Of a stretch of 64,000 bases of DNA, positions 1-64,000 are shown piece after piece. The stretch covers positions 62,001 through 126,000 of the forward strand of contig CACLJX010000002.1 in NCBI GenBank assembly GCA_902607435.1. Reading direction: 5' to 3'. A program made the position numbers and the translations under genes. Under the pieces are notes generated by a model. It was not told the DNA's origin. It did no database searches and saw nothing but the letters and a program-made list of their open reading frames with translations. This DNA comes from an uncultured Alphaproteobacteria bacterium (GTDB taxonomy: Bacteria; Pseudomonadota; Alphaproteobacteria; HIMB59; GCA-002718135). Position 1 is the first letter of the stretch, and each line of letters starts with the position of its first letter.

Positions 1-172
1 TCAAGAAAGATTAGAGTTAACTTGCAGATTCAAATGGACAAAAAATGCTGTGGCTATATGGGATAATAGAAGTGTTATACATTATGCCATAGCTGATTAT
101 TTTCCTAACAGAGGTTTGGAACATCGAAGAATTATGGACAGAATTGCAGTAAGAGGAGAAAAACCGTTTTAA
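1..172 (+). CDS. TauD/TfdA-family dioxygenase, C-terminal end (partial)
   Basis: An open frame runs from base 2 to a TAA at 170-172 and gives the last 56 residues of a protein whose start lies outside the window. It contains WDNRSVIHYA followed by a terminal basic stretch HRRIMDRIAVRGEKP. This matches the C-terminal iron/2-oxoglutarate core of TauD/TfdA oxygenases, where the WDNR-x-x-x-H-x-A block supplies the distal iron-binding histidine and a nearby arginine binds 2-oxoglutarate. It lies 33 bp before the next gene on the same strand, so it is probably an upstream member of the same catabolic operon. The substrate cannot be told from this fragment. Confidence 0.8.
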   Translation, partial: QERLELTCRFKWTKNAVAIWDNRSVIHYAIADYFPNRGLEHRRIMDRIAVRGEKPF

Positions 173-205
173 TTATAACTTTCGTTATTTTTATAAATAA
201 TAGCA

Positions 206-1288
206 ATGACAAATAAAATTTCAAAAGGATTACCATCAGAAGCATACACTAATAAAAAGTTTTGGGCCAAAGAATGCAATACGATATTTGTCAATAATTG
301 GGTTTTTGTTGGTTTTGCTCATGAGTTAAAAAATTTAGGAGATGTTTTGCCCATTACTGTAGGTGGTCAGCCTTTAGTTTTAGTAAAAAATAAAAATGGA
401 AATATTCTTGCTTTTCATAATGTGTGTAGTCATCGTTGTCTAAAACTAGTTGACCATCCAAAAAATGTTGGAAAAATAATTCGTTGCCCTTACCATTCAT
501 GGTCTTATGATCTTGATGGAAAGTTATTATCATCGCCTCATTTTGGCGGAACAAATAATCATAGACCCAAAGGTTTTATGCCAAAAGATAATGGGCTACG
601 ATCTATTAGAATAAAAGTTTGGCATGATTGGATTTTTATTAATTTAAATAATAATGCTTTGCCATTTGAAAAATATGCTGCTCCATTAATTAAACAACTA
701 AAAAATATTAATTTAGAAAAAATTAGTCCTGTTGCAACATTGGATTTTGGAGAAATATTTACTAATTGGAAATTTCTTATAGAAAATTTTATTGAACCAT
801 ATCATGTTCAATTTGTTCATAAAAAAACAACCAGCCAACCTCTAAAAGATCATTATACAATCGTGAATGGTTTATGTTATGGGAGTGGAGTTGATTTAAA
901 AGAAGAAGATGCTTCTAGTGGTAGTCTTGCTGTTAGTTCAAAATATCTTTCATTGTTCCCAAATTTTATTATAGGTACTTACTACCCAGGTCAATTAGGC
1001 GTTTATCTAAATAATCCAATTGATCCAAATAGAACGTACCAAAAAAGAATTATTTATACGACAGAAGGTCATAAACTGACTAGGTCAGAAATCAAAAATC
1101 AAAAAGATTTGTGGTGGAAAGTTCATAAAGAAGATCATGAAATATGTGAGCGACTTCAACTAGGTCGTGCCTCACCTATTTCTAAAAATGGCGGATTATT
1201 ATCTCCACATTGGGAAAATAGTGTTCGCTCATTTCAAAAAATTGTGATTAAAGCGTTAAAGAAATCAGGGAATAGAAAAAAAAGGTAA
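206..1288 (+). CDS. Rieske non-heme iron oxygenase, alpha subunit type
   Basis: This 360-residue protein has a Rieske [2Fe-2S] site near residues 70-100 (CSHRC ... CPYHSW, the C-x-H and C-x2-H pairs). A mononuclear iron motif follows at about residues 195-212 (ENFIEPYHVQFVH). Such enzymes hydroxylate or demethylate aromatic and amine substrates using electrons from a separate reductase. No reductase or ferredoxin gene is seen nearby. It is shorter than the common 420-450 residues, with a reduced C-terminal part. Five bases separate it from the glyoxalase gene, and a second Rieske oxygenase lies at 3589-4962. The family is clear; the substrate is not. Confidence 0.9.
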   Translation: MTNKISKGLPSEAYTNKKFWAKECNTIFVNNWVFVGFAHELKNLGDVLPITVGGQPLVLVKNKNGNILAFHNVCSHRCLKLVDHPKNVGKIIRCPYHSWSYDLDGKLLSSPHFGGTNNHRPKGFMPKDNGLRSIRIKVWHDWIFINLNNNALPFEKYAAPLIKQLKNINLEKISPVATLDFGEIFTNWKFLIENFIEPYHVQFVHKKTTSQPLKDHYTIVNGLCYGSGVDLKEEDASSGSLAVSSKYLSLFPNFIIGTYYPGQLGVYLNNPIDPNRTYQKRIIYTTEGHKLTRSEIKNQKDLWWKVHKEDHEICERLQLGRASPISKNGGLLSPHWENSVRSFQKIVIKALKKSGNRKKR

Positions 1289-1292
1289 GTGC

Positions 1293-1718
1293 ATGTCTGA
1301 AAACAAAATTTTTGATGGATTTAGATTAGCTCATACAATGCTTCGTGTTCTTGATCTTGAACTTTCTTTAAAATTTTATTGTGAAATTTTAGGTATGAAA
1401 GTACTTCGTCGAACAGATTATCCAGAAGGTCGTTTCACAAATACTTTCATCGGTTATGGAGCTGAGGTTGATTTTCCAACACTAGAATTAACTCATAATT
1501 GGGATCAAAAAGAGTTATATGACAAAGGAAATGGATGGGGTCACATCTGCATTGAAACCCCAGATGTTTATAAAGCCTGTGAAGCACTTAGTGCTGCAGG
1601 TATTAAAATTACAAGACCTCCAGGTCCAATGAAGCATGGCACGAGGGTCATAGCATTTTGTGAGGATCCAGATGGTTATAAAGTTGAATTAAACGAAAAA
1701 ATACAACTCTCTAAATGA
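1293..1718 (+). CDS. Glyoxalase I-like VOC-superfamily protein
   Basis: This 141-residue protein resembles lactoylglutathione lyase in length and motifs. It has the opening segment RLAHTMLRVLDLELSLKFYC, then FCEDPDGYKVELNE at the end. Histidine (HTM), glutamate (LELTH), histidine (GWGHICIET) and glutamate (KVELNE) fall where the family places its metal ligands. GloA enzymes isomerise the methylglyoxal-glutathione hemithioacetal. In this catabolic operon it may instead act on another VOC substrate, such as a glutathione or glutamyl adduct; that is inference. It begins 4 nt after the Rieske gene stop, which implies cotranscription. Confidence 0.85.
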   Translation: MSENKIFDGFRLAHTMLRVLDLELSLKFYCEILGMKVLRRTDYPEGRFTNTFIGYGAEVDFPTLELTHNWDQKELYDKGNGWGHICIETPDVYKACEALSAAGIKITRPPGPMKHGTRVIAFCEDPDGYKVELNEKIQLSK

Positions 1719-1731
1719 AAGGAACAAGATT

Positions 1732-2130
1732 ATGAAAAAAAAACCTCAACTATATAAATTTTCAGACATTGAACATAGATTACATACTTTAGAACCAGGA
1801 CAAACGTATATTAAACCTTTTGTAACTTCTAAAGTGAGTGACACAATGTGTGGTGGTTTAAATTTTCTTAATAATATTTCTGTTCCTTGGGATTTAACAT
1901 GTGATGAAATAATATATTGTATGAAAGGAACTTTCAGGTTGACTTGTGATGGTGAATCTTACATTTGTAATCCTGGTGATGTACTTTATGTACCTCGAGA
2001 TAATCATATTGCTTATGAATGTGATGAAAAGTGCATAATATTCTATGCTGCTTATCCTCATGATTGGAAGAAAAAAGCTGGTCTAACACATGTGCCAGGT
2101 ATTGATCCTGAAGATATGGGTTTAAACTAA
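1732..2130 (+). CDS. Cupin-domain protein, EutQ-like
   Basis: A 132-residue single-domain cupin. The two cupin motifs are visible as PWDLTCDEIIYCMKGTFRL and PGDVLYVPRDNHIAYECD. The fold resembles EutQ-type cupins, and the first motif lacks the usual double histidine, so metal binding would differ from classic cupins. Its job may be small-molecule binding or isomerisation within the pathway; this is not shown by sequence. A paralogous cupin with the same motif layout is encoded on the other strand at 7246-7608 inside island A. The gene lies between the glyoxalase and the ligase in the operon. Confidence 0.8.
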   Translation: MKKKPQLYKFSDIEHRLHTLEPGQTYIKPFVTSKVSDTMCGGLNFLNNISVPWDLTCDEIIYCMKGTFRLTCDGESYICNPGDVLYVPRDNHIAYECDEKCIIFYAAYPHDWKKKAGLTHVPGIDPEDMGLN

Positions 2131-2167
2131 ATAAATTAAAATTTGGAACTAAGGAGAAAGAGAATTT

Positions 2168-3583
2168 ATGAATAAAATTTATTATGAAAATCTCAATGAT
2201 GCAATTGAGAGAAATAAACCTAATATCTCTAAAACTAAAAGAACACTTGAAGAAGCAGGTGTAAAATACGTTATGTCAAGTTGGATAGATATGCACGGTA
2301 TCCCAAAAACAAAACCAGTTCCGATGAGTGATTTTGAGGAACTTTGTATTGGCAAAGGGCCTCAATTTGCTGTTCATTCAGTTTCTTTTGTTCCAGAACT
2401 TACTCCAGCGGACTCTGATCAAATAATGTTACCAGATCTTAATTCTGTTTATATTTGTCCTTGGGATAAAACCATAGCAATAATTTTTGCAGATTTATTT
2501 TGGGAAGGAGCTCCTTATAATGTGTGTCCAAGACAGGCATTAAAAAGAATTATCCAAGAAAAACAAAATGAGGGCTATGCAGGTTTTGCTGGTATTGAAC
2601 CTGAGTTTATTGTCATGAAATATAATGAAAAAGGGGAACCTGTAAAAGCTATTGATAATGATCCTCTTGAAAGTATTAGACCAAGAAGACAAGCTTTTGG
2701 GTATGACGTTGAATACTCACTTGATTCAATGCATTTTTTAAAAGACATGATTGATATATTAGGTGAATTGGGTTGGAACCTTCATGACGTTGTCGCTGAA
2801 GGAGCGTATTCACAATTTGAATTAGATTTTCATTACGCTGATCTACTACAAATGGCAGATAGATTAGTTTTTTTAAAAATACTTTTAAAAGAAATTGCAA
2901 AAAAACATGATATGTTCGTCACTTTCATGCCAAAACCAACTATAGGTGATTGGCGATCTGGGGGGCATATTAATTTTTCTCTTCAAGATGTTAAAACAAA
3001 TACAAATCTATTTAAAGATGGTGATAAGTGGTCAGAAGAATCAATGCATGCTGTAGGTGGTTTGCTTGCACATTCAGAAGCTTTGACTGCTATAACTTGT
3101 CCAACCGTAAACTCATATAACGGACTAGTGCCAACTGTAGGTGGTTTTGAAGGAGGTGTACATACTTGGGCTCCGACTAATATTACTTATGGTCATAACA
3201 ATCGTTCAGCTCAGTTTCGTCTACCACAAAATCGCTATTGTATTGAAAACCGTGCTGCAGACTTAACTATGAATGTGTATTTAGCTCTTGGCATGACTAT
3301 TTCAGCTGCTGTAGAGGGTATTATAAATAAAACTGACCCAGGTAAACCATCTGATTTTGATCTTTATGCCTTAAAAGATGAAGATTTTAAAAAACTTGGA
3401 ATCAGACGCCTCCCACGCAATCTATTTCAAGCAGTTGATTATTTAAAAAAAGATAAACTAGCAGAAAAAGTATTGGGTAAAGTAATGCTTAATTCATATG
3501 TAAATTATAAAAATGATGAATGGGAACGTTATCATCAAGCAGTGACAGATTGGGAAGTTAAAGAATATCTCAGATTATACTGA
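2168..3583 (+). CDS. Glutamine-synthetase-like gamma-glutamyl ligase (type III GlnT-like)
   Basis: 471 residues with the beta-grasp N-terminus (WIDMHGIPKTKPV) and the catalytic glutamine synthetase fold: GIEPEFIVM and EGAYSQFELDF carry the metal-binding glutamates, SGGHINFSL the catalytic-site histidine, and NRSAQFRLP and ENRAADLTMN the ATP/glutamate-side residues. A strong ribosome site (AAGGAGAAAG) precedes the ATG. GS-like ligases beside Rieske oxygenases are known from aniline and alkylamine catabolism, where an amine is first gamma-glutamylated. That precedent makes an amine substrate likely here, though ordinary ammonia assimilation by a GlnT-type enzyme is the alternative. Confidence 0.85.
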   Translation: MNKIYYENLNDAIERNKPNISKTKRTLEEAGVKYVMSSWIDMHGIPKTKPVPMSDFEELCIGKGPQFAVHSVSFVPELTPADSDQIMLPDLNSVYICPWDKTIAIIFADLFWEGAPYNVCPRQALKRIIQEKQNEGYAGFAGIEPEFIVMKYNEKGEPVKAIDNDPLESIRPRRQAFGYDVEYSLDSMHFLKDMIDILGELGWNLHDVVAEGAYSQFELDFHYADLLQMADRLVFLKILLKEIAKKHDMFVTFMPKPTIGDWRSGGHINFSLQDVKTNTNLFKDGDKWSEESMHAVGGLLAHSEALTAITCPTVNSYNGLVPTVGGFEGGVHTWAPTNITYGHNNRSAQFRLPQNRYCIENRAADLTMNVYLALGMTISAAVEGIINKTDPGKPSDFDLYALKDEDFKKLGIRRLPRNLFQAVDYLKKDKLAEKVLGKVMLNSYVNYKNDEWERYHQAVTDWEVKEYLRLY

Positions 3584-3588
3584 AGACT

Positions 3589-4962
3589 ATGCGAGATCAA
3601 TTAAATAAACAATTTTCAAGTTTTACTGATTCAAAAAAATACAAAGGATATCTCCAATCTGAAGAACCTAAAATAGATAATGTATTAGCACATATTGGAC
3701 CTGGTTCCCCATGTGGTGAATTCTTTCGCCGCTATTGGCATCCAGTATCTCTATCTTCTGAAGTAGATAATAATCCCACACCTTTAAAAATTCTTGGAGA
3801 AGAATTGGTTCTATTCAGAACTACAAATGATGAGCTTGGTCTTGTACACAAACATTGTCCGCATAGAAATGCTTCCTTAGTTTTTGGCAAGTGTGAAAAT
3901 AAAGGTATAAGGTGTTGTTATCATGGATGGTTGTTTGCTCCTGATGGAGAAATACTCGAAACACCAGGAGAGGCAGAAAATTCAGAATCAGCAAAAAATA
4001 TTAGAGAGCGCCTCCGCCTAGGCGCTTATCCAGTCATTGAATTTAATGGTTTAATTTTTTCCTATATGGGCCCACCAAATGAAATGCCGGAATTTCCTTT
4101 ATATGATTCTTATTCTGTTCCAGATATTACAACAAGACCATATCGGATTGATTATAATTGTAATTGGTTACAAATACTTGATGCCATAATGGATCCTATA
4201 CATACATCATTTTTACATAGTACTATTTCAGGAACCCAATTCTCAAAAGGACTAGGAGAGATTGGAGAATTAGAAGTTTTTGAAAGAGGTACACAGTTTC
4301 TTGGAAGTAACACAAGACGAGTTAATGATTATGTTTGGATAAGAGTTAATGAGCTTATTTTACCTAACTTTACACAAGCGGGTGCTGCTTTTGCTGCCGA
4401 TGGAACTAAGACAAAATTCTTTGGTCGTAGTTCATTTACACGATGGGTTGTTCCTGTTGATGATACCCATTCTGTGAGTTTAGCTTGGGCTAATTTTGGA
4501 GAAAGAGGAGATCCAATTGAATACAATAACAAAGAAGGTTGTGAATTAATTGAGCAAGGTGAACTAGTTGATAGATCTTGGGAAGAAAAGAAGTCACATC
4601 CATCGGATGCTGAGGCGGTTGAAGGAATGGGTGAAATTAGTAAGCATAAAGGCGAGCATTTAATGCCGACTGACAAAGCTATTTTGCTTTATCGTCGCCG
4701 AATTAGGCAGTTAATAAAAGATTTAGAAAATGGAAAAAAAATGCCCCAACCTCAACAGATACATGGGGAAGCAGTACGTACAAATGGACAAGATACTGTT
4801 TTGCGAATACCGCGAAAAGAATCTGATGATCGTCAATATATAAGATCTATTGGATCCGCTGTTATGAATATGCAATTTGAAGCAGAAAAAATGTCACTTG
4901 ATAAACGTGATCAGTATATCATTGATAAGCTTGCCGAAATGGAGAAAAATTCTTTTATATGA
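3589..4962 (+). CDS. Rieske non-heme iron oxygenase, phthalate/vanillate-oxygenase-like
   Basis: A 457-residue oxygenase with a Rieske site around residues 84-108 (CPHRNASLV ... CCYHGW) and a catalytic iron motif (DAIMDPIHTSFLH) near residue 205. The layout is that of the single-component-oxygenase group including phthalate 4,5-dioxygenase and vanillate demethylase, which need a separate reductase. It differs clearly from the Rieske protein at 206-1288, so the operon has two independent oxygenation steps. It starts 5 nt after the ligase gene and its last bases overlap the next gene (ATGA), indicating translational coupling. Confidence 0.9.
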   Translation: MRDQLNKQFSSFTDSKKYKGYLQSEEPKIDNVLAHIGPGSPCGEFFRRYWHPVSLSSEVDNNPTPLKILGEELVLFRTTNDELGLVHKHCPHRNASLVFGKCENKGIRCCYHGWLFAPDGEILETPGEAENSESAKNIRERLRLGAYPVIEFNGLIFSYMGPPNEMPEFPLYDSYSVPDITTRPYRIDYNCNWLQILDAIMDPIHTSFLHSTISGTQFSKGLGEIGELEVFERGTQFLGSNTRRVNDYVWIRVNELILPNFTQAGAAFAADGTKTKFFGRSSFTRWVVPVDDTHSVSLAWANFGERGDPIEYNNKEGCELIEQGELVDRSWEEKKSHPSDAEAVEGMGEISKHKGEHLMPTDKAILLYRRRIRQLIKDLENGKKMPQPQQIHGEAVRTNGQDTVLRIPRKESDDRQYIRSIGSAVMNMQFEAEKMSLDKRDQYIIDKLAEMEKNSFI

Positions 4963-5990
4963 AAAATTCAAGCAAAAAAATTAAAATACATATAAAAAAT
5001 AATAGATGGAAAACAGGTTCTTTCCCCAATACTCTTGAAGGAGAAAATGTTTTTACAATAACAAAAGAACATATAAAAAAATCTTTAATTAACTTCCAAC
5101 ACCTTAAAGAACATATTGAAACTTTTATTGACTGGGATGAAGATCATTTTGTTTCTTCAATGGCAAATTCTGATATTTTGCTTACTTGGGATTTGCCAAA
5201 AAATAATTTAGCTAAAATAGCTACAAATCTTAAATGGATACATTGTATAGGAGCTGGCGTAGAACACTTGTCACCATTTGATTGGTTGCCAGAAAAAATT
5301 ATTCTTACTAATAATAAAGGCGTGCATAGAAAAAAAGCTGGCGAGTACGGCTTAATGACAATTTTAATGTTACATAACTATTTTCCAAATGTTGTAACTA
5401 ATCAGATTCAAAAAAAGTATAAGTCAATCTATAGTACTCCAATATCAGGAAAAACTTTAGTTATAGTAGGCACTGGAAATCTTGGTAGTTCTGTTGCTGA
5501 ATTACTTACACCCCTTGGTGTGAAAGTTATTGGGGTAAATCGTCAAGGTAGAGATCTTAAGGGATTTTCAAAAATTATTACAATAGATAATATAGATGAT
5601 GTTTTGCCAGATGCAGATTTTCTTTATGTTGCCCTTCCTGAAACTCCTGAAACTATAGAGTTGATTGATGAACGTCGATTAAATCTTTTAAAAAAATCTT
5701 GTGGTATTGTTAATGTAGGTAGACAATCGGCAATAAATTATAAAGTTCTTTTTGAAATGTTAAAGTCCAAAAGGGTAGCTTGTGCAATTCTTGATGTATT
5801 TTCCTCCGAACCAATTTCTTCAAATTCTCAAATATGGGATGTGCCTAATTTGATCATTTCCCCACATATCTCTGCAGATGATGGAAATAGTTATATTGAA
5901 AATACGCTTAATCTTTTTTTAAGTAATCTAGACTGTTTTATTTCCAACAAACCTCTTGTAAATAAAGTAGATAGAGTTTTAGGTTATTAG
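4959..5990 (+). CDS. D-isomer-specific 2-hydroxyacid dehydrogenase
   Basis: 343 residues with the Rossmann glycine motif VGTGNLGSSVAELL near residue 165, followed by the family pattern: LYVALPETPET, a catalytic-arginine region (NVGRQSAI), a glutamate segment (DVFSSEP) and the catalytic histidine in ISPHISADD. Such enzymes interconvert 2-oxoacids and D-2-hydroxyacids with NAD(P)H. The start codon overlaps the stop of the Rieske gene by 4 nt. It probably handles an oxo- or hydroxyacid intermediate of this pathway; the substrate is unknown. Confidence 0.88.
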   Translation: MKNSSKKIKIHIKNNRWKTGSFPNTLEGENVFTITKEHIKKSLINFQHLKEHIETFIDWDEDHFVSSMANSDILLTWDLPKNNLAKIATNLKWIHCIGAGVEHLSPFDWLPEKIILTNNKGVHRKKAGEYGLMTILMLHNYFPNVVTNQIQKKYKSIYSTPISGKTLVIVGTGNLGSSVAELLTPLGVKVIGVNRQGRDLKGFSKIITIDNIDDVLPDADFLYVALPETPETIELIDERRLNLLKKSCGIVNVGRQSAINYKVLFEMLKSKRVACAILDVFSSEPISSNSQIWDVPNLIISPHISADDGNSYIENTLNLFLSNLDCFISNKPLVNKVDRVLGY

Positions 5991-6005
5991 TTTTTTTAAA
6001 ATAAA

Positions 6006-7025
6006 GTGAACAAAATAGATTACAATATACTTAAACTAGGTGATGCAACTCTTTTATCAGGTGAAGTTTTATTAAATGCAAAACTTGCATATAAAACATA
6101 TGGTTCCTTAAATCATGACAAGAGCAATGTAGTTTTGCTACCAACATTTTACACAGGAACACATGAAAGAAATGAAGGTTTTTTTGGTACTAATAGAGCA
6201 ATTGATCCAGAAAAACACTTTATTATTTCAATTAATATGTTTGGTAATGGACTTTCTTCTTCTCCAAGCAATGCATCGCCTTCACAAAAAGGTCCTTTTT
6301 TTCCAACTATAACACTTTGGGATAATGTCTATTGCCAGCACAAATTGATATCTGATCATTTAAATATAAAAAAAATTGCCTTAGTTGCTGGTTGGTCAAT
6401 GGCAGGATGTCAAGCATATCAATGGGCATCTCAATTTCCTGATATGGTTAAAGCAATATTACCTTTTTGTGCTTCTGCTAAAACTTCTCATCATAATTTT
6501 GTTTTTCTAGAAGGTATAAAGGCAGCTCTTTGTGCTGACAAAGATTGGAATGAAGGACATTATACATCTCCACCAGCAAAAGGTCTTAAAGCTTTTGCAA
6601 GAATCTACGCTGGTTGGGCATTTTCACAAACTTTTTATAGGGAAGAACTTTATAAAAAACTTGGATTTAATACAATTGAGGATTTGTTATTAGATTGGGA
6701 AAAAGATCATCTAGAAAACTGGGATGCAAACAATCTATTAACTAAACTTGCAACTTGGCAAACTAATGATATTAGTTTTGGTCCGCACTATAATAATGAT
6801 TTTAAACAAGCATTAAAATCTATCAGTGCTCGAACAATAATTATCCCATGCACTCAAGATCTTTATTTTCGTCCAGAAGATAATATGATTGAGGCTCAAT
6901 ATATTCCAAATGTAGAAATTCGCCCTTATGATTCTCCATTTGGACATTGTGTTGCTAATCCTGGTAATGATATAGATTTTGAAATTGAATTAGATAAGGG
7001 TATTAATGATCTGCTGAGTTTCTAA
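6006..7025 (+). CDS. MetX-like alpha/beta-hydrolase fold acyltransferase or hydrolase
   Basis: 339 residues starting at a GTG. The fold is that of homoserine O-acetyltransferase: the nucleophile elbow is GWSMAGCQAYQWA near residue 132, an acidic residue lies in IPCTQDLYF, and a histidine in PFGHCVANPG. True MetX enzymes usually have a GGSMGG elbow and a stricter substrate pocket, so this is probably a related acyltransferase or hydrolase serving the operon. It is the last gene of the operon; the tRNA-derived boundary of island A follows 7 nt after its stop. Confidence 0.8.
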   Translation: MNKIDYNILKLGDATLLSGEVLLNAKLAYKTYGSLNHDKSNVVLLPTFYTGTHERNEGFFGTNRAIDPEKHFIISINMFGNGLSSSPSNASPSQKGPFFPTITLWDNVYCQHKLISDHLNIKKIALVAGWSMAGCQAYQWASQFPDMVKAILPFCASAKTSHHNFVFLEGIKAALCADKDWNEGHYTSPPAKGLKAFARIYAGWAFSQTFYREELYKKLGFNTIEDLLLDWEKDHLENWDANNLLTKLATWQTNDISFGPHYNNDFKQALKSISARTIIIPCTQDLYFRPEDNMIEAQYIPNVEIRPYDSPFGHCVANPGNDIDFEIELDKGINDLLSF

Positions 7026-7031
7026 TAATAT

Positions 7032-7073
7032 GTGCCCGTAGCTCAGTAGGATAGAGCACCAGATTCCTAATCT
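7032..7073 (+). repeat. 5'-half copy of tRNA-Arg(CCU): left attachment site of island A
   Basis: These 42 nt are identical to bases 1-42 of the intact tRNA-Arg at 19959-20035. They run from the acceptor strand (GTGCCCG) through the D-arm and the anticodon loop (TTCCTAA) to the end of that match (TCT), then diverge completely. The remaining 3' half is absent, so no tRNA can form. The arrangement suggests an element that recombined within the tRNA and supplied a new 5' half at its right end, leaving the old 5' half here. Confidence 0.88.
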
Positions 7074-7245
7074 ATGTTGGCACTGTTTGAAGGGTTTCTA
7101 GTGAATACGAATACTTACTAGAAACATAGAGATTAATTAACTTTTTCATCAAAATTTCTTATTAAGGTTACGCTTCGTTACGAAGGATGGTGGGTGCCAT
7201 GGTGGTACCAAAAGTACCCTACCCCCATCAATCAAAATAACTCAC
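7074..7245. other. Non-coding left end of island A
   Basis: No convincing gene is present. A perfect 9-bp inverted repeat lies at 7094-7102 and 7117-7125 (GTTTCTAGT / ACTAGAAAC), and a small hairpin CTTCG-TTA-CGAAG at 7173-7185. The motif GGTGCCATGGTGGTACC at 7193-7209 recurs at 8249-8265 and, altered, at about 19886-19909. These are likely recombination or end sequences of the island. An open frame at 7194-7421 is low-complexity overlap with the cupin gene and is not supported. Confidence 0.5.
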
Positions 7246-7608
7246 TCACACAGAAGTATAATCAATACGTTTGGATGTTGATGGTGCGTTACTGGCAGGT
7301 AGTACAGAGTAGAAAAATGTTACTCGCTCTTGGGCTATATAAACAATATCTGTATTACGTGGCACCCATAGCACGTCTCCAGGGCCAGCTTCGAATATTT
7401 TGTTACCGACTTGTAATGTAAACTGTCCCTCAAGTATGTAGATGACCTCGTCATAAGTTATATGCCAAGGTATAGAGCAATCTTCAAAAACGCCAATCCC
7501 AGCTCCCAGTTTATCGGAAAACGATACATTGACCAAACCGATGGTTTTCATACCGTTCACAGGCTCAAGGTCGAGGTCTTTTTTACGGAATATCTTTGTT
7601 TCTGACAT
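7246..7608 (-). CDS. Cupin-domain protein, EutQ-like (paralogue of the operon cupin)
   Basis: The start at 7608 is chosen because the ribosome site AAGGAGAG lies just upstream; an upstream in-frame ATG at 7635 has none. The 120-residue product has the cupin motifs PWHITYDEVIYILEGQFTL and PGDVLWVPRNTDIVYIA. Layout and key positions match the cupin at 1732-2130, so one may derive from the other or both serve the same chemistry. A 28-bp island repeat lies 48 nt upstream of the start. The function is unknown beyond the cupin fold. Confidence 0.78.
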   Translation of the reverse strand: MSETKIFRKKDLDLEPVNGMKTIGLVNVSFSDKLGAGIGVFEDCSIPWHITYDEVIYILEGQFTLQVGNKIFEAGPGDVLWVPRNTDIVYIAQERVTFFYSVLPASNAPSTSKRIDYTSV

Positions 7609-7655
7609 AACGTCTCTCCTTATTATTAGTTTCAATTTTTTTCATTATATTATTG

Positions 7656-7683
7656 TCCTACCACCAACCACGAGGAATGTTGA
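7656..7683 (-). repeat. 28-bp island repeat, copy 1
   Basis: An exact copy of the repeat with core CCACCAACCACGAGG. It lies 48 nt upstream of the cupin start (minus strand). Confidence 0.9.
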
Positions 7684-7712
7684 CAAAAAATAAAAAAATT
7701 AATATTTTTTAT

Positions 7713-8099
7713 TTAACCTGTATTACATTTAGCAGTAATTTTATTGCCATCAAGATCACGTACATAACCATAATAATTTCCATCAGCTCTTATTCCTGGA
7801 GACCCTTCATCAACAGCCCCATTTTCTATAGCAGTTGCATGAAATTTATCTACTGCTTCTTTTGTTTCAGCTAACAAAGCAATCATTGTACCATTACCAA
7901 TTGTAGCAGGTTTTTTATTATAAGGTTTTGTTATATAGAACTTAACTTCATGAGGTTCATTTGCATGACCATAACCGACATATTTTTCTGTAGTGGTAAT
8001 CTTTTTTATTCCAAGATGAACAAAAATAGCATCATAAAATTTAATTGATTTTTCAAGGTCATTAGTTCCAACCATAACAAAACTAATAATTTTATTCAT
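7713..8099 (-). CDS. VOC-family (glyoxalase/dioxygenase-like) protein
   Basis: A 128-residue single-module VOC protein: the N-terminal strand-helix MVGTNDLEKSIKFYDAIF, a central glutamate/histidine region (GHANEPHEVKFYIT) and the closing GYVRDLDGNKITAKC. These are widespread small metalloenzymes or binding proteins of unclear substrate. The start codon is 7 nt from a 28-bp island repeat, whose GGTAGGA end is spaced to act as its ribosome site. Confidence 0.82.
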   Translation of the reverse strand: MNKIISFVMVGTNDLEKSIKFYDAIFVHLGIKKITTTEKYVGYGHANEPHEVKFYITKPYNKKPATIGNGTMIALLAETKEAVDKFHATAIENGAVDEGSPGIRADGNYYGYVRDLDGNKITAKCNTG

Positions 8100-8106
8100 A
8101 AGTTTA

Positions 8107-8134
8107 TCCTACCACCAACCACGAGGAATGTTGA
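8107..8134 (-). repeat. 28-bp island repeat, copy 2
   Basis: An exact copy, 7 nt upstream of the VOC gene start on the minus strand. It also forms the first part of the longer direct repeat 8107-8312. Confidence 0.9.
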
Positions 8135-8312
8135 GTTTAAATCTTTAAAACTAACACAGTAATCCTATAGTAAGAATATTTCCCACAGTAAACTTACAGG
8201 CTTTCTCCTCGATGATTGCTTAAAGTTGTGATAAAATCAATTAACGGTGGTGCCATGGTGGTACCAAAAAATTTTAGAGTTTTAGTAGAGTTTTAGCGAG
8301 CTTTGAAAAATT
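8107..8312. repeat. Long direct repeat, left copy
   Basis: About 165 nt (8107-8270) are nearly identical to 19749-19910, including the shared stretch AGTAAGAATATTTCCCACAG and the KpnI-like GGTACC motif. Weaker similarity continues to about 8312, ending in AGCGAGCTTTGAAAAA against AGCAAGCTTGAAAAAG. In the right copy the tRNA-Arg follows directly; here there is no tRNA. This looks like a relic of an earlier boundary of the element. Confidence 0.85.
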
Positions 8313-8354
8313 AATATACATTTAAACCATTCAAATTTACCTCAAATCTTTCCG

Positions 8355-9668
8355 TTAAGTTATTCTTTTATAAATTCTACCAAGATAAATAAATAATGAT
8401 AAAGCTCTTGCTATCAAAAAGATACTAAGTGATATCCATAAGCCTAAATTACCAAAATTACTGATTAGGTATAAGGCACTTAGAATATAGATGCATACAG
8501 AAATGATCATGGCATTTCGCAACTCTTTTGTTTGAGAAGCTCCGACAAAAATTCCATCAAATTGATAGCAAAATGAGGAAATAAAGGGAATAATGACGAC
8601 CCAATAGGAGTAGGATAAACTAATTGTTTTTATATTTGGAAGATCAGTCATTAAAGAAATGAAATAATTTTTACCAAAGAAATATAATAGAGAAATTAAC
8701 AAACCTGTAGAGGCACTTAACATAAAGGAATTCTTAATAACATCCCTTAGTAATGTAATATTTTTTGATCCTATTGAATAGCCAACAATACCTTCTGTTG
8801 AAAAGGCATAAGCATCAAGAATAAAGGCAGATAAAAAAACAAGATTAATTAAAATAGTATTGGCAGCAACAACATCTTCACTAATAGTATTTCCCAAATA
8901 GGTAAAAAATAAGAAAGAGAAAGTTAGAAGAACTGTTCTGATAAAGATATTGAAGTTAATATTAAATATATTTTTAATTTTTTTAACATTAAAAATTTTT
9001 TTAATATCAAAATTTATATTTGTTAATTTTTTTAATTCAGAGAAAGTATAAATTAAAAATATAAAAGAAGTTAGGGTTGATGAGACTAACGTGCCTAGCG
9101 CAACGCCTGTTACATTCAAATTGAAATATAAAACAAAAAATAGACTAAAAATTATATTTGTAACAGCAAAGAAGCCAACGACTACACTTGACGTTTTCGT
9201 TTTTTGCAAGCCAATAAATAATCCTGTTATGACAAAAATGGTTAATTCGCCTAAAGATGAATAAATTCTTATATCAAAATAATCTTTAAAATATTTTTCT
9301 GTGTCATTTGATAAATCAAAGATTTGTAAACCCAAATTAAAAATAAAGTGCTGAAGAAAAATTAAAAGTAATGATATGACAATTACAAAAGTAATATTCC
9401 TAATAACTAAATCTACTATTTCATTATATTGGTTTGATCCATGGGCTTTTGCCACCATTCCTACTGTTCCCATTCGCAAAAATCCAAAACTCCAAAAAAT
9501 CATGGAAAATAAACTGGAAGCAATGCTTGTTGCAGTGAGATAGCTTGCATCATCTAGATTGCCCATTAACCCTGTATCAACAATAGCAACTAAAGGTATG
9601 GCAAGATTAGCAAAAAAAATTGGTATCGATAAATGTAAAAGATTTGTAATTGATGACTTAGAGGACAT
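8355..9668 (-). CDS. MATE-family efflux transporter, DinF-like
   Basis: 437 residues with about 12 hydrophobic segments. The N-terminal block SIPIFFANLAIPLVAIVDTG and the later LRMGTVGMVAKAHGS match MATE transporters of the DinF branch, which export cationic or toxic compounds using sodium or proton gradients across the inner membrane. A degenerate 28-bp repeat lies about 58 nt upstream of the start. The length is normal for the family and the frame is intact. The cargo is not known. Confidence 0.88.
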   Translation of the reverse strand: MSSKSSITNLLHLSIPIFFANLAIPLVAIVDTGLMGNLDDASYLTATSIASSLFSMIFWSFGFLRMGTVGMVAKAHGSNQYNEIVDLVIRNITFVIVISLLLIFLQHFIFNLGLQIFDLSNDTEKYFKDYFDIRIYSSLGELTIFVITGLFIGLQKTKTSSVVVGFFAVTNIIFSLFFVLYFNLNVTGVALGTLVSSTLTSFIFLIYTFSELKKLTNINFDIKKIFNVKKIKNIFNINFNIFIRTVLLTFSFLFFTYLGNTISEDVVAANTILINLVFLSAFILDAYAFSTEGIVGYSIGSKNITLLRDVIKNSFMLSASTGLLISLLYFFGKNYFISLMTDLPNIKTISLSYSYWVVIIPFISSFCYQFDGIFVGASQTKELRNAMIISVCIYILSALYLISNFGNLGLWISLSIFLIARALSLFIYLGRIYKRIT

Positions 9669-9726
9669 ATGAAATTATTAGTAATTAGAGAAACTCTAAT
9701 TTATTTCATCTCTTTATACTATGATT

Positions 9727-9744
9727 ATCCACGAGTAATGTTGA
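9727..9744 (-). repeat. 28-bp island repeat, copy 3 (shortened and diverged)
   Basis: It retains TATCCACGAGTAATGTTGA, with about ten internal bases missing and one substitution against the consensus. It lies upstream of the MATE gene on the minus strand. Confidence 0.65.
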
Positions 9745-9780
9745 GAGGGATCTTTAAAGAATTTGCATTTAAATTTTACC

Positions 9781-10164
9781 CTAGTTGCTTATTGGGATTT
9801 TTGCCAATTTTCCTTTTTCAATTTTTCCTGTGGGAGTACGCGGTATATCTTTGAGAAAGGTGATTATTTTCGGTACCATGAATCGTGCCATGATCTCTTG
9901 GCAATGGATGCGTATTCTTTCTTCTGTTAAGGTTGATGAAGGTTTTAATTTAACAAAAAGACGAATGTCTTCTTCTCCTATTTCACTAGGAAAGCCTACA
10001 GCGGCAGCATCTTCAATCTCTGAATGACTCAGCACCCCTTCTTCTACTTCAAAAAGAGAGACCATTTCCCCTTTAACGCGAATTCGTTCAGCCATACGGC
10101 AGGTGAAATAAAAAAGTTCCTCGTTATCCAACCATCCTATATCTCCAGTGTGAAACCAATTAAT
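9781..10164 (-). pseudogene. AMP-forming acyl-CoA ligase, C-terminal remnant
   Basis: The frame keeps the hinge and C-terminal lobe of an acyl-CoA synthetase: NWFHTGDIGWL, then RIRVKGEMVSLFEVEE and the lysine loop RTPTGKIEKGKLA. The first three quarters (AMP-binding P-loop and acyl pocket) are missing, and the sequence before it is AT-rich with no match. A complete enzyme of about 500 residues has thus been cut down. Which acyl-CoA ligase it came from cannot be said. Confidence 0.82.
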
Positions 10165-10215
10165 AGCACAAGATAATTGTTTATATTCAATTAAAAAAAA
10201 TAGTAGAATACACTC

Positions 10216-11130
10216 ATGAAAACATTTCTAGGGGCTTTATTCTTATTTCTTTTAATATTTACAAATTGTTATGCAGATAAAAAATTCGATAAAGATCTTA
10301 AAAAAGTTTCAAAGCTCAATGGTTTTGTTGATAGTAAAGGAACTATTTATTCTATTGAACAAATATCTAATAAAGAGAATACTATCTTAATTCTATATAA
10401 TCATGGTAGTGATTACGGTTGGGTTTTGGACAAGTGTTCAAAACCTTGGAATAAAACTCCCCCTGTTTTACTTGGACTGCATGATAAAAAAATTAATAAT
10501 TTTCAAGTTAAGATCTACCATCTTTGTTCTGGTGTAAGAGGATGGACAGAAGATGAAAAAGTAAGAATGTGGAAAGCACATGAAGAATTTGGAAAGCTTT
10601 CATTAACATTGACTGATAATCATGGAACTCCTCTTATTCAAAGACAAAAACAGTTGTTCAAACAAAAAATTATCAAAGAAAAAGTTGATGGTCTAACAGA
10701 GCAAGGATTTGAAAATATTGTTCTTGCAGGGCATTCTGCTGGGGCTTGGGCTTCAATTACCTTAAAATCTAAATTTCCTAAAAAAATAGATGGAGTTATT
10801 GCATTAAATCCAGCAGTTGCGGGCACCCTCAAAAATAGAAAAGAGTGGCCTTGGTGGGAAGATATAAAAAGCTACTTAATAAATTTAATGGAGTTATCCG
10901 ATTTAACAAATGAATTAGTTTACTCACATAATAAGGATAAGTTTGAAATTCCAGAAACTCTTTTCTTTTTATCAAATTTAAGCTCAGTTAAATTTATAGA
11001 TTTAAGCACATCAGGATGTAAGGGAGAAAAGAAATTTAATGGCTATCACGGCATAACACTAACAGAGTGTTTTGCTAAATATGAAGAAACGAATAAAAAT
11101 ATAATTCAATATTTAGAGAGTATATTTTAA
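10216..11130 (+). CDS. Exported alpha/beta hydrolase
   Basis: 304 residues with an N-terminal signal peptide (MKTFLGALFLFLLIFTNCYA). The serine nucleophile elbow is GHSAGAWAS near residue 175, and a histidine (GYHGITLTECF) lies near the C-terminus. An esterase, lipase-like or thioesterase role in the periplasm or outside the cell is likely. It is the only intact plus-strand gene among the minus-strand modules of island A, so it may be inserted in the opposite sense. A 28-bp repeat follows its stop by 16 nt. Confidence 0.75.
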   Translation: MKTFLGALFLFLLIFTNCYADKKFDKDLKKVSKLNGFVDSKGTIYSIEQISNKENTILILYNHGSDYGWVLDKCSKPWNKTPPVLLGLHDKKINNFQVKIYHLCSGVRGWTEDEKVRMWKAHEEFGKLSLTLTDNHGTPLIQRQKQLFKQKIIKEKVDGLTEQGFENIVLAGHSAGAWASITLKSKFPKKIDGVIALNPAVAGTLKNRKEWPWWEDIKSYLINLMELSDLTNELVYSHNKDKFEIPETLFFLSNLSSVKFIDLSTSGCKGEKKFNGYHGITLTECFAKYEETNKNIIQYLESIF

Positions 11131-11146
11131 TTTTTTTTAATAAATA

Positions 11147-11174
11147 TCCTACCACCAACCACGAGGAATGTTGA
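11147..11174 (-). repeat. 28-bp island repeat, copy 4
   Basis: An exact copy. It is the only copy not followed by a minus-strand start codon; the opposing gene 10216-11130 ends just before it. The bases after it (GAGGGGTTAA) are shared with copy 5, so part of the flank was copied too. Confidence 0.9.
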
Positions 11175-11204
11175 GGGGTTAATAAAAAGGATTTAACTTC
11201 CTGG

Positions 11205-12074
11205 CTAGCAGATAAAAAAATTGTTTAATTTAGTTATTACTCCCTTTGGATCTTCTTCTGGAATAAAATGTCCTGTTGGCATAGCACATCCGCTTACTTT
11301 TTCAGTAGTATAAGTTTGCCATACTTTAATTGGTGAAAACTTCTGTCCAATAACTCCGTGTTTTCCCCACAATACCTGAATGGGTATATTTAAAAGTTGA
11401 TCACGATCTGCACGATCGTGTTCAAGATCTATACTTGCAGCAGCACGATAATCTTCGCATGAAGCATGAATTCGCTCTGGCTGACTAAATGCAGCAAGGT
11501 ACGCTTCTTCTGCTGGACCAAATTCATGACCACCCGACCATTTTTGTAAACATGAATCCATCCAAGCTCTCGGATCGCTTTCAATCATTTTTTCAGGTAG
11601 CCCTCTTGGTTGAATAAGAAAGTACCAATGAAAATAACTACGGGCAAATTCCATATCTGTAGCCTCATACATATCTAGTGTAGGACAAATATCGAGAACA
11701 CTCATAGCAATTACTCTTTGGCGGTGATCTCGAGCTAATCTGTGTGCCACGCGTCCCCCACGATCATGCCCAGCAACAAAAAACTTATCGTAGCCAAGTT
11801 TGTTCATCAATAGAATCATATCATTAGCCATTTCTCTTTTAGAATAAGTAGTATGATTGGGATCACTTGGCAGAATCATGCTTGAGCCATATCCTCTTAG
11901 ATCTGCAGCAATAATGGTAAAGTTCTTTGCTAGTTCTGGAGCTGTCTTATACCACATCACATGCGTTTGCGGGTATCCATGCAATAACAATAAGGGTGTA
12001 CCTTCGCCGCCAATACGACAAAATAGTTTCCCTTTATCTACTTGAACATATTCTTCTCGAAAACCCTTAAACAT
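11205..12074 (-). CDS. Alpha/beta hydrolase resembling fluoroacetate dehalogenase
   Basis: 289 residues. The nucleophile elbow is GHDRGGRVAHR, giving an aspartate nucleophile with two arginines placed as in fluoroacetate dehalogenases, where they hold the carboxylate. The halide-pocket pair appears as SYFHWYFL (His-Trp) with a tyrosine in CEDYRAAAS, and the catalytic histidine is in GHFIPEEDP. Known enzymes of this type hydrolyse fluoroacetate or chloroacetate to glycolate. Matching all these positions argues for haloacid rather than epoxide hydrolysis, though activity is inferred. A shortened 28-bp repeat lies 12 nt upstream. Confidence 0.82.
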   Translation of the reverse strand: MFKGFREEYVQVDKGKLFCRIGGEGTPLLLLHGYPQTHVMWYKTAPELAKNFTIIAADLRGYGSSMILPSDPNHTTYSKREMANDMILLMNKLGYDKFFVAGHDRGGRVAHRLARDHRQRVIAMSVLDICPTLDMYEATDMEFARSYFHWYFLIQPRGLPEKMIESDPRAWMDSCLQKWSGGHEFGPAEEAYLAAFSQPERIHASCEDYRAAASIDLEHDRADRDQLLNIPIQVLWGKHGVIGQKFSPIKVWQTYTTEKVSGCAMPTGHFIPEEDPKGVITKLNNFFIC

Positions 12075-12086
12075 ATATATATTAAT

Positions 12087-12109
12087 ACACCAACCACGAG
12101 GAATGTTGA
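12087..12109 (-). repeat. 28-bp island repeat, copy 5 (5' bases missing)
   Basis: It matches from CACCAACCACGAGG to the end, lacks the first four or five bases, and is followed by the same GGGGTTAA flank as copy 4. It lies 12 nt upstream of the dehalogenase-like gene. Confidence 0.85.
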
Positions 12110-12113
12110 GGGG

Positions 12114-13067
12114 TTAATTCGGTAAAGGTGTTAAATTTTTTGTAACTGATTCTTTTGATTTTCCTTTTCTGACTTCATCAAAATATACGATGGTTGTCGG
12201 AACATTAATTGGCTCATAGTAATCTTTGCATTTATCATAAAGTTGTATTGAAATTTTATGTCTGATTTTTTTTTGTCTTAAATCATACATAGCTCCATAC
12301 TCTTCTGTAGTGCCATTATTTTCATCCAAACATTTTTGGATATGTGATTTATTTTTATAGTTTAAATATCTAGTTATGCCGGTACGATAAATTCCAAATT
12401 TTTGATAAACATACTCTTCTGTTTTTGTAGGACCTTCATAATCATATTTCAGTTCATCATTTACCCACACTTTAAAAAACCCATTGTCTTTTTTTGTCCA
12501 TTTGACATTAATTAAAATATCAAACCAATTGCCCGGCATCTTTTTTTTATGAATCAATTTTCTTTCATCATAGTCTATATCTCCTATGGTTCTTACAACT
12601 GTATAACCATTTCTTAATTCCTTAAACATAAATACCGGGGGTCCTCCTTTTTGATGAAACTGTCCATAATTATTACTTAGTGGATAGAGGTTTTGATGAT
12701 CTTCTGGAAAATAGACAGACCAAGCAAACCAATACTCTCCTTTAGACATCGCATCACCTGTTTTCCATGCTGCTACTTCGTGGCGTTCTCGATCATTTTT
12801 GCAGTCACTCCAACCACCTTCTTCATCTTCTCCACAGTCACCCGATCTGACCTCAAATCTTATGGATTGTTCTCCTACTCTCACAGGATGCCCATCCTTT
12901 TTATTAACAACTTGCATTCCATGATCTTTGAAATATTTACCAGTTAAACTTTTAATTATTTTTTTATATCCAGAAGCTGTATCTTTGGGCAGTTTAACAA
13001 TTTCTTCAGCATAAGAGATGTTACAGAAAGATATAAGTAGAACTAAAATTACTAATATTCTTTTCAT
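12114..13067 (-). CDS. Secreted polysaccharide lyase-like protein
   Basis: 317 residues with a signal peptide (MKRILVILVLLISFCNISYA). The core has EQSIRFEVRSGDCGED and NDRERHEVAAW, then the beta-sandwich stretches EYWFAWSVYFPEDH and MPGNWFDILINVKW. These are typical of the heparin-lyase-like polysaccharide lyase fold. It probably cleaves an acidic glycan outside the cell; the glycan is unknown. The start at 13067 is preferred over 13121, because the longer frame reads through the 28-bp repeat and the shorter one begins with the signal peptide. Confidence 0.8.
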   Translation of the reverse strand: MKRILVILVLLISFCNISYAEEIVKLPKDTASGYKKIIKSLTGKYFKDHGMQVVNKKDGHPVRVGEQSIRFEVRSGDCGEDEEGGWSDCKNDRERHEVAAWKTGDAMSKGEYWFAWSVYFPEDHQNLYPLSNNYGQFHQKGGPPVFMFKELRNGYTVVRTIGDIDYDERKLIHKKKMPGNWFDILINVKWTKKDNGFFKVWVNDELKYDYEGPTKTEEYVYQKFGIYRTGITRYLNYKNKSHIQKCLDENNGTTEEYGAMYDLRQKKIRHKISIQLYDKCKDYYEPINVPTTIVYFDEVRKGKSKESVTKNLTPLPN

Positions 13068-13075
13068 CCCGATTA

Positions 13076-13103
13076 CCCTACCACCAACCACTAGGAATGT
13101 TGA
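13076..13103 (-). repeat. 28-bp island repeat, copy 6
   Basis: Two substitutions against the consensus (CCACTAGG core and CCCTA start). It lies 8 nt upstream of the lyase start, where its GGTAGGG end can act as a Shine-Dalgarno sequence. Confidence 0.9.
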
Positions 13104-13137
13104 GAGTAAAGTAATAATCAAATAATATTGTATTTAA

Positions 13138-13443
13138 TTATTTTGTTAGTACTACTTCTGATCCTTCAACCAAAATTAAGTCAGTATCTGCTGCCAACTC
13201 TCTAACTGCCTTTGCAGCCTGATATTTATCTGATTCATAAAATTTGCGAGCAGTTTCAATACTCTCAAATTCAATAACAAGAGCTATGCCAGAAATATTA
13301 CCCTCTCTAACATCAGGATTAGGTTCACGAACAAGAACCTTGCCTCCATATTCAGCAATAATTGGTCCAGCCATTTGTCTAAATTTTTCAAAACCTTCTT
13401 TGTTGCGAACACGAAGATGTGCCACTAAATAGCCTTTGTTCAT
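13138..13443 (-). CDS. DUF1330 family protein
   Basis: 101 residues of the alpha/beta ferredoxin-like DUF1330 family: MNKGYLVAHLRVRNKEGFEK at the start, then EFESIETARKFYESDKYQAA. Dimeric alpha-beta barrels of this type bind small molecules, but the role of DUF1330 is not known. It has its own ribosome site (AAAGGAG) 23 nt downstream of a 28-bp repeat. It has relatively more GC-rich codons than its AT-rich neighbours, hinting at a separate origin. Confidence 0.85.
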   Translation of the reverse strand: MNKGYLVAHLRVRNKEGFEKFRQMAGPIIAEYGGKVLVREPNPDVREGNISGIALVIEFESIETARKFYESDKYQAAKAVRELAADTDLILVEGSEVVLTK

Positions 13444-13466
13444 AATAAACTCCTTTTACAAAGTCA

Positions 13467-13494
13467 TCCTACCACCAACCACGAGGAATGTTGA
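13467..13494 (-). repeat. 28-bp island repeat, copy 7
   Basis: An exact copy between the DUF1330 gene and the 3' end of the restriction-type locus. Confidence 0.9.
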
Positions 13495-13556
13495 GAGATA
13501 AATATTTAAAAGAGGTTAGCAAGTGCAGTATATGTGCGTCATAAATTTTTTAAAAC

Positions 13557-16061
13557 TTAAGGAGAGTTTACGAATATGCGATTTAAGTCATTCTTATTAA
13601 TAACTGTATCAAATAAACCAATTTTTTCATCTTTATGTTTTTTAATGCCAGCATACTCCAAACTAGGATCTTCATATCTCTTAAATTTATATATTGCATC
13701 ATTCATTAGCGCTCCATTAAAAACTCCTATGCTAAGTAATAGTTCAAAATCAATAATTTCCAATCCTGTAACTTTCTTAAATAAACCTGGTTCAAGTTTC
13801 ATTATAATATCTTTAAGCGATCTTTCTCTATTGTCTGTTAAATACATAAATACTGGAATGCGCGTTGCAAATTTCATAAGTTTTTCTTGAATAATTTTTC
13901 TCATACTTTTTTGTTTTTTTTCATCTTCAGAAAGTTGTTTTCTTTCTTTATTGTTCAAATCTCGATCGTTTGCTTCTTTTTTAGCATCTTTAATAAACTC
14001 TGATTTATTAATAATAGACTCAATTTCATTATTTATATTTCTAAAACCTTCAATCTGCATTAAAGCATCTAAAGCTCTTTGATTTTTTAATAATCTTTCA
14101 AGCGTGAGATTATCAACATTAACAAGCAAAGCGCTTTCCCATCTCTTTGCCAATAATGTTGAAGTTGTACCACTCATAGCTATATCTAAAATACCGCCTG
14201 GATCTATTTGTTTCATTGAGAAGCCATCAAAACAAAGTACTGGTAAAAATTTTATAAATTCCGCTACTTTTGCTTCAGGATTGCTCTCAGAAATATTTAA
14301 TCTACAACTATAATCGGAAATTAATCTCAATGCTCTGTTTGGTGCAAAATCAAAAATATAACATTCTTCTTTAATTATTTCTTCATTATTAGGAGATTTA
14401 TAATCATTATTTATTATTGTCCATGGAGATTGAACACGAAAAGCAGCTTGAAAATATGTTTCAGGTGAAGTTGTATTTCTTAACATAAATATTCCTGACC
14501 ATGGTCTTATTGTAACTCCTGTTGTTAATTTTCCACATGACAAAGTAATGGTTTTGCTCTTTAAAGGTTCATCCATAGATTTATATAATGGAGGTAGAGC
14601 TTTTACACCTATGCCCGTTGCGCTTCCTGCAATTACTATTATTTCATAATCTTGATAAAAAATATTTTGACGCTGATTCAAAAGATTTTTCATAGCATAA
14701 CATGAAGAAACATTTGGAAGAAACCATAATGTATGCAGTAATGAATTTTTTAGTTTAGCGTGGGAATATGGAAGTGGCGGTTTTTTTTTCCCTAGTTTTA
14801 AAAAAGTATTTTCACTTTCACGAAAATTACCTCTAATTAATTCAAGCCATTTTTGAACTTCATTTTCATATTTGAATTTAGCTTTTTCTTTTTCACCAAA
14901 AGCATGAAAAAATTCGTTTAAATCAAATTCATCAAACTCTCCCTGTGAAGTTAAATCTTTAATAGAATCAGGAATTTGATAAGTAAGCATAATCATTCGA
15001 GGCAAAGATGAATAAGGATTATTCTTTTTTTTCCAAGTTAATTTTGCTTTTTGTTCATCAGAGTAAGTCCAATTATAAATTTGTTCTTCTATAAACTCAC
15101 CTGTTGAAATTGCTCTAAAAGGAGTGCCTGTTAAATAAAGAAAAAAATCAGTAGTTAATGGAATCCCATCTTCTTGAAAAAAAGATAAACCTGATTTCAA
15201 AGCAATATTAAATTCATTTTTTTCTTCAGATTCAAATAATTCTTTTGCATTTTCTCTCCAAGCTCCGTAATGGTATTCATCAAAAATTATACAATCCCAA
15301 TTTATTGTATGTGCCCATTCATTTTTTATTTTTATTCCTCCTGCTTTATTTTTTCCTAAAAAGTTTTGAAACGAAGCAAAACAAACAAAAGGTTTGTTTT
15401 TATTAATTTCTTCATATTGCTTACCATCTCTAGAAATAAACTGCCATTTTTTAAAATCAATATGAAGCGTTAAATCTTCTTCCCATGCATTTTGTGCAGC
15501 AGGTTTAAAAGTTAATATTAAAACTTTTTTCCAGTTCATTTCTTTAGCCAATTGATATGCAGTAAATGTTTTTCCAAATCTCATTTTTGCATTCCATAAA
15601 AAATGAGGTGTAGATTTTTTATCTTCATTTTTTATTTTTCTAAAATATGAAGATGTTTTTCTAACAGCTTCAATTTGCTCTGGACGCATTTTAAAATTAA
15701 GAGATCTTTCTGAAAGCTCTAAATCTCTTTCTCTACAAGCATTAATAGCTGCCTTTACTTCAGAAATTTTACATTTAAACCACTCTCCTCTTGGGTTTAT
15801 TATTTTTTTTTTTCTTAATATTTTAAATACATCATGATCTTGAAAAGATGTTCCATCACTTCTCATAGCAGATTCTTCTAAAAGAATTTTATATGGAAGC
15901 CTGCCAGGTCTTACAGTGGGATATTGTTGAGATACTCTTTTTATTACATCAACAGTAGTGTATCCAATTTTCAAATATCCTTTATATTGTGGATTGTTAT
16001 CACTATATGCGTATATTTTTGGATCGAAATCTTTTTTTTCTGGAAAAAACTCTGTAGACAT
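13557..16061 (-). CDS. SF2 helicase with N-terminal GIY-YIG/T5orf172-like domain (restriction-type)
   Basis: 834 residues. The N-terminal 90 residues (IYAYSDNNPQYKGYLKIGYT) resemble the GIY-YIG-like T5orf172 nuclease domain. A superfamily 2 helicase follows: Walker A AKMRFGKTFTAY, motif II IIFDEYHYG, motif III LYLTGTPFRA, and motif VI TYFQAAFRVQSPW. It ends 4 nt before the methylase gene at 16066 and would act as the translocase/nuclease partner. Phage restriction is the expected role for this gene set, but cutting has not been shown and the nuclease residues need checking. Confidence 0.82.
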   Translation of the reverse strand: MSTEFFPEKKDFDPKIYAYSDNNPQYKGYLKIGYTTVDVIKRVSQQYPTVRPGRLPYKILLEESAMRSDGTSFQDHDVFKILRKKKIINPRGEWFKCKISEVKAAINACRERDLELSERSLNFKMRPEQIEAVRKTSSYFRKIKNEDKKSTPHFLWNAKMRFGKTFTAYQLAKEMNWKKVLILTFKPAAQNAWEEDLTLHIDFKKWQFISRDGKQYEEINKNKPFVCFASFQNFLGKNKAGGIKIKNEWAHTINWDCIIFDEYHYGAWRENAKELFESEEKNEFNIALKSGLSFFQEDGIPLTTDFFLYLTGTPFRAISTGEFIEEQIYNWTYSDEQKAKLTWKKKNNPYSSLPRMIMLTYQIPDSIKDLTSQGEFDEFDLNEFFHAFGEKEKAKFKYENEVQKWLELIRGNFRESENTFLKLGKKKPPLPYSHAKLKNSLLHTLWFLPNVSSCYAMKNLLNQRQNIFYQDYEIIVIAGSATGIGVKALPPLYKSMDEPLKSKTITLSCGKLTTGVTIRPWSGIFMLRNTTSPETYFQAAFRVQSPWTIINNDYKSPNNEEIIKEECYIFDFAPNRALRLISDYSCRLNISESNPEAKVAEFIKFLPVLCFDGFSMKQIDPGGILDIAMSGTTSTLLAKRWESALLVNVDNLTLERLLKNQRALDALMQIEGFRNINNEIESIINKSEFIKDAKKEANDRDLNNKERKQLSEDEKKQKSMRKIIQEKLMKFATRIPVFMYLTDNRERSLKDIIMKLEPGLFKKVTGLEIIDFELLLSIGVFNGALMNDAIYKFKRYEDPSLEYAGIKKHKDEKIGLFDTVINKNDLNRIFVNSP

Positions 16062-16065
16062 ACTG

Positions 16066-17559
16066 CTATTCCATTGGTCGAATCATAGAATCAATAAAAC
16101 TTATATCTTCAGATGATAATTTATATTTATTTTGAAGTTTCTCATCACTCCAATCATCAGAAAAATCTTGATTTGGAACAAGTGAATAAACTCCTCTTGC
16201 AGCATTTTGTGTGTTCTTTTTTAATAAAACAAAAAAACGAAAGAATTTAGTTTTCATATAACTTTGAGCATTTTTTGATTGTGATTTATTTTTAAAGGGG
16301 CCCACAACTAAATATGTTTCAGTACAACAACTATTTTTTTCACCTAAATATGGCTTACTTGTAACAAGATATGGAAAACTACCTCTCTCTCCGTAAGCTT
16401 TAGCTGTAAAAACTTTGTATTTATCAACCCATGACTTATTTTTTTCTATATCAGATAATTTTAAATAACCATTTTTAGGATAAGCGTAGCATTTTATTGC
16501 ACCATTAAATTTTTTTGTTTTAACTTTCAAATTAGTATCAAGTGCAAATGGTCTTCTTTCACTAACAATATTCTGGAATGAGTCTTCTGAAAGTTTTTTA
16601 ACTTTTCTAAATATTTTAACAGCTTGATTAAATCTAATAAAAGTTTGCGAATCTTTTTCAAGCATTGGTCTTTTTAGTGAACTTGATTTTCCTTGCTGAA
16701 TAGATATTACTTCACAATCATCTTTTCGGTTTTTTTCCCATAAAAAATAACAAACACCTCCAGATATATCTACATTAGGAAAGCATTCAGTTGAGTCAAA
16801 ATAATCAACAATTTTAGTTGTTCTTTTATCTTCAAGCATTGATTTTCTAAATTCATCTAATCCCTTTCCTCCTGAAAACCATCTAGACGGTATGATCATT
16901 GATAAATATCTGGGTTCAAGTTTTTTTGCTTGTTCTACAAATAAATGATAAATTGGTTTCGCACTTGATCCATGACCTCCATCATTAAGCTGATACGGTG
17001 GATTTCCTACTATTACATCGAATTTCATACTATTAAATAATTTTTTATTGTGAATAAATTCATAAGCATGCGACTCAAAACTTTCACCTCGATCATAAAC
17101 TATTTTAGATGCTCCGCAATAATTACATAAACCATTGGAATTCCAATTATGTTCAATTTTTTTAAAAAAAACATTTCCTTTTGAATCATTAAATTTATTA
17201 CATACAGAAAATTTATTTTTTGGATTTTTTGTATAGTAAAGTGTTCTTCTGGAAATTAATGCAGTCAATTCAGTTATAGCAACTCCATAAATTTGTTTTA
17301 AAAAAATATGATTAATTCTTTTTTGTTGATTGGGGATTTTCTTTTTTAAACCAGCATTTAATCTTTTTGTAATTTCTCTTAGAAAAACTCCTGATTTTGA
17401 AACTGGATCAAGGAATTTGGCTTCTGAATTTGACCAAATTGATGATGGTAAGTTATCTAACATATAATTAACTACTTTTGGAGGTGTAAAAACCTCATCA
17501 TTGCTTAAATTAGATAATGTATTTAAAATGTCTGGATTGTAATAATTTTTATTTAACAT
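16066..17559 (-). CDS. Adenine-specific DNA methyltransferase, Eco57I-like
   Basis: 497 residues. The SAM-binding motif I appears as FLDPVSKSGVFLREI and the catalytic motif IV as DVIVGNPPYQL, the N6-adenine signature. A small zinc-finger-like insert (CNYCGASK) lies between them. The C-terminal half would carry target recognition. It overlaps the upstream gene by 11 nt and sits 4 nt from the helicase gene, so the three form one operon. It most likely marks host DNA in a restriction-modification locus. Confidence 0.85.
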   Translation of the reverse strand: MLNKNYYNPDILNTLSNLSNDEVFTPPKVVNYMLDNLPSSIWSNSEAKFLDPVSKSGVFLREITKRLNAGLKKKIPNQQKRINHIFLKQIYGVAITELTALISRRTLYYTKNPKNKFSVCNKFNDSKGNVFFKKIEHNWNSNGLCNYCGASKIVYDRGESFESHAYEFIHNKKLFNSMKFDVIVGNPPYQLNDGGHGSSAKPIYHLFVEQAKKLEPRYLSMIIPSRWFSGGKGLDEFRKSMLEDKRTTKIVDYFDSTECFPNVDISGGVCYFLWEKNRKDDCEVISIQQGKSSSLKRPMLEKDSQTFIRFNQAVKIFRKVKKLSEDSFQNIVSERRPFALDTNLKVKTKKFNGAIKCYAYPKNGYLKLSDIEKNKSWVDKYKVFTAKAYGERGSFPYLVTSKPYLGEKNSCCTETYLVVGPFKNKSQSKNAQSYMKTKFFRFFVLLKKNTQNAARGVYSLVPNQDFSDDWSDEKLQNKYKLSSEDISFIDSMIRPME

Positions 17560-18196
17560 TAGTTAATTGTAAATAATGGATAGGTTTATATTCTTTTATT
17601 GACTTAGGTATAAATGCAGAGTCACCAAGATCAGAAAATAAATTAGGTCCTTCTATTTTTTGATTGGCCAATAATTCTGAAAATTCAAATTCCCTTATTT
17701 TAACAAAATTAGTATTAATTAAAGACCATTCATAAAATACAATATTATTATCTAAGCTATCTTTTAAGTTTACGGCATTTCCATGAATGATATTTTTAGA
17801 AAGAATAAATTCAACAGAATTAAACATTAAATTATTGTATGTTTTTGTAAAAATTTTTTTATATTGATTAATATAATTATTTAAAAGTTTTTCTCTTGCC
17901 AATCTTACATTATCTTTAAGAATGTCTATTCCATAAATTGAACCTACAGATAAAATTGAATATTTTTCATAATCCGTTTTATTTTTTGAATATCTTGTAC
18001 TTAGTGTTTTTAATTTTCTGGAAAAAATTTCTGTTAAAAAATTCCCATCGCCACAGGCTGGTTCTAAAAAACGTGATTCAATATTATATGTTTCATCTTT
18101 AACTAGGTCTAAAATATTGTTAACAGTTTTATTGTTCGTGTTAACCTCGGCATATAATCGAATCCGATCTTTAGTTTTTGTTAATTTTTCAAACAC
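17549..18196 (-). CDS. Small DNA methyltransferase-like protein (SAM domain, no NPPY)
   Basis: 215 residues beginning at a GTG. A strong SAM motif I is present (FLEPACGDGNFLTEI), with a motif II acidic segment (YGIDILKDN) and NIIHGNAV, but no [DN]PP[YF] catalytic motif; the corresponding place reads VFYEWSLIN. It may be a non-catalytic partner of the methylase at 16066 or a degraded enzyme. The frame is intact and overlaps the next gene, which argues for function. A 28-bp repeat variant lies 8 nt before the start. Confidence 0.75.
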   Translation of the reverse strand: MFEKLTKTKDRIRLYAEVNTNNKTVNNILDLVKDETYNIESRFLEPACGDGNFLTEIFSRKLKTLSTRYSKNKTDYEKYSILSVGSIYGIDILKDNVRLAREKLLNNYINQYKKIFTKTYNNLMFNSVEFILSKNIIHGNAVNLKDSLDNNIVFYEWSLINTNFVKIREFEFSELLANQKIEGPNLFSDLGDSAFIPKSIKEYKPIHYLQLTNVK

Positions 18197-18204
18197 TTCT
18201 TTAA

Positions 18205-18231
18205 TCTACCACCAAACATCTAGGATGTTGA
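18205..18231 (-). repeat. 28-bp island repeat, copy 8 (diverged)
   Basis: It keeps CTACCACCAA and GGATGTTGA but has substitutions and a one-base deletion in the middle. It lies 8 nt upstream of the restriction-type operon start. Confidence 0.75.
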
Positions 18232-18238
18232 GTTTAAA

Positions 18239-18258
18239 AGCGGGAAATTATTCCCGCT
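18239..18258 (+). terminator. Hairpin, possible terminator
   Basis: Perfect 8-bp stem AGCGGGAA / TTCCCGCT with a 4-nt loop, followed on the plus strand by a T-run. The same hairpin type occurs at 27828-27847. Confidence 0.55.
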
Positions 18259-18263
18259 ACTTT

Positions 18264-18718
18264 TTAATTTACTGAAGATTCAGGTGTTTTCTTATACTTT
18301 AACAACCATTCCTTTTTGGCTTCTTCGTAAGTAATACCATCCCACCTTTCGCCAAGAACCAACCCAACTCATACCGTCTTACTTTCTACGGAACAAAGGA
18401 TGCCAAAGATCCAACGAATGAATGGAAGCTCGTTACTACGGAAAGAGTAAAGGCGTACCGCAAGAAAAAGAAAGAAGCAAAAGAGAAGAGAAAACAATTC
18501 AAGATAAAAATAAAGCAAAGGTCTTTAAAGTAAGACCACGATAGTTTCAGTTGCAAGACTACGAAAGCGATTTTTTAAAATTCAGTTGTTGTATTTCCTG
18601 TGTTTTTAATAATGATTATCAGTATCGGTTTAGAGACTCCTTCTATATTTAGGAAGATAGTACCCCGCTGATTACCGAGAAAGAGTTTAAAGATTATAGT
18701 TATTAAGTTAGTTAAAGT
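18264..18718. pseudogene. Decayed coding fragments without an intact gene
   Basis: On the minus strand, 18264 to about 18365 encodes GERWDGITYEEAKKEW and then KYKKTPESSVN before a stop, a plausible C-terminal piece. On the plus strand, 18354-18533 is open and rich in lysine and glutamate (NSYRLTFYGTKDAKDPTNEW, then basic residues), with no good start. Neither is recognised. From 18534 to 18718 no gene is seen. The stretch looks like remnants of phage-type or earlier cassette genes. Confidence 0.45.
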
Positions 18719-19336
18719 TTATTTTTTTATAAGTAATTTTCCATCGGTCCATTCACCTTCAACAACTTTACCATCGGGATATTTTAATTCACCTTCACCG
18801 TGTGGCATTAATATATTCTTAGATGAATTCTCTTGCCATTCTTCTTTAATATGTCCCCAATATTGACCCTCACCCCATTCAAGCACTCCGTAAACCATGA
18901 CGTTATTTTTAAACTCATATTCTTCAACGGTTGAATGCTCTTCGACAAAGTCGTCCCAATTTTCTACGGAGTCGGGATCAACACTTTCATCATATGGAGA
19001 ATAAAAATCATTTCGATAAAACTTTCCGTGCCAATTGCCTTCATCAAACGTACCATTGTACCAAACTTCTCTGTGTGTATTATCAAAGTCGGAGATGTAA
19101 TTATTATCTAACGCCGTTAGATAAAAAAAACGATGAAATATTGTTGAGTTTGTGTGTTGGGTATAATGACCTTCGTCGGGTTTTTTGAGATTCGTCCACA
19201 AATCGTGAGTTAGTTCGTCGGCCCAAAAAGTTAATTGACCGTATCCATGGGGTTTTCCGTTTTTTACTTCACCCTCGTAACTCATTCTAACATCCATTTG
19301 ATTATAATAATATTTTATTTCTTCTCTTTTAGTCAT
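18719..19336 (-). CDS. MORN-repeat protein
   Basis: 205 residues with MORN-like repeats, each built on Y-x-G-x-x-x-x-G-x-x-x-G: YEGEVKNGKPHGYGQLTF near residue 20, YNGTFDEGNWHGKFY near 95, and MPHGEGELKYPDGKVVEGEW at the end. MORN repeats form beta-hairpin stacks used in protein or lipid contact. There is no signal peptide. No partner is evident nearby, and its role in the island is unknown. Codon use is less AT-biased than in the core genes. Confidence 0.72.
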   Translation of the reverse strand: MTKREEIKYYYNQMDVRMSYEGEVKNGKPHGYGQLTFWADELTHDLWTNLKKPDEGHYTQHTNSTIFHRFFYLTALDNNYISDFDNTHREVWYNGTFDEGNWHGKFYRNDFYSPYDESVDPDSVENWDDFVEEHSTVEEYEFKNNVMVYGVLEWGEGQYWGHIKEEWQENSSKNILMPHGEGELKYPDGKVVEGEWTDGKLLIKK

Positions 19337-19353
19337 TTCTACAATTGAATATA

Positions 19354-19740
19354 TTATATGATCTTTTCAAAATTCTTAACACATCGATATCTAATTTTAT
19401 GAAAATAGCTATCCGAATAAATAATGGTTAATCTTCCCGTATGTCTTGAAAATTGATAATCCCAACCTACACTTTTAAATGAAATAAAATAATCATCTAC
19501 TTTGTAAATTTTTTCTTCAACATAAGAAGAACTTGATTCAATTTCCCACATTTGAATTATTTTATTTTTTATATCTATATTTAAAATCATATCTCTTTCA
19601 TGCGGCTCCAATGCAAATTCAGTATCACTTCCTCTAAACCATTTCCATTGCCATTCTCCTTCACAATAAAATTGTGATATCTTTGCATCAACAAATTTTG
19701 GTAAGAAAACTAAGACAATAAATAAAAAGAGTTTTTTCAT
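19354..19740 (-). CDS. Short exported protein of unknown function
   Basis: 128 residues starting at 19740, where an N-terminal signal peptide (MKKLFLFIVLVFLPKFVDA) begins; the upstream ATG at 19764 lies inside the repeat. The mature part is about 109 residues, beta-rich, with two cysteines (QFYCEGEW and YRCVKN) that could form a disulfide. Another short exported two-cysteine protein is encoded at 26495-26893, but the two are not clearly homologous. The 28-bp repeat end supplies the probable ribosome site. Confidence 0.65.
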   Translation of the reverse strand: MKKLFLFIVLVFLPKFVDAKISQFYCEGEWQWKWFRGSDTEFALEPHERDMILNIDIKNKIIQMWEIESSSSYVEEKIYKVDDYFISFKSVGWDYQFSRHTGRLTIIYSDSYFHKIRYRCVKNFEKII

Positions 19741-19748
19741 CACGATTA

Positions 19749-19776
19749 TCCTACCACCAACCACGAGGAATGTTGA
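19749..19776 (-). repeat. 28-bp island repeat, copy 9
   Basis: An exact copy, 8 nt upstream of the short exported protein. It begins the right copy of the long direct repeat. Confidence 0.9.
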
Positions 19777-19943
19777 GTTTAAATCTTTAAAACTAACACA
19801 GTAGTCCTATAGTAAGAATATTTCCCACAGTAAACTTACAGGCTTTCTCCTCGAAGATTGTCTGAAGTTATGTTAAAATCAATTAATGGTGGTACCAGAG
19901 TGGTACCAGAAACTTTTTAAAGTTTAAGCAAGCTTGAAAAAGG
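19749..19943. repeat. Long direct repeat, right copy, next to tRNA-Arg
   Basis: Nearly identical to 8107-8270 over about 162 nt, with weaker similarity to the end. It leads into the intact tRNA-Arg and probably includes its promoter. Confidence 0.85.
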
Positions 19944-19958
19944 TAGAGAAACAAAGGA

Positions 19959-20035
19959 GTGCCCGTAGCTCAGTAGGATAGAGCACCAGATTCCTAATCT
20001 GGGGGTCGTGAGTTCGAATCTCGCCGGGCACGCCA
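19959..20035 (+). tRNA. tRNA-Arg (anticodon CCU)
   Basis: 77 nt with encoded CCA. The acceptor stem is GTGCCCG / CGGGCAC with discriminator G. The anticodon stem is CCAGA / TCTGG around loop TTCCTAA, giving anticodon CCT (reads AGG). The T-arm is GTGAGTTCGAATCTCGC. This gene is the integration target of both islands: its 5' half is copied at 7032-7073 and its 3' end is mimicked at 23990-24011. Confidence 0.95.
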
Positions 20036-20088
20036 ATTTCCTTAAATATTCCTTTAATGGCCGCACTCCTTCCGCAAAGGAGATACAG

Positions 20089-20304
20089 ATGGCTACTATA
20101 AGAAGACGTAATCGTAATTATAAGTGGGAAGCCCAAGTAAGAGTTACAGGATACAAAAAAATTTATAAATCATTTAAGTACAAGGAACATGCAAAAAAAT
20201 GGGCAAAAGAAATAGAAAGAAAAATTGAGAAAGGAATTTATCAAGAAACAGGTGACTTAGGCATTATTAAACTGGGTGATTTATTAAAAAGATATTTAAA
20301 TTAG
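20089..20304 (+). pseudogene. Tyrosine integrase, N-terminal remnant
   Basis: 71 residues after a good ribosome site (AAAGGAG): MATIRRRNRNYKWEAQVRVT, then KSFKYKEHAKKWAKEIERK. This is the arm-binding N-terminal domain of phage and genomic-island tyrosine integrases. The core-binding and catalytic domains (with the R-H-R-Y residues) are missing; the frame stops at 20304. Its place 53 nt downstream of the tRNA 3' end is the classic position for an island integrase. Confidence 0.85.
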
Positions 20305-20338
20305 GTCAGTCCTAATAAAAAAAGTTACCCCAAAGATT

Positions 20339-20391
20339 AAGAGGGTTATTTTAAGATTAACACATAGTTTTTTTGTGGTATGTAAATATTA
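20339..20391 (+). repeat. Island B dispersed repeat, copy 1
   Basis: Related to 21607-21668 and 22305-22357. The shared pattern is AAGAG-GGTTATTTT, then TTAACACATAG, then a T-rich stretch ending ATGTAAAT. It lies immediately before the acyltransferase fragment. Confidence 0.6.
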
Positions 20392-20392
20392 G

Positions 20393-20551
20393 ATGAAATT
20401 TACATATCGCCCAGAAATAGATGGTTTAAGAGCAATTGCTGTTGGTGCTGTTATTCTCTATCACGCTCAAATAACCATTTTAGGTCATCAACCTTTTAAA
20501 GGTGCTTTTTTAAGATGGGCATATTGGAAAACTACATTAATATTGTTATGA
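20393..20551 (+). pseudogene. Acyltransferase-3 (OafA-like) N-terminal remnant
   Basis: The 52-codon frame begins MKFTYRPEIDGLRAIAVGAV and continues ILYHAQITILGHQPFKG. This is the first membrane segment of acyltransferase-3 proteins, including the active-site histidine region. Similarity ends sharply near 20512, where unrelated sequence follows. The rest of the roughly 600-residue enzyme is missing. Confidence 0.82.
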
Positions 20552-21312
20552 ATTTTATAGATTTGAACAATTCTTATATTTATTTAAATCCAAATGAAAA
20601 TAATTGTTGGCGAGTTGCGATTAAGTCAATCTTATTAGATGTAAAAGAAAACACTTACTATTATCTCACAAAAGAATGTAGAGCAGAACTAGTAGGCGTT
20701 AAACCATTTGACCATCCAGCAAAATCAGAATTATGTGTAGTAGTAGATAGTAACAATAATAGGTGGAACATAAGAGATATACCAGTTTTCAAATTTAATG
20801 AATTTGGTTCCCATTATTATAAATTTAGAAAAGATGCCAAAGATGAAATTTTAATTAAAAACTGTGATTATAAAATTATTGATTTTAATAATATAAATAA
20901 AAGATTAAAACAAAGAAATTTAGAAAGTTTATATACAAAATTTTCTTATGAGTATCAAAATAAAGAATTTATCATTTTTAACAAAGCAGAATACTTAAAT
21001 TTTGATGGTAAAAAAAATAAAGAAAGAGAATATCTACAAACAATTTATGGTTATGTACCTTTTTTAAAAGATAATAAAATATTTATAAGTTATGTAGTCA
21101 GATATTTAGAAAAAGATAAACAAGGTGATTTAGAATTTAGATTACGAACTAATCAAAAAATAAACAGGTACTTGCCCCTTTCAAATAATTTTATTAAAAG
21201 AATAATTAAAAAAATTTTATTTTTTTCTTCTCCACTTATAAAAATTTCAGAATTTTATGAAAAAATAAATATAGATAAATCTAAAATAGAATTTTATGAA
21301 AAAATAAATTAA
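20548..21312 (+). CDS. Hypothetical protein, possibly the front part of a broken endonuclease gene
   Basis: 254 residues from the ATG at 20548 (a start at 20515 is possible but overlaps the acyltransferase remnant). It is lysine- and asparagine-rich, with no recognised domain. The segment CRAELVGVKPFDHPAKSELC and short GIY-like repeats look globular. It ends in a near-duplicate KISEFYEKIN / KIEFYEKIN, then meets in another frame a PD-(D/E)XK-like endonuclease tail at 21311. A frameshift in one larger gene is likely, but an independent protein cannot be excluded. Confidence 0.5.
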   Translation: MNFIDLNNSYIYLNPNENNCWRVAIKSILLDVKENTYYYLTKECRAELVGVKPFDHPAKSELCVVVDSNNNRWNIRDIPVFKFNEFGSHYYKFRKDAKDEILIKNCDYKIIDFNNINKRLKQRNLESLYTKFSYEYQNKEFIIFNKAEYLNFDGKKNKEREYLQTIYGYVPFLKDNKIFISYVVRYLEKDKQGDLEFRLRTNQKINRYLPLSNNFIKRIIKKILFFSSPLIKISEFYEKINIDKSKIEFYEKIN

Positions 21313-21601
21313 ATTTATTTCAGAATGGCAAAAACATAGCTGTATAATTAATACTCGACCAGCACGTTTTGATTTTTATTTACCCTTACGTAAAATATTA
21401 ATTGAATTTGATGGTATACAGCATTTTAAACCAGTACAATTCGGTGGGATGAGCTTGAAGAAGTCTAAAGAAGAATATTTAGAAACAAAAAGAAGAGATA
21501 AACTAAAAAATTTATGGGCAAAAAAAAATAATTATGAATTAATACGGATAAAATATGATGCCGATTACTTAAAAATACTTTCAAATAAAATTTTAAGTTA
21601 A
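21311..21601 (+). pseudogene. Endonuclease C-terminal fragment (DUF559/Vsr-like fold)
   Basis: A 96-residue open frame without a start codon. It carries RFDFYLPLRKILIEFDGIQH, a PD-(D/E)XK-like core with a D...E-x-D-G-x-Q-H arrangement, followed by a helix RRDKLKNLWAKKNNYELIRI that closes this fold. The pattern is common in phage-borne and Vsr-like endonucleases. It overlaps the end of the 20548 frame by 2 nt in a different frame, so the two may be halves of one gene broken by a frameshift near 21300. Confidence 0.7.
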
Positions 21602-21606
21602 AGGTT

Positions 21607-21668
21607 AAGAGAGTTATTTTTTTTCATTGTTTAACTCATGGTTTTATTGAAGGATATTATGTAAATTA
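21607..21668 (+). repeat. Island B dispersed repeat, copy 2
   Basis: Shares AAGAGAGTTATTTT, TTTAACTCATGG and TTATGTAAATTATA with the copies at 20339 and 22305. It follows the endonuclease fragment and leads into the hairpin at 21670. Confidence 0.6.
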
Positions 21669-21669
21669 T

Positions 21670-21695
21670 AATAGCGGAATTAAATATCCGCTATT
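21670..21695. terminator. Hairpin, probable bidirectional terminator
   Basis: Perfect 9-bp stem AATAGCGGA / TCCGCTATT with an 8-nt loop, between convergent reading frames. Confidence 0.65.
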
Positions 21696-21781
21696 ATCTT
21701 ATAATAATATTTATTTTGTAATTTTTATTAATAGTGTTTTTCGTAAGTAATTTTTACAAGTTACTTAAATGTAGATGGCGT

Positions 21782-22186
21782 CTATTTCTTCTCCCAAAGT
21801 TCCCATGTTGCTTTTCCTGCAGCATCAACATCCCAGTCATAAACTACACATTTGCCGTTGAGACTCGATAACGATGGAGCTGAGGTTTGAAAATAACATG
21901 CTCCTCTAAAGTTTATACCACCTTCTGCATTAAATTTACCAATGCCTGTTGCTGTGAATGTTGCCACTCCATCTGCAGTCATGACGACACCTCGATTAGG
22001 GCACTCTCCATAAAGGGTGCCATCTGCTCTCATATCAGAAGCATAAGCTACTATTACTTGAACTTCAGCTCCTGCTAAAGTTCCACTTCCTTCAGCTCTT
22101 GTCTCAAATCTAGGTAGAGCACCATTTCCAGGTAGGGGTGTATTTGTAGCAGTTGCTGTTAACGAACCAATCTTTTCTCCTAACAT
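21782..22186 (-). CDS. Hypothetical beta-rich protein
   Basis: 134 residues after a clear ribosome site (AAGGAGAAG). The sequence is glycine-, alanine- and threonine-rich with regular alternation (GSLTATATNTPLPGNG, GVATFTATGIGKFNAEGG), suggesting a small beta-barrel or lipocalin-like fold of about eight strands. Three cysteines are present (YGECPN, GACYFQ, GKCVVYD). There is no signal peptide. Its composition is much less AT-biased than its neighbours, which supports acquisition by transfer. No function is assigned. Confidence 0.65.
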   Translation of the reverse strand: MLGEKIGSLTATATNTPLPGNGALPRFETRAEGSGTLAGAEVQVIVAYASDMRADGTLYGECPNRGVVMTADGVATFTATGIGKFNAEGGINFRGACYFQTSAPSLSSLNGKCVVYDWDVDAAGKATWELWEKK

Positions 22187-22304
22187 ATCTTCTCCTTCTT
22201 TTAAAAAATTTCTATTAAGTACAATTTCAAGACTTTAACAATGAATTGTATTGCTGGACCTATAACAATCACAACCAAAAATATAGCTAAAACTTTTATT
22301 TTTT

Positions 22305-22357
22305 AAGAAGGTTATTTTTAGGTTAACACATGGGCTTATTGGAAATATTGAAATTTT
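22305..22357 (+). repeat. Island B dispersed repeat, copy 3
   Basis: Shares AAGAAGGTTATTTTTAGG and TTAACACATGGG with copy 1. It lies just upstream of the glyoxalase-like gene start. Confidence 0.6.
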
Positions 22358-22383
22358 AAACTGAATCAGTTTAAATGTACTTT

Positions 22384-23019
22384 ATGAACTCTCGTATAGA
22401 CCATATTGTAATTGGCGCTGCCAATCTTATTTCAGGAACAAAAACTTTAGAAACTAAACTTAGCACTAAATTTTCTCCCGGTGGAGAACATATGATTATG
22501 GGAACACATAACAAGCTTTTAAAATTGCAATCAAATATTTATCTTGAGGTAATTGCCAATAATCCTAATGTTAGCAAACCATCTCGTCAAAGATGGTTCT
22601 CATTAGATGAATCTAGTATTAAAGAAAAAATTCAGAAGTCACCTAGGCTTTTATGTTGGGTACTTGAAGTTGACAATATTGAAGATACTGCAAAAAAATG
22701 TGGCTACAATCCAGGTGAGATACTCCAATTATCACGTGATGAATTAACATGGAAAGTAACAGTCCCATCTAATGGTAAATTAGTAGAGAATGGTGTTTTA
22801 CCAGTTTTAATTGAGTGGCCAAGCAATAAACATCCTTCAAAAAAACTTAATAATAGTAAAGTGTCAATAAATAAGATTTCCCTTTTTCATCCAGAGCCTA
22901 ATAAAATAAAAAACATTATCTCTAATTTAATTGAATCAGATTTAATACACGTCTCAAAAGGTTTTCCAAAAATGGAATTAATTTTAACAACTCAAAATGA
23001 AAAAGTTGTTATTAATTAA
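22384..23019 (+). CDS. Glyoxalase-like domain protein (Glyoxalase_3 type)
   Basis: About 211 residues. MNSRIDHIVIGAANLISGTK at the start is the pattern of Glyoxalase_3 proteins, followed by GGEHMIMGTHNKLLKL and YLEVIANNP. These are VOC-fold proteins with unknown substrates. An in-frame ATG at 22375 is also possible; 22384 is preferred because the domain begins there. It is followed after 20 nt by the membrane hydroxylase gene, and the two are probably cotranscribed. Confidence 0.78.
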   Translation: MNSRIDHIVIGAANLISGTKTLETKLSTKFSPGGEHMIMGTHNKLLKLQSNIYLEVIANNPNVSKPSRQRWFSLDESSIKEKIQKSPRLLCWVLEVDNIEDTAKKCGYNPGEILQLSRDELTWKVTVPSNGKLVENGVLPVLIEWPSNKHPSKKLNNSKVSINKISLFHPEPNKIKNIISNLIESDLIHVSKGFPKMELILTTQNEKVVIN

Positions 23020-23039
23020 TAATGTTATAAGACGTAAGA

Positions 23040-23990
23040 ATGGATGAGTTCAAAAAGCAAGAATGGAATTATAATCCTAAAACTCCAATTGAAAATAATC
23101 CACTATTTTCATTTCCTTTCATACCTAAAAAAATTATTAAATGGTATGCAGATATGTGGGCCTCATTTTCTGAAACGGTTTTTTGCTTAATTGTTTCAAT
23201 TATATATCTTTCATTACTTCCACCTATAGTGATTTTTAATAATCTTAACTTTAATACGATTTTAACAATCTACTTATTTAATATAACAATTATGTTAGTT
23301 GTTGCAGGAGGTTTACATTTATTTTTTTACACTCTAAGAAAACAAGATGCTAAACTTAAATATGATTCTAGAAGAGTTACGAACAGTAAAAAATTTACAT
23401 TTAATAAACAAGTTCTTGATAATATGTTTTGGAGCCTTGCAAGCGGTGTTACAATTTGGACGTTTTATCAAATCTTGCTTTTATGGAGTTATTCCAATGG
23501 TCTGATTTCTAAAATAAGTTTTGGTGTTAATCCATTCTTATTTTTAACTCTATTTCTTTTAATAATATTATTTGAATCAATACATTTTTATTTTGCTCAT
23601 CGATTACTTCATTTTCAATTCTTCTATAAATTTTTTCATCATATTCATCATAGAAATATAAATCCAGGACCATGGTCAGGGATATCTATGCATCCTTTTG
23701 AACATTTACTTTATTTTAGTACTGTTTTGATACATTTTTTTATTCCATCCCACCCTATACATATTTTGTTTCATTTTATGATTATAACTATAGGAGCCGT
23801 TATTGGACATTGCGGATTTGATGGTTTTTTAATAAACAAAAAAAATAAAATAGCTTTAGGTCATTTCCATCATCAACTTCATCATCGTTATTTTGAATGT
23901 AATTATGGCACAACTGAAACACCAATTGATGTGTGGTTCAATTCTTTCCATGATGGAACTTTTGATACTAATAAAAAGTTGAAAAACTAA
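23040..23990 (+). CDS. Sterol desaturase / fatty acid hydroxylase family membrane protein
   Basis: 316 residues with several membrane segments and the di-iron histidine clusters of the family: HFYFAHRLLH near residue 182, HHIHHRN near 200, and GHFHHQLHHRYF near 282. Such integral-membrane di-iron enzymes hydroxylate or desaturate lipids, sterols or carotenoids. The C-terminal cluster is followed by NYGTTETPIDVWF, typical of bacterial members. It lies at the right end of island B; the tRNA-end copy overlaps its stop region. The substrate is unknown. Confidence 0.87.
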   Translation: MDEFKKQEWNYNPKTPIENNPLFSFPFIPKKIIKWYADMWASFSETVFCLIVSIIYLSLLPPIVIFNNLNFNTILTIYLFNITIMLVVAGGLHLFFYTLRKQDAKLKYDSRRVTNSKKFTFNKQVLDNMFWSLASGVTIWTFYQILLLWSYSNGLISKISFGVNPFLFLTLFLLIILFESIHFYFAHRLLHFQFFYKFFHHIHHRNINPGPWSGISMHPFEHLLYFSTVLIHFFIPSHPIHILFHFMIITIGAVIGHCGFDGFLINKKNKIALGHFHHQLHHRYFECNYGTTETPIDVWFNSFHDGTFDTNKKLKN

Positions 23991-24011
23991 GACTCAAATC
24001 TCTCCGGGCAC
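23990..24011 (+). repeat. Degenerate tRNA-Arg 3' end: right attachment site of island B
   Basis: CTCAAATCTCTCCGGGCAC matches the tRNA T-arm and acceptor end TTCGAATCTCGCCGGGCAC (20013-20031) at 16 of 19 positions, in the same orientation. With the intact tRNA and the integrase remnant at the left, it brackets a segment of about 4 kb. Confidence 0.75.
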
Positions 24012-24034
24012 TTCATTGAATAAAGAATGGTTTT

Positions 24035-24373
24035 TTACAAATTAGTTTTTCCTAGAAGATTTACTAAAATTACTCCAATAATTATTAAAATTAGTCCAAT
24101 AAAAGCATAAAAATTTGGCCATTGATTAAATCTTAAAATTCCTAAAACTGTTGTTGCAATAATGCATAATCCTGCAAAAGTTGCATATGTGTATCCTGCT
24201 GAAATAGTTTTCATAACTTGAGATAAGCAATACATACACAAAACTATTGTTAAGGCACTCATCAAAGACGGAATAATTTTTGAGAACCCTTCAGCTTCTT
24301 TTGCTAATATATTTGATGCCGTGCCAAATGCAACTGCTGCAAGTAGAAATGTATAAGTAAGAAAAATGCTCAT
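24035..24373 (-). CDS. Small multidrug resistance-like transporter (EmrE/SMR superfamily)
   Basis: 112 residues with four hydrophobic helices. The start at 24373 is chosen because the upstream ATG at 24388 lies inside a terminator hairpin. The pattern AGYTYATFAGLCIIATTVLG matches the third helix region of SMR proteins; however the N-terminal glutamate used by EmrE for proton coupling is not at its standard place (TFLLAAVAFGTASNILAKEAEG). It could be a quaternary-ammonium exporter or a related EamA-type half protein. Confidence 0.7.
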   Translation of the reverse strand: MSIFLTYTFLLAAVAFGTASNILAKEAEGFSKIIPSLMSALTIVLCMYCLSQVMKTISAGYTYATFAGLCIIATTVLGILRFNQWPNFYAFIGLILIIIGVILVNLLGKTNL

Positions 24374-24380
24374 ATGTTTA

Positions 24381-24401
24381 AAGGGCACTTTAAGTGCCCT
24401 T
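24381..24401 (-). terminator. Terminator hairpin
   Basis: Stem AAGGGCAC / GTGCCCTT with a 5-nt loop, between the gene at 24413 and the SMR-like gene. Confidence 0.65.
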
Positions 24402-24412
24402 GTTATTAAAAT

Positions 24413-24829
24413 CTAAAGATAAATCTTATCTGATAATCCCCATATAAGTATTGCCGATGATACAACCATAAATACAGAAAGACCTAGATCAGTTAAGCTG
24501 TTTTTAGCTTCGAGATCCTTATCTATTAACTTAAAATAAAATAAAGATTCATATAAAAGTTGAGCAGCTGAAATAATAAAAATCAAGTTATAATACACCC
24601 ATGTTCCTTCAGGACCGCCTGGTCTAAAGATAATATAAATTCCTATTAAGAAGAAACCAAATGCAAAGGTTCCGATAAACCTGACAAGATAGATAGCACT
24701 CCTGTCTACGTTAAATTCTTTTACTAGACCTTCGGGCGCAAAATATATTCTAACAAGATAAACACCAAACAATCCAGTAACTAAAATGTGAATGATTAGA
24801 TAAAAAATATTACCAAAATTTTCAATCAT
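24413..24829 (-). CDS. Four-helix membrane protein of unknown function
   Basis: 138 residues with about four transmembrane helices (LIIHILVTGLFGVYLVRIYF, then FIGTFAFGFFLIGIYIIF). No family is recognised with certainty. It follows the small alpha/beta protein at 24849 with 19 nt between them. The same pairing, a small ferredoxin-like protein and a four-helix membrane protein, repeats at 25200-25959, suggesting a duplicated two-gene unit. Confidence 0.65.
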   Translation of the reverse strand: MIENFGNIFYLIIHILVTGLFGVYLVRIYFAPEGLVKEFNVDRSAIYLVRFIGTFAFGFFLIGIYIIFRPGGPEGTWVYYNLIFIISAAQLLYESLFYFKLIDKDLEAKNSLTDLGLSVFMVVSSAILIWGLSDKIYL

Positions 24830-24848
24830 AAGTACTCCTTTCAGTAAT

Positions 24849-25145
24849 TTATAATTCCACTGAGCTCAATTCCCACACTTGAACACTTTCAACACATTCA
24901 TCGAAAATGGGTTTTGCTATCGGATTATTACCTGAAGCAAATTCTTTCAAACCTTCTTCGTTATGGACGGAGATTTTAAACATCACATAACTTTTATCTG
25001 GCGCAATCGCGGGAACTGTTTTTTCAACATGAGCAACACTTTTTCTTATGCCCATTCCTTCATCAGACTGCATCCATCCCATGAATTTTTCAAATATTCC
25101 ATCTCCCGATTTAAATTTTAACAGTGCGATCATTTCTTTTTCCAT
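24849..25145 (-). CDS. Small alpha/beta-barrel (dabb/ABM-like) protein
   Basis: 98 residues after the ribosome site AAGGACAG. The pattern MIALLKFKSGDGIFEKFMGW, then YVMFKISVHNEEGLKEFASG, resembles dimeric alpha-beta barrel proteins such as antibiotic-biosynthesis monooxygenases and DUF families of stress proteins. No catalytic residues are evident. It pairs with the membrane protein at 24413. The role is unknown. Confidence 0.6.
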   Translation of the reverse strand: MEKEMIALLKFKSGDGIFEKFMGWMQSDEGMGIRKSVAHVEKTVPAIAPDKSYVMFKISVHNEEGLKEFASGNNPIAKPIFDECVESVQVWELSSVEL

Positions 25146-25199
25146 AATTCTGTCCTTTCCTTATAAGAATTTATTTTATATCAGTTATTAACCTAATCT

Positions 25200-25625
25200 T
25201 TAATCAAATTTTTCTGAATACAATCTTGGTATTCCTATTGCAACAAGACAAAGAACAATAAACCAAATTGAAATAAATAAGAAAAGTTGAGAAAGATATT
25301 CTAATGGAGGTCCTGCTGTAAAACCTAGAAAAAATGCAACAAAGGTAACGCAAACTGCAACAAAGTTAACACCAACTACCCAATAACCGCCAACTTTTTT
25401 CTTTTTAAAAAGTAAGTATATGCCATACAACACAAGAATAATTTGAATAACACTTACAAATAGACCGAAGGTATCTGGTTCGATGTTTATATCTCCTAAA
25501 GGTATTGACCCTTTAAAGTAACCAATTACTTCTCGGCTAAATGTATCGTAAGTATCCCACAACAATGCAATAATCATGATCCAAAATACAAACGGGAATG
25601 CACGTGCTTTAAAACCTGTATCCAT
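25200..25625 (-). CDS. Four-helix membrane protein of unknown function
   Basis: 141 residues with four hydrophobic helices and a basic loop (KKKKVGGYW). Not recognised. It resembles the protein at 24413 in length and topology, though identity is not obvious. It is preceded by the ribosome site AAAGGAGAT and follows the ABM-like gene at 25672 by about 46 nt on the same strand. Confidence 0.65.
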   Translation of the reverse strand: MDTGFKARAFPFVFWIMIIALLWDTYDTFSREVIGYFKGSIPLGDINIEPDTFGLFVSVIQIILVLYGIYLLFKKKKVGGYWVVGVNFVAVCVTFVAFFLGFTAGPPLEYLSQLFLFISIWFIVLCLVAIGIPRLYSEKFD

Positions 25626-25671
25626 TAAAATATCTCCTTTTATTAATTATTTAATTTAGTATTCAAGCTAT

Positions 25672-25959
25672 TTACACTTTTGAATGATTCAATTCAACTG
25701 TTCCAACTTTCATATCTACAGAAGCAAAATGGTCTTTATTAGAATCCATACTTTGCGTTCTAGCAGCTGTAGCCCTCTCCATTGCTTCATTATTTTCATA
25801 CAAGGATATGGCAATGATAGTTGTATCATCCACTCTAATTTGTAAAAGTTGTTCTGCTTCAGGAAATTTACCTGGGGCAGTTGCAGTATAGGATTGAACA
25901 ATCTTATCTGCTCCTTCTTTTGATTTTAAATTTAGTGTAGTAATTCTTGCTACTGACAT
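25672..25959 (-). CDS. Small ABM-like alpha/beta protein
   Basis: 95 residues with ribosome site TTTAGGAG. The layout MSVARITTLNLKSKEGADKI, then EQLLQIRVDDTTIIAISLYE, and a helix NEAMERATAARTQ fits a dimeric alpha-beta barrel domain. No enzyme function can be given. It is the first gene of a minus-strand group reaching to 24035. Confidence 0.62.
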   Translation of the reverse strand: MSVARITTLNLKSKEGADKIVQSYTATAPGKFPEAEQLLQIRVDDTTIIAISLYENNEAMERATAARTQSMDSNKDHFASVDMKVGTVELNHSKV

Positions 25960-26288
25960 AAAAACTCCTAAATAAAAATATTGTTTTATTAATGATATAA
26001 CTTGAAACTTTGATTACAACCAAAAATTAACTAAGTAAGATAATCTGAAAACGAGGTTATAATTTTAACTATTTAATAATATCCGCAAAGATACATTCCT
26101 TTGGTAAGTAGGGACGAAATTGTAATAATTAAAACGGTGAGAATAATTATGAAAAAAGAACTTCGCCCCTGTGCTAGGTGTTAATTATTAAATTAGGCAG
26201 GTTCGTGGTTAAATTAAGGTAATATTTTGTCTATACTAAATTTAGATATACGTGTTAGAAGGCTGAGGATATGTTGAAGTTATAATTT
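25960..26288. other. Intergenic region without a clear gene
   Basis: 329 nt between divergent genes, so it must hold both promoters. A 12-codon frame at 26149-26184 (MKKELRPCARC) is noted; there is no evidence that it is translated. Nothing else is recognised. Confidence 0.5.
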
Positions 26289-26498
26289 ATGGATAGTAAA
26301 TTAAAAAATTTAATAGCTATAGTCAATTTACTAGCTAAGATTGTTCTACTTATTTCTTTATTTTATTTTATTTTTTTTACAAAAACTTCTGCTATTGATT
26401 TTTTAACTTCACCTCTGATTCTTGCTAGTTTGCTTATTGCTCTTTGTCTGTCTTTAATTCTAAAGTGGGTAAAAAGTGGTGATAAAAAGAAGCTATGA
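26289..26498 (+). CDS. Short two-helix membrane protein
   Basis: 69 residues with two hydrophobic segments (VNLLAKIVLLISLFYFIFF and SPLILASLLIALCLSLIL) and a basic tail (KWVKSGDKKKL). It overlaps the next gene by 4 nt (ATGA), which supports translation. No family is recognised. Confidence 0.6.
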   Translation: MDSKLKNLIAIVNLLAKIVLLISLFYFIFFTKTSAIDFLTSPLILASLLIALCLSLILKWVKSGDKKKL

Positions 26499-26893
26499 GA
26501 AGTTTAGCCCTGGTCTTTGCCACAGCTTCTTTTTTTTTGTCATATATAATTAATGCAGCTGAGAATTTTCTTCTTTTAGGTAAAATAAAGTGTGAATTAT
26601 CTGCAACTTTTATTATCTTTGATTTTGATAATAATATTGCTATTCGAAATAATTATAATTCTTCTCAATACAAATTATCTAACTTTGAAACAAAAAAGAA
26701 TAAATTTAGAAAAAACATTTACACTTTTTCTTGGTATGATTTGAAGAATAATTTTTTAGGGTATTGGGCTATCTCGGATGATTTGAAGAACATTAAAGAA
26801 ATTAAATTTGATAGAGAAGGGAAAATTTATTCTGTAAGCAGGAAATGCTCGAAATTTAATAATAATAATATTGGTGAATTGGTGTGGAAATAA
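26495..26893 (+). CDS. Short exported protein of unknown function
   Basis: 132 residues with a signal peptide (MRSLALVFATASFFLSYIIN, cut after AENF or nearby). The mature part is beta-rich with cysteines in KIKCELSA and SRKCSKF, consistent with one disulfide. It is translationally coupled to the small membrane protein before it. No family is recognised. Confidence 0.6.
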   Translation: MRSLALVFATASFFLSYIINAAENFLLLGKIKCELSATFIIFDFDNNIAIRNNYNSSQYKLSNFETKKNKFRKNIYTFSWYDLKNNFLGYWAISDDLKNIKEIKFDREGKIYSVSRKCSKFNNNNIGELVWK

Positions 26894-27027
26894 ACACTAA
26901 TGTATTAAGTAGTTTATAAAGATAATTTGTATCTATCTATACAAAAAATTTATTAATCCAGAAAACATAAGCTTAAGCAATTAATAAAATAGTGGTATAA
27001 TAACTCTATCGATAAAAAGGAGGACTT

Positions 27028-27399
27028 ATGGATTTAAAACTTGTTTTCCGTATTGCCGCTGTAGTTGCAGCAATTAATGGATTGGGATTGCTTTTTATGG
27101 GGGGCACATTTTTTGCAATGGCTAACGTAACTCCTACACCAGATTTGATTACTGTTGGTCAATTTCTTGGAGTTACAATCTTATTTCTTGCTTTATTGGA
27201 ATGGCGAATACCTGATATAGCTGGTGATGCATTATCATCTTTGGGCCAGTTGTTTGGGATTGGTAATGTACTATGGTTTTTAATTGTTGGGTATCATATC
27301 ATGACAGGAAAAGCAGGGGGAGCTACTGGTTTTGTTAATGCAGGAATTTTTGTAATCCTTGCTGTACTGTTCTTTATGCAAAGCAGAAAGTCTGAATAA
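27028..27399 (+). CDS. Four-helix membrane protein (tandem paralogue 1)
   Basis: 123 residues after the ribosome site AAGGAGG. Four hydrophobic helices, with a central conserved block PDIAGDALSSLGQLFGIGNV. The next gene encodes a clear paralogue with the matching block ASIAGDAINSYGQLFAYIHS, so this is a tandem duplication. No known family is assigned; the shared IAGDA-x-x-S-x-GQLF motif is likely functional. Confidence 0.7.
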   Translation: MDLKLVFRIAAVVAAINGLGLLFMGGTFFAMANVTPTPDLITVGQFLGVTILFLALLEWRIPDIAGDALSSLGQLFGIGNVLWFLIVGYHIMTGKAGGATGFVNAGIFVILAVLFFMQSRKSE

Positions 27400-27421
27400 A
27401 TCTTAACTTTTAGGAGGTTTT

Positions 27422-27796
27422 ATGAATCTACAATTATTGTTAAAAGTTAATGGAGTAGTTTCTGGCATAAACGGTTTGTCAGCTATTCTTATGTATAATA
27501 TGTGGTTTAATATGGCAGGCATAGAAGCAACTGGTGCTAATATTTCACTTTGCCAATCATTGGGAGTTGCTGCTGTTGGTCTCGCAATTATATCTTTGAG
27601 AACAGCTAGTATTGCAGGTGATGCGATCAATTCATATGGGCAATTATTTGCATACATTCATAGTGGTTTTGCTGTAATTACTCTTTATCATGTGATGCAA
27701 GGCTATTTAGCAAATAATCAACCATTATATATTAATATAGTAATAAGTGTAATTTTAGCTGCTGCATTTTTTTATTACAGCAGAAAAACTGAATAA
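27422..27796 (+). CDS. Four-helix membrane protein (tandem paralogue 2)
   Basis: 124 residues, with ribosome site TAGGAGG and 22 nt after paralogue 1. It has the same topology, the IAGDAINSYGQLF motif and the same end (FYYSRKTE against FMQSRKSE). The copies have diverged in the first helix. A terminator-like hairpin follows at 27828. Confidence 0.7.
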   Translation: MNLQLLLKVNGVVSGINGLSAILMYNMWFNMAGIEATGANISLCQSLGVAAVGLAIISLRTASIAGDAINSYGQLFAYIHSGFAVITLYHVMQGYLANNQPLYINIVISVILAAAFFYYSRKTE

Positions 27797-27827
27797 CTAT
27801 TTATTGTAATGTTTTTCTTATATTTAT

Positions 27828-27847
27828 AGCGGGATTTATTTCCCGCT
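27828..27847. terminator. Hairpin, probable terminator
   Basis: 7-bp stem AGCGGGA / TCCCGCT with loop TTTATT, between the paralogue pair and the GFA-like gene. Confidence 0.6.
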
Positions 27848-27859
27848 TGTAAAATCTTC

Positions 27860-28258
27860 ATGAAAAAACAAGCAACTTCTAAAATAGCTCAATGTCTTTG
27901 TGGAAATATTAAGATAAAAGTAAACGGAAAACTCCGCCATGTTATTAATTGTCATTGTTCACAGTGTATGAAAACACATGGAAATTATGCAGCTTATACT
28001 TCCTGTCCTGAAGCAAATATTACTTTTGTTAATAAAAGAACTCTAAAATGGTATAAATCTTCTAATATTGCTAAAAGAGGTTTTTGTTCCACTTGTGGAG
28101 CGAGCATATTTTATAAATTACTGAAGAGTAGCAATATAAGTATTGCTGCTGGGATGTTCAGTAATCCAACAAAGTTGAAGACTTATTCTAACATTTTTAC
28201 AAAGGGTAAATTAGATTATTATAAACTGGATCCAAGACTACCTAAATACAATAAATAA
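27860..28258 (+). CDS. GFA family (CENP-V/GFA) zinc protein
   Basis: 132 residues with the zinc cysteines of the glutathione-dependent formaldehyde-activating-like fold: QCLCGNIKIKV, NCHCSQCMKTHG and GFCSTCGASIFYK. GFA proteins bind two zinc ions; despite the name, the enzymatic role of most members is doubtful. The frame is complete and of normal length. It is probably a single-gene unit. Confidence 0.85.
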   Translation: MKKQATSKIAQCLCGNIKIKVNGKLRHVINCHCSQCMKTHGNYAAYTSCPEANITFVNKRTLKWYKSSNIAKRGFCSTCGASIFYKLLKSSNISIAAGMFSNPTKLKTYSNIFTKGKLDYYKLDPRLPKYNK

Positions 28259-28371
28259 ATAATTTAAATAATTATTATTTATTCATCTAAAAAAAAGATA
28301 TCTTTAAATTTTCTAGGAATGTATTTAAAATTAATTCCATATTTTTTCACAAGAAATGGTAGAATAATACT

Positions 28372-28815
28372 ATGACAAAACTTCCAAATTTTAAACTTAA
28401 ATTAATTAATGGTAAAGAAATAAAATCTTCTGAAATAAAAAAAACAATTTTATTTTTTTATCCGAAAGCTTTTACAAGTGGATGTACAATAGAAGTTTGT
28501 GATTTCCAATCATATTTTAATAAATTTAAAAAGATAGGTTTTCAGCTTATTGGTGTTTCAAAAGATTCCACAGATAAAAATTTTAAATTTGCACAAAAGT
28601 ACAAAGTACAATATTCTTTGGCTTCAGATATAACTAATGTTTGTGAAAAACTTGGTGTTTGGATTGAGAAATCAATGTATGGCAGAAAATATTTTGGCAT
28701 AAATCGCACTACTTTTATTATTGATAGCCAAGGAAAAATATTTAAACATTGGAATAAAGTAAAAGTTTCTGGACATGTTAAAGAAGTGTTGGAAATAGCA
28801 AAGCTGTGCCCATAA
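28372..28815 (+). CDS. bcp: Thioredoxin-dependent thiol peroxidase, BCP/peroxiredoxin Q type
   Basis: 147 residues. The peroxidatic cysteine is in FYPKAFTSGCTIEVCDFQ; the second cysteine four positions after it is the BCP-type resolving cysteine. The later KYFGINRTTFIIDSQGKI is typical for the family. The enzyme reduces hydroperoxides using thioredoxin. The length fits. Confidence 0.9.
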   Translation: MTKLPNFKLKLINGKEIKSSEIKKTILFFYPKAFTSGCTIEVCDFQSYFNKFKKIGFQLIGVSKDSTDKNFKFAQKYKVQYSLASDITNVCEKLGVWIEKSMYGRKYFGINRTTFIIDSQGKIFKHWNKVKVSGHVKEVLEIAKLCP

Positions 28816-28958
28816 TTTTTTAATTGTAACTATTAAATTAATATAATGAAAATATTTTTCAAATATTAATTTTCTATTTATCCCAATCTTTTACTACTCT
28901 AGCTAATGTGAAATTTAGTGATTTTAAATTTTGTGAACAGGACAATATAAAAAATTAT

Positions 28959-29429
28959 TTATGCAACCCTATTAGTAATTTTTAAATCTTCTTCTTTTTC
29001 AGGAATTACATAAGCTTTAGCACAATGTTTTAAACAGTATGGTTTATCTTCAAATCGTTCTTCTTCACAAAAATGAAAATCATTTTCATCTGGGTGTCCT
29101 TCAGGCCATTCACACCCTCTTTTTAATTTGGGTGAAAAAAAATTTTTTGATGTTGGCTGAAAAGTTCCATTGTTATACACATTTTCTTTTTGTTCAGTTA
29201 GTTTGTTTTCAAAATGTAGTGTTGGCATAATAGGAGAACGAGCTTTTTTTCTATCGGGCTTAATAGCAGTTCTTCTTATTGGAGATGGTCTTCTTTCAAG
29301 TCCAATACGATGTGCTTTTCCTACCACAGCATTTTTAGTAACTCCTAGTAATCTTCCTATCTGAGCTGTGGGTAGGCCGTTATCCCAAAATTTTTTTAAC
29401 TGGGCAACATTATCATCATTCCAAGGCAT
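28959..29429 (-). CDS. gcrA: GcrA cell cycle regulator
   Basis: 156 residues. The N-terminal helix-turn-helix MPWNDDNVAQLKKFWDNGLP, then GVTKNAVVGKAHRIGL, is the signature of GcrA. The C-terminal RNA-polymerase-binding part has the cysteine-rich CEWPEGHPDENDFHFC and PYCLKHCAKAY. GcrA works with CcrM methylation (GANTC) to control cell-cycle genes and is essentially limited to alphaproteobacteria, so it supports the taxonomic reading. It is divergent from pgk. Confidence 0.92.
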   Translation of the reverse strand: MPWNDDNVAQLKKFWDNGLPTAQIGRLLGVTKNAVVGKAHRIGLERRPSPIRRTAIKPDRKKARSPIMPTLHFENKLTEQKENVYNNGTFQPTSKNFFSPKLKRGCEWPEGHPDENDFHFCEEERFEDKPYCLKHCAKAYVIPEKEEDLKITNRVA

Positions 29430-29576
29430 TATATTAACTCCATGCTAAATATCTATATCTAGTACCTTAGGCATGTTTAAATACACTAAATGTATGTATA
29501 ATAAAACACAAAAATAATAATTTTATTAATAAATTGTTAAATTTCTGCCTTTTTTTAATTTATATAGGGGTAATCA

Positions 29577-30776
29577 ATGAAAACTATTCACAATTCACAA
29601 ATAATTAAACAAAAAGTATTGTTGCGGGTAGATCTTAATGTTCCTATTAAAAATGGAGTAGTTATCGACAAAACAAGAATTTTTTCAATTCAATCAACTG
29701 TTAATTATCTTAGATCGCAAGATAATAAAATTTTTTTATTGTCTCATTTTGGAAGACCCAAGGGACAATTTAATAAAGAACATTCCCTCCAGTTTCTATG
29801 TGAAATTCTAGCAGACTGTTTACAAGTTAAAGAAGTACACTTTATTAGTTCTATAGATAATTTTGAAATTATAGCTAAACAAAGCTTAATGCAGAGTGGT
29901 GATATTTGCTTATTAGAAAATATTAGATTTTATAAAGGAGAAGAAAAAAATGATTTGCATTTTGCAAAAACGATTGCTGAAAATTTTGATGTGTACGTCA
30001 ATGATGCTTTTTCAGTATCACATCGCAATCATGCTTCAGTAACGGGTATTACTAAGTACCTGCCCTCCTTTGCAGGATATAGTTTTGTTAAAGAAATTGA
30101 AAATCTGGATCAGTTATTAAAGAATCAAGTAAAACCAAAAACAGCTATTATAGGTGGGTCAAAAATTTCCTCAAAATTATTACTTCTTCATAATTTGATT
30201 GAAATATTTGATACTGTTATATTGGGAGGAGCTATGGCTAATACATTTTTACTTGCTCAAGGCTATAACTTAGGACGATCAATTGTTGAAAAAGATATGA
30301 TTGTAGATGCATTAAAAATTTTAGATAAATCCAAAGAACTTAAAACTAAAATAATATTACCAATTGATCTAGTGTGTTCAAAAGAAATTAATAATCCACT
30401 AAAAATAAATTTAGTTAATATAGACAGTATTAAATCTGAAGATATGGCTCTGGATATTGGAGAAAATACAGTAAAATTAATTAACAAATTTCTTCAAAAT
30501 TCGAAAATGATTTTATGGAATGGACCACTTGGAGCTTTTGAGCACAGTCCTTTTGATAGAGGAACAAATAAAGTTGCAGTTATAATTAAAAATATTAAAT
30601 CTAGTCAAAATATTTTAACTATTGCGGGGGGCGGAGATACTATTGCAGCAATTAAAAAATCAAAAGTAGAAAATGGTTTTACTTATATTTCAACTGCAGG
30701 AGGAGCATTTCTAGAATGGTTAGAAGGTAAGGAATCTCCAGGTGTAAAAGCTTTAAAAGAAAATAATCTTTCTTAA
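29577..30776 (+). CDS. pgk: Phosphoglycerate kinase
   Basis: 399 residues of normal length. The N-terminal LLRVDLNVPIKNG and LSHFGRPKG, the substrate-binding arginine segment (VNDAFSVSHRNHASV) and the C-terminal nucleotide segment (ILTIAGGGDTIAAI) are all present. It transfers phosphate from 1,3-bisphosphoglycerate to ADP in glycolysis, or the reverse in gluconeogenesis. It ends 4 nt into the opposing yciB gene. Confidence 0.95.
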   Translation: MKTIHNSQIIKQKVLLRVDLNVPIKNGVVIDKTRIFSIQSTVNYLRSQDNKIFLLSHFGRPKGQFNKEHSLQFLCEILADCLQVKEVHFISSIDNFEIIAKQSLMQSGDICLLENIRFYKGEEKNDLHFAKTIAENFDVYVNDAFSVSHRNHASVTGITKYLPSFAGYSFVKEIENLDQLLKNQVKPKTAIIGGSKISSKLLLLHNLIEIFDTVILGGAMANTFLLAQGYNLGRSIVEKDMIVDALKILDKSKELKTKIILPIDLVCSKEINNPLKINLVNIDSIKSEDMALDIGENTVKLINKFLQNSKMILWNGPLGAFEHSPFDRGTNKVAVIIKNIKSSQNILTIAGGGDTIAAIKKSKVENGFTYISTAGGAFLEWLEGKESPGVKALKENNLS

Positions 30777-31312
30777 TCTTCAATTTGAAATTTTTTAATA
30801 ATTGAAAATTGAGATAAAGTAAAAATAAAAGTAATTGGCAAGATTCCAAATACTTTAAAATTTACCCAAAGATCAGTTGATTGAGTACGCCATACAATTT
30901 CATTAAGTAATGCTAACGCTATAAAAAACCCTATCCACCTTTTTGTTAGTATTGACCATCCTTCATCTTTAAGTTTTAAAGCCCCACCCAGTAGATATTT
31001 AAGAAGTGGTTTATTAATTAATATGCCACCAAAAAGAATAGCTGCGAAAATGAGATTAATAATTGTTGGTTTCATCTTAAAAAAAATTTCATTATCAAAA
31101 TATATTGTTAATCCTCCAAATAATAAAATTATAATTGCCCCAACAGTTGGCATGACAGGTATTTTTTTTTCAACAATATATGAAAGAAGCACAGATATAA
31201 TTGTTGCAATCATAAAAGGAAGAATAGCTGATTGCAAGTCGCTTCGAGTGTAGAAAATAAAAAAAATAGCCAGAGGTCCGATGTCAATTAATAGTTTATA
31301 AATACTTTTCAT
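30773..31312 (-). CDS. yciB: Septation protein A / YciB-type inner membrane protein
   Basis: 179 residues with about five helices and the family hallmarks LLIDIGPLAIFFIFYTRSDL near the start and LTKRWIGFFIALALLNEIVW in the second half. YciB (IspZ) is needed for normal cell envelope and septum function. It is adjacent to ftsY, the usual alphaproteobacterial arrangement. Confidence 0.9.
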   Translation of the reverse strand: MKSIYKLLIDIGPLAIFFIFYTRSDLQSAILPFMIATIISVLLSYIVEKKIPVMPTVGAIIILLFGGLTIYFDNEIFFKMKPTIINLIFAAILFGGILINKPLLKYLLGGALKLKDEGWSILTKRWIGFFIALALLNEIVWRTQSTDLWVNFKVFGILPITFIFTLSQFSIIKKFQIED

Positions 31313-31315
31313 TAT

Positions 31316-32233
31316 TTAATTCTCAATATTTAGAAGTGAATGAGAAAATGGTTCAGCTTTAAATTCAAGCAGATCATCTTCTTGTTCACCGAGACCAACA
31401 AAGTGTATAGGGATTTGATATTTTTTTGCAATCGAAATCAATGCCCCTCCTTTTGCTGTACCATCTAATTTTGTAATAATTAGACCTGTGACATTCAATG
31501 ATTTACCAAATATTTCAACTTGATTAATCATATTTGAACCATTTGTGCCATCTAATACTAGTATAGTTTTTAGTTTCAAATCAACTGCGGATTTATCTAT
31601 CACAGATTTAATTTTTACTAATTGATTAAGTAGATTCGTATTATTTGATAGTCTTCCTGCAGTATCTATAATTAAAAAATCATATTTATCATTTTTTGCT
31701 TTTTCACAAGCACCATAAGCTACACTAGCAGGGTCTTGATTCAAAGATCCTTGAAAAAAATCTGCTTCTTGATTATCTGACCATTTTTTTAGTTGATCAA
31801 CAGCAGCAGCACGGAATGTATCACAAGCAGCAACTAGAATTTTTTTATCTTTTCCAAGCCGTTTAATTAATTTTCCAATTGTTGTAGTTTTTCCGCTGCC
31901 ATTAACTCCTATAAATAAAAAAATTTTAAGACCATCGTTATGCTTTTCAATTAAATTTTGCTCACATTCATATAGTATATTTTTAATTTCATTAGAAAGA
32001 AGATTTAGAATAGATTTGGAATCTATTTTATCAGTAATTTTTATTTTTTTGATTTTATTAACTAAATGTTCAGTTACATCTAATCCAATATCAGCTGAAA
32101 TAAGTGCTGTTTCTATATCTTCAATTATTTTAGGACTAATTTGTTTTGATGTAAGTGAGTTAATAATATTCGAAGTAATAAATCTAGATGTTTTTTTTAA
32201 ACCAGAGCGGAATTTACTTATAATATACATCAA
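31316..32233 (-). CDS. ftsY: Signal recognition particle receptor FtsY
   Basis: 305 residues: a short N-domain, then the GTPase motifs GVNGSGKTTTIGKL (G1), DTFRAAAVDQLK (G2), LIIDTAGRLSNN (G3), TKLDGTAKGG (G4) and VGLGEQEDDLLEF. The acidic membrane-targeting A-domain is absent or very short, as in streamlined bacteria. It docks SRP-ribosome complexes at the membrane. It lies in the minus-strand operon yciB-ftsY-mtaB-dapF. Confidence 0.95.
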   Translation of the reverse strand: MMYIISKFRSGLKKTSRFITSNIINSLTSKQISPKIIEDIETALISADIGLDVTEHLVNKIKKIKITDKIDSKSILNLLSNEIKNILYECEQNLIEKHNDGLKIFLFIGVNGSGKTTTIGKLIKRLGKDKKILVAACDTFRAAAVDQLKKWSDNQEADFFQGSLNQDPASVAYGACEKAKNDKYDFLIIDTAGRLSNNTNLLNQLVKIKSVIDKSAVDLKLKTILVLDGTNGSNMINQVEIFGKSLNVTGLIITKLDGTAKGGALISIAKKYQIPIHFVGLGEQEDDLLEFKAEPFSHSLLNIEN

Positions 32234-32236
32234 TAG

Positions 32237-33499
32237 TTAAACCACAACAGCTTGTGATATATTATTATACACGCTTTGAATTTTACAATTTACAATAGAA
32301 CCTTCGGATAGTTTTTTATCAATTTTTATTTTTGTAAAATGTTGTGATTTTCCAAATGATATTGTTGAATAAGATTGTTCAACAAGCATTGTTGCATTAC
32401 TACCAATTTGCTGTTTTAAATATTTTGATAAATTTTTATCACCTAGATCCCTTAATTTTTTTGCTCTATTTTTTATTACTTCTATTGGCACTTGTGGCAT
32501 TCGAGACGCAGGAGTTGATTCTCTCAGAGAATAGGGAAAAATATGCAAGTGTGTTAAAAAACATTCATTAATTAAATTAATTGAATCATTAAACATTTTA
32601 TCTGTCTCTGTTGGAAATCCTGCTATAATATCTGCTCCAAAAACAACATCTTGTCTTTTTTTTCTAACTTTTTCACAAAAATCTATTGCCTGTTTTTTTG
32701 AATGTCTTCTTTTCATTCTTTTTAATATTAAATCATTTCCAGCTTGAAGACTTAAGTGAAAATGAGGCATTATGCGTTGCTCTTCTAATAAAGGCCAAAA
32801 ATCATCATTAATTTCAGCACAATCAATTGATGAAAAACGTAATTGTTTTAGTTCAGGTACAAGATTTAATATTCTTTTAACTAATTGAAATAAATTAGGC
32901 GATCCAGGTAAGTCCTTACCATAATCCGTTATATCTACTCCAGTTAGAACTACTTCTTTGTACCCATTTTTTACTAATAAATTAATACGATCAATTATAA
33001 CGCCAACAGGAACGCTTCGATTATTCCCTCTGCCAAAAGGAATAATACAAAAAGTACATCGATGATCACAACCTTGTTGAATTTCAATAAATGCCCTAAC
33101 TTTACCATCAAATTTTTGGATTACGTGATGATGTGTTTTGTTACTGTTAAATATATTATCTACCTGCACTGGTTTTGAATAGTTTAAAGATGACCATGTT
33201 TTTGATTTTAATTTTTCATTATTTCCAATAACATAATCTACATCAACTAGATCAGCATATTTTTTTGGATTAATTTGAGCGGCACATCCGGTTACAACAA
33301 TTTTTTTATTTGGAAATTTTTTTTTAGCCCTTCTAATTTCATAAAGCACTTTTTTTTCTGCTTCTTTTGTTACGGCACATGAATTGATAATTGTATAATC
33401 TAACAATCTATTTTGTGTTATTAGTGATTTTATTACTTCTCCTTCATAAATATTGAGTCTGCAGCCTAAATTAATGATATTATTTTTTTCTTTTTGCAT
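32237..33499 (-). CDS. mtaB: tRNA (t6A37) methylthiotransferase MtaB
   Basis: 420 residues. The N-terminal iron-sulfur cysteines lie in NLGCRLNIYE, NSCAVT and VTGCAAQ; the radical-SAM triad is QGCDHRCTFCIIPFGRG. A C-terminal TRAM-like domain follows. MtaB adds the methylthio group to t6A at position 37 of tRNAs reading ANN codons. It is followed by ftsY with a 3-nt gap and preceded by dapF, a conserved cluster. Confidence 0.93.
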   Translation of the reverse strand: MQKEKNNIINLGCRLNIYEGEVIKSLITQNRLLDYTIINSCAVTKEAEKKVLYEIRRAKKKFPNKKIVVTGCAAQINPKKYADLVDVDYVIGNNEKLKSKTWSSLNYSKPVQVDNIFNSNKTHHHVIQKFDGKVRAFIEIQQGCDHRCTFCIIPFGRGNNRSVPVGVIIDRINLLVKNGYKEVVLTGVDITDYGKDLPGSPNLFQLVKRILNLVPELKQLRFSSIDCAEINDDFWPLLEEQRIMPHFHLSLQAGNDLILKRMKRRHSKKQAIDFCEKVRKKRQDVVFGADIIAGFPTETDKMFNDSINLINECFLTHLHIFPYSLRESTPASRMPQVPIEVIKNRAKKLRDLGDKNLSKYLKQQIGSNATMLVEQSYSTISFGKSQHFTKIKIDKKLSEGSIVNCKIQSVYNNISQAVVV

Positions 33500-33504
33500 T
33501 AACT

Positions 33505-34326
33505 TTATATTGATTCTATTTCACCACGAAAACTTATTTCTGCAGGACCTATCATAATTGCTTCATTATTTTTTATATTAATAAATAGAGAGCCTTTTTC
33601 TAATTCTACCTCAACTTTATTTTTTAGTAAATTTTTTAGTATACCTGCGTATACTGCTGCACAAGCACCACTTCCGCATGCAAGAGTAATACCCACACCT
33701 CTTTCCCAAACACGCATTTTAATTTTACTGTCATTAACTTTTTCAATAATTTCTACATTAGTTTTATTAGGAAACAATTTATTATTTTCTATTGTGGGAC
33801 CAATTGAAGATAAATCAACTTTATTAATATTATTACCAAAAAAAACAACATGAGGATTACCAATATTGACAGCCACTCCAGGTGAAAAGCCATCAATATA
33901 TATAGGTATATTTAAAGTATTAATTTTTTTGGCTAAAGGGATCTTTTGCCAGTGATGAGATAGCTTGCCTAAATTCACACTAATATTATTATTATCAATT
34001 TTTTTTGATAATAATATTCCTGCATCTGATTTTATTTTAAGTTCTGACCTATTACTTTCATTAAATAACAACTTTGCTATACATCTTGTCCCATTTCCAC
34101 AAGCTTCAGCACGATCTCCGCCAGGATTATATATTTTGATAAAAACATCATGATCATTAGAAAGTTTATTATTAATTGTTATAAGCTGATCACAGCCAGC
34201 ACCACTCTTTCTATCACTTAACTTGTGAATTAACTTTTTAGAAATATTGATTTTTTTTAAACGTCTATCAATAATAACAAAATCATTGCCTAATCCATGC
34301 ATTTTAATAAACTCAATATTTTGCAT
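33505..34326 (-). CDS. dapF: Diaminopimelate epimerase
   Basis: 273 residues. The two catalytic cysteines are in AEACGNGTRC and ACGSGACAAV. The substrate motifs KMHGLGNDFV and the GNPHVVFF block are intact. It converts LL- to meso-diaminopimelate for lysine and peptidoglycan synthesis. It is the first gene of the minus-strand cluster and divergent from ffh. Confidence 0.94.
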   Translation of the reverse strand: MQNIEFIKMHGLGNDFVIIDRRLKKINISKKLIHKLSDRKSGAGCDQLITINNKLSNDHDVFIKIYNPGGDRAEACGNGTRCIAKLLFNESNRSELKIKSDAGILLSKKIDNNNISVNLGKLSHHWQKIPLAKKINTLNIPIYIDGFSPGVAVNIGNPHVVFFGNNINKVDLSSIGPTIENNKLFPNKTNVEIIEKVNDSKIKMRVWERGVGITLACGSGACAAVYAGILKNLLKNKVEVELEKGSLFINIKNNEAIMIGPAEISFRGEIESI

Positions 34327-34522
34327 AAATCCCTTATATGACGTTTTTTTTACAGAATTCTACCAAAAATTCTATTTGGGCTCTTAACTTGACTTTAAGG
34401 GCCTATTTTAATATGGCTCATATTGAAATTCCTTAATTGTAATTTTACTAGCTTACTAAAGCAATGGTAGGCACATCAGCCCACGAATCTCGTGCCCTGG
34501 TGCAATAGTGTATTGGAGAAAT

Positions 34523-35893
34523 ATGTTTGGAATATTGAATGAAAAGCTAGAAAAGATTGTTGGATCAATACGTGGTAAAGCAATTATTTCAGAAGACGAT
34601 TTAGATATTACCTTAAGAGAAATACGTATTGCTTTTCTTGAGGCAGATGTTGCTCTAAGTGTTGTTAAAAGTTTTATTGAGGATATTAAATCTAATATTG
34701 TTGGCCAAAAGGTTTTAAAGTCAATCAAACCAGACCAAATGATTATCAAACTTGTCCATGATGAGTTGATTAAGATATTAGGATCCAATAATGAATCATT
34801 AAACATTGCTAAAACCGGATTAACAAAAATATTATTTTGTGGTTTGCAGGGATCTGGAAAAACAACTACCGTTGCCAAACTAGCAAATTATATAAAAAAG
34901 GACTCCAAGAAAAATATTCTTCTCGTTTCATCAGATATTTACCGACCAGCAGCGCAAGAGCAATTACAAGTACTAAGTAAACAAATCAATGTTGAATTTT
35001 TTAATCACAAAAATACTAAGTCTGTTGAAAAGATCACCTTAGATTCAATTAAGCATGCTGAACAAAATTTATTTGATATTATGCTTTTTGACACAGCTGG
35101 CCGTCAAGTTGTTGATGAAGCAATGATGGAAGAACTAAAAAAAATTGCTCAAATACTTGATCCTCAAGAAACTATATTAGTTGCTGATTCTCTTACAGGT
35201 CAGGATGCCGCAAATATTGCAAATAGTTTTAGTAAGACTGTTCATATCACATCCTCAATTTTAACGCGTATTGATGGTGATGGCAAAGGAGGAGCAGCTT
35301 TATCAATTAAATCTATCACTGGAGCACCAATAAAATTTATAGGAACTGGTGAAAAAATTGAACAGCTAGAATCTTTTCATCCAGAGAGAATTGCTAACAG
35401 AATACTAGGTATGGGAGATATTGTTTCACTTGTTGAAAAAGCTACCGAAAATATTGATCAAAAGGAAATAGAAAATTTAGCAAAAAAAATGTCAAAGGGA
35501 AAGTTTGACCTTGAAGATTTTGCTAATCAGTTAAAACAAATGGGGAAAATGGGTGGTGTTTCTGGAATTATGTCTATGTTACCAGGAATCTCAAAAGCAC
35601 AAAAGTTAATGGCGGAAAACAAAATTTCAAATGATACTATTAATCATCAAATTGCCATAATAAATTCAATGACAAAAAATGAACGTTCAAATCCTGAAAT
35701 TATTAAAGCATCGAGAAAAATTAGAATCTCAAATGGTTCTGGTATGCGCGTGCAAGATGTTAATAAATTACTTAAACAATTTCTTCAATCTCAGAAAATG
35801 ATGAAAAGAATGAAATTAATGAACAAAGGTGATTTGTCAAATAATTTACTTCAAAAACTACAAGGCAACCTACCCCCAAACTTTAATCATTAA
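34523..35893 (+). CDS. ffh: Signal recognition particle protein Ffh
   Basis: 456 residues. The start at 34523 follows the ribosome site GGAGA, in preference to a GTG at 34508. The GTPase domain shows [28 protein letters not shown] and [14 protein letters not shown]; the methionine-rich M-domain ([16 protein letters not shown] and [11 protein letters not shown]) binds 4.5S RNA. The SRP RNA gene itself was not found in this window. It begins the ribosomal-processing operon that continues with rpsP. Confidence 0.95.
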
Positions 35894-35907
35894 GAAAGGA
35901 AAACTGT

Positions 35908-36447
35908 ATGCCCGTAAGAATAAGATTATCACGAAAAGGAACGAAAAAAAGACCTTTTTATAGAATAGTAGTTGCTGATTCAAGACGTTCAAGAGATGGA
36001 AAGTTTATTGATCAACTTGGAACCTACAATCCTATTCTTTCAAAAGATAATCCTGAAAGATTAAAACTGAATACTGATAAAGCACAAGAGTGGATAAAGA
36101 AAGGAGCTCAACCAAGTGATCGTGTAAGAGCTTTCTTAAGCAATTTAGGAATCGTTGAAAAAGTAATTATAACTGAAAAAACTAAACAACATCTTCCAAG
36201 GAAAAAAACTCAAGAAAAATTAGATGCAGCAAAAAAAGCAGAAGCAGCTCCAGCAACAAAAGAAGCAGAAGCAGCTCCAGCAACACCTCCTGCAAAAGAA
36301 CCATCAGCTGAAAAAGAAGCAGAAGCAGCTCCAGCAACAAAAGAAGCAGACAAGAATAAAGAAATTATTCAAAAGTCTAATGATAAAATTGAAGCTTCTA
36401 AGAAAAAAAAATCTGAGAAGAAGAAAGAAAGCAAATCTTCTTCATAA
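35908..36447 (+). CDS. rpsP: 30S ribosomal protein S16, with long C-terminal extension
   Basis: 179 residues. The first 85 or so are a normal S16 ([20 protein letters not shown]). The remainder is an added low-complexity tail of AEAAPATKE repeats and a lysine-rich end. S16 is usually 80-120 residues; alphaproteobacterial S16 often has alanine/lysine-rich tails, but this one is long. The repeat region is 36238-36345. It is followed by rimM after 5 nt. Confidence 0.93.
36238..36345 (+). repeat. In-frame tandem repeat in rpsP
   Basis: A 24-bp unit encoding AEAAPATKE-like sequence (core GCAGAAGCAGCTCCAGCAAC) occurs three times: about 36238, 36262 and 36316. Copy number could vary by slippage without breaking the frame. 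Confidence 0.85.
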
Positions 36448-36452
36448 ATTAA

Positions 36453-36959
36453 GTGTTAAAAAGTCATTTAATACATGTTGGAACTTTTGGTAAGCCCCTA
36501 GGATTAAAAGGAGAAATAAATATTTTTATGTTAACTAATGATTTGTATTCTTTTAAAAAACTAAAACCTTTTTTTTCTGATGATGGTACGGTTGCATGGC
36601 ATTTTCAGCATTTAAGGATGCTTAAAGGAAATCTAATTGGAAAATTGAAAAATTATACAACAAGAACTACTGTTGAAAAATTAAAGGGAAAAAAAATTTT
36701 TGCGAATAAAGAAAAATTACCTAGAACAAAACCAGGAGAATTTTATATTTTTGATTTAATAAATTGTAAAGTACAATTAAAAGATAATAAAATTATTGGT
36801 CGAATAAATAAAATTGATAACTTTGGTGCCGGAGACTTGCTGAGCATTAAGCCAATAAAGGGAAAAGATTTTTATATTCCTATGAATGAAGACAATGTTA
36901 TTTCTGTGAATTTAAAAAAAAAAATTATAGTTATTAAACCAATTAGAGGAATTTTATAA
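36453..36959 (+). CDS. rimM: Ribosome maturation factor RimM
   Basis: 168 residues from a GTG. The N-terminal VGTFGKPLGLKGEINIFM and the PRC-barrel part (PGEFYIFDLINCKVQL) are typical. RimM helps assemble the 30S head with S19. Its place between rpsP and trmD is the standard order. Confidence 0.92.
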   Translation: MLKSHLIHVGTFGKPLGLKGEINIFMLTNDLYSFKKLKPFFSDDGTVAWHFQHLRMLKGNLIGKLKNYTTRTTVEKLKGKKIFANKEKLPRTKPGEFYIFDLINCKVQLKDNKIIGRINKIDNFGAGDLLSIKPIKGKDFYIPMNEDNVISVNLKKKIIVIKPIRGIL

Positions 36960-36961
36960 TA

Positions 36962-37672
36962 ATGTGGGAAGCAAAAATTATTACAGCCTACCCGGAAATG
37001 TTCCCTGGAGTTTTGGGACATTCAATTATTGGCAATGCTCTTTTTGAGAAAAAATGGTCTTTAAATACAGTTAACCTTCATGATTTTGGTATTGGTGAGA
37101 GGAAAGGTATTGATGATAGTCCATTTGGCGGTGGCCCAGGCATGATTATTAGACCAGACGTTGTAGAAAAAGCAGTAATAAACATTTCTCTAAATTTAAA
37201 AAAAAATATGCCTTTAGTATATATGAGTCCCACCGGAAAATCACTAAATCAGCAAGATTTAGAGAAGTTTGCAAAAGGAGATGGAATTATTATCCTCTGT
37301 GGACGTTTTGAAGGTGTTGATGAGAGAGCAATAGATAATCTTGGTTTTATGCAGGTTAGTATTGGTGATTATATTCTATCTGGCGGAGAAGTTGCAGCTC
37401 AAGTGTTAGTTGAAGGTTGTGTCCGGCTCCTTCCTGGAGTATTAGGGCACTCAGAAAGTATTTTGGAAGAGAGTTTTTCAAAAAATTTACTTGAGTATCC
37501 ACAATATACCAGACCTCAAGTTTGGGTGGATAGTGAAAAGCAGAAACATCATGTTCCCGATATTTTATTATCAGGCCATCATGATAAGATTAGAGAATGG
37601 AGAAAAAATAAATCGATTGAAAAAACTAAAAAAAATAGACCTGATTTATTTAAAAAGATTGAAAAGTGTTAA
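36962..37672 (+). CDS. trmD: tRNA (guanine-N1-)-methyltransferase
   Basis: 236 residues. The SPOUT knot motifs IILCGRFEGVDERAID and SIGDYILSGGEVAAQVL are complete, and the substrate segment FGGGPGMIIRPD is present. It makes m1G37 in tRNAs for Leu, Pro and Arg. The length is normal. Confidence 0.95.
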   Translation: MWEAKIITAYPEMFPGVLGHSIIGNALFEKKWSLNTVNLHDFGIGERKGIDDSPFGGGPGMIIRPDVVEKAVINISLNLKKNMPLVYMSPTGKSLNQQDLEKFAKGDGIIILCGRFEGVDERAIDNLGFMQVSIGDYILSGGEVAAQVLVEGCVRLLPGVLGHSESILEESFSKNLLEYPQYTRPQVWVDSEKQKHHVPDILLSGHHDKIREWRKNKSIEKTKKNRPDLFKKIEKC

Positions 37673-37681
37673 AAGGATAAA

Positions 37682-38293
37682 ATGAAAGATTTATTAGAAA
37701 CATTTGAAAAAAAACAAATTAAGAAACTTACATCTAATAAGCGGATTCCTGCATTTAGATCTGGTGATTTAATTAAAGTTGCGGTCAAAATAGTAGAAGG
37801 AGAACGTTCTCGTACACAAGCATTTGAAGGTGTTTGTATTGCTAGAAAAAATAATGGTTCAAATTCTAAATTTACAGTACGCAAGGTTTCTCATGGCGAA
37901 GGTGTTGAAAGAGTTTTCCCTTTGTTTAGTCCTATTATTAATAGTATTGAAGTTTTAAGAAAAGGAGATGTAAAACGAGCTAAACTTTATTATTTAAGAG
38001 ATCGAACAGGAAAAAGTGCGCGCATTTCTCATCGCGATAGAGGAGAAGAATTAGATCAATACGCATTAGCTGAAGTCTCAATAGATGAAACTGAAAACAA
38101 AGATAAGCAAGAAATACCAGTTGACGCAGTTAATAATAGTGAAGAAAAAAATATTGAAAAGCCAAAGATTGAAATAGCAGTCTCTGATAAAGTTAAAGAA
38201 GAAGTAGTTGCTAAAAATGATAAAATTGTTAAGTTAGAATCTGAGTCAACTGCTATTGATGCAGCCAAGACAGAAGATGAATCAAAAAAATAA
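37682..38293 (+). CDS. rplS: 50S ribosomal protein L19, with acidic C-terminal extension
   Basis: 203 residues, against the usual 115-130. The L19 core ends near residue 125 ([14 protein letters not shown]). It is followed by about 75 residues rich in glutamate, lysine and valine with no recognised domain. Two neighbouring ribosomal proteins (S16 and L19) thus carry long charged tails. The stop codon overlaps the start of leuC by 17 nt. Confidence 0.92.
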
Positions 38294-39683
38294 ACCACAA
38301 ACTTTATTTGATAAGATTTGGAAAAGTCATCTTGTAGACCAGCAAGAAGATGGCACTTCCTTAATTTATATTGATCGTCATTTAGTTCATGAAGTAACAA
38401 GTCCTCAGGCATTTGAGGGACTTCGTAACACTAATAGAAAAGTTAGAAGACCTAAAAGTACTTTTGCGGTAGCAGATCATAATGTTCCAACTTCAGATCG
38501 TTCAAAGGGTATTGAAAATATAGAAAGTCGTATTCAAGTTGAAACATTAGAGCAAAACTGTAAAGATTTTGATGTAACTATTTTTCCTCTTTTAGACAAA
38601 AGGCAAGGTATTGTTCATATTATTGGTCCTGAACAAGGCATTACCCAACCTGGTATGACTATAGTTTGTGGTGATAGCCATACCGCTACGCATGGTGCTT
38701 TTGGAGCATTGGCATTTGGTATTGGAACTAGCGAGGTCGAACATGTTTTAGCAACTCAAACACTAATACAAAATCCAGCAAAAAATATGCGTATTTTGAT
38801 TGAGGGACAAATTGTTGCTGGCGTAACAGCTAAAGATATTATTCTCCATATTATAGGCCATATCGGAACTGCTGGAGGCACAGGGTATGTCATTGAATAC
38901 GCGGGAGAAGCAATTACAAATTTAAGCATGGAAGGTCGGATGACAATTTGTAATATGAGTATTGAGGGAGGAGCTAGAGCTGGATTAATTGCTCCCGATG
39001 AAAAAACTTTTGAATATATTAATAATCGACCATACGCCCCACAAGGAGAGAATTGGGATAAAGCAGTTAATTTTTGGCAAACTCTTCCTTCTGACGAAGG
39101 AGCAAAATACGATAAAGAAATTAACATTGTAGGTAATACCATTGTTCCTCAGGCAACATGGGGCACAAGCCCTCAGGATGTTGCTCCAATAAATGGAAAC
39201 GTGCCAGATCCCAAAAACATAACAGATGTAAATCGACGCACTGCCGTTGAACGTTCACTTCAATATATGGGTCTTGAACCTAACCAGAATATTCGTGATA
39301 TAAAAATTGATAAAGTTTTTATTGGATCATGCACTAATGGGCGAATTGAAGACTTAAGAGAAGTAGCCAAAGTTGTTGATGGAAAAAAAGTAATTGTTGA
39401 CGCAATGATTGTTCCTGGTTCAGGATTAGTTAAGGAACAAGCAGAACAAGAAGGTTTAGATAAAATTTTAATCGCGGCAGGATTTGACTGGCGTGAACCT
39501 GGCTGTTCAATGTGTCTAGGAATGAATCCTGATCAGCTAAAACCAAAAGAAAGATGCGCCTCAACATCTAATAGAAATTTTGAAGGCAGACAAGGGCGGG
39601 AAGGAAGAACTCATCTTGTTAGTCCAGCAGTAGCTGCCGCATCTGCTATTAAAGGAAGTTTAAGTTTAGTGGAAGATTTATAG
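38277..39683 (+). CDS. leuC: 3-isopropylmalate dehydratase, large subunit
   Basis: 468 residues from the ATG at 38277. The three iron-sulfur cysteines are in [12 protein letters not shown] and [11 protein letters not shown]; the front has the [12 protein letters not shown] substrate region. With LeuD it isomerises 2- to 3-isopropylmalate in leucine synthesis. leuCDB-asd run with gaps of 0-3 nt. Confidence 0.95.
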
Positions 39684-39685
39684 AG

Positions 39686-40291
39686 ATGGACAAGTTTGTT
39701 GAAATTAATAAATCAATTGCAGCACCTTTACCTATGATGAATGTTGATACAGATAAGATCATTCCAAAACAATTTCTTAAAACTATCAAGCGTACTGGTT
39801 TAGGAAAAAATCTTTTTTATGAACTACGATATGATCTGCAAGGTAATATAAAAAACGATTTTGTATTAAACTGGGATCCTTTTAACTCTGCTAAAATTCT
39901 TATAACAGGAGAAAATTTTGGTTGTGGATCTAGTCGTGAACACGCACCCTGGTCATTACTTGATTTTGGATTCAGATGTATCATTGCACCTAGTTTTGCA
40001 GATATTTTTTATAACAATTGTTTTAAAAACGGAATTTTGCCAATTAAACTTATTAATGAAAAAGTTGATTATTTAATGAGACAAGCTGAAAACAAAACGA
40101 AATTTACTATCAAATTAGAAGAACAAACAATTGGGGTAGGTGATAGAGGAACAATTAATTTTGAAATTGAACCATTTAGAAAAAAATGTTTACTTGAAGG
40201 CCTAGATGATATTGCTTTGACTCTTAAAAAAGTTGAAAAAATTGATTTGTTTGAAAATAGTTTGTGTCAATCTTATCCCTGGATCATTTAA
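39686..40291 (+). CDS. leuD: 3-isopropylmalate dehydratase, small subunit
   Basis: 201 residues. The swivel-domain hallmark GENFGCGSSREHAPW is present. It completes the LeuCD heterodimer. The start is 2 nt after the leuC stop. Confidence 0.95.
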   Translation: MDKFVEINKSIAAPLPMMNVDTDKIIPKQFLKTIKRTGLGKNLFYELRYDLQGNIKNDFVLNWDPFNSAKILITGENFGCGSSREHAPWSLLDFGFRCIIAPSFADIFYNNCFKNGILPIKLINEKVDYLMRQAENKTKFTIKLEEQTIGVGDRGTINFEIEPFRKKCLLEGLDDIALTLKKVEKIDLFENSLCQSYPWII

Positions 40292-40294
40292 ATC

Positions 40295-41410
40295 ATGTCT
40301 AGTAATAAAAAAATTTTGATCCTTCCTGGAGATGGCATAGGCATAGAGGTAATGAATGAAGTGCTTAATGTCATTGATTGGATGACTAAAAAAAAATCTG
40401 TATCCTTCGATATTGCTAAAAAATTAGTGGGCGGTTCTGCTTATGACATAGAAGGAGACTCTATTAGCGATACAACAATGGATGAAGCACTTAAAGCTGA
40501 TGCAGTTTTATTTGGTGCCGTCGGTGGTCCACAATGGGATAATGTAGAAAGATCAAAGCGTCCTGAAGCAGCGTTATTGCGATTAAGAAAAGAATTAGAT
40601 TTGTTTGCCAACCTAAGACCTGCTGTTGTGTTTGATGCATTAGCTAATTCTTCTCCACTAAAAAGTGAACTTATAAAAAGCTTAGATATTCTTATTTTGC
40701 GTGAATTAACTAGTGGTGTGTATTTTGGTCAACCAAGGGGTGTAGAAAAAATAAATGATTTTGATGAAAAAGCAATTGATACTCAAAGTTATACAACATC
40801 TGAAATAGATAGAATTGGAAGAGTGGGTTTTGATTTGGCAAAAAAAAGATCTAACAAAGTAACATCTGTTGAAAAGTCAAATGTAATGGAAACAGGAATG
40901 TTGTGGCGAAAAACTATCACTAAATTACATGAAAATGAATTTAATGATGTAAAACTTAATCATATGCTTGCCGACAATTGTGCAATGCAACTTGTTCGAA
41001 AACCAAAACAATTTGATGTTATTGTCACAGACAACTTATTTGGAGATTTGCTTAGTGATGTTGCAGCAATGTTAACAGGTTCGCTTGGTATGTTACCTTC
41101 AGCTTCATTAGGTGCAATCAATGAAAAAGGTAAAAGACCTGGTATGTATGAGCCTGTTCATGGAAGTGCACCAGACATTGCCGGTCAAGATAAAGCAAAT
41201 CCTTTAGCAATGATTATGAGTTTTGCTATGATGTTAAAATATAGTTTTGATATGTTGGAGGATAGTAAACTTATTGAAAAAGCTATTCAAAATGTTTTAT
41301 CTAAAGGTTTGCGTACTCCTGATATCAAACAAGGAAATGAAAAAGCTATATCCACAAAAGAAATGGGCGCAGCTGTTATTGAAGAATTAAATATTATATC
41401 AGGAAGTTAG
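40295..41410 (+). CDS. leuB: 3-isopropylmalate dehydrogenase
   Basis: 371 residues. The N-terminal LPGDGIGIEVMNEVL, the catalytic tyrosine segment RELTSGVYFGQPRG and the metal-binding VTDNLFGDLLSDVAAMLTGS are intact. It oxidatively decarboxylates 3-isopropylmalate with NAD. The stop lies directly before the asd ATG. Confidence 0.95.
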   Translation: MSSNKKILILPGDGIGIEVMNEVLNVIDWMTKKKSVSFDIAKKLVGGSAYDIEGDSISDTTMDEALKADAVLFGAVGGPQWDNVERSKRPEAALLRLRKELDLFANLRPAVVFDALANSSPLKSELIKSLDILILRELTSGVYFGQPRGVEKINDFDEKAIDTQSYTTSEIDRIGRVGFDLAKKRSNKVTSVEKSNVMETGMLWRKTITKLHENEFNDVKLNHMLADNCAMQLVRKPKQFDVIVTDNLFGDLLSDVAAMLTGSLGMLPSASLGAINEKGKRPGMYEPVHGSAPDIAGQDKANPLAMIMSFAMMLKYSFDMLEDSKLIEKAIQNVLSKGLRTPDIKQGNEKAISTKEMGAAVIEELNIISGS

Positions 41411-42454
41411 ATGTCAGATAAATATAATATTGCTATAGTAGGAGCAACAGGTAATGTTGGAAGAGAAATTGTTCAAATATTGGTGCAACGTGATTTTCCT
41501 GTTGACCAAGTTTTTTGTTTAGCCTCCTCTCGATCCAAGGGGAAAATAATAGATTTTAAGGACCAAAAAATAACTGTTGAAGATTTAGCTGAATTTGATT
41601 TTTCAAAAGCTCAAATAGGTTTATTTTCTCCTGGAGGTAAAGTTTCTGCAGAATATGCACCCAAAGCGGTTAAGACAGGATGTATTGTCATAGATAACAC
41701 ATCTCATTTTCGTATGAATAAAGATGTTCCTTTAATTGTGCCTGAAGTTAATGGAGATTCATTACAAGATTTCTTTGATAATGATCATAGATCAAATATA
41801 ATTGCCAATCCTAACTGTTCAACAATTCAAATGGTTGTTGTACTTAAGCCTATACATGATGTAGCATTAATTAATCGTATTGTTGTTTCTACCTATCAGG
41901 CTGTTTCAGGAGCAGGAAAAGAACCAATGGATGAATTATTTGAACAAACAAAAGATATTTACTCTAATAAGAGTATTAAAAAAAATAAATTTACTAAGCA
42001 AATTGCATTTAATGCAATACCTCATATTGGCTCTTTTGTGGATAATGGCAATACAGAAGAAGAACAAAAAATGATTAATGAAACCAAAAAAATTCTTGAT
42101 ACGAATATAAATGTATCCGCAACTTGTGTTCGAATTCCTGTATTTATTAGTCATGCTGAATCAATAAATTTAGAGCTAGATTCCCCTTTATCTTATGAAA
42201 AAGCAAAAGAGGTATTAACTAATTCTGATAGTATTTCAGTGGTAGATTATAGAAAAGACGAAGGTTATGTGACACCTGTTGAGGCAGCAGGAGAAGATAA
42301 AGTATATGTAAGTAGAATAAGAAAAGATGATACAGTTGATAACGGTCTTAATTTATGGGTTGTATCAGATAATTTACGTAAAGGAGCCGCTCTTAATGCA
42401 GTGCAGATAGCTGAATTAATTATTTCTAAGTATTCTAATTTTATCAAAAAATAA
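41411..42454 (+). CDS. asd: Aspartate-semialdehyde dehydrogenase
   Basis: 347 residues. The NADP motif is GATGNVGREIVQIL, the catalytic cysteine is in NPNCSTIQM, and the histidine in RIPVFISHAESINLEL. It supplies aspartate semialdehyde for lysine, threonine and methionine. Adjacent to leuB, a common alphaproteobacterial order. Confidence 0.95.
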   Translation: MSDKYNIAIVGATGNVGREIVQILVQRDFPVDQVFCLASSRSKGKIIDFKDQKITVEDLAEFDFSKAQIGLFSPGGKVSAEYAPKAVKTGCIVIDNTSHFRMNKDVPLIVPEVNGDSLQDFFDNDHRSNIIANPNCSTIQMVVVLKPIHDVALINRIVVSTYQAVSGAGKEPMDELFEQTKDIYSNKSIKKNKFTKQIAFNAIPHIGSFVDNGNTEEEQKMINETKKILDTNINVSATCVRIPVFISHAESINLELDSPLSYEKAKEVLTNSDSISVVDYRKDEGYVTPVEAAGEDKVYVSRIRKDDTVDNGLNLWVVSDNLRKGAALNAVQIAELIISKYSNFIKK

Positions 42455-42460
42455 TAAAAT

Positions 42461-43348
42461 TTATAAATATTTTAGTTCAATCATTTGTTCTTTAAATGAT
42501 TGTTCAATTAAATTTTTTTGATTTTGATTTAATTTATTTACCCATTGGTTTTTTTTACCAATTCTAAAAAAATTTGAAAATTCTGATTTTTCAAAAAAAC
42601 CATATTTATTTTCTATTTTCTTTAATTTAATAAAACTTGTTGATTTAATAATATTATTAATTTTTTCTTTTTTGTTATTTATATTAATATTAAAATTAGT
42701 ATTAAAAAAAATTAAAATTTTATTAATTTCCTTTTCTATATCATTTAACAAATCTTCATATTTTAAAAATAGACTAGGAACTATGGTGAATTTTTTCCAT
42801 GAACGATAGTGATCCTTCCAATTTAGAATGATTTCTGGCATTCTATTATTGATTTTTTTATTACCCATTATTTGATTATTGCTTAAAAAATCAATCGTAA
42901 AATTTATATCAGTATTCATATGTTTAGCGTAGGACAAAACAACATCTCTTGGATCGCGGGAAATATATATAAATCCACACGTAGTTAATTCATTAGTGTA
43001 ATAGTTTTTTTTTAATTTGATTCTCGCGTTATGGGTTTTAAAAAAAGAATATCTTCCTTCTTTGATCTGAATTCTTTTTTGAGCTTCTATCCAGTATTTA
43101 GAATATGTAATTAATGTTTTTTCATCATAGTTTTTTGCATCAAAAATTATATTATAGTCATTTATTGATATGTTTTTTATGAATTCAAAATTATTTAATG
43201 AATCTAATTTAGGAATTTTTTTTAGTATATCTAAATTTTCTAAATTTCCATCTTTAGTAAAGAAAAGACCGCATAGTATTAATCTCAACCATGTGTTTCC
43301 ACTTCTAGGATATGAAGATATCCAAAATATTTTTTTATGATCAAGCAT
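42461..43348 (-). CDS. Sulfotransferase domain protein
   Basis: 295 residues. The PAPS 5'-phosphosulfate loop is WISSYPRSGNTWLRLIL and the 3'-phosphate site is GFIYISRDPRDVVLSYAK, as in cytosolic sulfotransferases. A catalytic histidine is plausible in FFKTHNARI. It would move sulfate from PAPS to a surface glycan, lipid or small acceptor; the acceptor is unknown. It is convergent with asd and its region is more AT-rich. Confidence 0.85.
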   Translation of the reverse strand: MLDHKKIFWISSYPRSGNTWLRLILCGLFFTKDGNLENLDILKKIPKLDSLNNFEFIKNISINDYNIIFDAKNYDEKTLITYSKYWIEAQKRIQIKEGRYSFFKTHNARIKLKKNYYTNELTTCGFIYISRDPRDVVLSYAKHMNTDINFTIDFLSNNQIMGNKKINNRMPEIILNWKDHYRSWKKFTIVPSLFLKYEDLLNDIEKEINKILIFFNTNFNININNKKEKINNIIKSTSFIKLKKIENKYGFFEKSEFSNFFRIGKKNQWVNKLNQNQKNLIEQSFKEQMIELKYL

Positions 43349-43359
43349 CTATAAATCAT

Positions 43360-43434
43360 TGGCGGTCTCGTAAGGATTCGAACCTTAAATTTCGGTTCCG
43401 AAGACCGACGTGATATCCGTTTCACCACGAGACC
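43360..43434 (-). tRNA. tRNA-Arg (anticodon UCG)
   Basis: Read on the minus strand: acceptor GGTCTCG / CGAGACC, anticodon stem TCGGT / ACCGA with loop CTTCGGA (anticodon TCG), T-loop GGTTCGAATCC and encoded CCA. The anticodon loop assignment is by base pairing and could be off by one. Confidence 0.88.
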
Positions 43435-43489
43435 AATTTTTTTCTAGTTTTAATTATAAACTCTAAAATTTGTAATATATAACTAATAT

Positions 43490-44293
43490 ATGTCATTCTA
43501 TCTATCAAAAATATTATGGATAATTTTTAATCCATTTAATATACTTTTGTTCTTAATTTTTTTAGGATTTATATTAAGTTTTTTTTCAAATAAATTTTTT
43601 TCAAAAATTATTTATTTTTTTACATTAGTTTTTTTTATTATTATTGCTGTTTTACCAACTGGTAAATTTATGATTTATCAATTAGAAAAAAATTTTCATA
43701 CATCAGGAACTTTGCCTAACAAAATTGATGGTATTTTAATTTTATCAGGCGGAACCAATCATTTAATGACAAAAGAACACAATCAACTCTCGTTAAATGA
43801 TTCTGTTGAAAGATTGACTGAATCAATACAATTAATGAATAAATATTCAAAGGCAAAAATTATTTTTTCTGGAGGGTCTGAACTTCTCTCTAATCCAAAA
43901 ACTACTCACTCTGAAGTAGCTAAGTTATTTTTTACCATCTTTGCAACTAAATTTAATAATATTATTTACGAAAATAAATCACGCAATACCTATGAAAATA
44001 TATTATTTTCTAAAAAAATTGCTAATCCTAGAACTAATGAAAATTGGTTAATCGTGACCTCAGCTTATCATATGCCACGATCTTTAAATATTGCAGAAAA
44101 ACTAGAATGGAATTTTATTCCTTATGCGGTTGATTTTCAAATAGAAAAAAAATTTTCATGGAAACCAAAAATTAACAATCTTCTTTTTGCAAATTATTTT
44201 TTGAGTAATATAAATAAATTTGAAATGGCAAGTCGTGAATGGATAGGTTTGATAGCTTATTATTGGATGGGGCAGAGTAGTAAAATTTTATAA
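43490..44293 (+). CDS. YdcF/ElyC-like DUF218 membrane protein
   Basis: 267 residues with two N-terminal membrane helices, then the DUF218 core: DGILILSGGTNH, KIIFSGGSELLS, ENKSRNTYENILFSKK and TSAYHMPRSLNIAEKL. In E. coli members act in envelope polysaccharide or undecaprenyl-lipid metabolism. The enzymatic role is not known. The family assignment is firm. Confidence 0.85.
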   Translation: MSFYLSKILWIIFNPFNILLFLIFLGFILSFFSNKFFSKIIYFFTLVFFIIIAVLPTGKFMIYQLEKNFHTSGTLPNKIDGILILSGGTNHLMTKEHNQLSLNDSVERLTESIQLMNKYSKAKIIFSGGSELLSNPKTTHSEVAKLFFTIFATKFNNIIYENKSRNTYENILFSKKIANPRTNENWLIVTSAYHMPRSLNIAEKLEWNFIPYAVDFQIEKKFSWKPKINNLLFANYFLSNINKFEMASREWIGLIAYYWMGQSSKIL

Positions 44294-44305
44294 TACAATT
44301 ATAAA

Positions 44306-44875
44306 TTATATATTAAAAAAATCGTAATGAGTTGAATCCAAATACTTTTTCTCTTCTAGGGTTGATTGCCTACCTAAAACCTTGTTCCGGTAAGGAAAGC
44401 GTTTAAATTTTCTGATAATATTTTCATGCAGTGTAGAAAATTTTATTGCTTCTTCATAACTGGGGTGACTTTTAAAATAAGTATTTATAAGATTTTTGCA
44501 GTAAATTTGATCATTTAAATCTTCACTATGCATAAATGGCAAAAATAAAAACATTATTTGGTCTTGTGTTAATTTTTCATGATATCTTTTATTAATTGCT
44601 TCAGTAGAAATTTTTCGAGCCTTTTTGTCCATAGAAAAAGCTTTGTCTTGATTACGAAATAAATTACGGGAAAATTGATCAAGTAAGATTATTAAAGCCA
44701 AGCATTCATCGGCTATATTTTGCCAGTGATCATATTCATTATTTATTGCTTTTTGATAGTCTTCAAAAAATTCATCCTTAATTTTTTGATCAAAGACAGT
44801 GTTTCTAGTAAATCTTTCCTTGTGAGAACTTTTTTTGAACCAAAAATACAAAATTGCTTTGGCTCTTTCATTCAT
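44306..44875 (-). CDS. DUF924 family protein
   Basis: 189 residues. The start ILYFWFKKSSHKERFTRN and LIILLDQFSRNLFRNQDKAF, then FLFLPFMHSEDLNDQ, identify DUF924, an all-alpha TPR-like cytosolic family of unknown function. It is divergent from the uracil-DNA glycosylase gene, with which an upstream false frame overlaps. Confidence 0.9.
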   Translation of the reverse strand: MNERAKAILYFWFKKSSHKERFTRNTVFDQKIKDEFFEDYQKAINNEYDHWQNIADECLALIILLDQFSRNLFRNQDKAFSMDKKARKISTEAINKRYHEKLTQDQIMFLFLPFMHSEDLNDQIYCKNLINTYFKSHPSYEEAIKFSTLHENIIRKFKRFPYRNKVLGRQSTLEEKKYLDSTHYDFFNI

Positions 44876-44902
44876 TCTTGCCTTATACTATACAGTTACT
44901 TG

Positions 44903-45592
44903 ATGACAAGCTCATTACTCAAACTTAATAAAGAAATTATAAAATGCAAAAAATGTAAAAGATTGGTTGCTTTTAGAACTAAAATTGCAAATGAAAAAAG
45001 AAAGCAATTTATAAATGAAACTTATTGGGGAAAACCAATCACAGGATATGGCGATCGCAACGCACAACTACTGATGGTAGGTTTGGCACCAGCCGCTCAC
45101 GGTGGAAATAGAACAGGAAGAGTATTTACTGGAGATAAATCAGCAGATTTTTTATTTAAATGTCTTTTTAAAGCTAAATTAGCTAATCAACCTAAATCTG
45201 ATTACAAGGATGACGGGCTTAAATTATATAATACATATCTAACCGCCGCTTTAAAATGTGTGCCACCTGGAGACAAACCGACATCAAACGAATTAATGAC
45301 TTGTTTTTCATATTTCAGAAAAGAAATTAAATTTCTTTCTAGAATTAATACTATATTAGCACTAGGAAAAATTGCTTTTGATGCTTGTCTTAACTTTTAT
45401 AAAAAAGATTTCCCTATTCAAAATAAAGACTATATTTTTTCCCATGGAGGAAAATTCAGACTACCTGATAATAAAATTTTAGTAGGTAGTTATCATCCAA
45501 GTCCACGAAATGTAAACACAGGTCGTATTGATTTTAAAAAAATGGTTTTGTTGCTGGAAGAAGTTAAAAAAATAATGAAAGCATACAAATGA
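44903..45592 (+). CDS. Uracil-DNA glycosylase, type 5 (UDGb)
   Basis: 229 residues from the ATG at 44903; a longer frame from 44720 overlaps the opposing gene and is rejected. The motif LAPAAHGGNRTGRVFTGD near residue 60 is the UDGb active site, and SYHPSPRNVNTGRID the second. Iron-sulfur cysteines are CKKCKR at the start and further ones downstream. It removes uracil and some deaminated purines from DNA. Confidence 0.88.
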   Translation: MTSSLLKLNKEIIKCKKCKRLVAFRTKIANEKRKQFINETYWGKPITGYGDRNAQLLMVGLAPAAHGGNRTGRVFTGDKSADFLFKCLFKAKLANQPKSDYKDDGLKLYNTYLTAALKCVPPGDKPTSNELMTCFSYFRKEIKFLSRINTILALGKIAFDACLNFYKKDFPIQNKDYIFSHGGKFRLPDNKILVGSYHPSPRNVNTGRIDFKKMVLLLEEVKKIMKAYK

Positions 45593-45640
45593 TAATAAAA
45601 CACTAACTTACTTATTTTTAAAAATATATTAGATTATTTT

Positions 45641-46834
45641 ATGAGATCTTTTTTTTTAGAACCTAGATTGCTTTTATTTGGTTTTTTAATTTCTTTTTTT
45701 GCAAGTTATGGACAAACTTTTTTTATATCAATTTTTAATCTTGAAATCCGGAACCTATTAAATTTATCTGATGGTCAATTTGGATTAGTATATTCTTTGG
45801 CAACCTTAACAAGTGCTAGTATGTTGATCTGGTTTGGTAAATTAATTGATAAAATTGATTTACGGATTTATACTTTTATTATTTCTTTAGGATTATCTTT
45901 TGGTTGTATTGGCATGTTTTTTTTAACTAATCATTTATTAATGTTATTTCTTATAATTTTATCATTACGTTTTTTTGGCCAAGGAGCTATGACACATACA
46001 AGCGCAACAACCATGTCGCGATACTATCATAGTGATAGAGGCAAAGCCATTTCCATAGCTGAATTTGGCGGCATGTTTGGTTTTATAACATTTCCATTAA
46101 TAGTGGTTTTATTAATTAAAATATTTGCATGGAAAGTTGTCTGGTTATTTGCAGGAATAAGTATTCTGATTATTTTTATTCCAATATATTTATATTTGCT
46201 AAGAGATCAAAGCAGTCGTCATAAAGAATTTTTAAATAAAAATAATATTTTATCACTAAAAAAAAATTGGCGCAGAAGAGATGTGATCGTTGACAAAAAA
46301 TTTTATATATATTTACCTATTTCATTAGTGCCACCTTTTGTAACAACAGGCTTGATATTTCATCAAGTGTTTATTGCAACGAATAAAGGATGGAATATGG
46401 AGCTGTTGGCGTCAAGTTTTATTAGCCTTGGAATATTTTCAGTAGTTGGACTTCTGCTAGGGGGTCCATTTATCGACAAAATGAATACCAAAAAAGTAAT
46501 ACCTTTTTACTTGTCGCCTATGCTTATTGGAATTCTTATAATGATGTTTTTTGATCACTATATTTTCATTTTTCCATATATGGCTTTACTTGGATTAAGT
46601 ATGGGATTAGGCGCCCCATTTACAGGATCTTTATGGGCAGAACTATATGGAGTGAGAAATTTAGGATCAATTAGGGCACTTCTTCATGCATCTATGGTTT
46701 TTGCAAGTGCACTCTCACCATTTTTATTAGGTGTAGTTATAGATTATAATTTTAATTATTTTTCTATAGGATTATTTTGTGTAATTTTAATTTTATGTTC
46801 TTCATACCCACCTTTTGTGTTTAGAAACAAGTAG
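45641..46834 (+). CDS. Major facilitator superfamily transporter
   Basis: 397 residues with 12 hydrophobic segments. The central RYYHSDRGKAISIAEFGG resembles the conserved loop of organic-acid and metabolite MFS carriers. The cargo cannot be named. It is followed immediately by a 48-residue gene and then a hydrolase. Confidence 0.85.
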   Translation: MRSFFLEPRLLLFGFLISFFASYGQTFFISIFNLEIRNLLNLSDGQFGLVYSLATLTSASMLIWFGKLIDKIDLRIYTFIISLGLSFGCIGMFFLTNHLLMLFLIILSLRFFGQGAMTHTSATTMSRYYHSDRGKAISIAEFGGMFGFITFPLIVVLLIKIFAWKVVWLFAGISILIIFIPIYLYLLRDQSSRHKEFLNKNNILSLKKNWRRRDVIVDKKFYIYLPISLVPPFVTTGLIFHQVFIATNKGWNMELLASSFISLGIFSVVGLLLGGPFIDKMNTKKVIPFYLSPMLIGILIMMFFDHYIFIFPYMALLGLSMGLGAPFTGSLWAELYGVRNLGSIRALLHASMVFASALSPFLLGVVIDYNFNYFSIGLFCVILILCSSYPPFVFRNK

Positions 46835-46981
46835 ATGAAAGAAGAAATTCAAGAAAGCATCACTTTTCTTTTGAATGAATTTAAAAGATTAAAAAAATTA
46901 AGTAAAGATGGAAAATTATCGAAAGAGGAAAAAGAAAAGCTTAAAAAATTATCTTCTTTTTTAGACAAAAATCAAAAATGA
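46835..46981 (+). CDS. Small coiled-coil-like protein coupled to the next gene
   Basis: 48 residues (MKEEIQESITFLLNEFKRLK, then a lysine-rich second half). It begins right at the MFS stop and ends with ATGA overlapping the next start. Spacing and overlap argue that it is real. It is highly charged and probably one or two helices. Not recognised. Confidence 0.55.
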   Translation: MKEEIQESITFLLNEFKRLKKLSKDGKLSKEEKEKLKKLSSFLDKNQK

Positions 46982-47967
46982 AAAAATTTTTTTCATTTTT
47001 TTTTATTTCCTTATTTTTTTTTGGAATTATTTATGTTGGTATTGGATTTTACTTAGCTCATACTATCTTGAATATTGATCATTCATGTGGCGTTCAAGAA
47101 GGATCGCTGCCTAATACTTGGAGTACAAAAAATGATTATCAAGATATTAAAGTGCAAAAAAGAATTGATTTAAGAAAAAATTTTAATTCAAAAAAATATC
47201 ATTTATATAATTGGGAAAATATCACCTTTCCTTCACGTGGTTCTAAAATTGCCATTCATGGCTGGCTTTTTAATTATTATCCAAATCAACCAATCATTAT
47301 TGTGGTTCATGGAATATTTCCTAATGGCAAATGTAAATCAGAACCTAATCTTGTGGCAAGTTTATTAATTAAGAATGGTATCAACGCACTTACAATTGAT
47401 TTAAGAAATTACGGTCAAAGCACCCTAGTTAGTAATTATGAAAATTTAGGTCTTACTGAATATTTAGATGTTTTAGGAGCTTTTGATTTTTTAAAAACAA
47501 AAAAATTTGAAAATTATCAAATTGGATTAATGGGAATTTCTCTCGGAGCAAGCACTGTGATTATAGCTGCATCACATGAACCAGAAATTAAAGCAATTTG
47601 GTCAGAAACTTCTTTAGCTGAATTTAATATGATTTTAAAAGATGAAATTGGACGTTATGGATTTCCAAATATTTTTGGACCTGTAGTTAGTATGGCAGGA
47701 AAATTTCTTGCAGGTATAGATCCTACTGATTTAAATCCAGCTTTTGTTTTAAATAAACATCAAAAATATTTTTTTACACATGGAGAAGAAGATCAAAGAA
47801 TGTATGTGAATCATTTTCACTTTATTAAAAACTATGCGCAAACAAATAATATAAATGCTGAATATTGGTTGGTGCCAGAAGCAGGACATGTTGACTCAAT
47901 ACTAATGTTTCCCGAAGAGTATGGTATTAAAATGAAAAATTTCTTTCTAAAAAACCTAAATAAATAG
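46978..47967 (+). CDS. Membrane-anchored alpha/beta hydrolase
   Basis: 329 residues with an N-terminal membrane anchor (FFFISLFFFGIIYVGIGFYL). The nucleophile elbow is GLMGISLGASTVIIA near residue 187, and the histidine is in PEAGHVDSILMF. Similar proteins are annotated as lysophospholipase-like or dienelactone-like hydrolases. The likely site of action is the periplasmic face of the membrane. The substrate is unknown. Confidence 0.78.
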   Translation: MKKFFSFFFISLFFFGIIYVGIGFYLAHTILNIDHSCGVQEGSLPNTWSTKNDYQDIKVQKRIDLRKNFNSKKYHLYNWENITFPSRGSKIAIHGWLFNYYPNQPIIIVVHGIFPNGKCKSEPNLVASLLIKNGINALTIDLRNYGQSTLVSNYENLGLTEYLDVLGAFDFLKTKKFENYQIGLMGISLGASTVIIAASHEPEIKAIWSETSLAEFNMILKDEIGRYGFPNIFGPVVSMAGKFLAGIDPTDLNPAFVLNKHQKYFFTHGEEDQRMYVNHFHFIKNYAQTNNINAEYWLVPEAGHVDSILMFPEEYGIKMKNFFLKNLNK

Positions 47968-47968
47968 A

Positions 47969-48142
47969 AAAGCCGGACAAATCTCGCCAGGCAGTACCTT
48001 GGCAGACACTTCTCTAGCTAGATTTAAAAACTCTATAATCACCCGGCGGGAGTGATCAACAATGTTATCTCTAAGCGTTCCTCCGAAGCAAAGAAATAAT
48101 AGAGTCTAATTCATCATAAAATGACAAATATTATCCGGCTTT
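47969..48142 (+). ncRNA. Candidate structured RNA, unclassified
   Basis: A 174-nt intergenic stretch closed by a perfect 9-bp stem (AAAGCCGGA at 47969-47977 with TCCGGCTTT at 48134-48142). Inside are GCCAGG-N-CCTTGGC, an ATCAC / GTGAT hairpin whose loop can pair with TCTCGCC near the 5' end (a possible pseudoknot), and ACTCTAT / ATAGAGT. Local GC is well above its surroundings. It does not match the tmRNA, RNase P, SRP or 6S sequences I know. The strand is assigned from the T-rich 3' end. Confidence 0.55.
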
Positions 48143-48386
48143 ATTAAAATTACTGCTAAAATAATATAATTTCAATCAATATATAATTTTATTTACTTTT
48201 TGATCTAAGGCAATTTGCTAATCAAAATAAATAAATTTTTAAAAATTATACAGGAGAAATTATTTTATCCACATAGTTTTCCACATCTTTAATATATATG
48301 CTTATAAGTATTTTGATTAAAAATATATGGATTTCCCATAAATAATTTAATGAAAACTATGCTAAATAGATTTATTAACATAAAAC
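48143..48386. promoter_or_regulatory. AT-rich region with two DnaA-box-like sites, upstream of sdhC
   Basis: About 244 very AT-rich nt without a gene. TTATCCACA (48264-48272) is a perfect match to the E. coli DnaA box and TTTTCCACA (48276-48284) is a near match, 12 bp apart in the same orientation. It must hold the sdhC promoter and might be a DnaA-controlled site or a part of a replication origin. Confidence 0.4.
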
Positions 48387-48758
48387 ATGAATGATAACAG
48401 ACCCTTATCCCCACATTTAAGTATTCATAAAAAAATATTGACCGCAGTATTTTCTATTTTTCATAGATTGACAGGTTTTGGCTTAAGTATTGGTTCAATT
48501 TTTATAGCTGGTTGGATTGCAATGATATCTTTAGGTCCAAATTATTTTATTATCTTTCAATCAATCTCATCTTTTTTTGTATTCAAAATTTTTTTGTTTA
48601 TTTGGACCTTAGGTATTTTTTTTCATCTATTTAATGGAATTCGTTATCTCTATTGGTCTTTTGGCATAGGTATGGAATTAAAAACTATCAACAACTCTGG
48701 CTATTTAGTTATATTATTGACAATTTTATCTACAATTATCGTTTGGATGACAGTTTAG
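48387..48758 (+). CDS. sdhC: Succinate dehydrogenase, cytochrome b556 subunit
   Basis: 123 residues, three membrane helices. RPLSPHLSIHK and FHRLTGFGLSIG are typical, and the heme histidine lies in FFHLFNGIRYLYWSFG. It anchors the complex in the inner membrane. It is the first gene of a long tricarboxylic-acid operon. Confidence 0.94.
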   Translation: MNDNRPLSPHLSIHKKILTAVFSIFHRLTGFGLSIGSIFIAGWIAMISLGPNYFIIFQSISSFFVFKIFLFIWTLGIFFHLFNGIRYLYWSFGIGMELKTINNSGYLVILLTILSTIIVWMTV

Positions 48759-48760
48759 AA

Positions 48761-49090
48761 ATGAACAGCTATTCATCTAAATGGATTATACAACGCATAA
48801 CTGCCCTTTTATTAATCCCTTTAACTTTTTGGTTTGTTTATAATTGTGTTTTATTTAGTAAGTCAAATTACAATGAACTAATTCTTTTTTTTAGTTCGTA
48901 TATAAACAGTCTGTTGTTTTTGGTAATGATGATTGCAATGCTAATTCATTCGAAGTATGGATGTGAGATAATAATTGATGATTATGTTGTTTCTAAGAAA
49001 ATAAAAACAATTGCTTTATTTATATTACAAATTACTGTTTATTTAGTTATTTTAATCTCATTGGCTTCTGTTCTTGTTATTATATTTTAA
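48761..49090 (+). CDS. sdhD: Succinate dehydrogenase, membrane anchor subunit
   Basis: 109 residues. The start at 48761 is 2 nt after the sdhC stop; a longer frame from 48653 overlaps sdhC and is rejected. Three helices, with WIIQRITALLLIPLTFWF and the heme-side HSKYGCEIIIDDYV. It completes the anchor with SdhC. Confidence 0.92.
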   Translation: MNSYSSKWIIQRITALLLIPLTFWFVYNCVLFSKSNYNELILFFSSYINSLLFLVMMIAMLIHSKYGCEIIIDDYVVSKKIKTIALFILQITVYLVILISLASVLVIIF

Positions 49091-49099
49091 AATAAATAT

Positions 49100-50893
49100 A
49101 TGAACAAATCTTATAATATTATTGATCATCAGTATGACGTAATCATTGTTGGTGCTGGAGGTTCAGGACTTCGAGCAACTCTAGGAGTTGCTGAAGCTGG
49201 TTTAAAAACAGCATGCATATCAAAAGTCTTTCCTACAAGGAGTCATACCGTATCAGCACAAGGAGGAATTGGAGCAGCTCTTGGTAATATGGGTGAAGAT
49301 AATTGGAAATGGCATATGTTTGATACGGTCAAAGGATCTGATTGGTTGGGAGATCAAGATGCTATTGAATATTTATGTTCTAATGCTTCTGCGGCTGTTA
49401 TTGAATTGGAAGAATACGGGATGCCTTTTAGTCGGACAGAAGATGGCAAGATATATCAAAGACCATTTGGAGGACATCTAACTCATAACGGAGAGGGAGT
49501 TCCTGCAATGAGAGCATGTGCAGCAGCAGATAGAACAGGACATGCCATGCTTCATACTTTGTATCAACAATCTATGAAACACAATGTTGAGTTTTTTATA
49601 GAATATTTTGTTCTTGATTTATTAATGGATAATGAAGGAAAATGTTGTGGAATTATTGCTTGGTGTCTTGAAGATGGCACAATGCATCGTTTCCTTGCTC
49701 ATCAAACTATATTAGCTACTGGTGGTTATGGTCGCACATATTTTTCTTCAACTAGCGCTCATATATGTACGGGCGACGGTAATGCTATGGTTTTAAGACA
49801 AAATCTTCCATTATCAGATATGGAATTTATTCAATTTCACCCTACAGGAGTGTATGGGGTTGGAGTTTTAATTTCAGAAGGCGCAAGAGGTGAAGGAGGT
49901 TATTTAACCAATAGTCAAGGAGAGCGCTTTATGGAGCGTTATGCTCCAAATGTTAAAGATCTTGCTTCAAGAGACGTTGTTAGCCGTTCAATAACTCTAG
50001 AAATTAATGAAGGTCGAGGATGTGGTCAAAATAAAGATCATGTTTTACTTCATCTTGAACATCTTGATGCTGCAATAATTAATAAAAGACTACCAGGGAT
50101 TTCGGAAACGGCATCTATATTTGCTTCTGTTGATTTAACCCAAGAACCAATTCCGGTTCTGCCCACTGTTCATTATAATATGGGCGGAATTCCGACTAAT
50201 TATCGCACAGAAGTTCTATCTCCTTCAAAAAGCAATCCAGATAATATTTGTGAAGGATTAATGGCAATAGGTGAAGCAGCATGTGTTTCTGTTCACGGAG
50301 CAAATAGATTGGGTACAAACTCACTTATTGATCTTCTTGTTTTTGGAAAGTCAGCAAGTAATGTTGCAAAAGAAAAAGTTAAACCAAATTCAGCAGCTAT
50401 AAAAATTAATAGTAATTCAACGGAAGAAGTATTAGGTCGTTTTGATAAACTACGTTACTCTTCAGGTGATACTAAAACCGGAGAAGTCAGAATTTCAATG
50501 CAAAATATTATGCAAAAAAATTGCGCTGTTTTTAGAACACAGAAACTTATTTCTACTGGTATTGAAAATTTTAAAAATATTGAAACTTCACTTGAAAATT
50601 TAAATATCGAAGATAAATCATTAATTTTTAATACTGATTTGACCGAAGCTCTTGAATTACAAAATTTAATGGCACAATCAAAAGTAACACTTCATTCAGC
50701 TTTATATCGAACAGAGAGTAGAGGAGCACATGCAAGAGAAGATTTTACTGAAAGAGATGATGAAAATTGGCTCGTACACTCACTAGTTTGGTTAGATAAG
50801 AAAGGAACTGTTCAATTGGGAAATAGGCCTGTACATATGAATACTTTAACGAATCATATTCAATCTATTCCCCCCAAAAAGAGAGTTTATTAG
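49100..50893 (+). CDS. sdhA: Succinate dehydrogenase, flavoprotein subunit
   Basis: 597 residues. The FAD motif [18 protein letters not shown], the covalent-FAD histidine in [16 protein letters not shown], and the substrate-site HNGEGVPAM and [14 protein letters not shown] blocks are all present. It oxidises succinate to fumarate and passes electrons to SdhB. Confidence 0.97.
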
Positions 50894-50900
50894 ATTTATT

Positions 50901-51698
50901 ATGGTTCAATTTACCTTACCAGCAAATTCAAAAGTAGTAGAGGGTTGTATTTATCAAAATAAAGATCAAAACATACTTTTAAAAAAATTAAAAATTTATA
51001 GATGGGATCCAGAAAAACAAGAAAATCCTCGCTTGGATACATATGAAATTGATCAAAAGAAATGCGGTCCTATGGTTTTGGATGCTTTGATAAAAATAAA
51101 AGACGAGATTGATACTACCCTTACCTTTCGTAGATCTTGTCGTGAAGGAGTTTGTGGATCATGTGCAATGAATATTGACGGTATTAATACTCTTGCTTGT
51201 ATAAAACCAATGAATGAAATAAAAAATGAAATTAAAGTTTATCCTTTACCTCATATGAAGGTTGTAAAAGATTTAGTTCCTGACTTATCTGAAGCGTATA
51301 AACAATTGGAATCAATTAAACCATGGATAGAAAAAGACCCAGAAACTAGGAATGATAAAGTACATTTGAAAAAACGTGAGAGAAAACAAACGCCAGAGAA
51401 TCGAGCCAAACTAGACGGCAAATGGGAGTGTATTCTTTGTTTTTGCTGCACTACTTCATGTCCTAGTTATTGGTGGAATGGTGATAAATATTTAGGACCC
51501 GCAGTTTTATTACAAGCTTCACGTTGGATTAATGATACAAGAGATTCTAGAAGAAAAGAAAGATTAAAAGAAATTGATGATTCATTTAAGTTGTACCGGT
51601 GTCACTCCATTATGAACTGTACTCAATCCTGTCCTAAAGGACTAAATCCCGCTAAAGAAATTGCTGAAATTAAGAAGGCTATTGTTACTGAAAAATAA
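50901..51698 (+). CDS. sdhB: Succinate dehydrogenase, iron-sulfur subunit
   Basis: 265 residues. The [2Fe-2S] cysteines are [15 protein letters not shown]; the [4Fe-4S] and [3Fe-4S] cysteines are in [16 protein letters not shown] and [17 protein letters not shown]. The length is normal. It lies 7 nt after sdhA. Confidence 0.97.
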
Positions 51699-52673
<975 letters not shown>

Positions 52674-52680
52674 TATAATA

Positions 52681-53865
52681 ATGAATTTGCATGAGTACCA
52701 AGCAAAGGAACTCTTACAACAATTTGACCTTCCATTATTAAAAGGTAAGGCTTATATTAACAATCTAGATACAATTGAAAAAGATCTCAGCGATCTTTCA
52801 GGCCCTCCGTGGGTAGTGAAATCACAAATACATGCAGGAGGAAGAGGAGCAGGACATTTTAAAAAATCTTTTAATAACAAAGGCGGTGTTCAAATCATTC
52901 AAGAAAAAACACAAGTGCCTGTTATAGCAAAATTAATGTTAGGAAATATTCTTATCACCAAACAAACAGGCGCTGATGGAAAAAAAGTTAATCGATTGTT
53001 TATTGAAGAAGGTTGCAAAATTGAAAGAGAGTTTTATTTAAGTTTTCTTATTGACCGAAACAATTCTCAGTTAATGTTGATGATTTCTTCTGCAGGTGGA
53101 ATGAATATTGAGGATGTCGCAAAAGATAATCCTGAAAAAATACATACGATTTACTTTCCGGATTTAACTGAAATTAATTTACCAAAAAACCTAGAAAAAC
53201 AGCTAGAATTGAACTCTTCTCAGTTTGAAGAACTTGTATTAATTTCTAAAAAACTTGTAAGAGCATTTAAATCTTTAGATGCTTCTACTATTGAAATTAA
53301 TCCGTTAGTTCTAAATAACCAAGGCAATTTTGTTTTATTGGATGCAAAATTAATATTGGATGATAATGCATTGTTTCGACACCCAGAATTAGAAAAATTA
53401 AAAGACATCACTGAAGAAAACCCACTTGAACATGAAGCGTCTCAAAATAATATGAATTATGTAAAATTAGATGGTTCTATAGGATGTATGGTTAATGGCG
53501 CTGGTTTAGCAATGGCAACAATGGATATTATAAAACAATTTGGTGAAGAGCCAGCAAATTTTTTAGATTTAGGTGGAACAGCGAATAAAGAAAGAGCCAT
53601 TAAGGGTTTTAAAATTATTCAGACAGATCCTAATGTGCAATCTGTTCTGATAAATATTTTTGGAGGAATAATTCACTGTGACATGATTGCAAATGGTATT
53701 GTTGAAGCAATAAAAGAAATTAATTTTAGATTACCCATAGTAGTCCGTTTTCAAGGCACTAATGCAGCGCAGGGCAGAGATATCATTAATCAGTCTTCTT
53801 TAAATATAACCTCAATTGATGATTTAACAGAGGCAGCAAAAAAAGTTGTCAAATTAGCACAATAA
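52681..53865 (+). CDS. sucC: Succinyl-CoA ligase, beta subunit
   Basis: 394 residues. It begins [18 protein letters not shown], with an ATP-grasp fold ([17 protein letters not shown]) and the C-terminal [16 protein letters not shown]. With SucD it makes ATP or GTP from succinyl-CoA. The start is 8 nt after the mdh stop. Confidence 0.96.
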
Positions 53866-53867
53866 CT

Positions 53868-54752
53868 ATGTCTATTATTATAGATAAAAATACAAAAGTT
53901 ATATGCCAAGGTTTTACAGGATCACAAGGAACATTCCATTCTCAGCAGGCAATTGAATATGGAACAAAAATGGTTGGAGGTGTAACTCCTGGGAAGGGTG
54001 GTACTACGCATTTAAATTTGCCTGTTTTTAATACAGTACAAGAAGCTATTGACACAACTCAAGCTAATGCAAGTGTCATTTATGTACCAGCAAAATTTGC
54101 AACTAAAGCAATTCATGAAGCTCTTGATGCAAATGTTAAAATTATTATTTGTATTACAGAAGGAATACCAGTTTTAGATATGGTAGAAATAAAAAAAAGA
54201 ATTATTGCACAGAGAACTTTTTTTATAGGTCCTAACTGCCCAGGTATAGTTACACCCGAAGAATGTAAAATTGGAATCATACCAGGCTTTATTCATAAAA
54301 AAGGCAAAATAGGAATTGTTAGTAGATCAGGAACATTAACATATGAAGCAATATGGCAAACATCACAAATTGGTCTTGGTCAAACGACATGTGTTGGAAT
54401 TGGCGGTGATCCAGTTCACGGAGTAAATTTTATTGATTGTTTAGATTTATTTTTAAAAGATGAAGAGACAAAAGGTATATTAATGATTGGAGAGATTGGA
54501 GGAGCTGCTGAAGAAGCAGCAGCTGAATTTATTGAATCCTCATCTATTAAAAAGCCTGTCTCAGCATTTATTGCTGGAATTTCTGCGCCAAAAGGTAAAA
54601 GAATGGGACATGCAGGAGCAATTATATCAGGCAGCAAAGGGACAGCTCAGTCAAAGATAGACGCATTAAGACAAGCTGGGATATACATCGCTTCTTCACC
54701 AGCAAAAATGGGCGAAACCATGTTTAAAGCAATGCAAGAATTGGATAGCTAA
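53868..54752 (+). CDS. sucD: Succinyl-CoA ligase, alpha subunit
   Basis: 294 residues. The CoA-binding [18 protein letters not shown] and the phosphorylated histidine in [18 protein letters not shown] are intact. It is 2 nt after sucC. Confidence 0.96.
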
Positions 54753-54831
54753 AATATAATTCTATGCTTTGTCAGTTTCTTGTCAACTTATCATGTAATT
54801 ATAAAACAAGAGGTATATAAATTAATTTGCA

Positions 54832-57732
54832 ATGAATGATAATTTTCTTAATAGCTTTAACGCACCCTATGTTGCAGAGCTATTTTTTAAGTATCGTCAA
54901 GATCCAAATTCAGTTGATAAAAGTTGGGAAAGTTTTTTTAATTCCTTAAACGAGGATGATATTTCAGTTCTTGGAGATTTTGGAGGACCAGAATGGAAAA
55001 AAAGACCATCAAATATAATTGATGATGTTTCATTGGATAAGGTTATTCGGCCAACTCCTAGCATTAATGTTGATTTATTTAAAACATCAACATTAGATTC
55101 AATAAGAGCACTTCGTTTGATTAGAGCTTATCGAATCAATGGACATTTAATTGCCAATCTTGATCCACTAAATATTGCAAAAAAAAATTATCATTATGAA
55201 TTGGATTATAAGTCTTATGGATTAACTGATGATGATTTAGATAAAGAAATTTTTATTGACGGAAGTCTAGGTTTAGAAAAAGCAACTCTTAAAGAAATAA
55301 TTAAAATTCTTAAAGAAACATACTCATCTTCAATAGGCGTAGAGTTTTTACATATGCAATCACCCGAACAAAAGCAGTGGGTACAAGAACGTATTGAAGA
55401 AGTTCGTAACAAAACAATTTTTACAACGGAAGGGAAAAAAGCAATTTATAATCGTTTAGTTGAATCAGAATTATTTGAACAATATTTAGATAAAAAATTT
55501 CTTGGAACAAAACGTTATGGAGTAGAAGGCGGAGAATCTATGATTCCTGGAATAGAACAGATTGTAAAGCAAGCTTGTATTGCTGAAGTAGAAAATGTTT
55601 TTATTGGAACAGCACATCGTGGGAGGTTAACATTATTATCTACCGTATTGGGAATGCCATACAAAAGTATTTTATCTAAATTCCAAGGATATTTAAATGA
55701 TCCGAATGAAGTCTTAGGATCTGGAGATGTTAAATATCATTTGGGCGTTTCTAGTGATAGAGAATTTAATGGAAAAAAAATACATATTTCTTTGGTTCCT
55801 AATCCATCGCATTTAGAGGCTGTTGACCCGGTTGTTATGGGAAAAGTTAGAGCAAAGCAAACACAACTAAAAGATAAAACGAATGATAAAGTTTTTGGTC
55901 TTCTTATTCATGGTGATGCAGCCATGGCGGGGCAAGGAATAGTAGCCGAAACATTTGCCATGTCACAACTAGTAGGCTTTCGAACTGGAGGAACAATTCA
56001 TTTTGTAATTAATAATCAAATTGGTTTTACTACAATGCCCCAATACGGACGATCTGCACCGTATTGCACAGAAATAGCTAAAATGGTTCAAGCGCCTATT
56101 TTCCATGTAAACGGCGATGATCCTGAAGCTGTTGTGCATGTTTGCAGATTAGCTACGGAGTTTCGTAACAAATTTAAGATTGATGTTGTAGTAGACATGT
56201 TTTGCTATCGTCGTTCAGGTCACAATGAAGCTGATGAGCCATCCTTCACTCAACCTTTAATGTATCAAGCTATAAAAGAACACCAAACAACAACAAAAAT
56301 TTATGAAAAAAAGATTATCAAAGAAAATATACTCAATTCTGATCAAGTACAAAAAATAAAAAAAGATTTCAAGAATTTTTTAGATACAGAATTGGAAGGC
56401 GCAAAATCATATAAACCAAATAAGGCAGATTGGCTTGAGGGAGATTGGACTGGACTATCCACAGCTTCTTTTGATGCTAGAAAAGGACTGACTTCAGTTA
56501 AAAAAAATGACTTACTAAAGATTGGAAAAGCAATACATCAAATTCCTATAGATTTTAATGCTCACAAAAAAATAAAAAAAATATATGAGGATCGCTCAAC
56601 CTCTATACATGAAGGCAAGAACATTGATTGGTCTACAGCAGAGAGCCTTGCTTTTGCTACTTTATTAAATGAAGGTTATGGGGTTAGATTATCAGGACAA
56701 GACACTGGGCGTGGGACATTTAGTCAACGTCATTCTGTTTTATACGATCAAATTAATGAAAAAAGATTTGTTCCGTTAAGGCACTTTATAAAACATCAAG
56801 GATATTTTGAAATAATTGATAGTTTTTTATCTGAATATGGAGTTTTAGGATTTGAATATGGTTATTCACAATCTGACCCTAAAACCCTTGTTATTTGGGA
56901 GGCACAATTTGGAGATTTTGCAAATGGAGCACAAACCATTATTGATCAATTTATTACTACTGGGGAAAGAAAGTGGTTAAGAATGTCAGGCTTAACTTTA
57001 CTTTTACCTCATGGCCATGAAGGTCAAGGTCCAGAACATACAAGTTCTCGTTTAGAGCGATTTTTACAAATGTGCGCTGAAGATAATATTCAAGTTGCAA
57101 ACTGTACAAGTCCTGCAAACTATTTTCATATATTACGACGACAACTTCATCGTAATTTTAGAAAGCCTCTAGTTATTTTAACACCTAAATCAACTTTGCG
57201 TCATAAAAAAAATGTTTCAAGTATAGATTATTTTATTAATGGGTCCACATTCCATAGGGTACTTCGAAATGAAATAACAAAGGAAGAAGAAAAAAAAATC
57301 AATCGAATTATTATTTGTTCAGGTAAATTATATTTTGAACTTCAAGATCATATTGAAGAATTACAAAAAGAAAATGTTTTCATTCTTAGATTAGAACAAA
57401 TATATCCTTTTCCTTACGATGTTTTTTCTAAAGAATTAAAAAGATTTACTGATTGTGAAATAATGTGGTGCCAGGAAGAGCCAAAAAATATGGGTGCATA
57501 TGGTTTTGTGAAAAGACGTATTGAAAGCGTGATGAAAAATATAAACGTGAAACAAGAAAAATTACTATATGTAGGTAGGAGAGCAGCAGCTTCCCCTGCA
57601 ACTGGTGTTTTCGATCGCCATGTAGCTAATCAAAAAAATATTCTTAGATTGGCTGTGGAAGCAGATAAAAAAGAAATTTTAGATATGTGGAGTGGAGTTT
57701 CTCTTGTTAAATATCAACTCCCAATTGAATAA
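54832..57732 (+). CDS. sucA: 2-oxoglutarate dehydrogenase, E1 subunit
   Basis: 966 residues, full length. N-terminal NAPYVAELFFKYRQDPNSVD; thiamine pyrophosphate region HGDAAMAGQGIVAETFAMS; catalytic histidines in FIGTAHRGRLTLLS and the C-terminal HGHEGQGPEHTSSRLERF. It decarboxylates 2-oxoglutarate and transfers the succinyl group to SucB. Confidence 0.97.
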   Translation: MNDNFLNSFNAPYVAELFFKYRQDPNSVDKSWESFFNSLNEDDISVLGDFGGPEWKKRPSNIIDDVSLDKVIRPTPSINVDLFKTSTLDSIRALRLIRAYRINGHLIANLDPLNIAKKNYHYELDYKSYGLTDDDLDKEIFIDGSLGLEKATLKEIIKILKETYSSSIGVEFLHMQSPEQKQWVQERIEEVRNKTIFTTEGKKAIYNRLVESELFEQYLDKKFLGTKRYGVEGGESMIPGIEQIVKQACIAEVENVFIGTAHRGRLTLLSTVLGMPYKSILSKFQGYLNDPNEVLGSGDVKYHLGVSSDREFNGKKIHISLVPNPSHLEAVDPVVMGKVRAKQTQLKDKTNDKVFGLLIHGDAAMAGQGIVAETFAMSQLVGFRTGGTIHFVINNQIGFTTMPQYGRSAPYCTEIAKMVQAPIFHVNGDDPEAVVHVCRLATEFRNKFKIDVVVDMFCYRRSGHNEADEPSFTQPLMYQAIKEHQTTTKIYEKKIIKENILNSDQVQKIKKDFKNFLDTELEGAKSYKPNKADWLEGDWTGLSTASFDARKGLTSVKKNDLLKIGKAIHQIPIDFNAHKKIKKIYEDRSTSIHEGKNIDWSTAESLAFATLLNEGYGVRLSGQDTGRGTFSQRHSVLYDQINEKRFVPLRHFIKHQGYFEIIDSFLSEYGVLGFEYGYSQSDPKTLVIWEAQFGDFANGAQTIIDQFITTGERKWLRMSGLTLLLPHGHEGQGPEHTSSRLERFLQMCAEDNIQVANCTSPANYFHILRRQLHRNFRKPLVILTPKSTLRHKKNVSSIDYFINGSTFHRVLRNEITKEEEKKINRIIICSGKLYFELQDHIEELQKENVFILRLEQIYPFPYDVFSKELKRFTDCEIMWCQEEPKNMGAYGFVKRRIESVMKNINVKQEKLLYVGRRAAASPATGVFDRHVANQKNILRLAVEADKKEILDMWSGVSLVKYQLPIE

Positions 57733-57766
57733 ACTTACTAAAGTGATAAATAAGATTTAAATCTAA

Positions 57767-58966
57767 ATGTCTATTGAATTAATAGTCCCAACACTCGGAG
57801 AATCCATTACAGAAGCAACTGTTTCTAAATGGTTAAAAAAAATTGGAGAATCTTTTGAGGCTGACGAACCTTTGGTAGAAATTGAAACGGATAAAATAAC
57901 CGTAGAGGTGCCAGCTCCAAGCGCAGGTGTATTATCAGAAATTAAAGTTAAAGAAGGAAATGATGTAAATATTGGAGGCGTACTTGGTATCATTGGAGAA
58001 TCTGATGAAACGATACCATCTAAAGAAAAAAAACCATTAAAAACAGAAGTTGTTAAAGAAGAAAAAACAAAAACCAAAACTGATTCAGATAATCAAGATA
58101 ATTTGAAAAAAGATTCTAAACTTTCACCATCCGTAAAAAAAATACTTGAAGAAAATAATTTAGATTCAAGCAAAATTAAATCCTCTCGTGAGGATGGAAG
58201 ATTGACTAAGGCGGATGTTATAGAGCATTTAAAAAATCCACCCAAAAAAAATAAAAAATCAACAGTTGGAAAAGAAGAAATTGTTCCCATGTCTAAAATT
58301 AGACGTACCATTGCAATCAGATTGAAAGAAGCACAGAATACTGCTGCTATCCTGACAACATTTAACGAAGTTGATATGTCTCAAATTATTAAAGTGAGAG
58401 AAGCAAAAAAAGAAGATTTTATAAAGCGTTACGATGTCAAGCTTGGTTTTATGTCATTTTTCATTAAAGCGAGTGTAATGGCTTTACAGGAATATTCTGC
58501 TGTGAATGCTGAAATTCGAGATGAAAATATTGTTTATAAAAATCATTTTGACATTGGCATAGCTGTTGGTACTGAAAAAGGTCTTGTTGTACCTGTTTTA
58601 AAAAATGCAGATGAAATGACATTTGGAGATATTGAAAAACAAATTGTTGAATTAAGTTCAAAAGCAAAAAAAGGAACTTTAACAATGGATGATTTATCAG
58701 GTGGAACATTCACCATCTCAAATGGTGGTGTTTATGGCTCGATGTTAAGCACGCCTATTATTAATCGTCCTCAATCAGGTATTTTAGGTATGCACAATAT
58801 TCTAAAAAGAGCAGTTGTTGTGGATGATGAAATTGCTATACGACCCATGATGTATTTAGCTTTTAGTTATGATCACCGCATTATTGACGGCAAAGAAAGC
58901 GTTGGATTTTTGATTAAAATTAAAGAATTATTAGAAAATCCATCTTCCATAGTTTTAGGTATTTAA
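57767..58966 (+). CDS. sucB: 2-oxoglutarate dehydrogenase, E2 subunit (dihydrolipoyl succinyltransferase)
   Basis: 399 residues. One lipoyl domain with the lysine in [14 protein letters not shown], a charged linker, the E3-binding domain ([18 protein letters not shown]), and a catalytic domain ending in [14 protein letters not shown]. The single-lipoyl layout is the usual one for this subunit. Confidence 0.96.
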
Positions 58967-60364
58967 ATGGCTGATTATGATTTAATCATTATTGGTGCTG
59001 GACCAGGCGGTTATGTTGCTGCAATTCGTGCTGCTCAATTGGGAATGAAAGTAGCATGTATTGAAAAAGAAACAACATTAGGAGGAACATGTCTCAATAT
59101 AGGCTGCATTCCATCTAAGGCATTATTAAATTCATCCGAAAAATTTATAGAATTTAAAAATCATGCCGAAGAACATGGCATCAAAGCTGGAAAGGTTGAT
59201 TTAGATCTTTCTAAATTAATGCAGCAAAAAGATAAAATTGTAAAACAACTAACTGCAGGAATTGGTTATTTATTTAAAAAAAATAAAATTACACATTTAA
59301 ATGGAACCGCATCATTTGTTGATAAACAAAATATCAAAGTTAAATCTTCCAAAGAAGTAACGTTATCTGCAAAAAATTTTATTATTGCAACAGGTTCTTC
59401 TTCTATGGAAAGACCAGGTATAACTGTAGATGAAAAAAACATTGTAACATCAACAGGTGCTTTATCTTTATCTGCAGTTCCAAAAACCATGTTGGTAATT
59501 GGTGGCGGATATATTGGTTTGGAGATGGGATCTGTTTGGTCTAGGTTAGGAACAAAAGTAACTGTTGTTGAAAAACTGGACCGTATTGTACCAACCATGG
59601 ATAATGAAATTGCCACAGAATTTATGAAATCATTAGAAAAGCAAGGATTAGAATTTAAATTATCCCATAAAGTTGTTGCAACAAAATCTGGATCAAAAGA
59701 TGTTGAAGTAACAATGGAATCCGAAAAAGATAAAAAACAAATAAAAGATAAATTCAATGTTGTTCTTATGTCAATTGGAAGAAAACCTAATACGGAAAAA
59801 TTAAATCTAGAAAAAATTGGCGTCAAACTAAATGATCACAAAGCTATTGAAGTCGATAAACAATTTAAAACAAGTGTTGATGGAATTTATGCAATTGGTG
59901 ATGTGGCGCCAGGTCCTATGCTAGCTCATAAAGCAGAGGAAGAAGGAGTCGCTTGTGTAGAAATCATTAATGGTCAAAAAACTCATATGAATTATGATAC
60001 AATTCCAGCTATTGTGTATACTAATCCTGAAGTTGCTTCTGTTGGTAAAACAGAAGAAGAGCTAAAGGAATCAAAAGTAGAATACAAAGTTGGAAAATTT
60101 CCTTTTATGGCGAATGGCCGTGCCCTTACAACATCAGAAACAGAAGGGTTTGTTAAAATCTTAGCAGATAAAAAAACAGATGCAATATTGGGAGCCCATA
60201 TAATAGGACATGATGCAGGGCAACTAGTAGCAGAGATTGTGACGGCTATGGAATTTGGCGGAAGCGCAGAAGATATAGCTCGTATTTGCCATGCACATCC
60301 AACTACAAGCGAGGCTGTAAAAGAAGCTGCTTTAAATGTTGAAGGTAGGGCAATTCATATATAA
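58967..60364 (+). CDS. lpd: Dihydrolipoamide dehydrogenase (E3)
   Basis: 465 residues starting directly after the sucB stop. The redox disulfide is GGTCLNIGCIPSKAL; NAD motif VIGGGYIGLEMGSVW; C-terminal His-Glu pair in CHAHPTTSEAVKEA. It reoxidises lipoyl groups of the 2-oxoglutarate (and probably other) complexes. Confidence 0.97.
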   Translation: MADYDLIIIGAGPGGYVAAIRAAQLGMKVACIEKETTLGGTCLNIGCIPSKALLNSSEKFIEFKNHAEEHGIKAGKVDLDLSKLMQQKDKIVKQLTAGIGYLFKKNKITHLNGTASFVDKQNIKVKSSKEVTLSAKNFIIATGSSSMERPGITVDEKNIVTSTGALSLSAVPKTMLVIGGGYIGLEMGSVWSRLGTKVTVVEKLDRIVPTMDNEIATEFMKSLEKQGLEFKLSHKVVATKSGSKDVEVTMESEKDKKQIKDKFNVVLMSIGRKPNTEKLNLEKIGVKLNDHKAIEVDKQFKTSVDGIYAIGDVAPGPMLAHKAEEEGVACVEIINGQKTHMNYDTIPAIVYTNPEVASVGKTEEELKESKVEYKVGKFPFMANGRALTTSETEGFVKILADKKTDAILGAHIIGHDAGQLVAEIVTAMEFGGSAEDIARICHAHPTTSEAVKEAALNVEGRAIHI

Positions 60365-60372
60365 TTTTTATT

Positions 60373-60492
60373 GTGTTATTAAGACTATTTGCTTTGTTAT
60401 TTTTATTTATATCTTCAACATCCTATGGAGATTCTAGTAAATGGGAAAATAAAAATAATTATATAATTAATTATTTAGACTCCATATATTAA
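60373..60492 (+). CDS. Possible small exported peptide
   Basis: 39 residues from a GTG, with a signal-peptide-like start (LLRLFALLFLFISSTSYGDS) and a short tail. No clear ribosome site is seen. It could be the 5' remnant of a larger secreted protein. Support is weak. Confidence 0.35.
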   Translation: MLLRLFALLFLFISSTSYGDSSKWENKNNYIINYLDSIY

Positions 60493-60561
60493 TTAATCAC
60501 TTGTTGATAAAAAAATATTTATATTTAATATTTTGTAAAATTAAATGCTATATATTTTATA

Positions 60562-61731
60562 ATGGAAAAACGACTCGAAAATAATAGTTTTACCAAATTA
60601 TATTTTGGAACGTGGAATAGAAAGTCACCTTTTTTTCAATCCACTCAAAAATATGGAGCAAAAGCCTATGACATATATTGTCATATGTATTTGCCCATAT
60701 ATTATGATGATCCTGTAAAAGAATACTGGGCTTTAGTTAATGATGTTACTCTGTGGGATGTTAGTGTTGAAAGAATTGTTGAAATAACAGGCCCTGATGC
60801 TTCAGAGTTTACGAACTATTTAACTTGTCGAGACTTAACTAAATGTGCAGTGGGACAAGGAAAGTATATGTTGGTTACTGCACCTGATGGCGGCATAGTA
60901 AATGATCCTGTCCTTATGCGTATAGGAGAAAATCAATGGTGGATGGCTCTTGCAAACAATGATGCAGGTCTTTATGCACTTGGGGCAGCTGTTAATTCCA
61001 AGTTTAATGTTAAAGTAACAGAACCAGAAGTGTATCCAGTTCAAGTCCAAGGTCCTAAATCAATCAAGGTGATGCAAACATTATTTGGAAATAAAATTTT
61101 ACAAGTAAAATATTATTGGACTCTCGAAACTGATCTTGATGGCATTCCTGTTGTTATTAGCCGAACTGGATGGACAGGGGAAATGGGGTACGAAATTTAT
61201 CTTCGTGATCCTTCTCGTGGGAATGAATTATGGGAGCGTATTATGGAGGCTGGTAAAGCTCATAATATTAGACCAATTGCTCCTTGTGAGGCTAGAAAAA
61301 TTGAAGCAGGTATTTTAAATCACGGACAAAGTATGACTATTGCAAATAATCCTTATGAAATCATGGGTTTTGAACGATTAGTAGAAGAGCAAAGTGCAGA
61401 TTATATAGGCAAACAAGCTTTGGCAAAAATAAAACAAGAAGGAGTTAAAAAAAGAATGCTGGGTATCAAGGTTGCTTTGGAAAGAACAGCCTTATGGATG
61501 GAAGATGCATGGCCTGTATATAAAGATGGAAAGCAAATTGGGAAAATAACAGATCTTGCTTGGTCCCCTAGACTCAAACAAAATATTGGTTATGTTTGGG
61601 TGCAAACAGCTTATTCATCACCAGACGTTGAGTTAGAAATCCATTCAGTAGATGGGAAATTGAAAGGAATTACTTCACAAATACCTTTTATAGACCCTAA
61701 GAAAAAAACTCCTTCTGTACAAATTACTTAA
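60562..61731 (+). CDS. DmdA/GcvT-family tetrahydrofolate-dependent methyltransferase-like protein
   Basis: 389 residues. GAKAYDIYCHMYLP, DVTLWDVSVERIVEITGPDA, LTCRDLTKCAVGQGKY and GGIVNDPVLMRIGENQWW follow the pattern of DMSP demethylase DmdA and its relatives. The segment VISRTGWTGEMGYEIYLRD is common to GcvT-type folate proteins. Features such as KSPFF and DPVKEYWALVNDV look more like a sister group than like SAR11 DmdA. It probably demethylates a methylated sulfur or nitrogen compound using tetrahydrofolate. Confidence 0.8.
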   Translation: MEKRLENNSFTKLYFGTWNRKSPFFQSTQKYGAKAYDIYCHMYLPIYYDDPVKEYWALVNDVTLWDVSVERIVEITGPDASEFTNYLTCRDLTKCAVGQGKYMLVTAPDGGIVNDPVLMRIGENQWWMALANNDAGLYALGAAVNSKFNVKVTEPEVYPVQVQGPKSIKVMQTLFGNKILQVKYYWTLETDLDGIPVVISRTGWTGEMGYEIYLRDPSRGNELWERIMEAGKAHNIRPIAPCEARKIEAGILNHGQSMTIANNPYEIMGFERLVEEQSADYIGKQALAKIKQEGVKKRMLGIKVALERTALWMEDAWPVYKDGKQIGKITDLAWSPRLKQNIGYVWVQTAYSSPDVELEIHSVDGKLKGITSQIPFIDPKKKTPSVQIT

Positions 61732-61736
61732 ATATT

Positions 61737-62393
61737 TTATTTAAATTCTTTAAGCTTAATTTCAATAATATTAATTAGATATTTAATTAAATCTACTTTT
61801 TGTTCTATAGAAAATTTTTCACTATTTTTAGAACCTAAAGCAACAATAAAATTCTCTGTAGCATAATTTATTTTAAGAAGAATATATGATTTTATCACTT
61901 TTGATTTATTTGGAAAAAAAATTAGTATTCCTTTTGGATTTTGATTTAAATTTGTTTGTGATTTATTTCGAAAATAACTTGAAGCTATTTTGCTATCAAT
62001 TTGATCCAAATTATTATGTTTAAGTTTATTATTTGTAAAAAAACAATTTATAATATCACAGGCAAGTAAAAGCTTAAGATCATTGACAATTAAATCTATT
62101 AATTTTGATAACGATTTTGTATTTAAAATTTTTAAAGAAGATTTTAATATTCTTTTTTGAGAAACTATATGGCTATTGCCAGCCTTAAGAATTGCTGACA
62201 TTTGTTTTTTTAATTGGTCATAATCATTTTTAAATTTTTTAAAACGATAGGCATTTAAATCAAATATTTTATTAATGCTATTTAATTTACTTGGAAAATT
62301 TAATTCTTCTATCAACTCAGGGTGATTTAAAAAAATATCTTTATTTTTTTTAAGATATTGAATTACCAGCTCTTCTGCAGAGTCTTTAGACAT
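61737..62393 (-). CDS. DUF484 family protein
   Basis: 218 residues. DSAEELVIQYLKKNKDIFLN, then HPELIEELNFPS, is the N-terminal signature of DUF484, a GAF-like family often near xerC or fsa/tal genes. Function unknown. The gene lies 2 nt after the transaldolase stop, in the same operon. Confidence 0.88.
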   Translation of the reverse strand: MSKDSAEELVIQYLKKNKDIFLNHPELIEELNFPSKLNSINKIFDLNAYRFKKFKNDYDQLKKQMSAILKAGNSHIVSQKRILKSSLKILNTKSLSKLIDLIVNDLKLLLACDIINCFFTNNKLKHNNLDQIDSKIASSYFRNKSQTNLNQNPKGILIFFPNKSKVIKSYILLKINYATENFIVALGSKNSEKFSIEQKVDLIKYLINIIEIKLKEFK

Positions 62394-62395
62394 TT

Positions 62396-63055
62396 CTATT
62401 TTGGAAGAATCGATTGGCTGGTTTTTTTCCAGTCATCAAGGAAAGCTTGCAATCCCTTATCTGTTAGTTGGTGATTATAGAGTTCATGTAAAATTTTTGG
62501 GGGCAAGGTTGCAACATTAGCACCAATTAGGGCTGCATCAATAACATGCTGTATTGTTCTAACCGAAGCCACTAATACTTCAGTATCAAAGCCATAATTT
62601 TCATATATGATTACTATATCTTCAATCAAGTCCATTCCTTTTTCGCCAATATCATCTAAACGTCCTACAAAAGGTGAGATAAATGACGCTCCCGCTTTTG
62701 CAGCCAGTAAAGCTTGTGCAGCAGAAAAGCAAAGAGTGACATTCACCATTATTTCTCTCTCTCTAAGTTTCTTACAAGTTTTAAGACCATCAACAGTTAG
62801 GGGAACTTTTACAGCCACATTGGTTGCAATAGAGGCTAAATATTCCCCTTCTTTAAGCATAGTTTCATGATCAGTTGCCGTTACCTCGGCACTAACAGGT
62901 CCTTCAATCAAGGAACAGATATTTTTAATTATTTCTTTCATATCTGAGCCTTGTTTAGCAATGAGGGACGGATTTGTAGTTACCCCATCAACGAATCCTG
63001 TGGAAATTAAATCCTCAATTTGCTTAATATCAGCAGTATCCACAAAAAATTTCAT
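62396..63055 (-). CDS. tal: Transaldolase / fructose-6-phosphate aldolase-like protein
   Basis: 219 residues, the short TalC/Fsa-type enzyme. [33 protein letters not shown] and the Schiff-base lysine in [13 protein letters not shown] are all present. Either dihydroxyacetone transfer in the pentose phosphate path or fructose-6-phosphate cleavage is possible. It is divergent from priA. Confidence 0.92.
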
Positions 63056-63128
63056 TGTTTCCTGTATAACATAAAAGGAATATTTAAAAAGTTAAGATTA
63101 TAAAATTATATATATTTAATAATAAAAA

Positions 63129-64000
63129 ATGTATTGCAATATTTTAATAACTAAACCCTTTAATCATACTTTCACATATAAATTAAAACCACACCAATCT
63201 GTTACCAAAGGAAATATTGTTCTTATCCCTTTTGGGAAAAAAAATGATCAAATTGGAATGGTTTATGAAACTTACAATTCATTACCCACAATTGCCAAAA
63301 ATATTAGATTAAAAGAAATAAAATTAGTTTTTGTTAAATTGTGTTTTACTAAAAAATTAATTGAATTTATTGATTGGATTGCTAATTATACTCTAGCTCC
63401 AAAAGGAATGGTTTTAAAACTATTTCTTGTAAATAAAAAAATAATTGAACATGATATTAAAACAGATAAAATTTTCAGTTTTTGTCCTACAAATTTAGAT
63501 TTAAATATTGAACAGCAAAAAGCTTTTAAGGTAATTGATAAATCATTAGTTTCAAAATACCATCCTATTGTTTTAGAAGGTGTCACAGGATCAGGAAAAA
63601 CAGAAGTTTACTTTGAGGCTATAGAAAAAATATTAACTCAAAAAAAACAAGCATTAATTTTATTACCAGAAATTTCTTTAACGCCACAATTAGAAAAAAG
63701 ATTTAAACAACGTTTCGGGTTTTATCCTGACATATGGCATTCTAAAATAACTGAAAAAAATAGAAAAGATACTTGGCATCGATGTTACCAAGGTTTCCCA
63801 ATGATTGTTGTTGGAGCTCGATCAAGTCTTTTTTTACCTTTTAAAAATTTGGGATTAATTATAGTAGATGAAGAACATGATTTATCTTTTAAGCAAGAAG
63901 ATAATATTCGTTATCAAGCAAGAGATTTAGCTATAGTAAGAGCACAAATAGAAAAATTTCCAATCATTTTGTCATCTGCAACTCCTTCTCTTGAAACTTA
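63129..64000 (+). CDS. priA: Primosomal protein N' (replication restart helicase), partial
   Basis: 290 residues to the window end. It begins with the PriA DNA-binding domain, then Walker A GVTGSGKTEVYFEA, IVVGARSSLFLPF, and Walker B VDEEHDLSFKQED. The remaining helicase and zinc domains lie beyond the window. It reloads replication forks. Confidence 0.93.
   Translation, partial: MYCNILITKPFNHTFTYKLKPHQSVTKGNIVLIPFGKKNDQIGMVYETYNSLPTIAKNIRLKEIKLVFVKLCFTKKLIEFIDWIANYTLAPKGMVLKLFLVNKKIIEHDIKTDKIFSFCPTNLDLNIEQQKAFKVIDKSLVSKYHPIVLEGVTGSGKTEVYFEAIEKILTQKKQALILLPEISLTPQLEKRFKQRFGFYPDIWHSKITEKNRKDTWHRCYQGFPMIVVGARSSLFLPFKNLGLIIVDEEHDLSFKQEDNIRYQARDLAIVRAQIEKFPIILSSATPSLET

What the first reader, a model, noticed from the sequence alone, without database searches (positions are those of the whole stretch)
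19959..24011. Second element (island B) on the 3' side of the same tRNA, with decayed integrase and attR
A tyrosine integrase N-terminus lies 53 nt after the tRNA, and a 16/19 match to the tRNA 3' end lies at 23990-24011. These bracket a 4-kb element. Two elements have therefore used one tRNA from opposite sides, making a composite hotspot. The broken integrase suggests the element is fixed or needs help in trans.
Basis: partly seen in the sequence, partly recalled or inferred. Interest (0 to 1): 0.7.

Follow-up and report, generated by a model that had tools for sequence, protein, structure and literature searches.

The report
Decayed mobile island beside tRNA-Arg
A 4-kb stretch after a tRNA-Arg gene in a marine bacterium is probably the worn-out remains of a mobile DNA element that once inserted at that tRNA, at a spot where related bacteria keep stacking different foreign genes on both sides; this is a known kind of thing, and its main interest is how often such elements in this group have lost most of their integrase.

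Summary
A 71-codon tyrosine-integrase N-terminus starts 53 nt after tRNA-Arg(CCU). A profile of intact relatives (about 315 residues) aligns to codons 1-80 with one in-frame TAG; the catalytic domain is gone. The tRNA-like end (23994-24011, 16/18) is suggestive, not proven: relatives of this integrase mostly leave 41-64-nt copies at 94-100%. In relative G130, homology resumes 35 nt past this end with no island B.

The hotspot is far larger than claimed. Core gene dusA lies 38 kb upstream of the tRNA and gcrA 8.9 kb downstream. In G003 they lie 0.2 and 1.2 kb from the tRNA. The 5' side carries a perfect 42-nt copy of the tRNA 5' half, so use from both sides is supported; both sides recur in relatives. 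Full-length integrases of the family sit beside tRNA-Gly, Leu, Gln, Phe, Val, Thr, Met and tmRNA, some with primase-helicase genes (satellite-like); none was found beside tRNA-Arg(CCU).

Integrase stubs recur as small cargo elements, with no C-terminal-only fragments, and one pair shares 98.7% identical cargo ending at the tRNA fragment although host flanks are 84% identical. Best reading: B is a decayed, non-autonomous member of a tRNA-integrating island family. New member of a known kind.

The parts
19959..20035 (+). tRNA-Arg(CCU), intact; the regenerated target gene
   Evidence: Rfam tRNA 68.9 bits
20036..20088 (+). 53-nt spacer between tRNA 3' end and integrase start, the position of the attachment-site arm in relatives (inferred)
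   Evidence: relatives mostly have 56-101 nt here
20089..20334 (+). tyrosine integrase remnant: 71 codons, TAG at 20302-20304, about 8 more recognisable codons; catalytic domain missing
20333..20367 (+). copy 1 of a repeat shared with other islands (AAGATTAAGAGGGTTATTTTAAGATTAACACATAG), at the integrase break point
20393..20551 (+). 5' stub of an acyltransferase-3 gene (52 codons)
   Evidence: Pfam Acyl_transf_3 E=0.0016; G017 has a stub 84% identical over about 134 nt
20515..21312 (+). ORF of 265 aa, no family
21308..21601 (+). 97-codon stretch in another frame, C-terminal part of a homing-endonuclease-like protein; probably a frameshifted gene
   Evidence: PHROG 559 E=9e-21, PHROG 9084 E=4e-18
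21604..21645 (+). diverged copy 2 of the repeat
   Evidence: pairwise alignment
21782..22186 (-). ORF of 134 aa, no family
22302..22333 (+). copy 3 of the repeat, upstream of the glyoxalase-like gene; 95% over 40 nt to G014:C28 and G128:C30
22375..23019 (+). Glyoxalase_3-domain protein, 214 aa
   Evidence: Pfam E=3e-32; 75-80% DNA identity to G018, G117, G146
23040..23990 (+). fatty-acid hydroxylase family protein, 316 aa
   Evidence: Pfam E=5e-19; 72% DNA identity to G002
23994..24011 (+). candidate attR: 16/18 match to tRNA positions 56-73
24035..24388 (-). SMR transporter, taken here as the DNA beyond the right end; DNA homology to G130 resumes at 24046
28959..29429 (-). gcrA homologue (name from sequence, own knowledge), first core gene on the 3' side of the hotspot
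7032..7073 (+). perfect copy of tRNA positions 1-42: displaced 5' half left by a 5'-side element (island A)

Best explanation
Island B is the decayed remnant of a small genomic island that a tyrosine integrase inserted at the 3' part of tRNA-Arg(CCU). In the standard mechanism (inferred here from anatomy, not shown) the element carries a copy of the tRNA 3' end next to its integrase gene. Recombination inside the tRNA rebuilds an intact tRNA at the left end and pushes the host's own 3' end to the right end, here 23994-24011. The integrase later lost everything after about codon 82 and gained a stop at codon 72; the cargo is partly broken as well. The tRNA sits in a 47-kb hotspot between core genes dusA and gcrA that has received several such insertions on both sides. 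Intact relatives of the element, with a full integrase and in some cases primase-helicase genes, exist at other tRNA genes in the order. B cannot move by itself; whether a relative's integrase could still move it is unknown.
For: Integrase remnant next to the tRNA 3' end, homologous to full-length integrases that lie about 56-101 nt after tRNA-Gly, Leu, Gln, Phe, Val and Thr 3' ends and after tmRNA. Intact reference elements end in a 45-65-nt copy of the tRNA 3' part: G110 tRNA-Leu 9.5 kb, G116 tRNA-Gly 4.9 kb, G127 tRNA-Gln 5.6 kb, G096 tRNA-Thr 4.7 kb, G003:C31 tRNA-Gly 12.8 kb. Core synteny dusA - tRNA - gcrA in G003, and tRNA next to gcrA (under 50 nt) in G056, show the nearly empty site. 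G130 has tRNA, one gene, then the SMR gene with no island B; homology resumes at 24046. G018 has a 3'-side element at the same tRNA with a 46-nt end copy. Small islands with integrase stubs and exact 51-nt tRNA end copies are repeated in relatives.
Against: The right end is short and degenerate; relatives' ends are mostly 41-64 nt at 94-100%. Chance is not excluded (5/200 shuffles; about 0.13 expected by the looser measure). Relatives of this integrase on the 3' side mostly cross over near the anticodon (copies starting at positions 11-31), whereas this end would need either decay of that part or a T-loop crossover. The SMR gene beyond the end is itself part of the variable pool (also in the tRNA-Arg interval of G146), so G130 is not a perfect empty site. 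No congener is held.
Confidence: 0.68

Rival explanations
1. The integrase remnant is real, but the 24.0-kb match is chance. The 8.9 kb between tRNA and gcrA is then a patchwork of several insertions, deletions and homologous exchanges with no discrete element B ending at 24011.
For: Match significance is moderate. The interval shares genes with the same interval of G130 and G146 in different order. The integrase, an acyltransferase gene and an endonuclease-like gene are all broken.
Against: No equal-scoring match in 408 kb of related sequence on both strands; correct orientation; it lies 4 nt after the last cargo ORF and 35 nt before homology to G130 resumes.
Confidence: 0.25
2. A and B are one event: one large element that carries an internal tRNA, with the integrase remnant belonging to island A.
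For: A and B adjoin the same tRNA, and copies of the B-type and A-type repeats occur together in G003:C2 and G008:C40.
Against: The two end copies are different halves of the tRNA (1-42 and 56-73). 5'-side and 3'-side elements occur separately at this tRNA (5' only in G056) and at other tRNAs.
Confidence: 0.04
3. The short integrase ORF is kept because it works, for example as an arm-binding accessory protein or as part of the attachment site, so the element is a non-autonomous mobile unit rather than a merely decaying one.
For: Of the integrase-family hits in 150 genomes about ten are N-terminal stubs and none is a C-terminal-only fragment of a lost gene. In genus g6 the 76 nt before the stub are 91-99% identical between elements while the stub itself is 77-92%. 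G022 and G119 share 1,725 nt of cargo at 98.7%, ending at the tRNA copy, with host flanks at 84%.
Against: The window's stub carries an internal TAG before the break, stub lengths vary (53-122 codons), and some have other stops. Position next to the tRNA could explain retention without function. Seven of the stubs share one tRNA and genus.
Confidence: 0.1

Closest known systems
tRNA-gene genomic islands as defined in Islander (PMC4383910)
   Same: Regenerated tRNA at one end, displaced fragment in the same orientation at the other, integrase gene in the island. Both 3'-fragment (3,760) and 5'-fragment (159) islands, anticodon and T-stem sites, and tandem arrays are catalogued there.
   Different: B has no catalytic integrase domain and a very short, degenerate fragment, so the paper's integrase filter would reject it.
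Additive flexible island fGI-2 of 'Ca. Methylopumilus' (PMC10872708)
   Same: Streamlined aquatic bacterium; variable island (330 bp-42 kb) preceded by recurring copies of the last 20 nt of a tRNA gene.
   Different: tRNA-Lys rather than tRNA-Arg(CCU); the passages read do not name an integrase for fGI-2.
Tycheposons (Prochlorococcus; described second-hand in PMC10872708)
   Same: Cargo-bearing elements next to a tRNA with a tyrosine recombinase in streamlined marine bacteria.
   Different: No sequence relation was tested; B is at the small end of the 4-200 kb range and has no recombinase left.
Phage satellites and similar integrative elements with VapE-like or Prim-Pol replication genes (own knowledge)
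   Same: Intact relatives in G110, G107 and G003 carry an integrase, a small HTH protein and a primase-helicase (DUF5906/VapE-like or Prim-Pol/AAA).
   Different: B has none of these genes; packaging was not tested and the integrase of G110 has no close match in IMG/VR.

Membership tests
tRNA-gene genomic island | intact target tRNA at one end | tested here: met
   ARAGORN and Rfam
tRNA-gene genomic island | displaced fragment of the same tRNA, same orientation, at the other end | tested here: inconclusive
   16/18 at 23994-24011, moderate significance
tRNA-gene genomic island | tyrosine integrase gene with catalytic domain (PF00589) | tested here: not met
   only N-terminal positions 1-80 of 315 remain; PF00589 not found at this locus
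tRNA-gene genomic island | element absent at the same site in relatives | tested here: met
   G130, G003, G056 lack B between tRNA and gcrA
tRNA integrase family of this order (defined here, alignment A1) | N-terminal domain of the family profile | tested here: met
   profile hit E=1e-23 over 80 positions (the remnant itself is one of the ten rows); independent pairwise matches E=1e-10 to 1e-16
tRNA integrase family of this order (defined here, alignment A1) | position some 50-100 nt from a tRNA end | tested here: met
   53 nt here; mostly 56-101 nt in relatives
Tycheposon | tyrosine recombinase plus cargo beside a tRNA | tested here: not met
   recombinase broken
Tycheposon | sequence relation to Prochlorococcus elements | not tested
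   no reference sequences were compared
Phage satellite | primase/replication genes | tested here: not met
   none in 20036-24011; present in intact relatives
Phage satellite | packaging by a helper phage | not testable with these tools
   needs particles or experiments

The most novel reading that the evidence does not exclude
In this order of streamlined marine bacteria, islands that have lost most of their integrase but keep the attachment end and the first 50-120 codons of the integrase gene may be a standing class of non-autonomous elements, moved in trans by full-length family members. Repeated insertion stacks their cargo genes on both sides of tRNA genes, which then work like slow integrons. 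Island B would be one of them.
Probability: 0.2. Interest if true: 0.65.

Novelty: new member of a known kind. Interest (0 to 1): 0.4.

Why it matters
It locates a 47-kb gene-acquisition hotspot between dusA and gcrA in a small-genome marine alphaproteobacterium and links it to one integrase family that uses at least eight different tRNA or tmRNA genes in the order. If stub elements are moved in trans, this would help explain how genomes with very few mobile-element genes keep exchanging small gene cassettes.

Tried and rejected
(2) A full-length integrase beside tRNA-Arg(CCU): none in 150 genomes of the order. (3) Further tRNA ends between 24012 and gcrA: no match of score 24 or more. (4) Rfam for the repeats and the region: only the tRNA. 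(5) Integrase relatives among phages: one weak Klebsiella phage match, present in two records, and four weak IMG/VR matches; the G110 integrase has none in IMG/VR. The profile was too diverse for the pattern scan. (6) The idea that the stub sequence simply follows host phylogeny in genus g6 was rejected: stub identity does not follow the identity of the flanking host gene. (7) Base composition does not separate B: G+C 28.0% against 29.2% beyond it and 30.5% in core DNA. (8) A loose search for the leader motif gave nearly as many hits in reversed sequence (154) as in real sequence (211), so only the strict patterns count.
Full report
OBSERVATION. The window holds tRNA-Arg(CCU) at 19959-20035. 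An ORF of 71 codons begins 53 nt after it (20089-20301) and ends in TAG. Its translation matches the N-termini of full-length tyrosine integrases in related genomes. A profile made from nine of those proteins plus the remnant (A1) aligns to 20089-20334 as positions 1-80 of 315 with one internal TAG. Nothing convincing of the remaining residues is found downstream. So the integrase is broken twice: a nonsense codon at 72, and loss of everything after about codon 82.

THE RIGHT END. 23994-24011 matches tRNA positions 56-73 at 16 of 18 bases. In dinucleotide shuffles of 20036-28958 the best score reaches this value in 5 of 200. In 408 kb of sequence from the same and related genomes, both strands, no match to the tRNA 3' part reaches it. 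With a fitted alignment to positions 48-77, 0.23% of 160-nt windows score as high; that pool contains other tRNA genes and is conservative. I treat this end as likely but unproven. It differs from the ends left by this integrase family elsewhere, which are mostly 41-64 nt long at 94-100%. The tRNA-Ser locus of the same genome does hold copies at 85-98%, so decayed copies exist there.

THE LOCUS. In G003 dusA ends 177 nt before the tRNA and gcrA starts 1.16 kb after it. In G056, of the sister family, gcrA lies within 50 nt of the tRNA. In the window genome dusA is at -19308..-18337 (contig sequence left of the window) and gcrA at 28962-29429. The variable region is therefore about 47 kb with the tRNA inside it. 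G018 and G130 keep the same core genes with other content between them. Gene names dusA, gcrA and pgk are my reading of the sequences. In G130 the order is tRNA, a phosphatidylcholine-synthase-like gene, SMR transporter, others, gcrA. The window's SMR gene matches G130's at 82% DNA identity from 24046 on, and B is absent there. This places an insertion between tRNA and SMR in the window lineage. But the SMR gene also lies in the tRNA-Arg interval of G146 at another distance, so it belongs to the variable pool and G130 is only a near-empty site.

BOTH SIDES. A perfect copy of tRNA positions 1-42 lies at 7032-7073. At the same tRNA, G056 has a 5'-half copy and one gene between it and the tRNA. 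That gene is a polysaccharide-lyase-like protein 58% identical to the one at 12114-13121 in the window. G055 has a 64-nt 5' copy and an integrase stub on the 5' side. G018 has on its 5' side three tRNA fragments or copies with single genes between them, and on its 3' side a 46-nt copy followed by the same downstream sequence as the intact tRNA. Elsewhere, G107 (tRNA-Ser) has a full integrase and a 42-nt 5' copy, and G003:C2 (tRNA-Met) a full integrase and a 55-nt 5' copy. Islander counts 159 islands with a 5' fragment against 3,760 with a 3' fragment (PMC4383910), so 5'-side use is known but uncommon.

INTACT RELATIVES. Full integrases of the family lie about 56-101 nt after tRNA-Gly, Leu, Gln, Phe, Val and Thr 3' ends and after tmRNA, with end copies 4.7 to 12.8 kb away where both ends are held. 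The intact elements of G110, G107 and G003:C31 carry small HTH proteins and a primase-helicase: DUF5906/VapE-like with a CHC2 zinc finger, or Prim-Pol with an AAA domain. That is the gene set of satellite-like integrative elements (own knowledge).

STUB ELEMENTS. Of the integrase-family matches in 150 genomes of the order, about ten are N-terminal stubs of 53-122 codons and none is a C-terminal-only piece of a lost gene. In genus g6 the tRNA-Gly locus carries stubs in seven genomes, followed by different cargo; in five of these an exact 51-nt tRNA copy ends the element 2.7-4.5 kb from the integrase start. Stub identity does not follow the identity of the flanking host gene. G022 and G119 share 1,725 nt of cargo at 98.7%, ending at the tRNA copy, while the host flank is 84% identical. 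This shows exchange of stub-element DNA between species. It does not by itself separate trans-acting integrase from homologous recombination. Island B fits this class in anatomy.

CARGO. B carries an acyltransferase 5' stub (a similar stub is in G017), a 265-aa ORF, a homing-endonuclease-like piece in another frame, a 134-aa ORF, a Glyoxalase_3 protein and a fatty-acid hydroxylase. Only the last two have recognisable families in an apparently complete gene. A repeat of about 30 nt occurs at the integrase break point, at about 21604 (diverged) and at 22302, and in islands of G014, G003, G008 and G128. Its role is unknown; in several places it lies between divergent genes.

WHAT IS SHOWN AND WHAT IS INFERRED. 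Shown: the broken integrase, its family, its place beside the tRNA, the hotspot limits, use of this tRNA from both sides in relatives. Likely: that 23994-24011 is the right end. Inferred from the known mechanism of tyrosine integrases at tRNA genes: how B was inserted. Unknown: whether B could be moved in trans.

HOST. The closest named records are alphaproteobacterial genomes (MarineAlpha5_Bin3, AG-915-C06). Placement in the marine order HIMB59 rests on my own knowledge of those names and on genome size and composition; it was not tested.

Noticed in passing
window 7652, 8103, 9713, 11143, 12078, 13072, 13463, 18200, 19745 (minus-strand genes): Nine copies of a 23-39-nt element (CTCAACATTCCTCGTGGTTGGTGGTAGGATAA), most of them just upstream of a minus-strand gene. 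A related form (CTTAACAATCTCCTCAGTTGGTGGTAGGATAAT) precedes cargo genes of tRNA-Gly islands in genus g6. The strict pattern occurs in few genomes, clustered, with no control hits; not in Rfam.
   Followed up: partly
window 7234-7683; G003:C2 (L119:10274-10726): A cupin gene plus this element is 95.8% identical over 453 nt to a gene in a tRNA-Met island of another genus; the identity ends at the end of the element.
   Followed up: partly
window 8366-9713; G001:C19 (L064, L196): A MATE transporter gene is 90.5% identical over 1,349 nt to a gene that lies about 20 nt after tRNA-Arg(ACG) in another genus.
   Followed up: partly
L128 (G000:C3, about 53,100-59,500): tRNA-Ser locus of the same genome: two full tRNA-Ser copies and four fragments in about 6.4 kb, mostly single genes between them, with an integrase stub at one end.
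   Followed up: partly
window 8085-8284 and 19727-19926: A 200-nt repeat, 87% identical, near the two ends of island A; it includes the region upstream of the tRNA.
   Followed up: no
L057 (G034:C6, about 49,530-49,649): A lone tRNA-Arg 5' half (positions 1-41, 100%) with its upstream region, 20 kb downstream of the intact tRNA of another sequence type.
   Followed up: partly
L159 and L158 (G120, G132, tRNA-Gly): A 0.6-kb one-gene unit bounded by tRNA-Gly fragments, 95% identical between two genomes, with a 2-kb unit inserted nearer the tRNA in one of them: order consistent with newest-next-to-tRNA stacking.
   Followed up: partly
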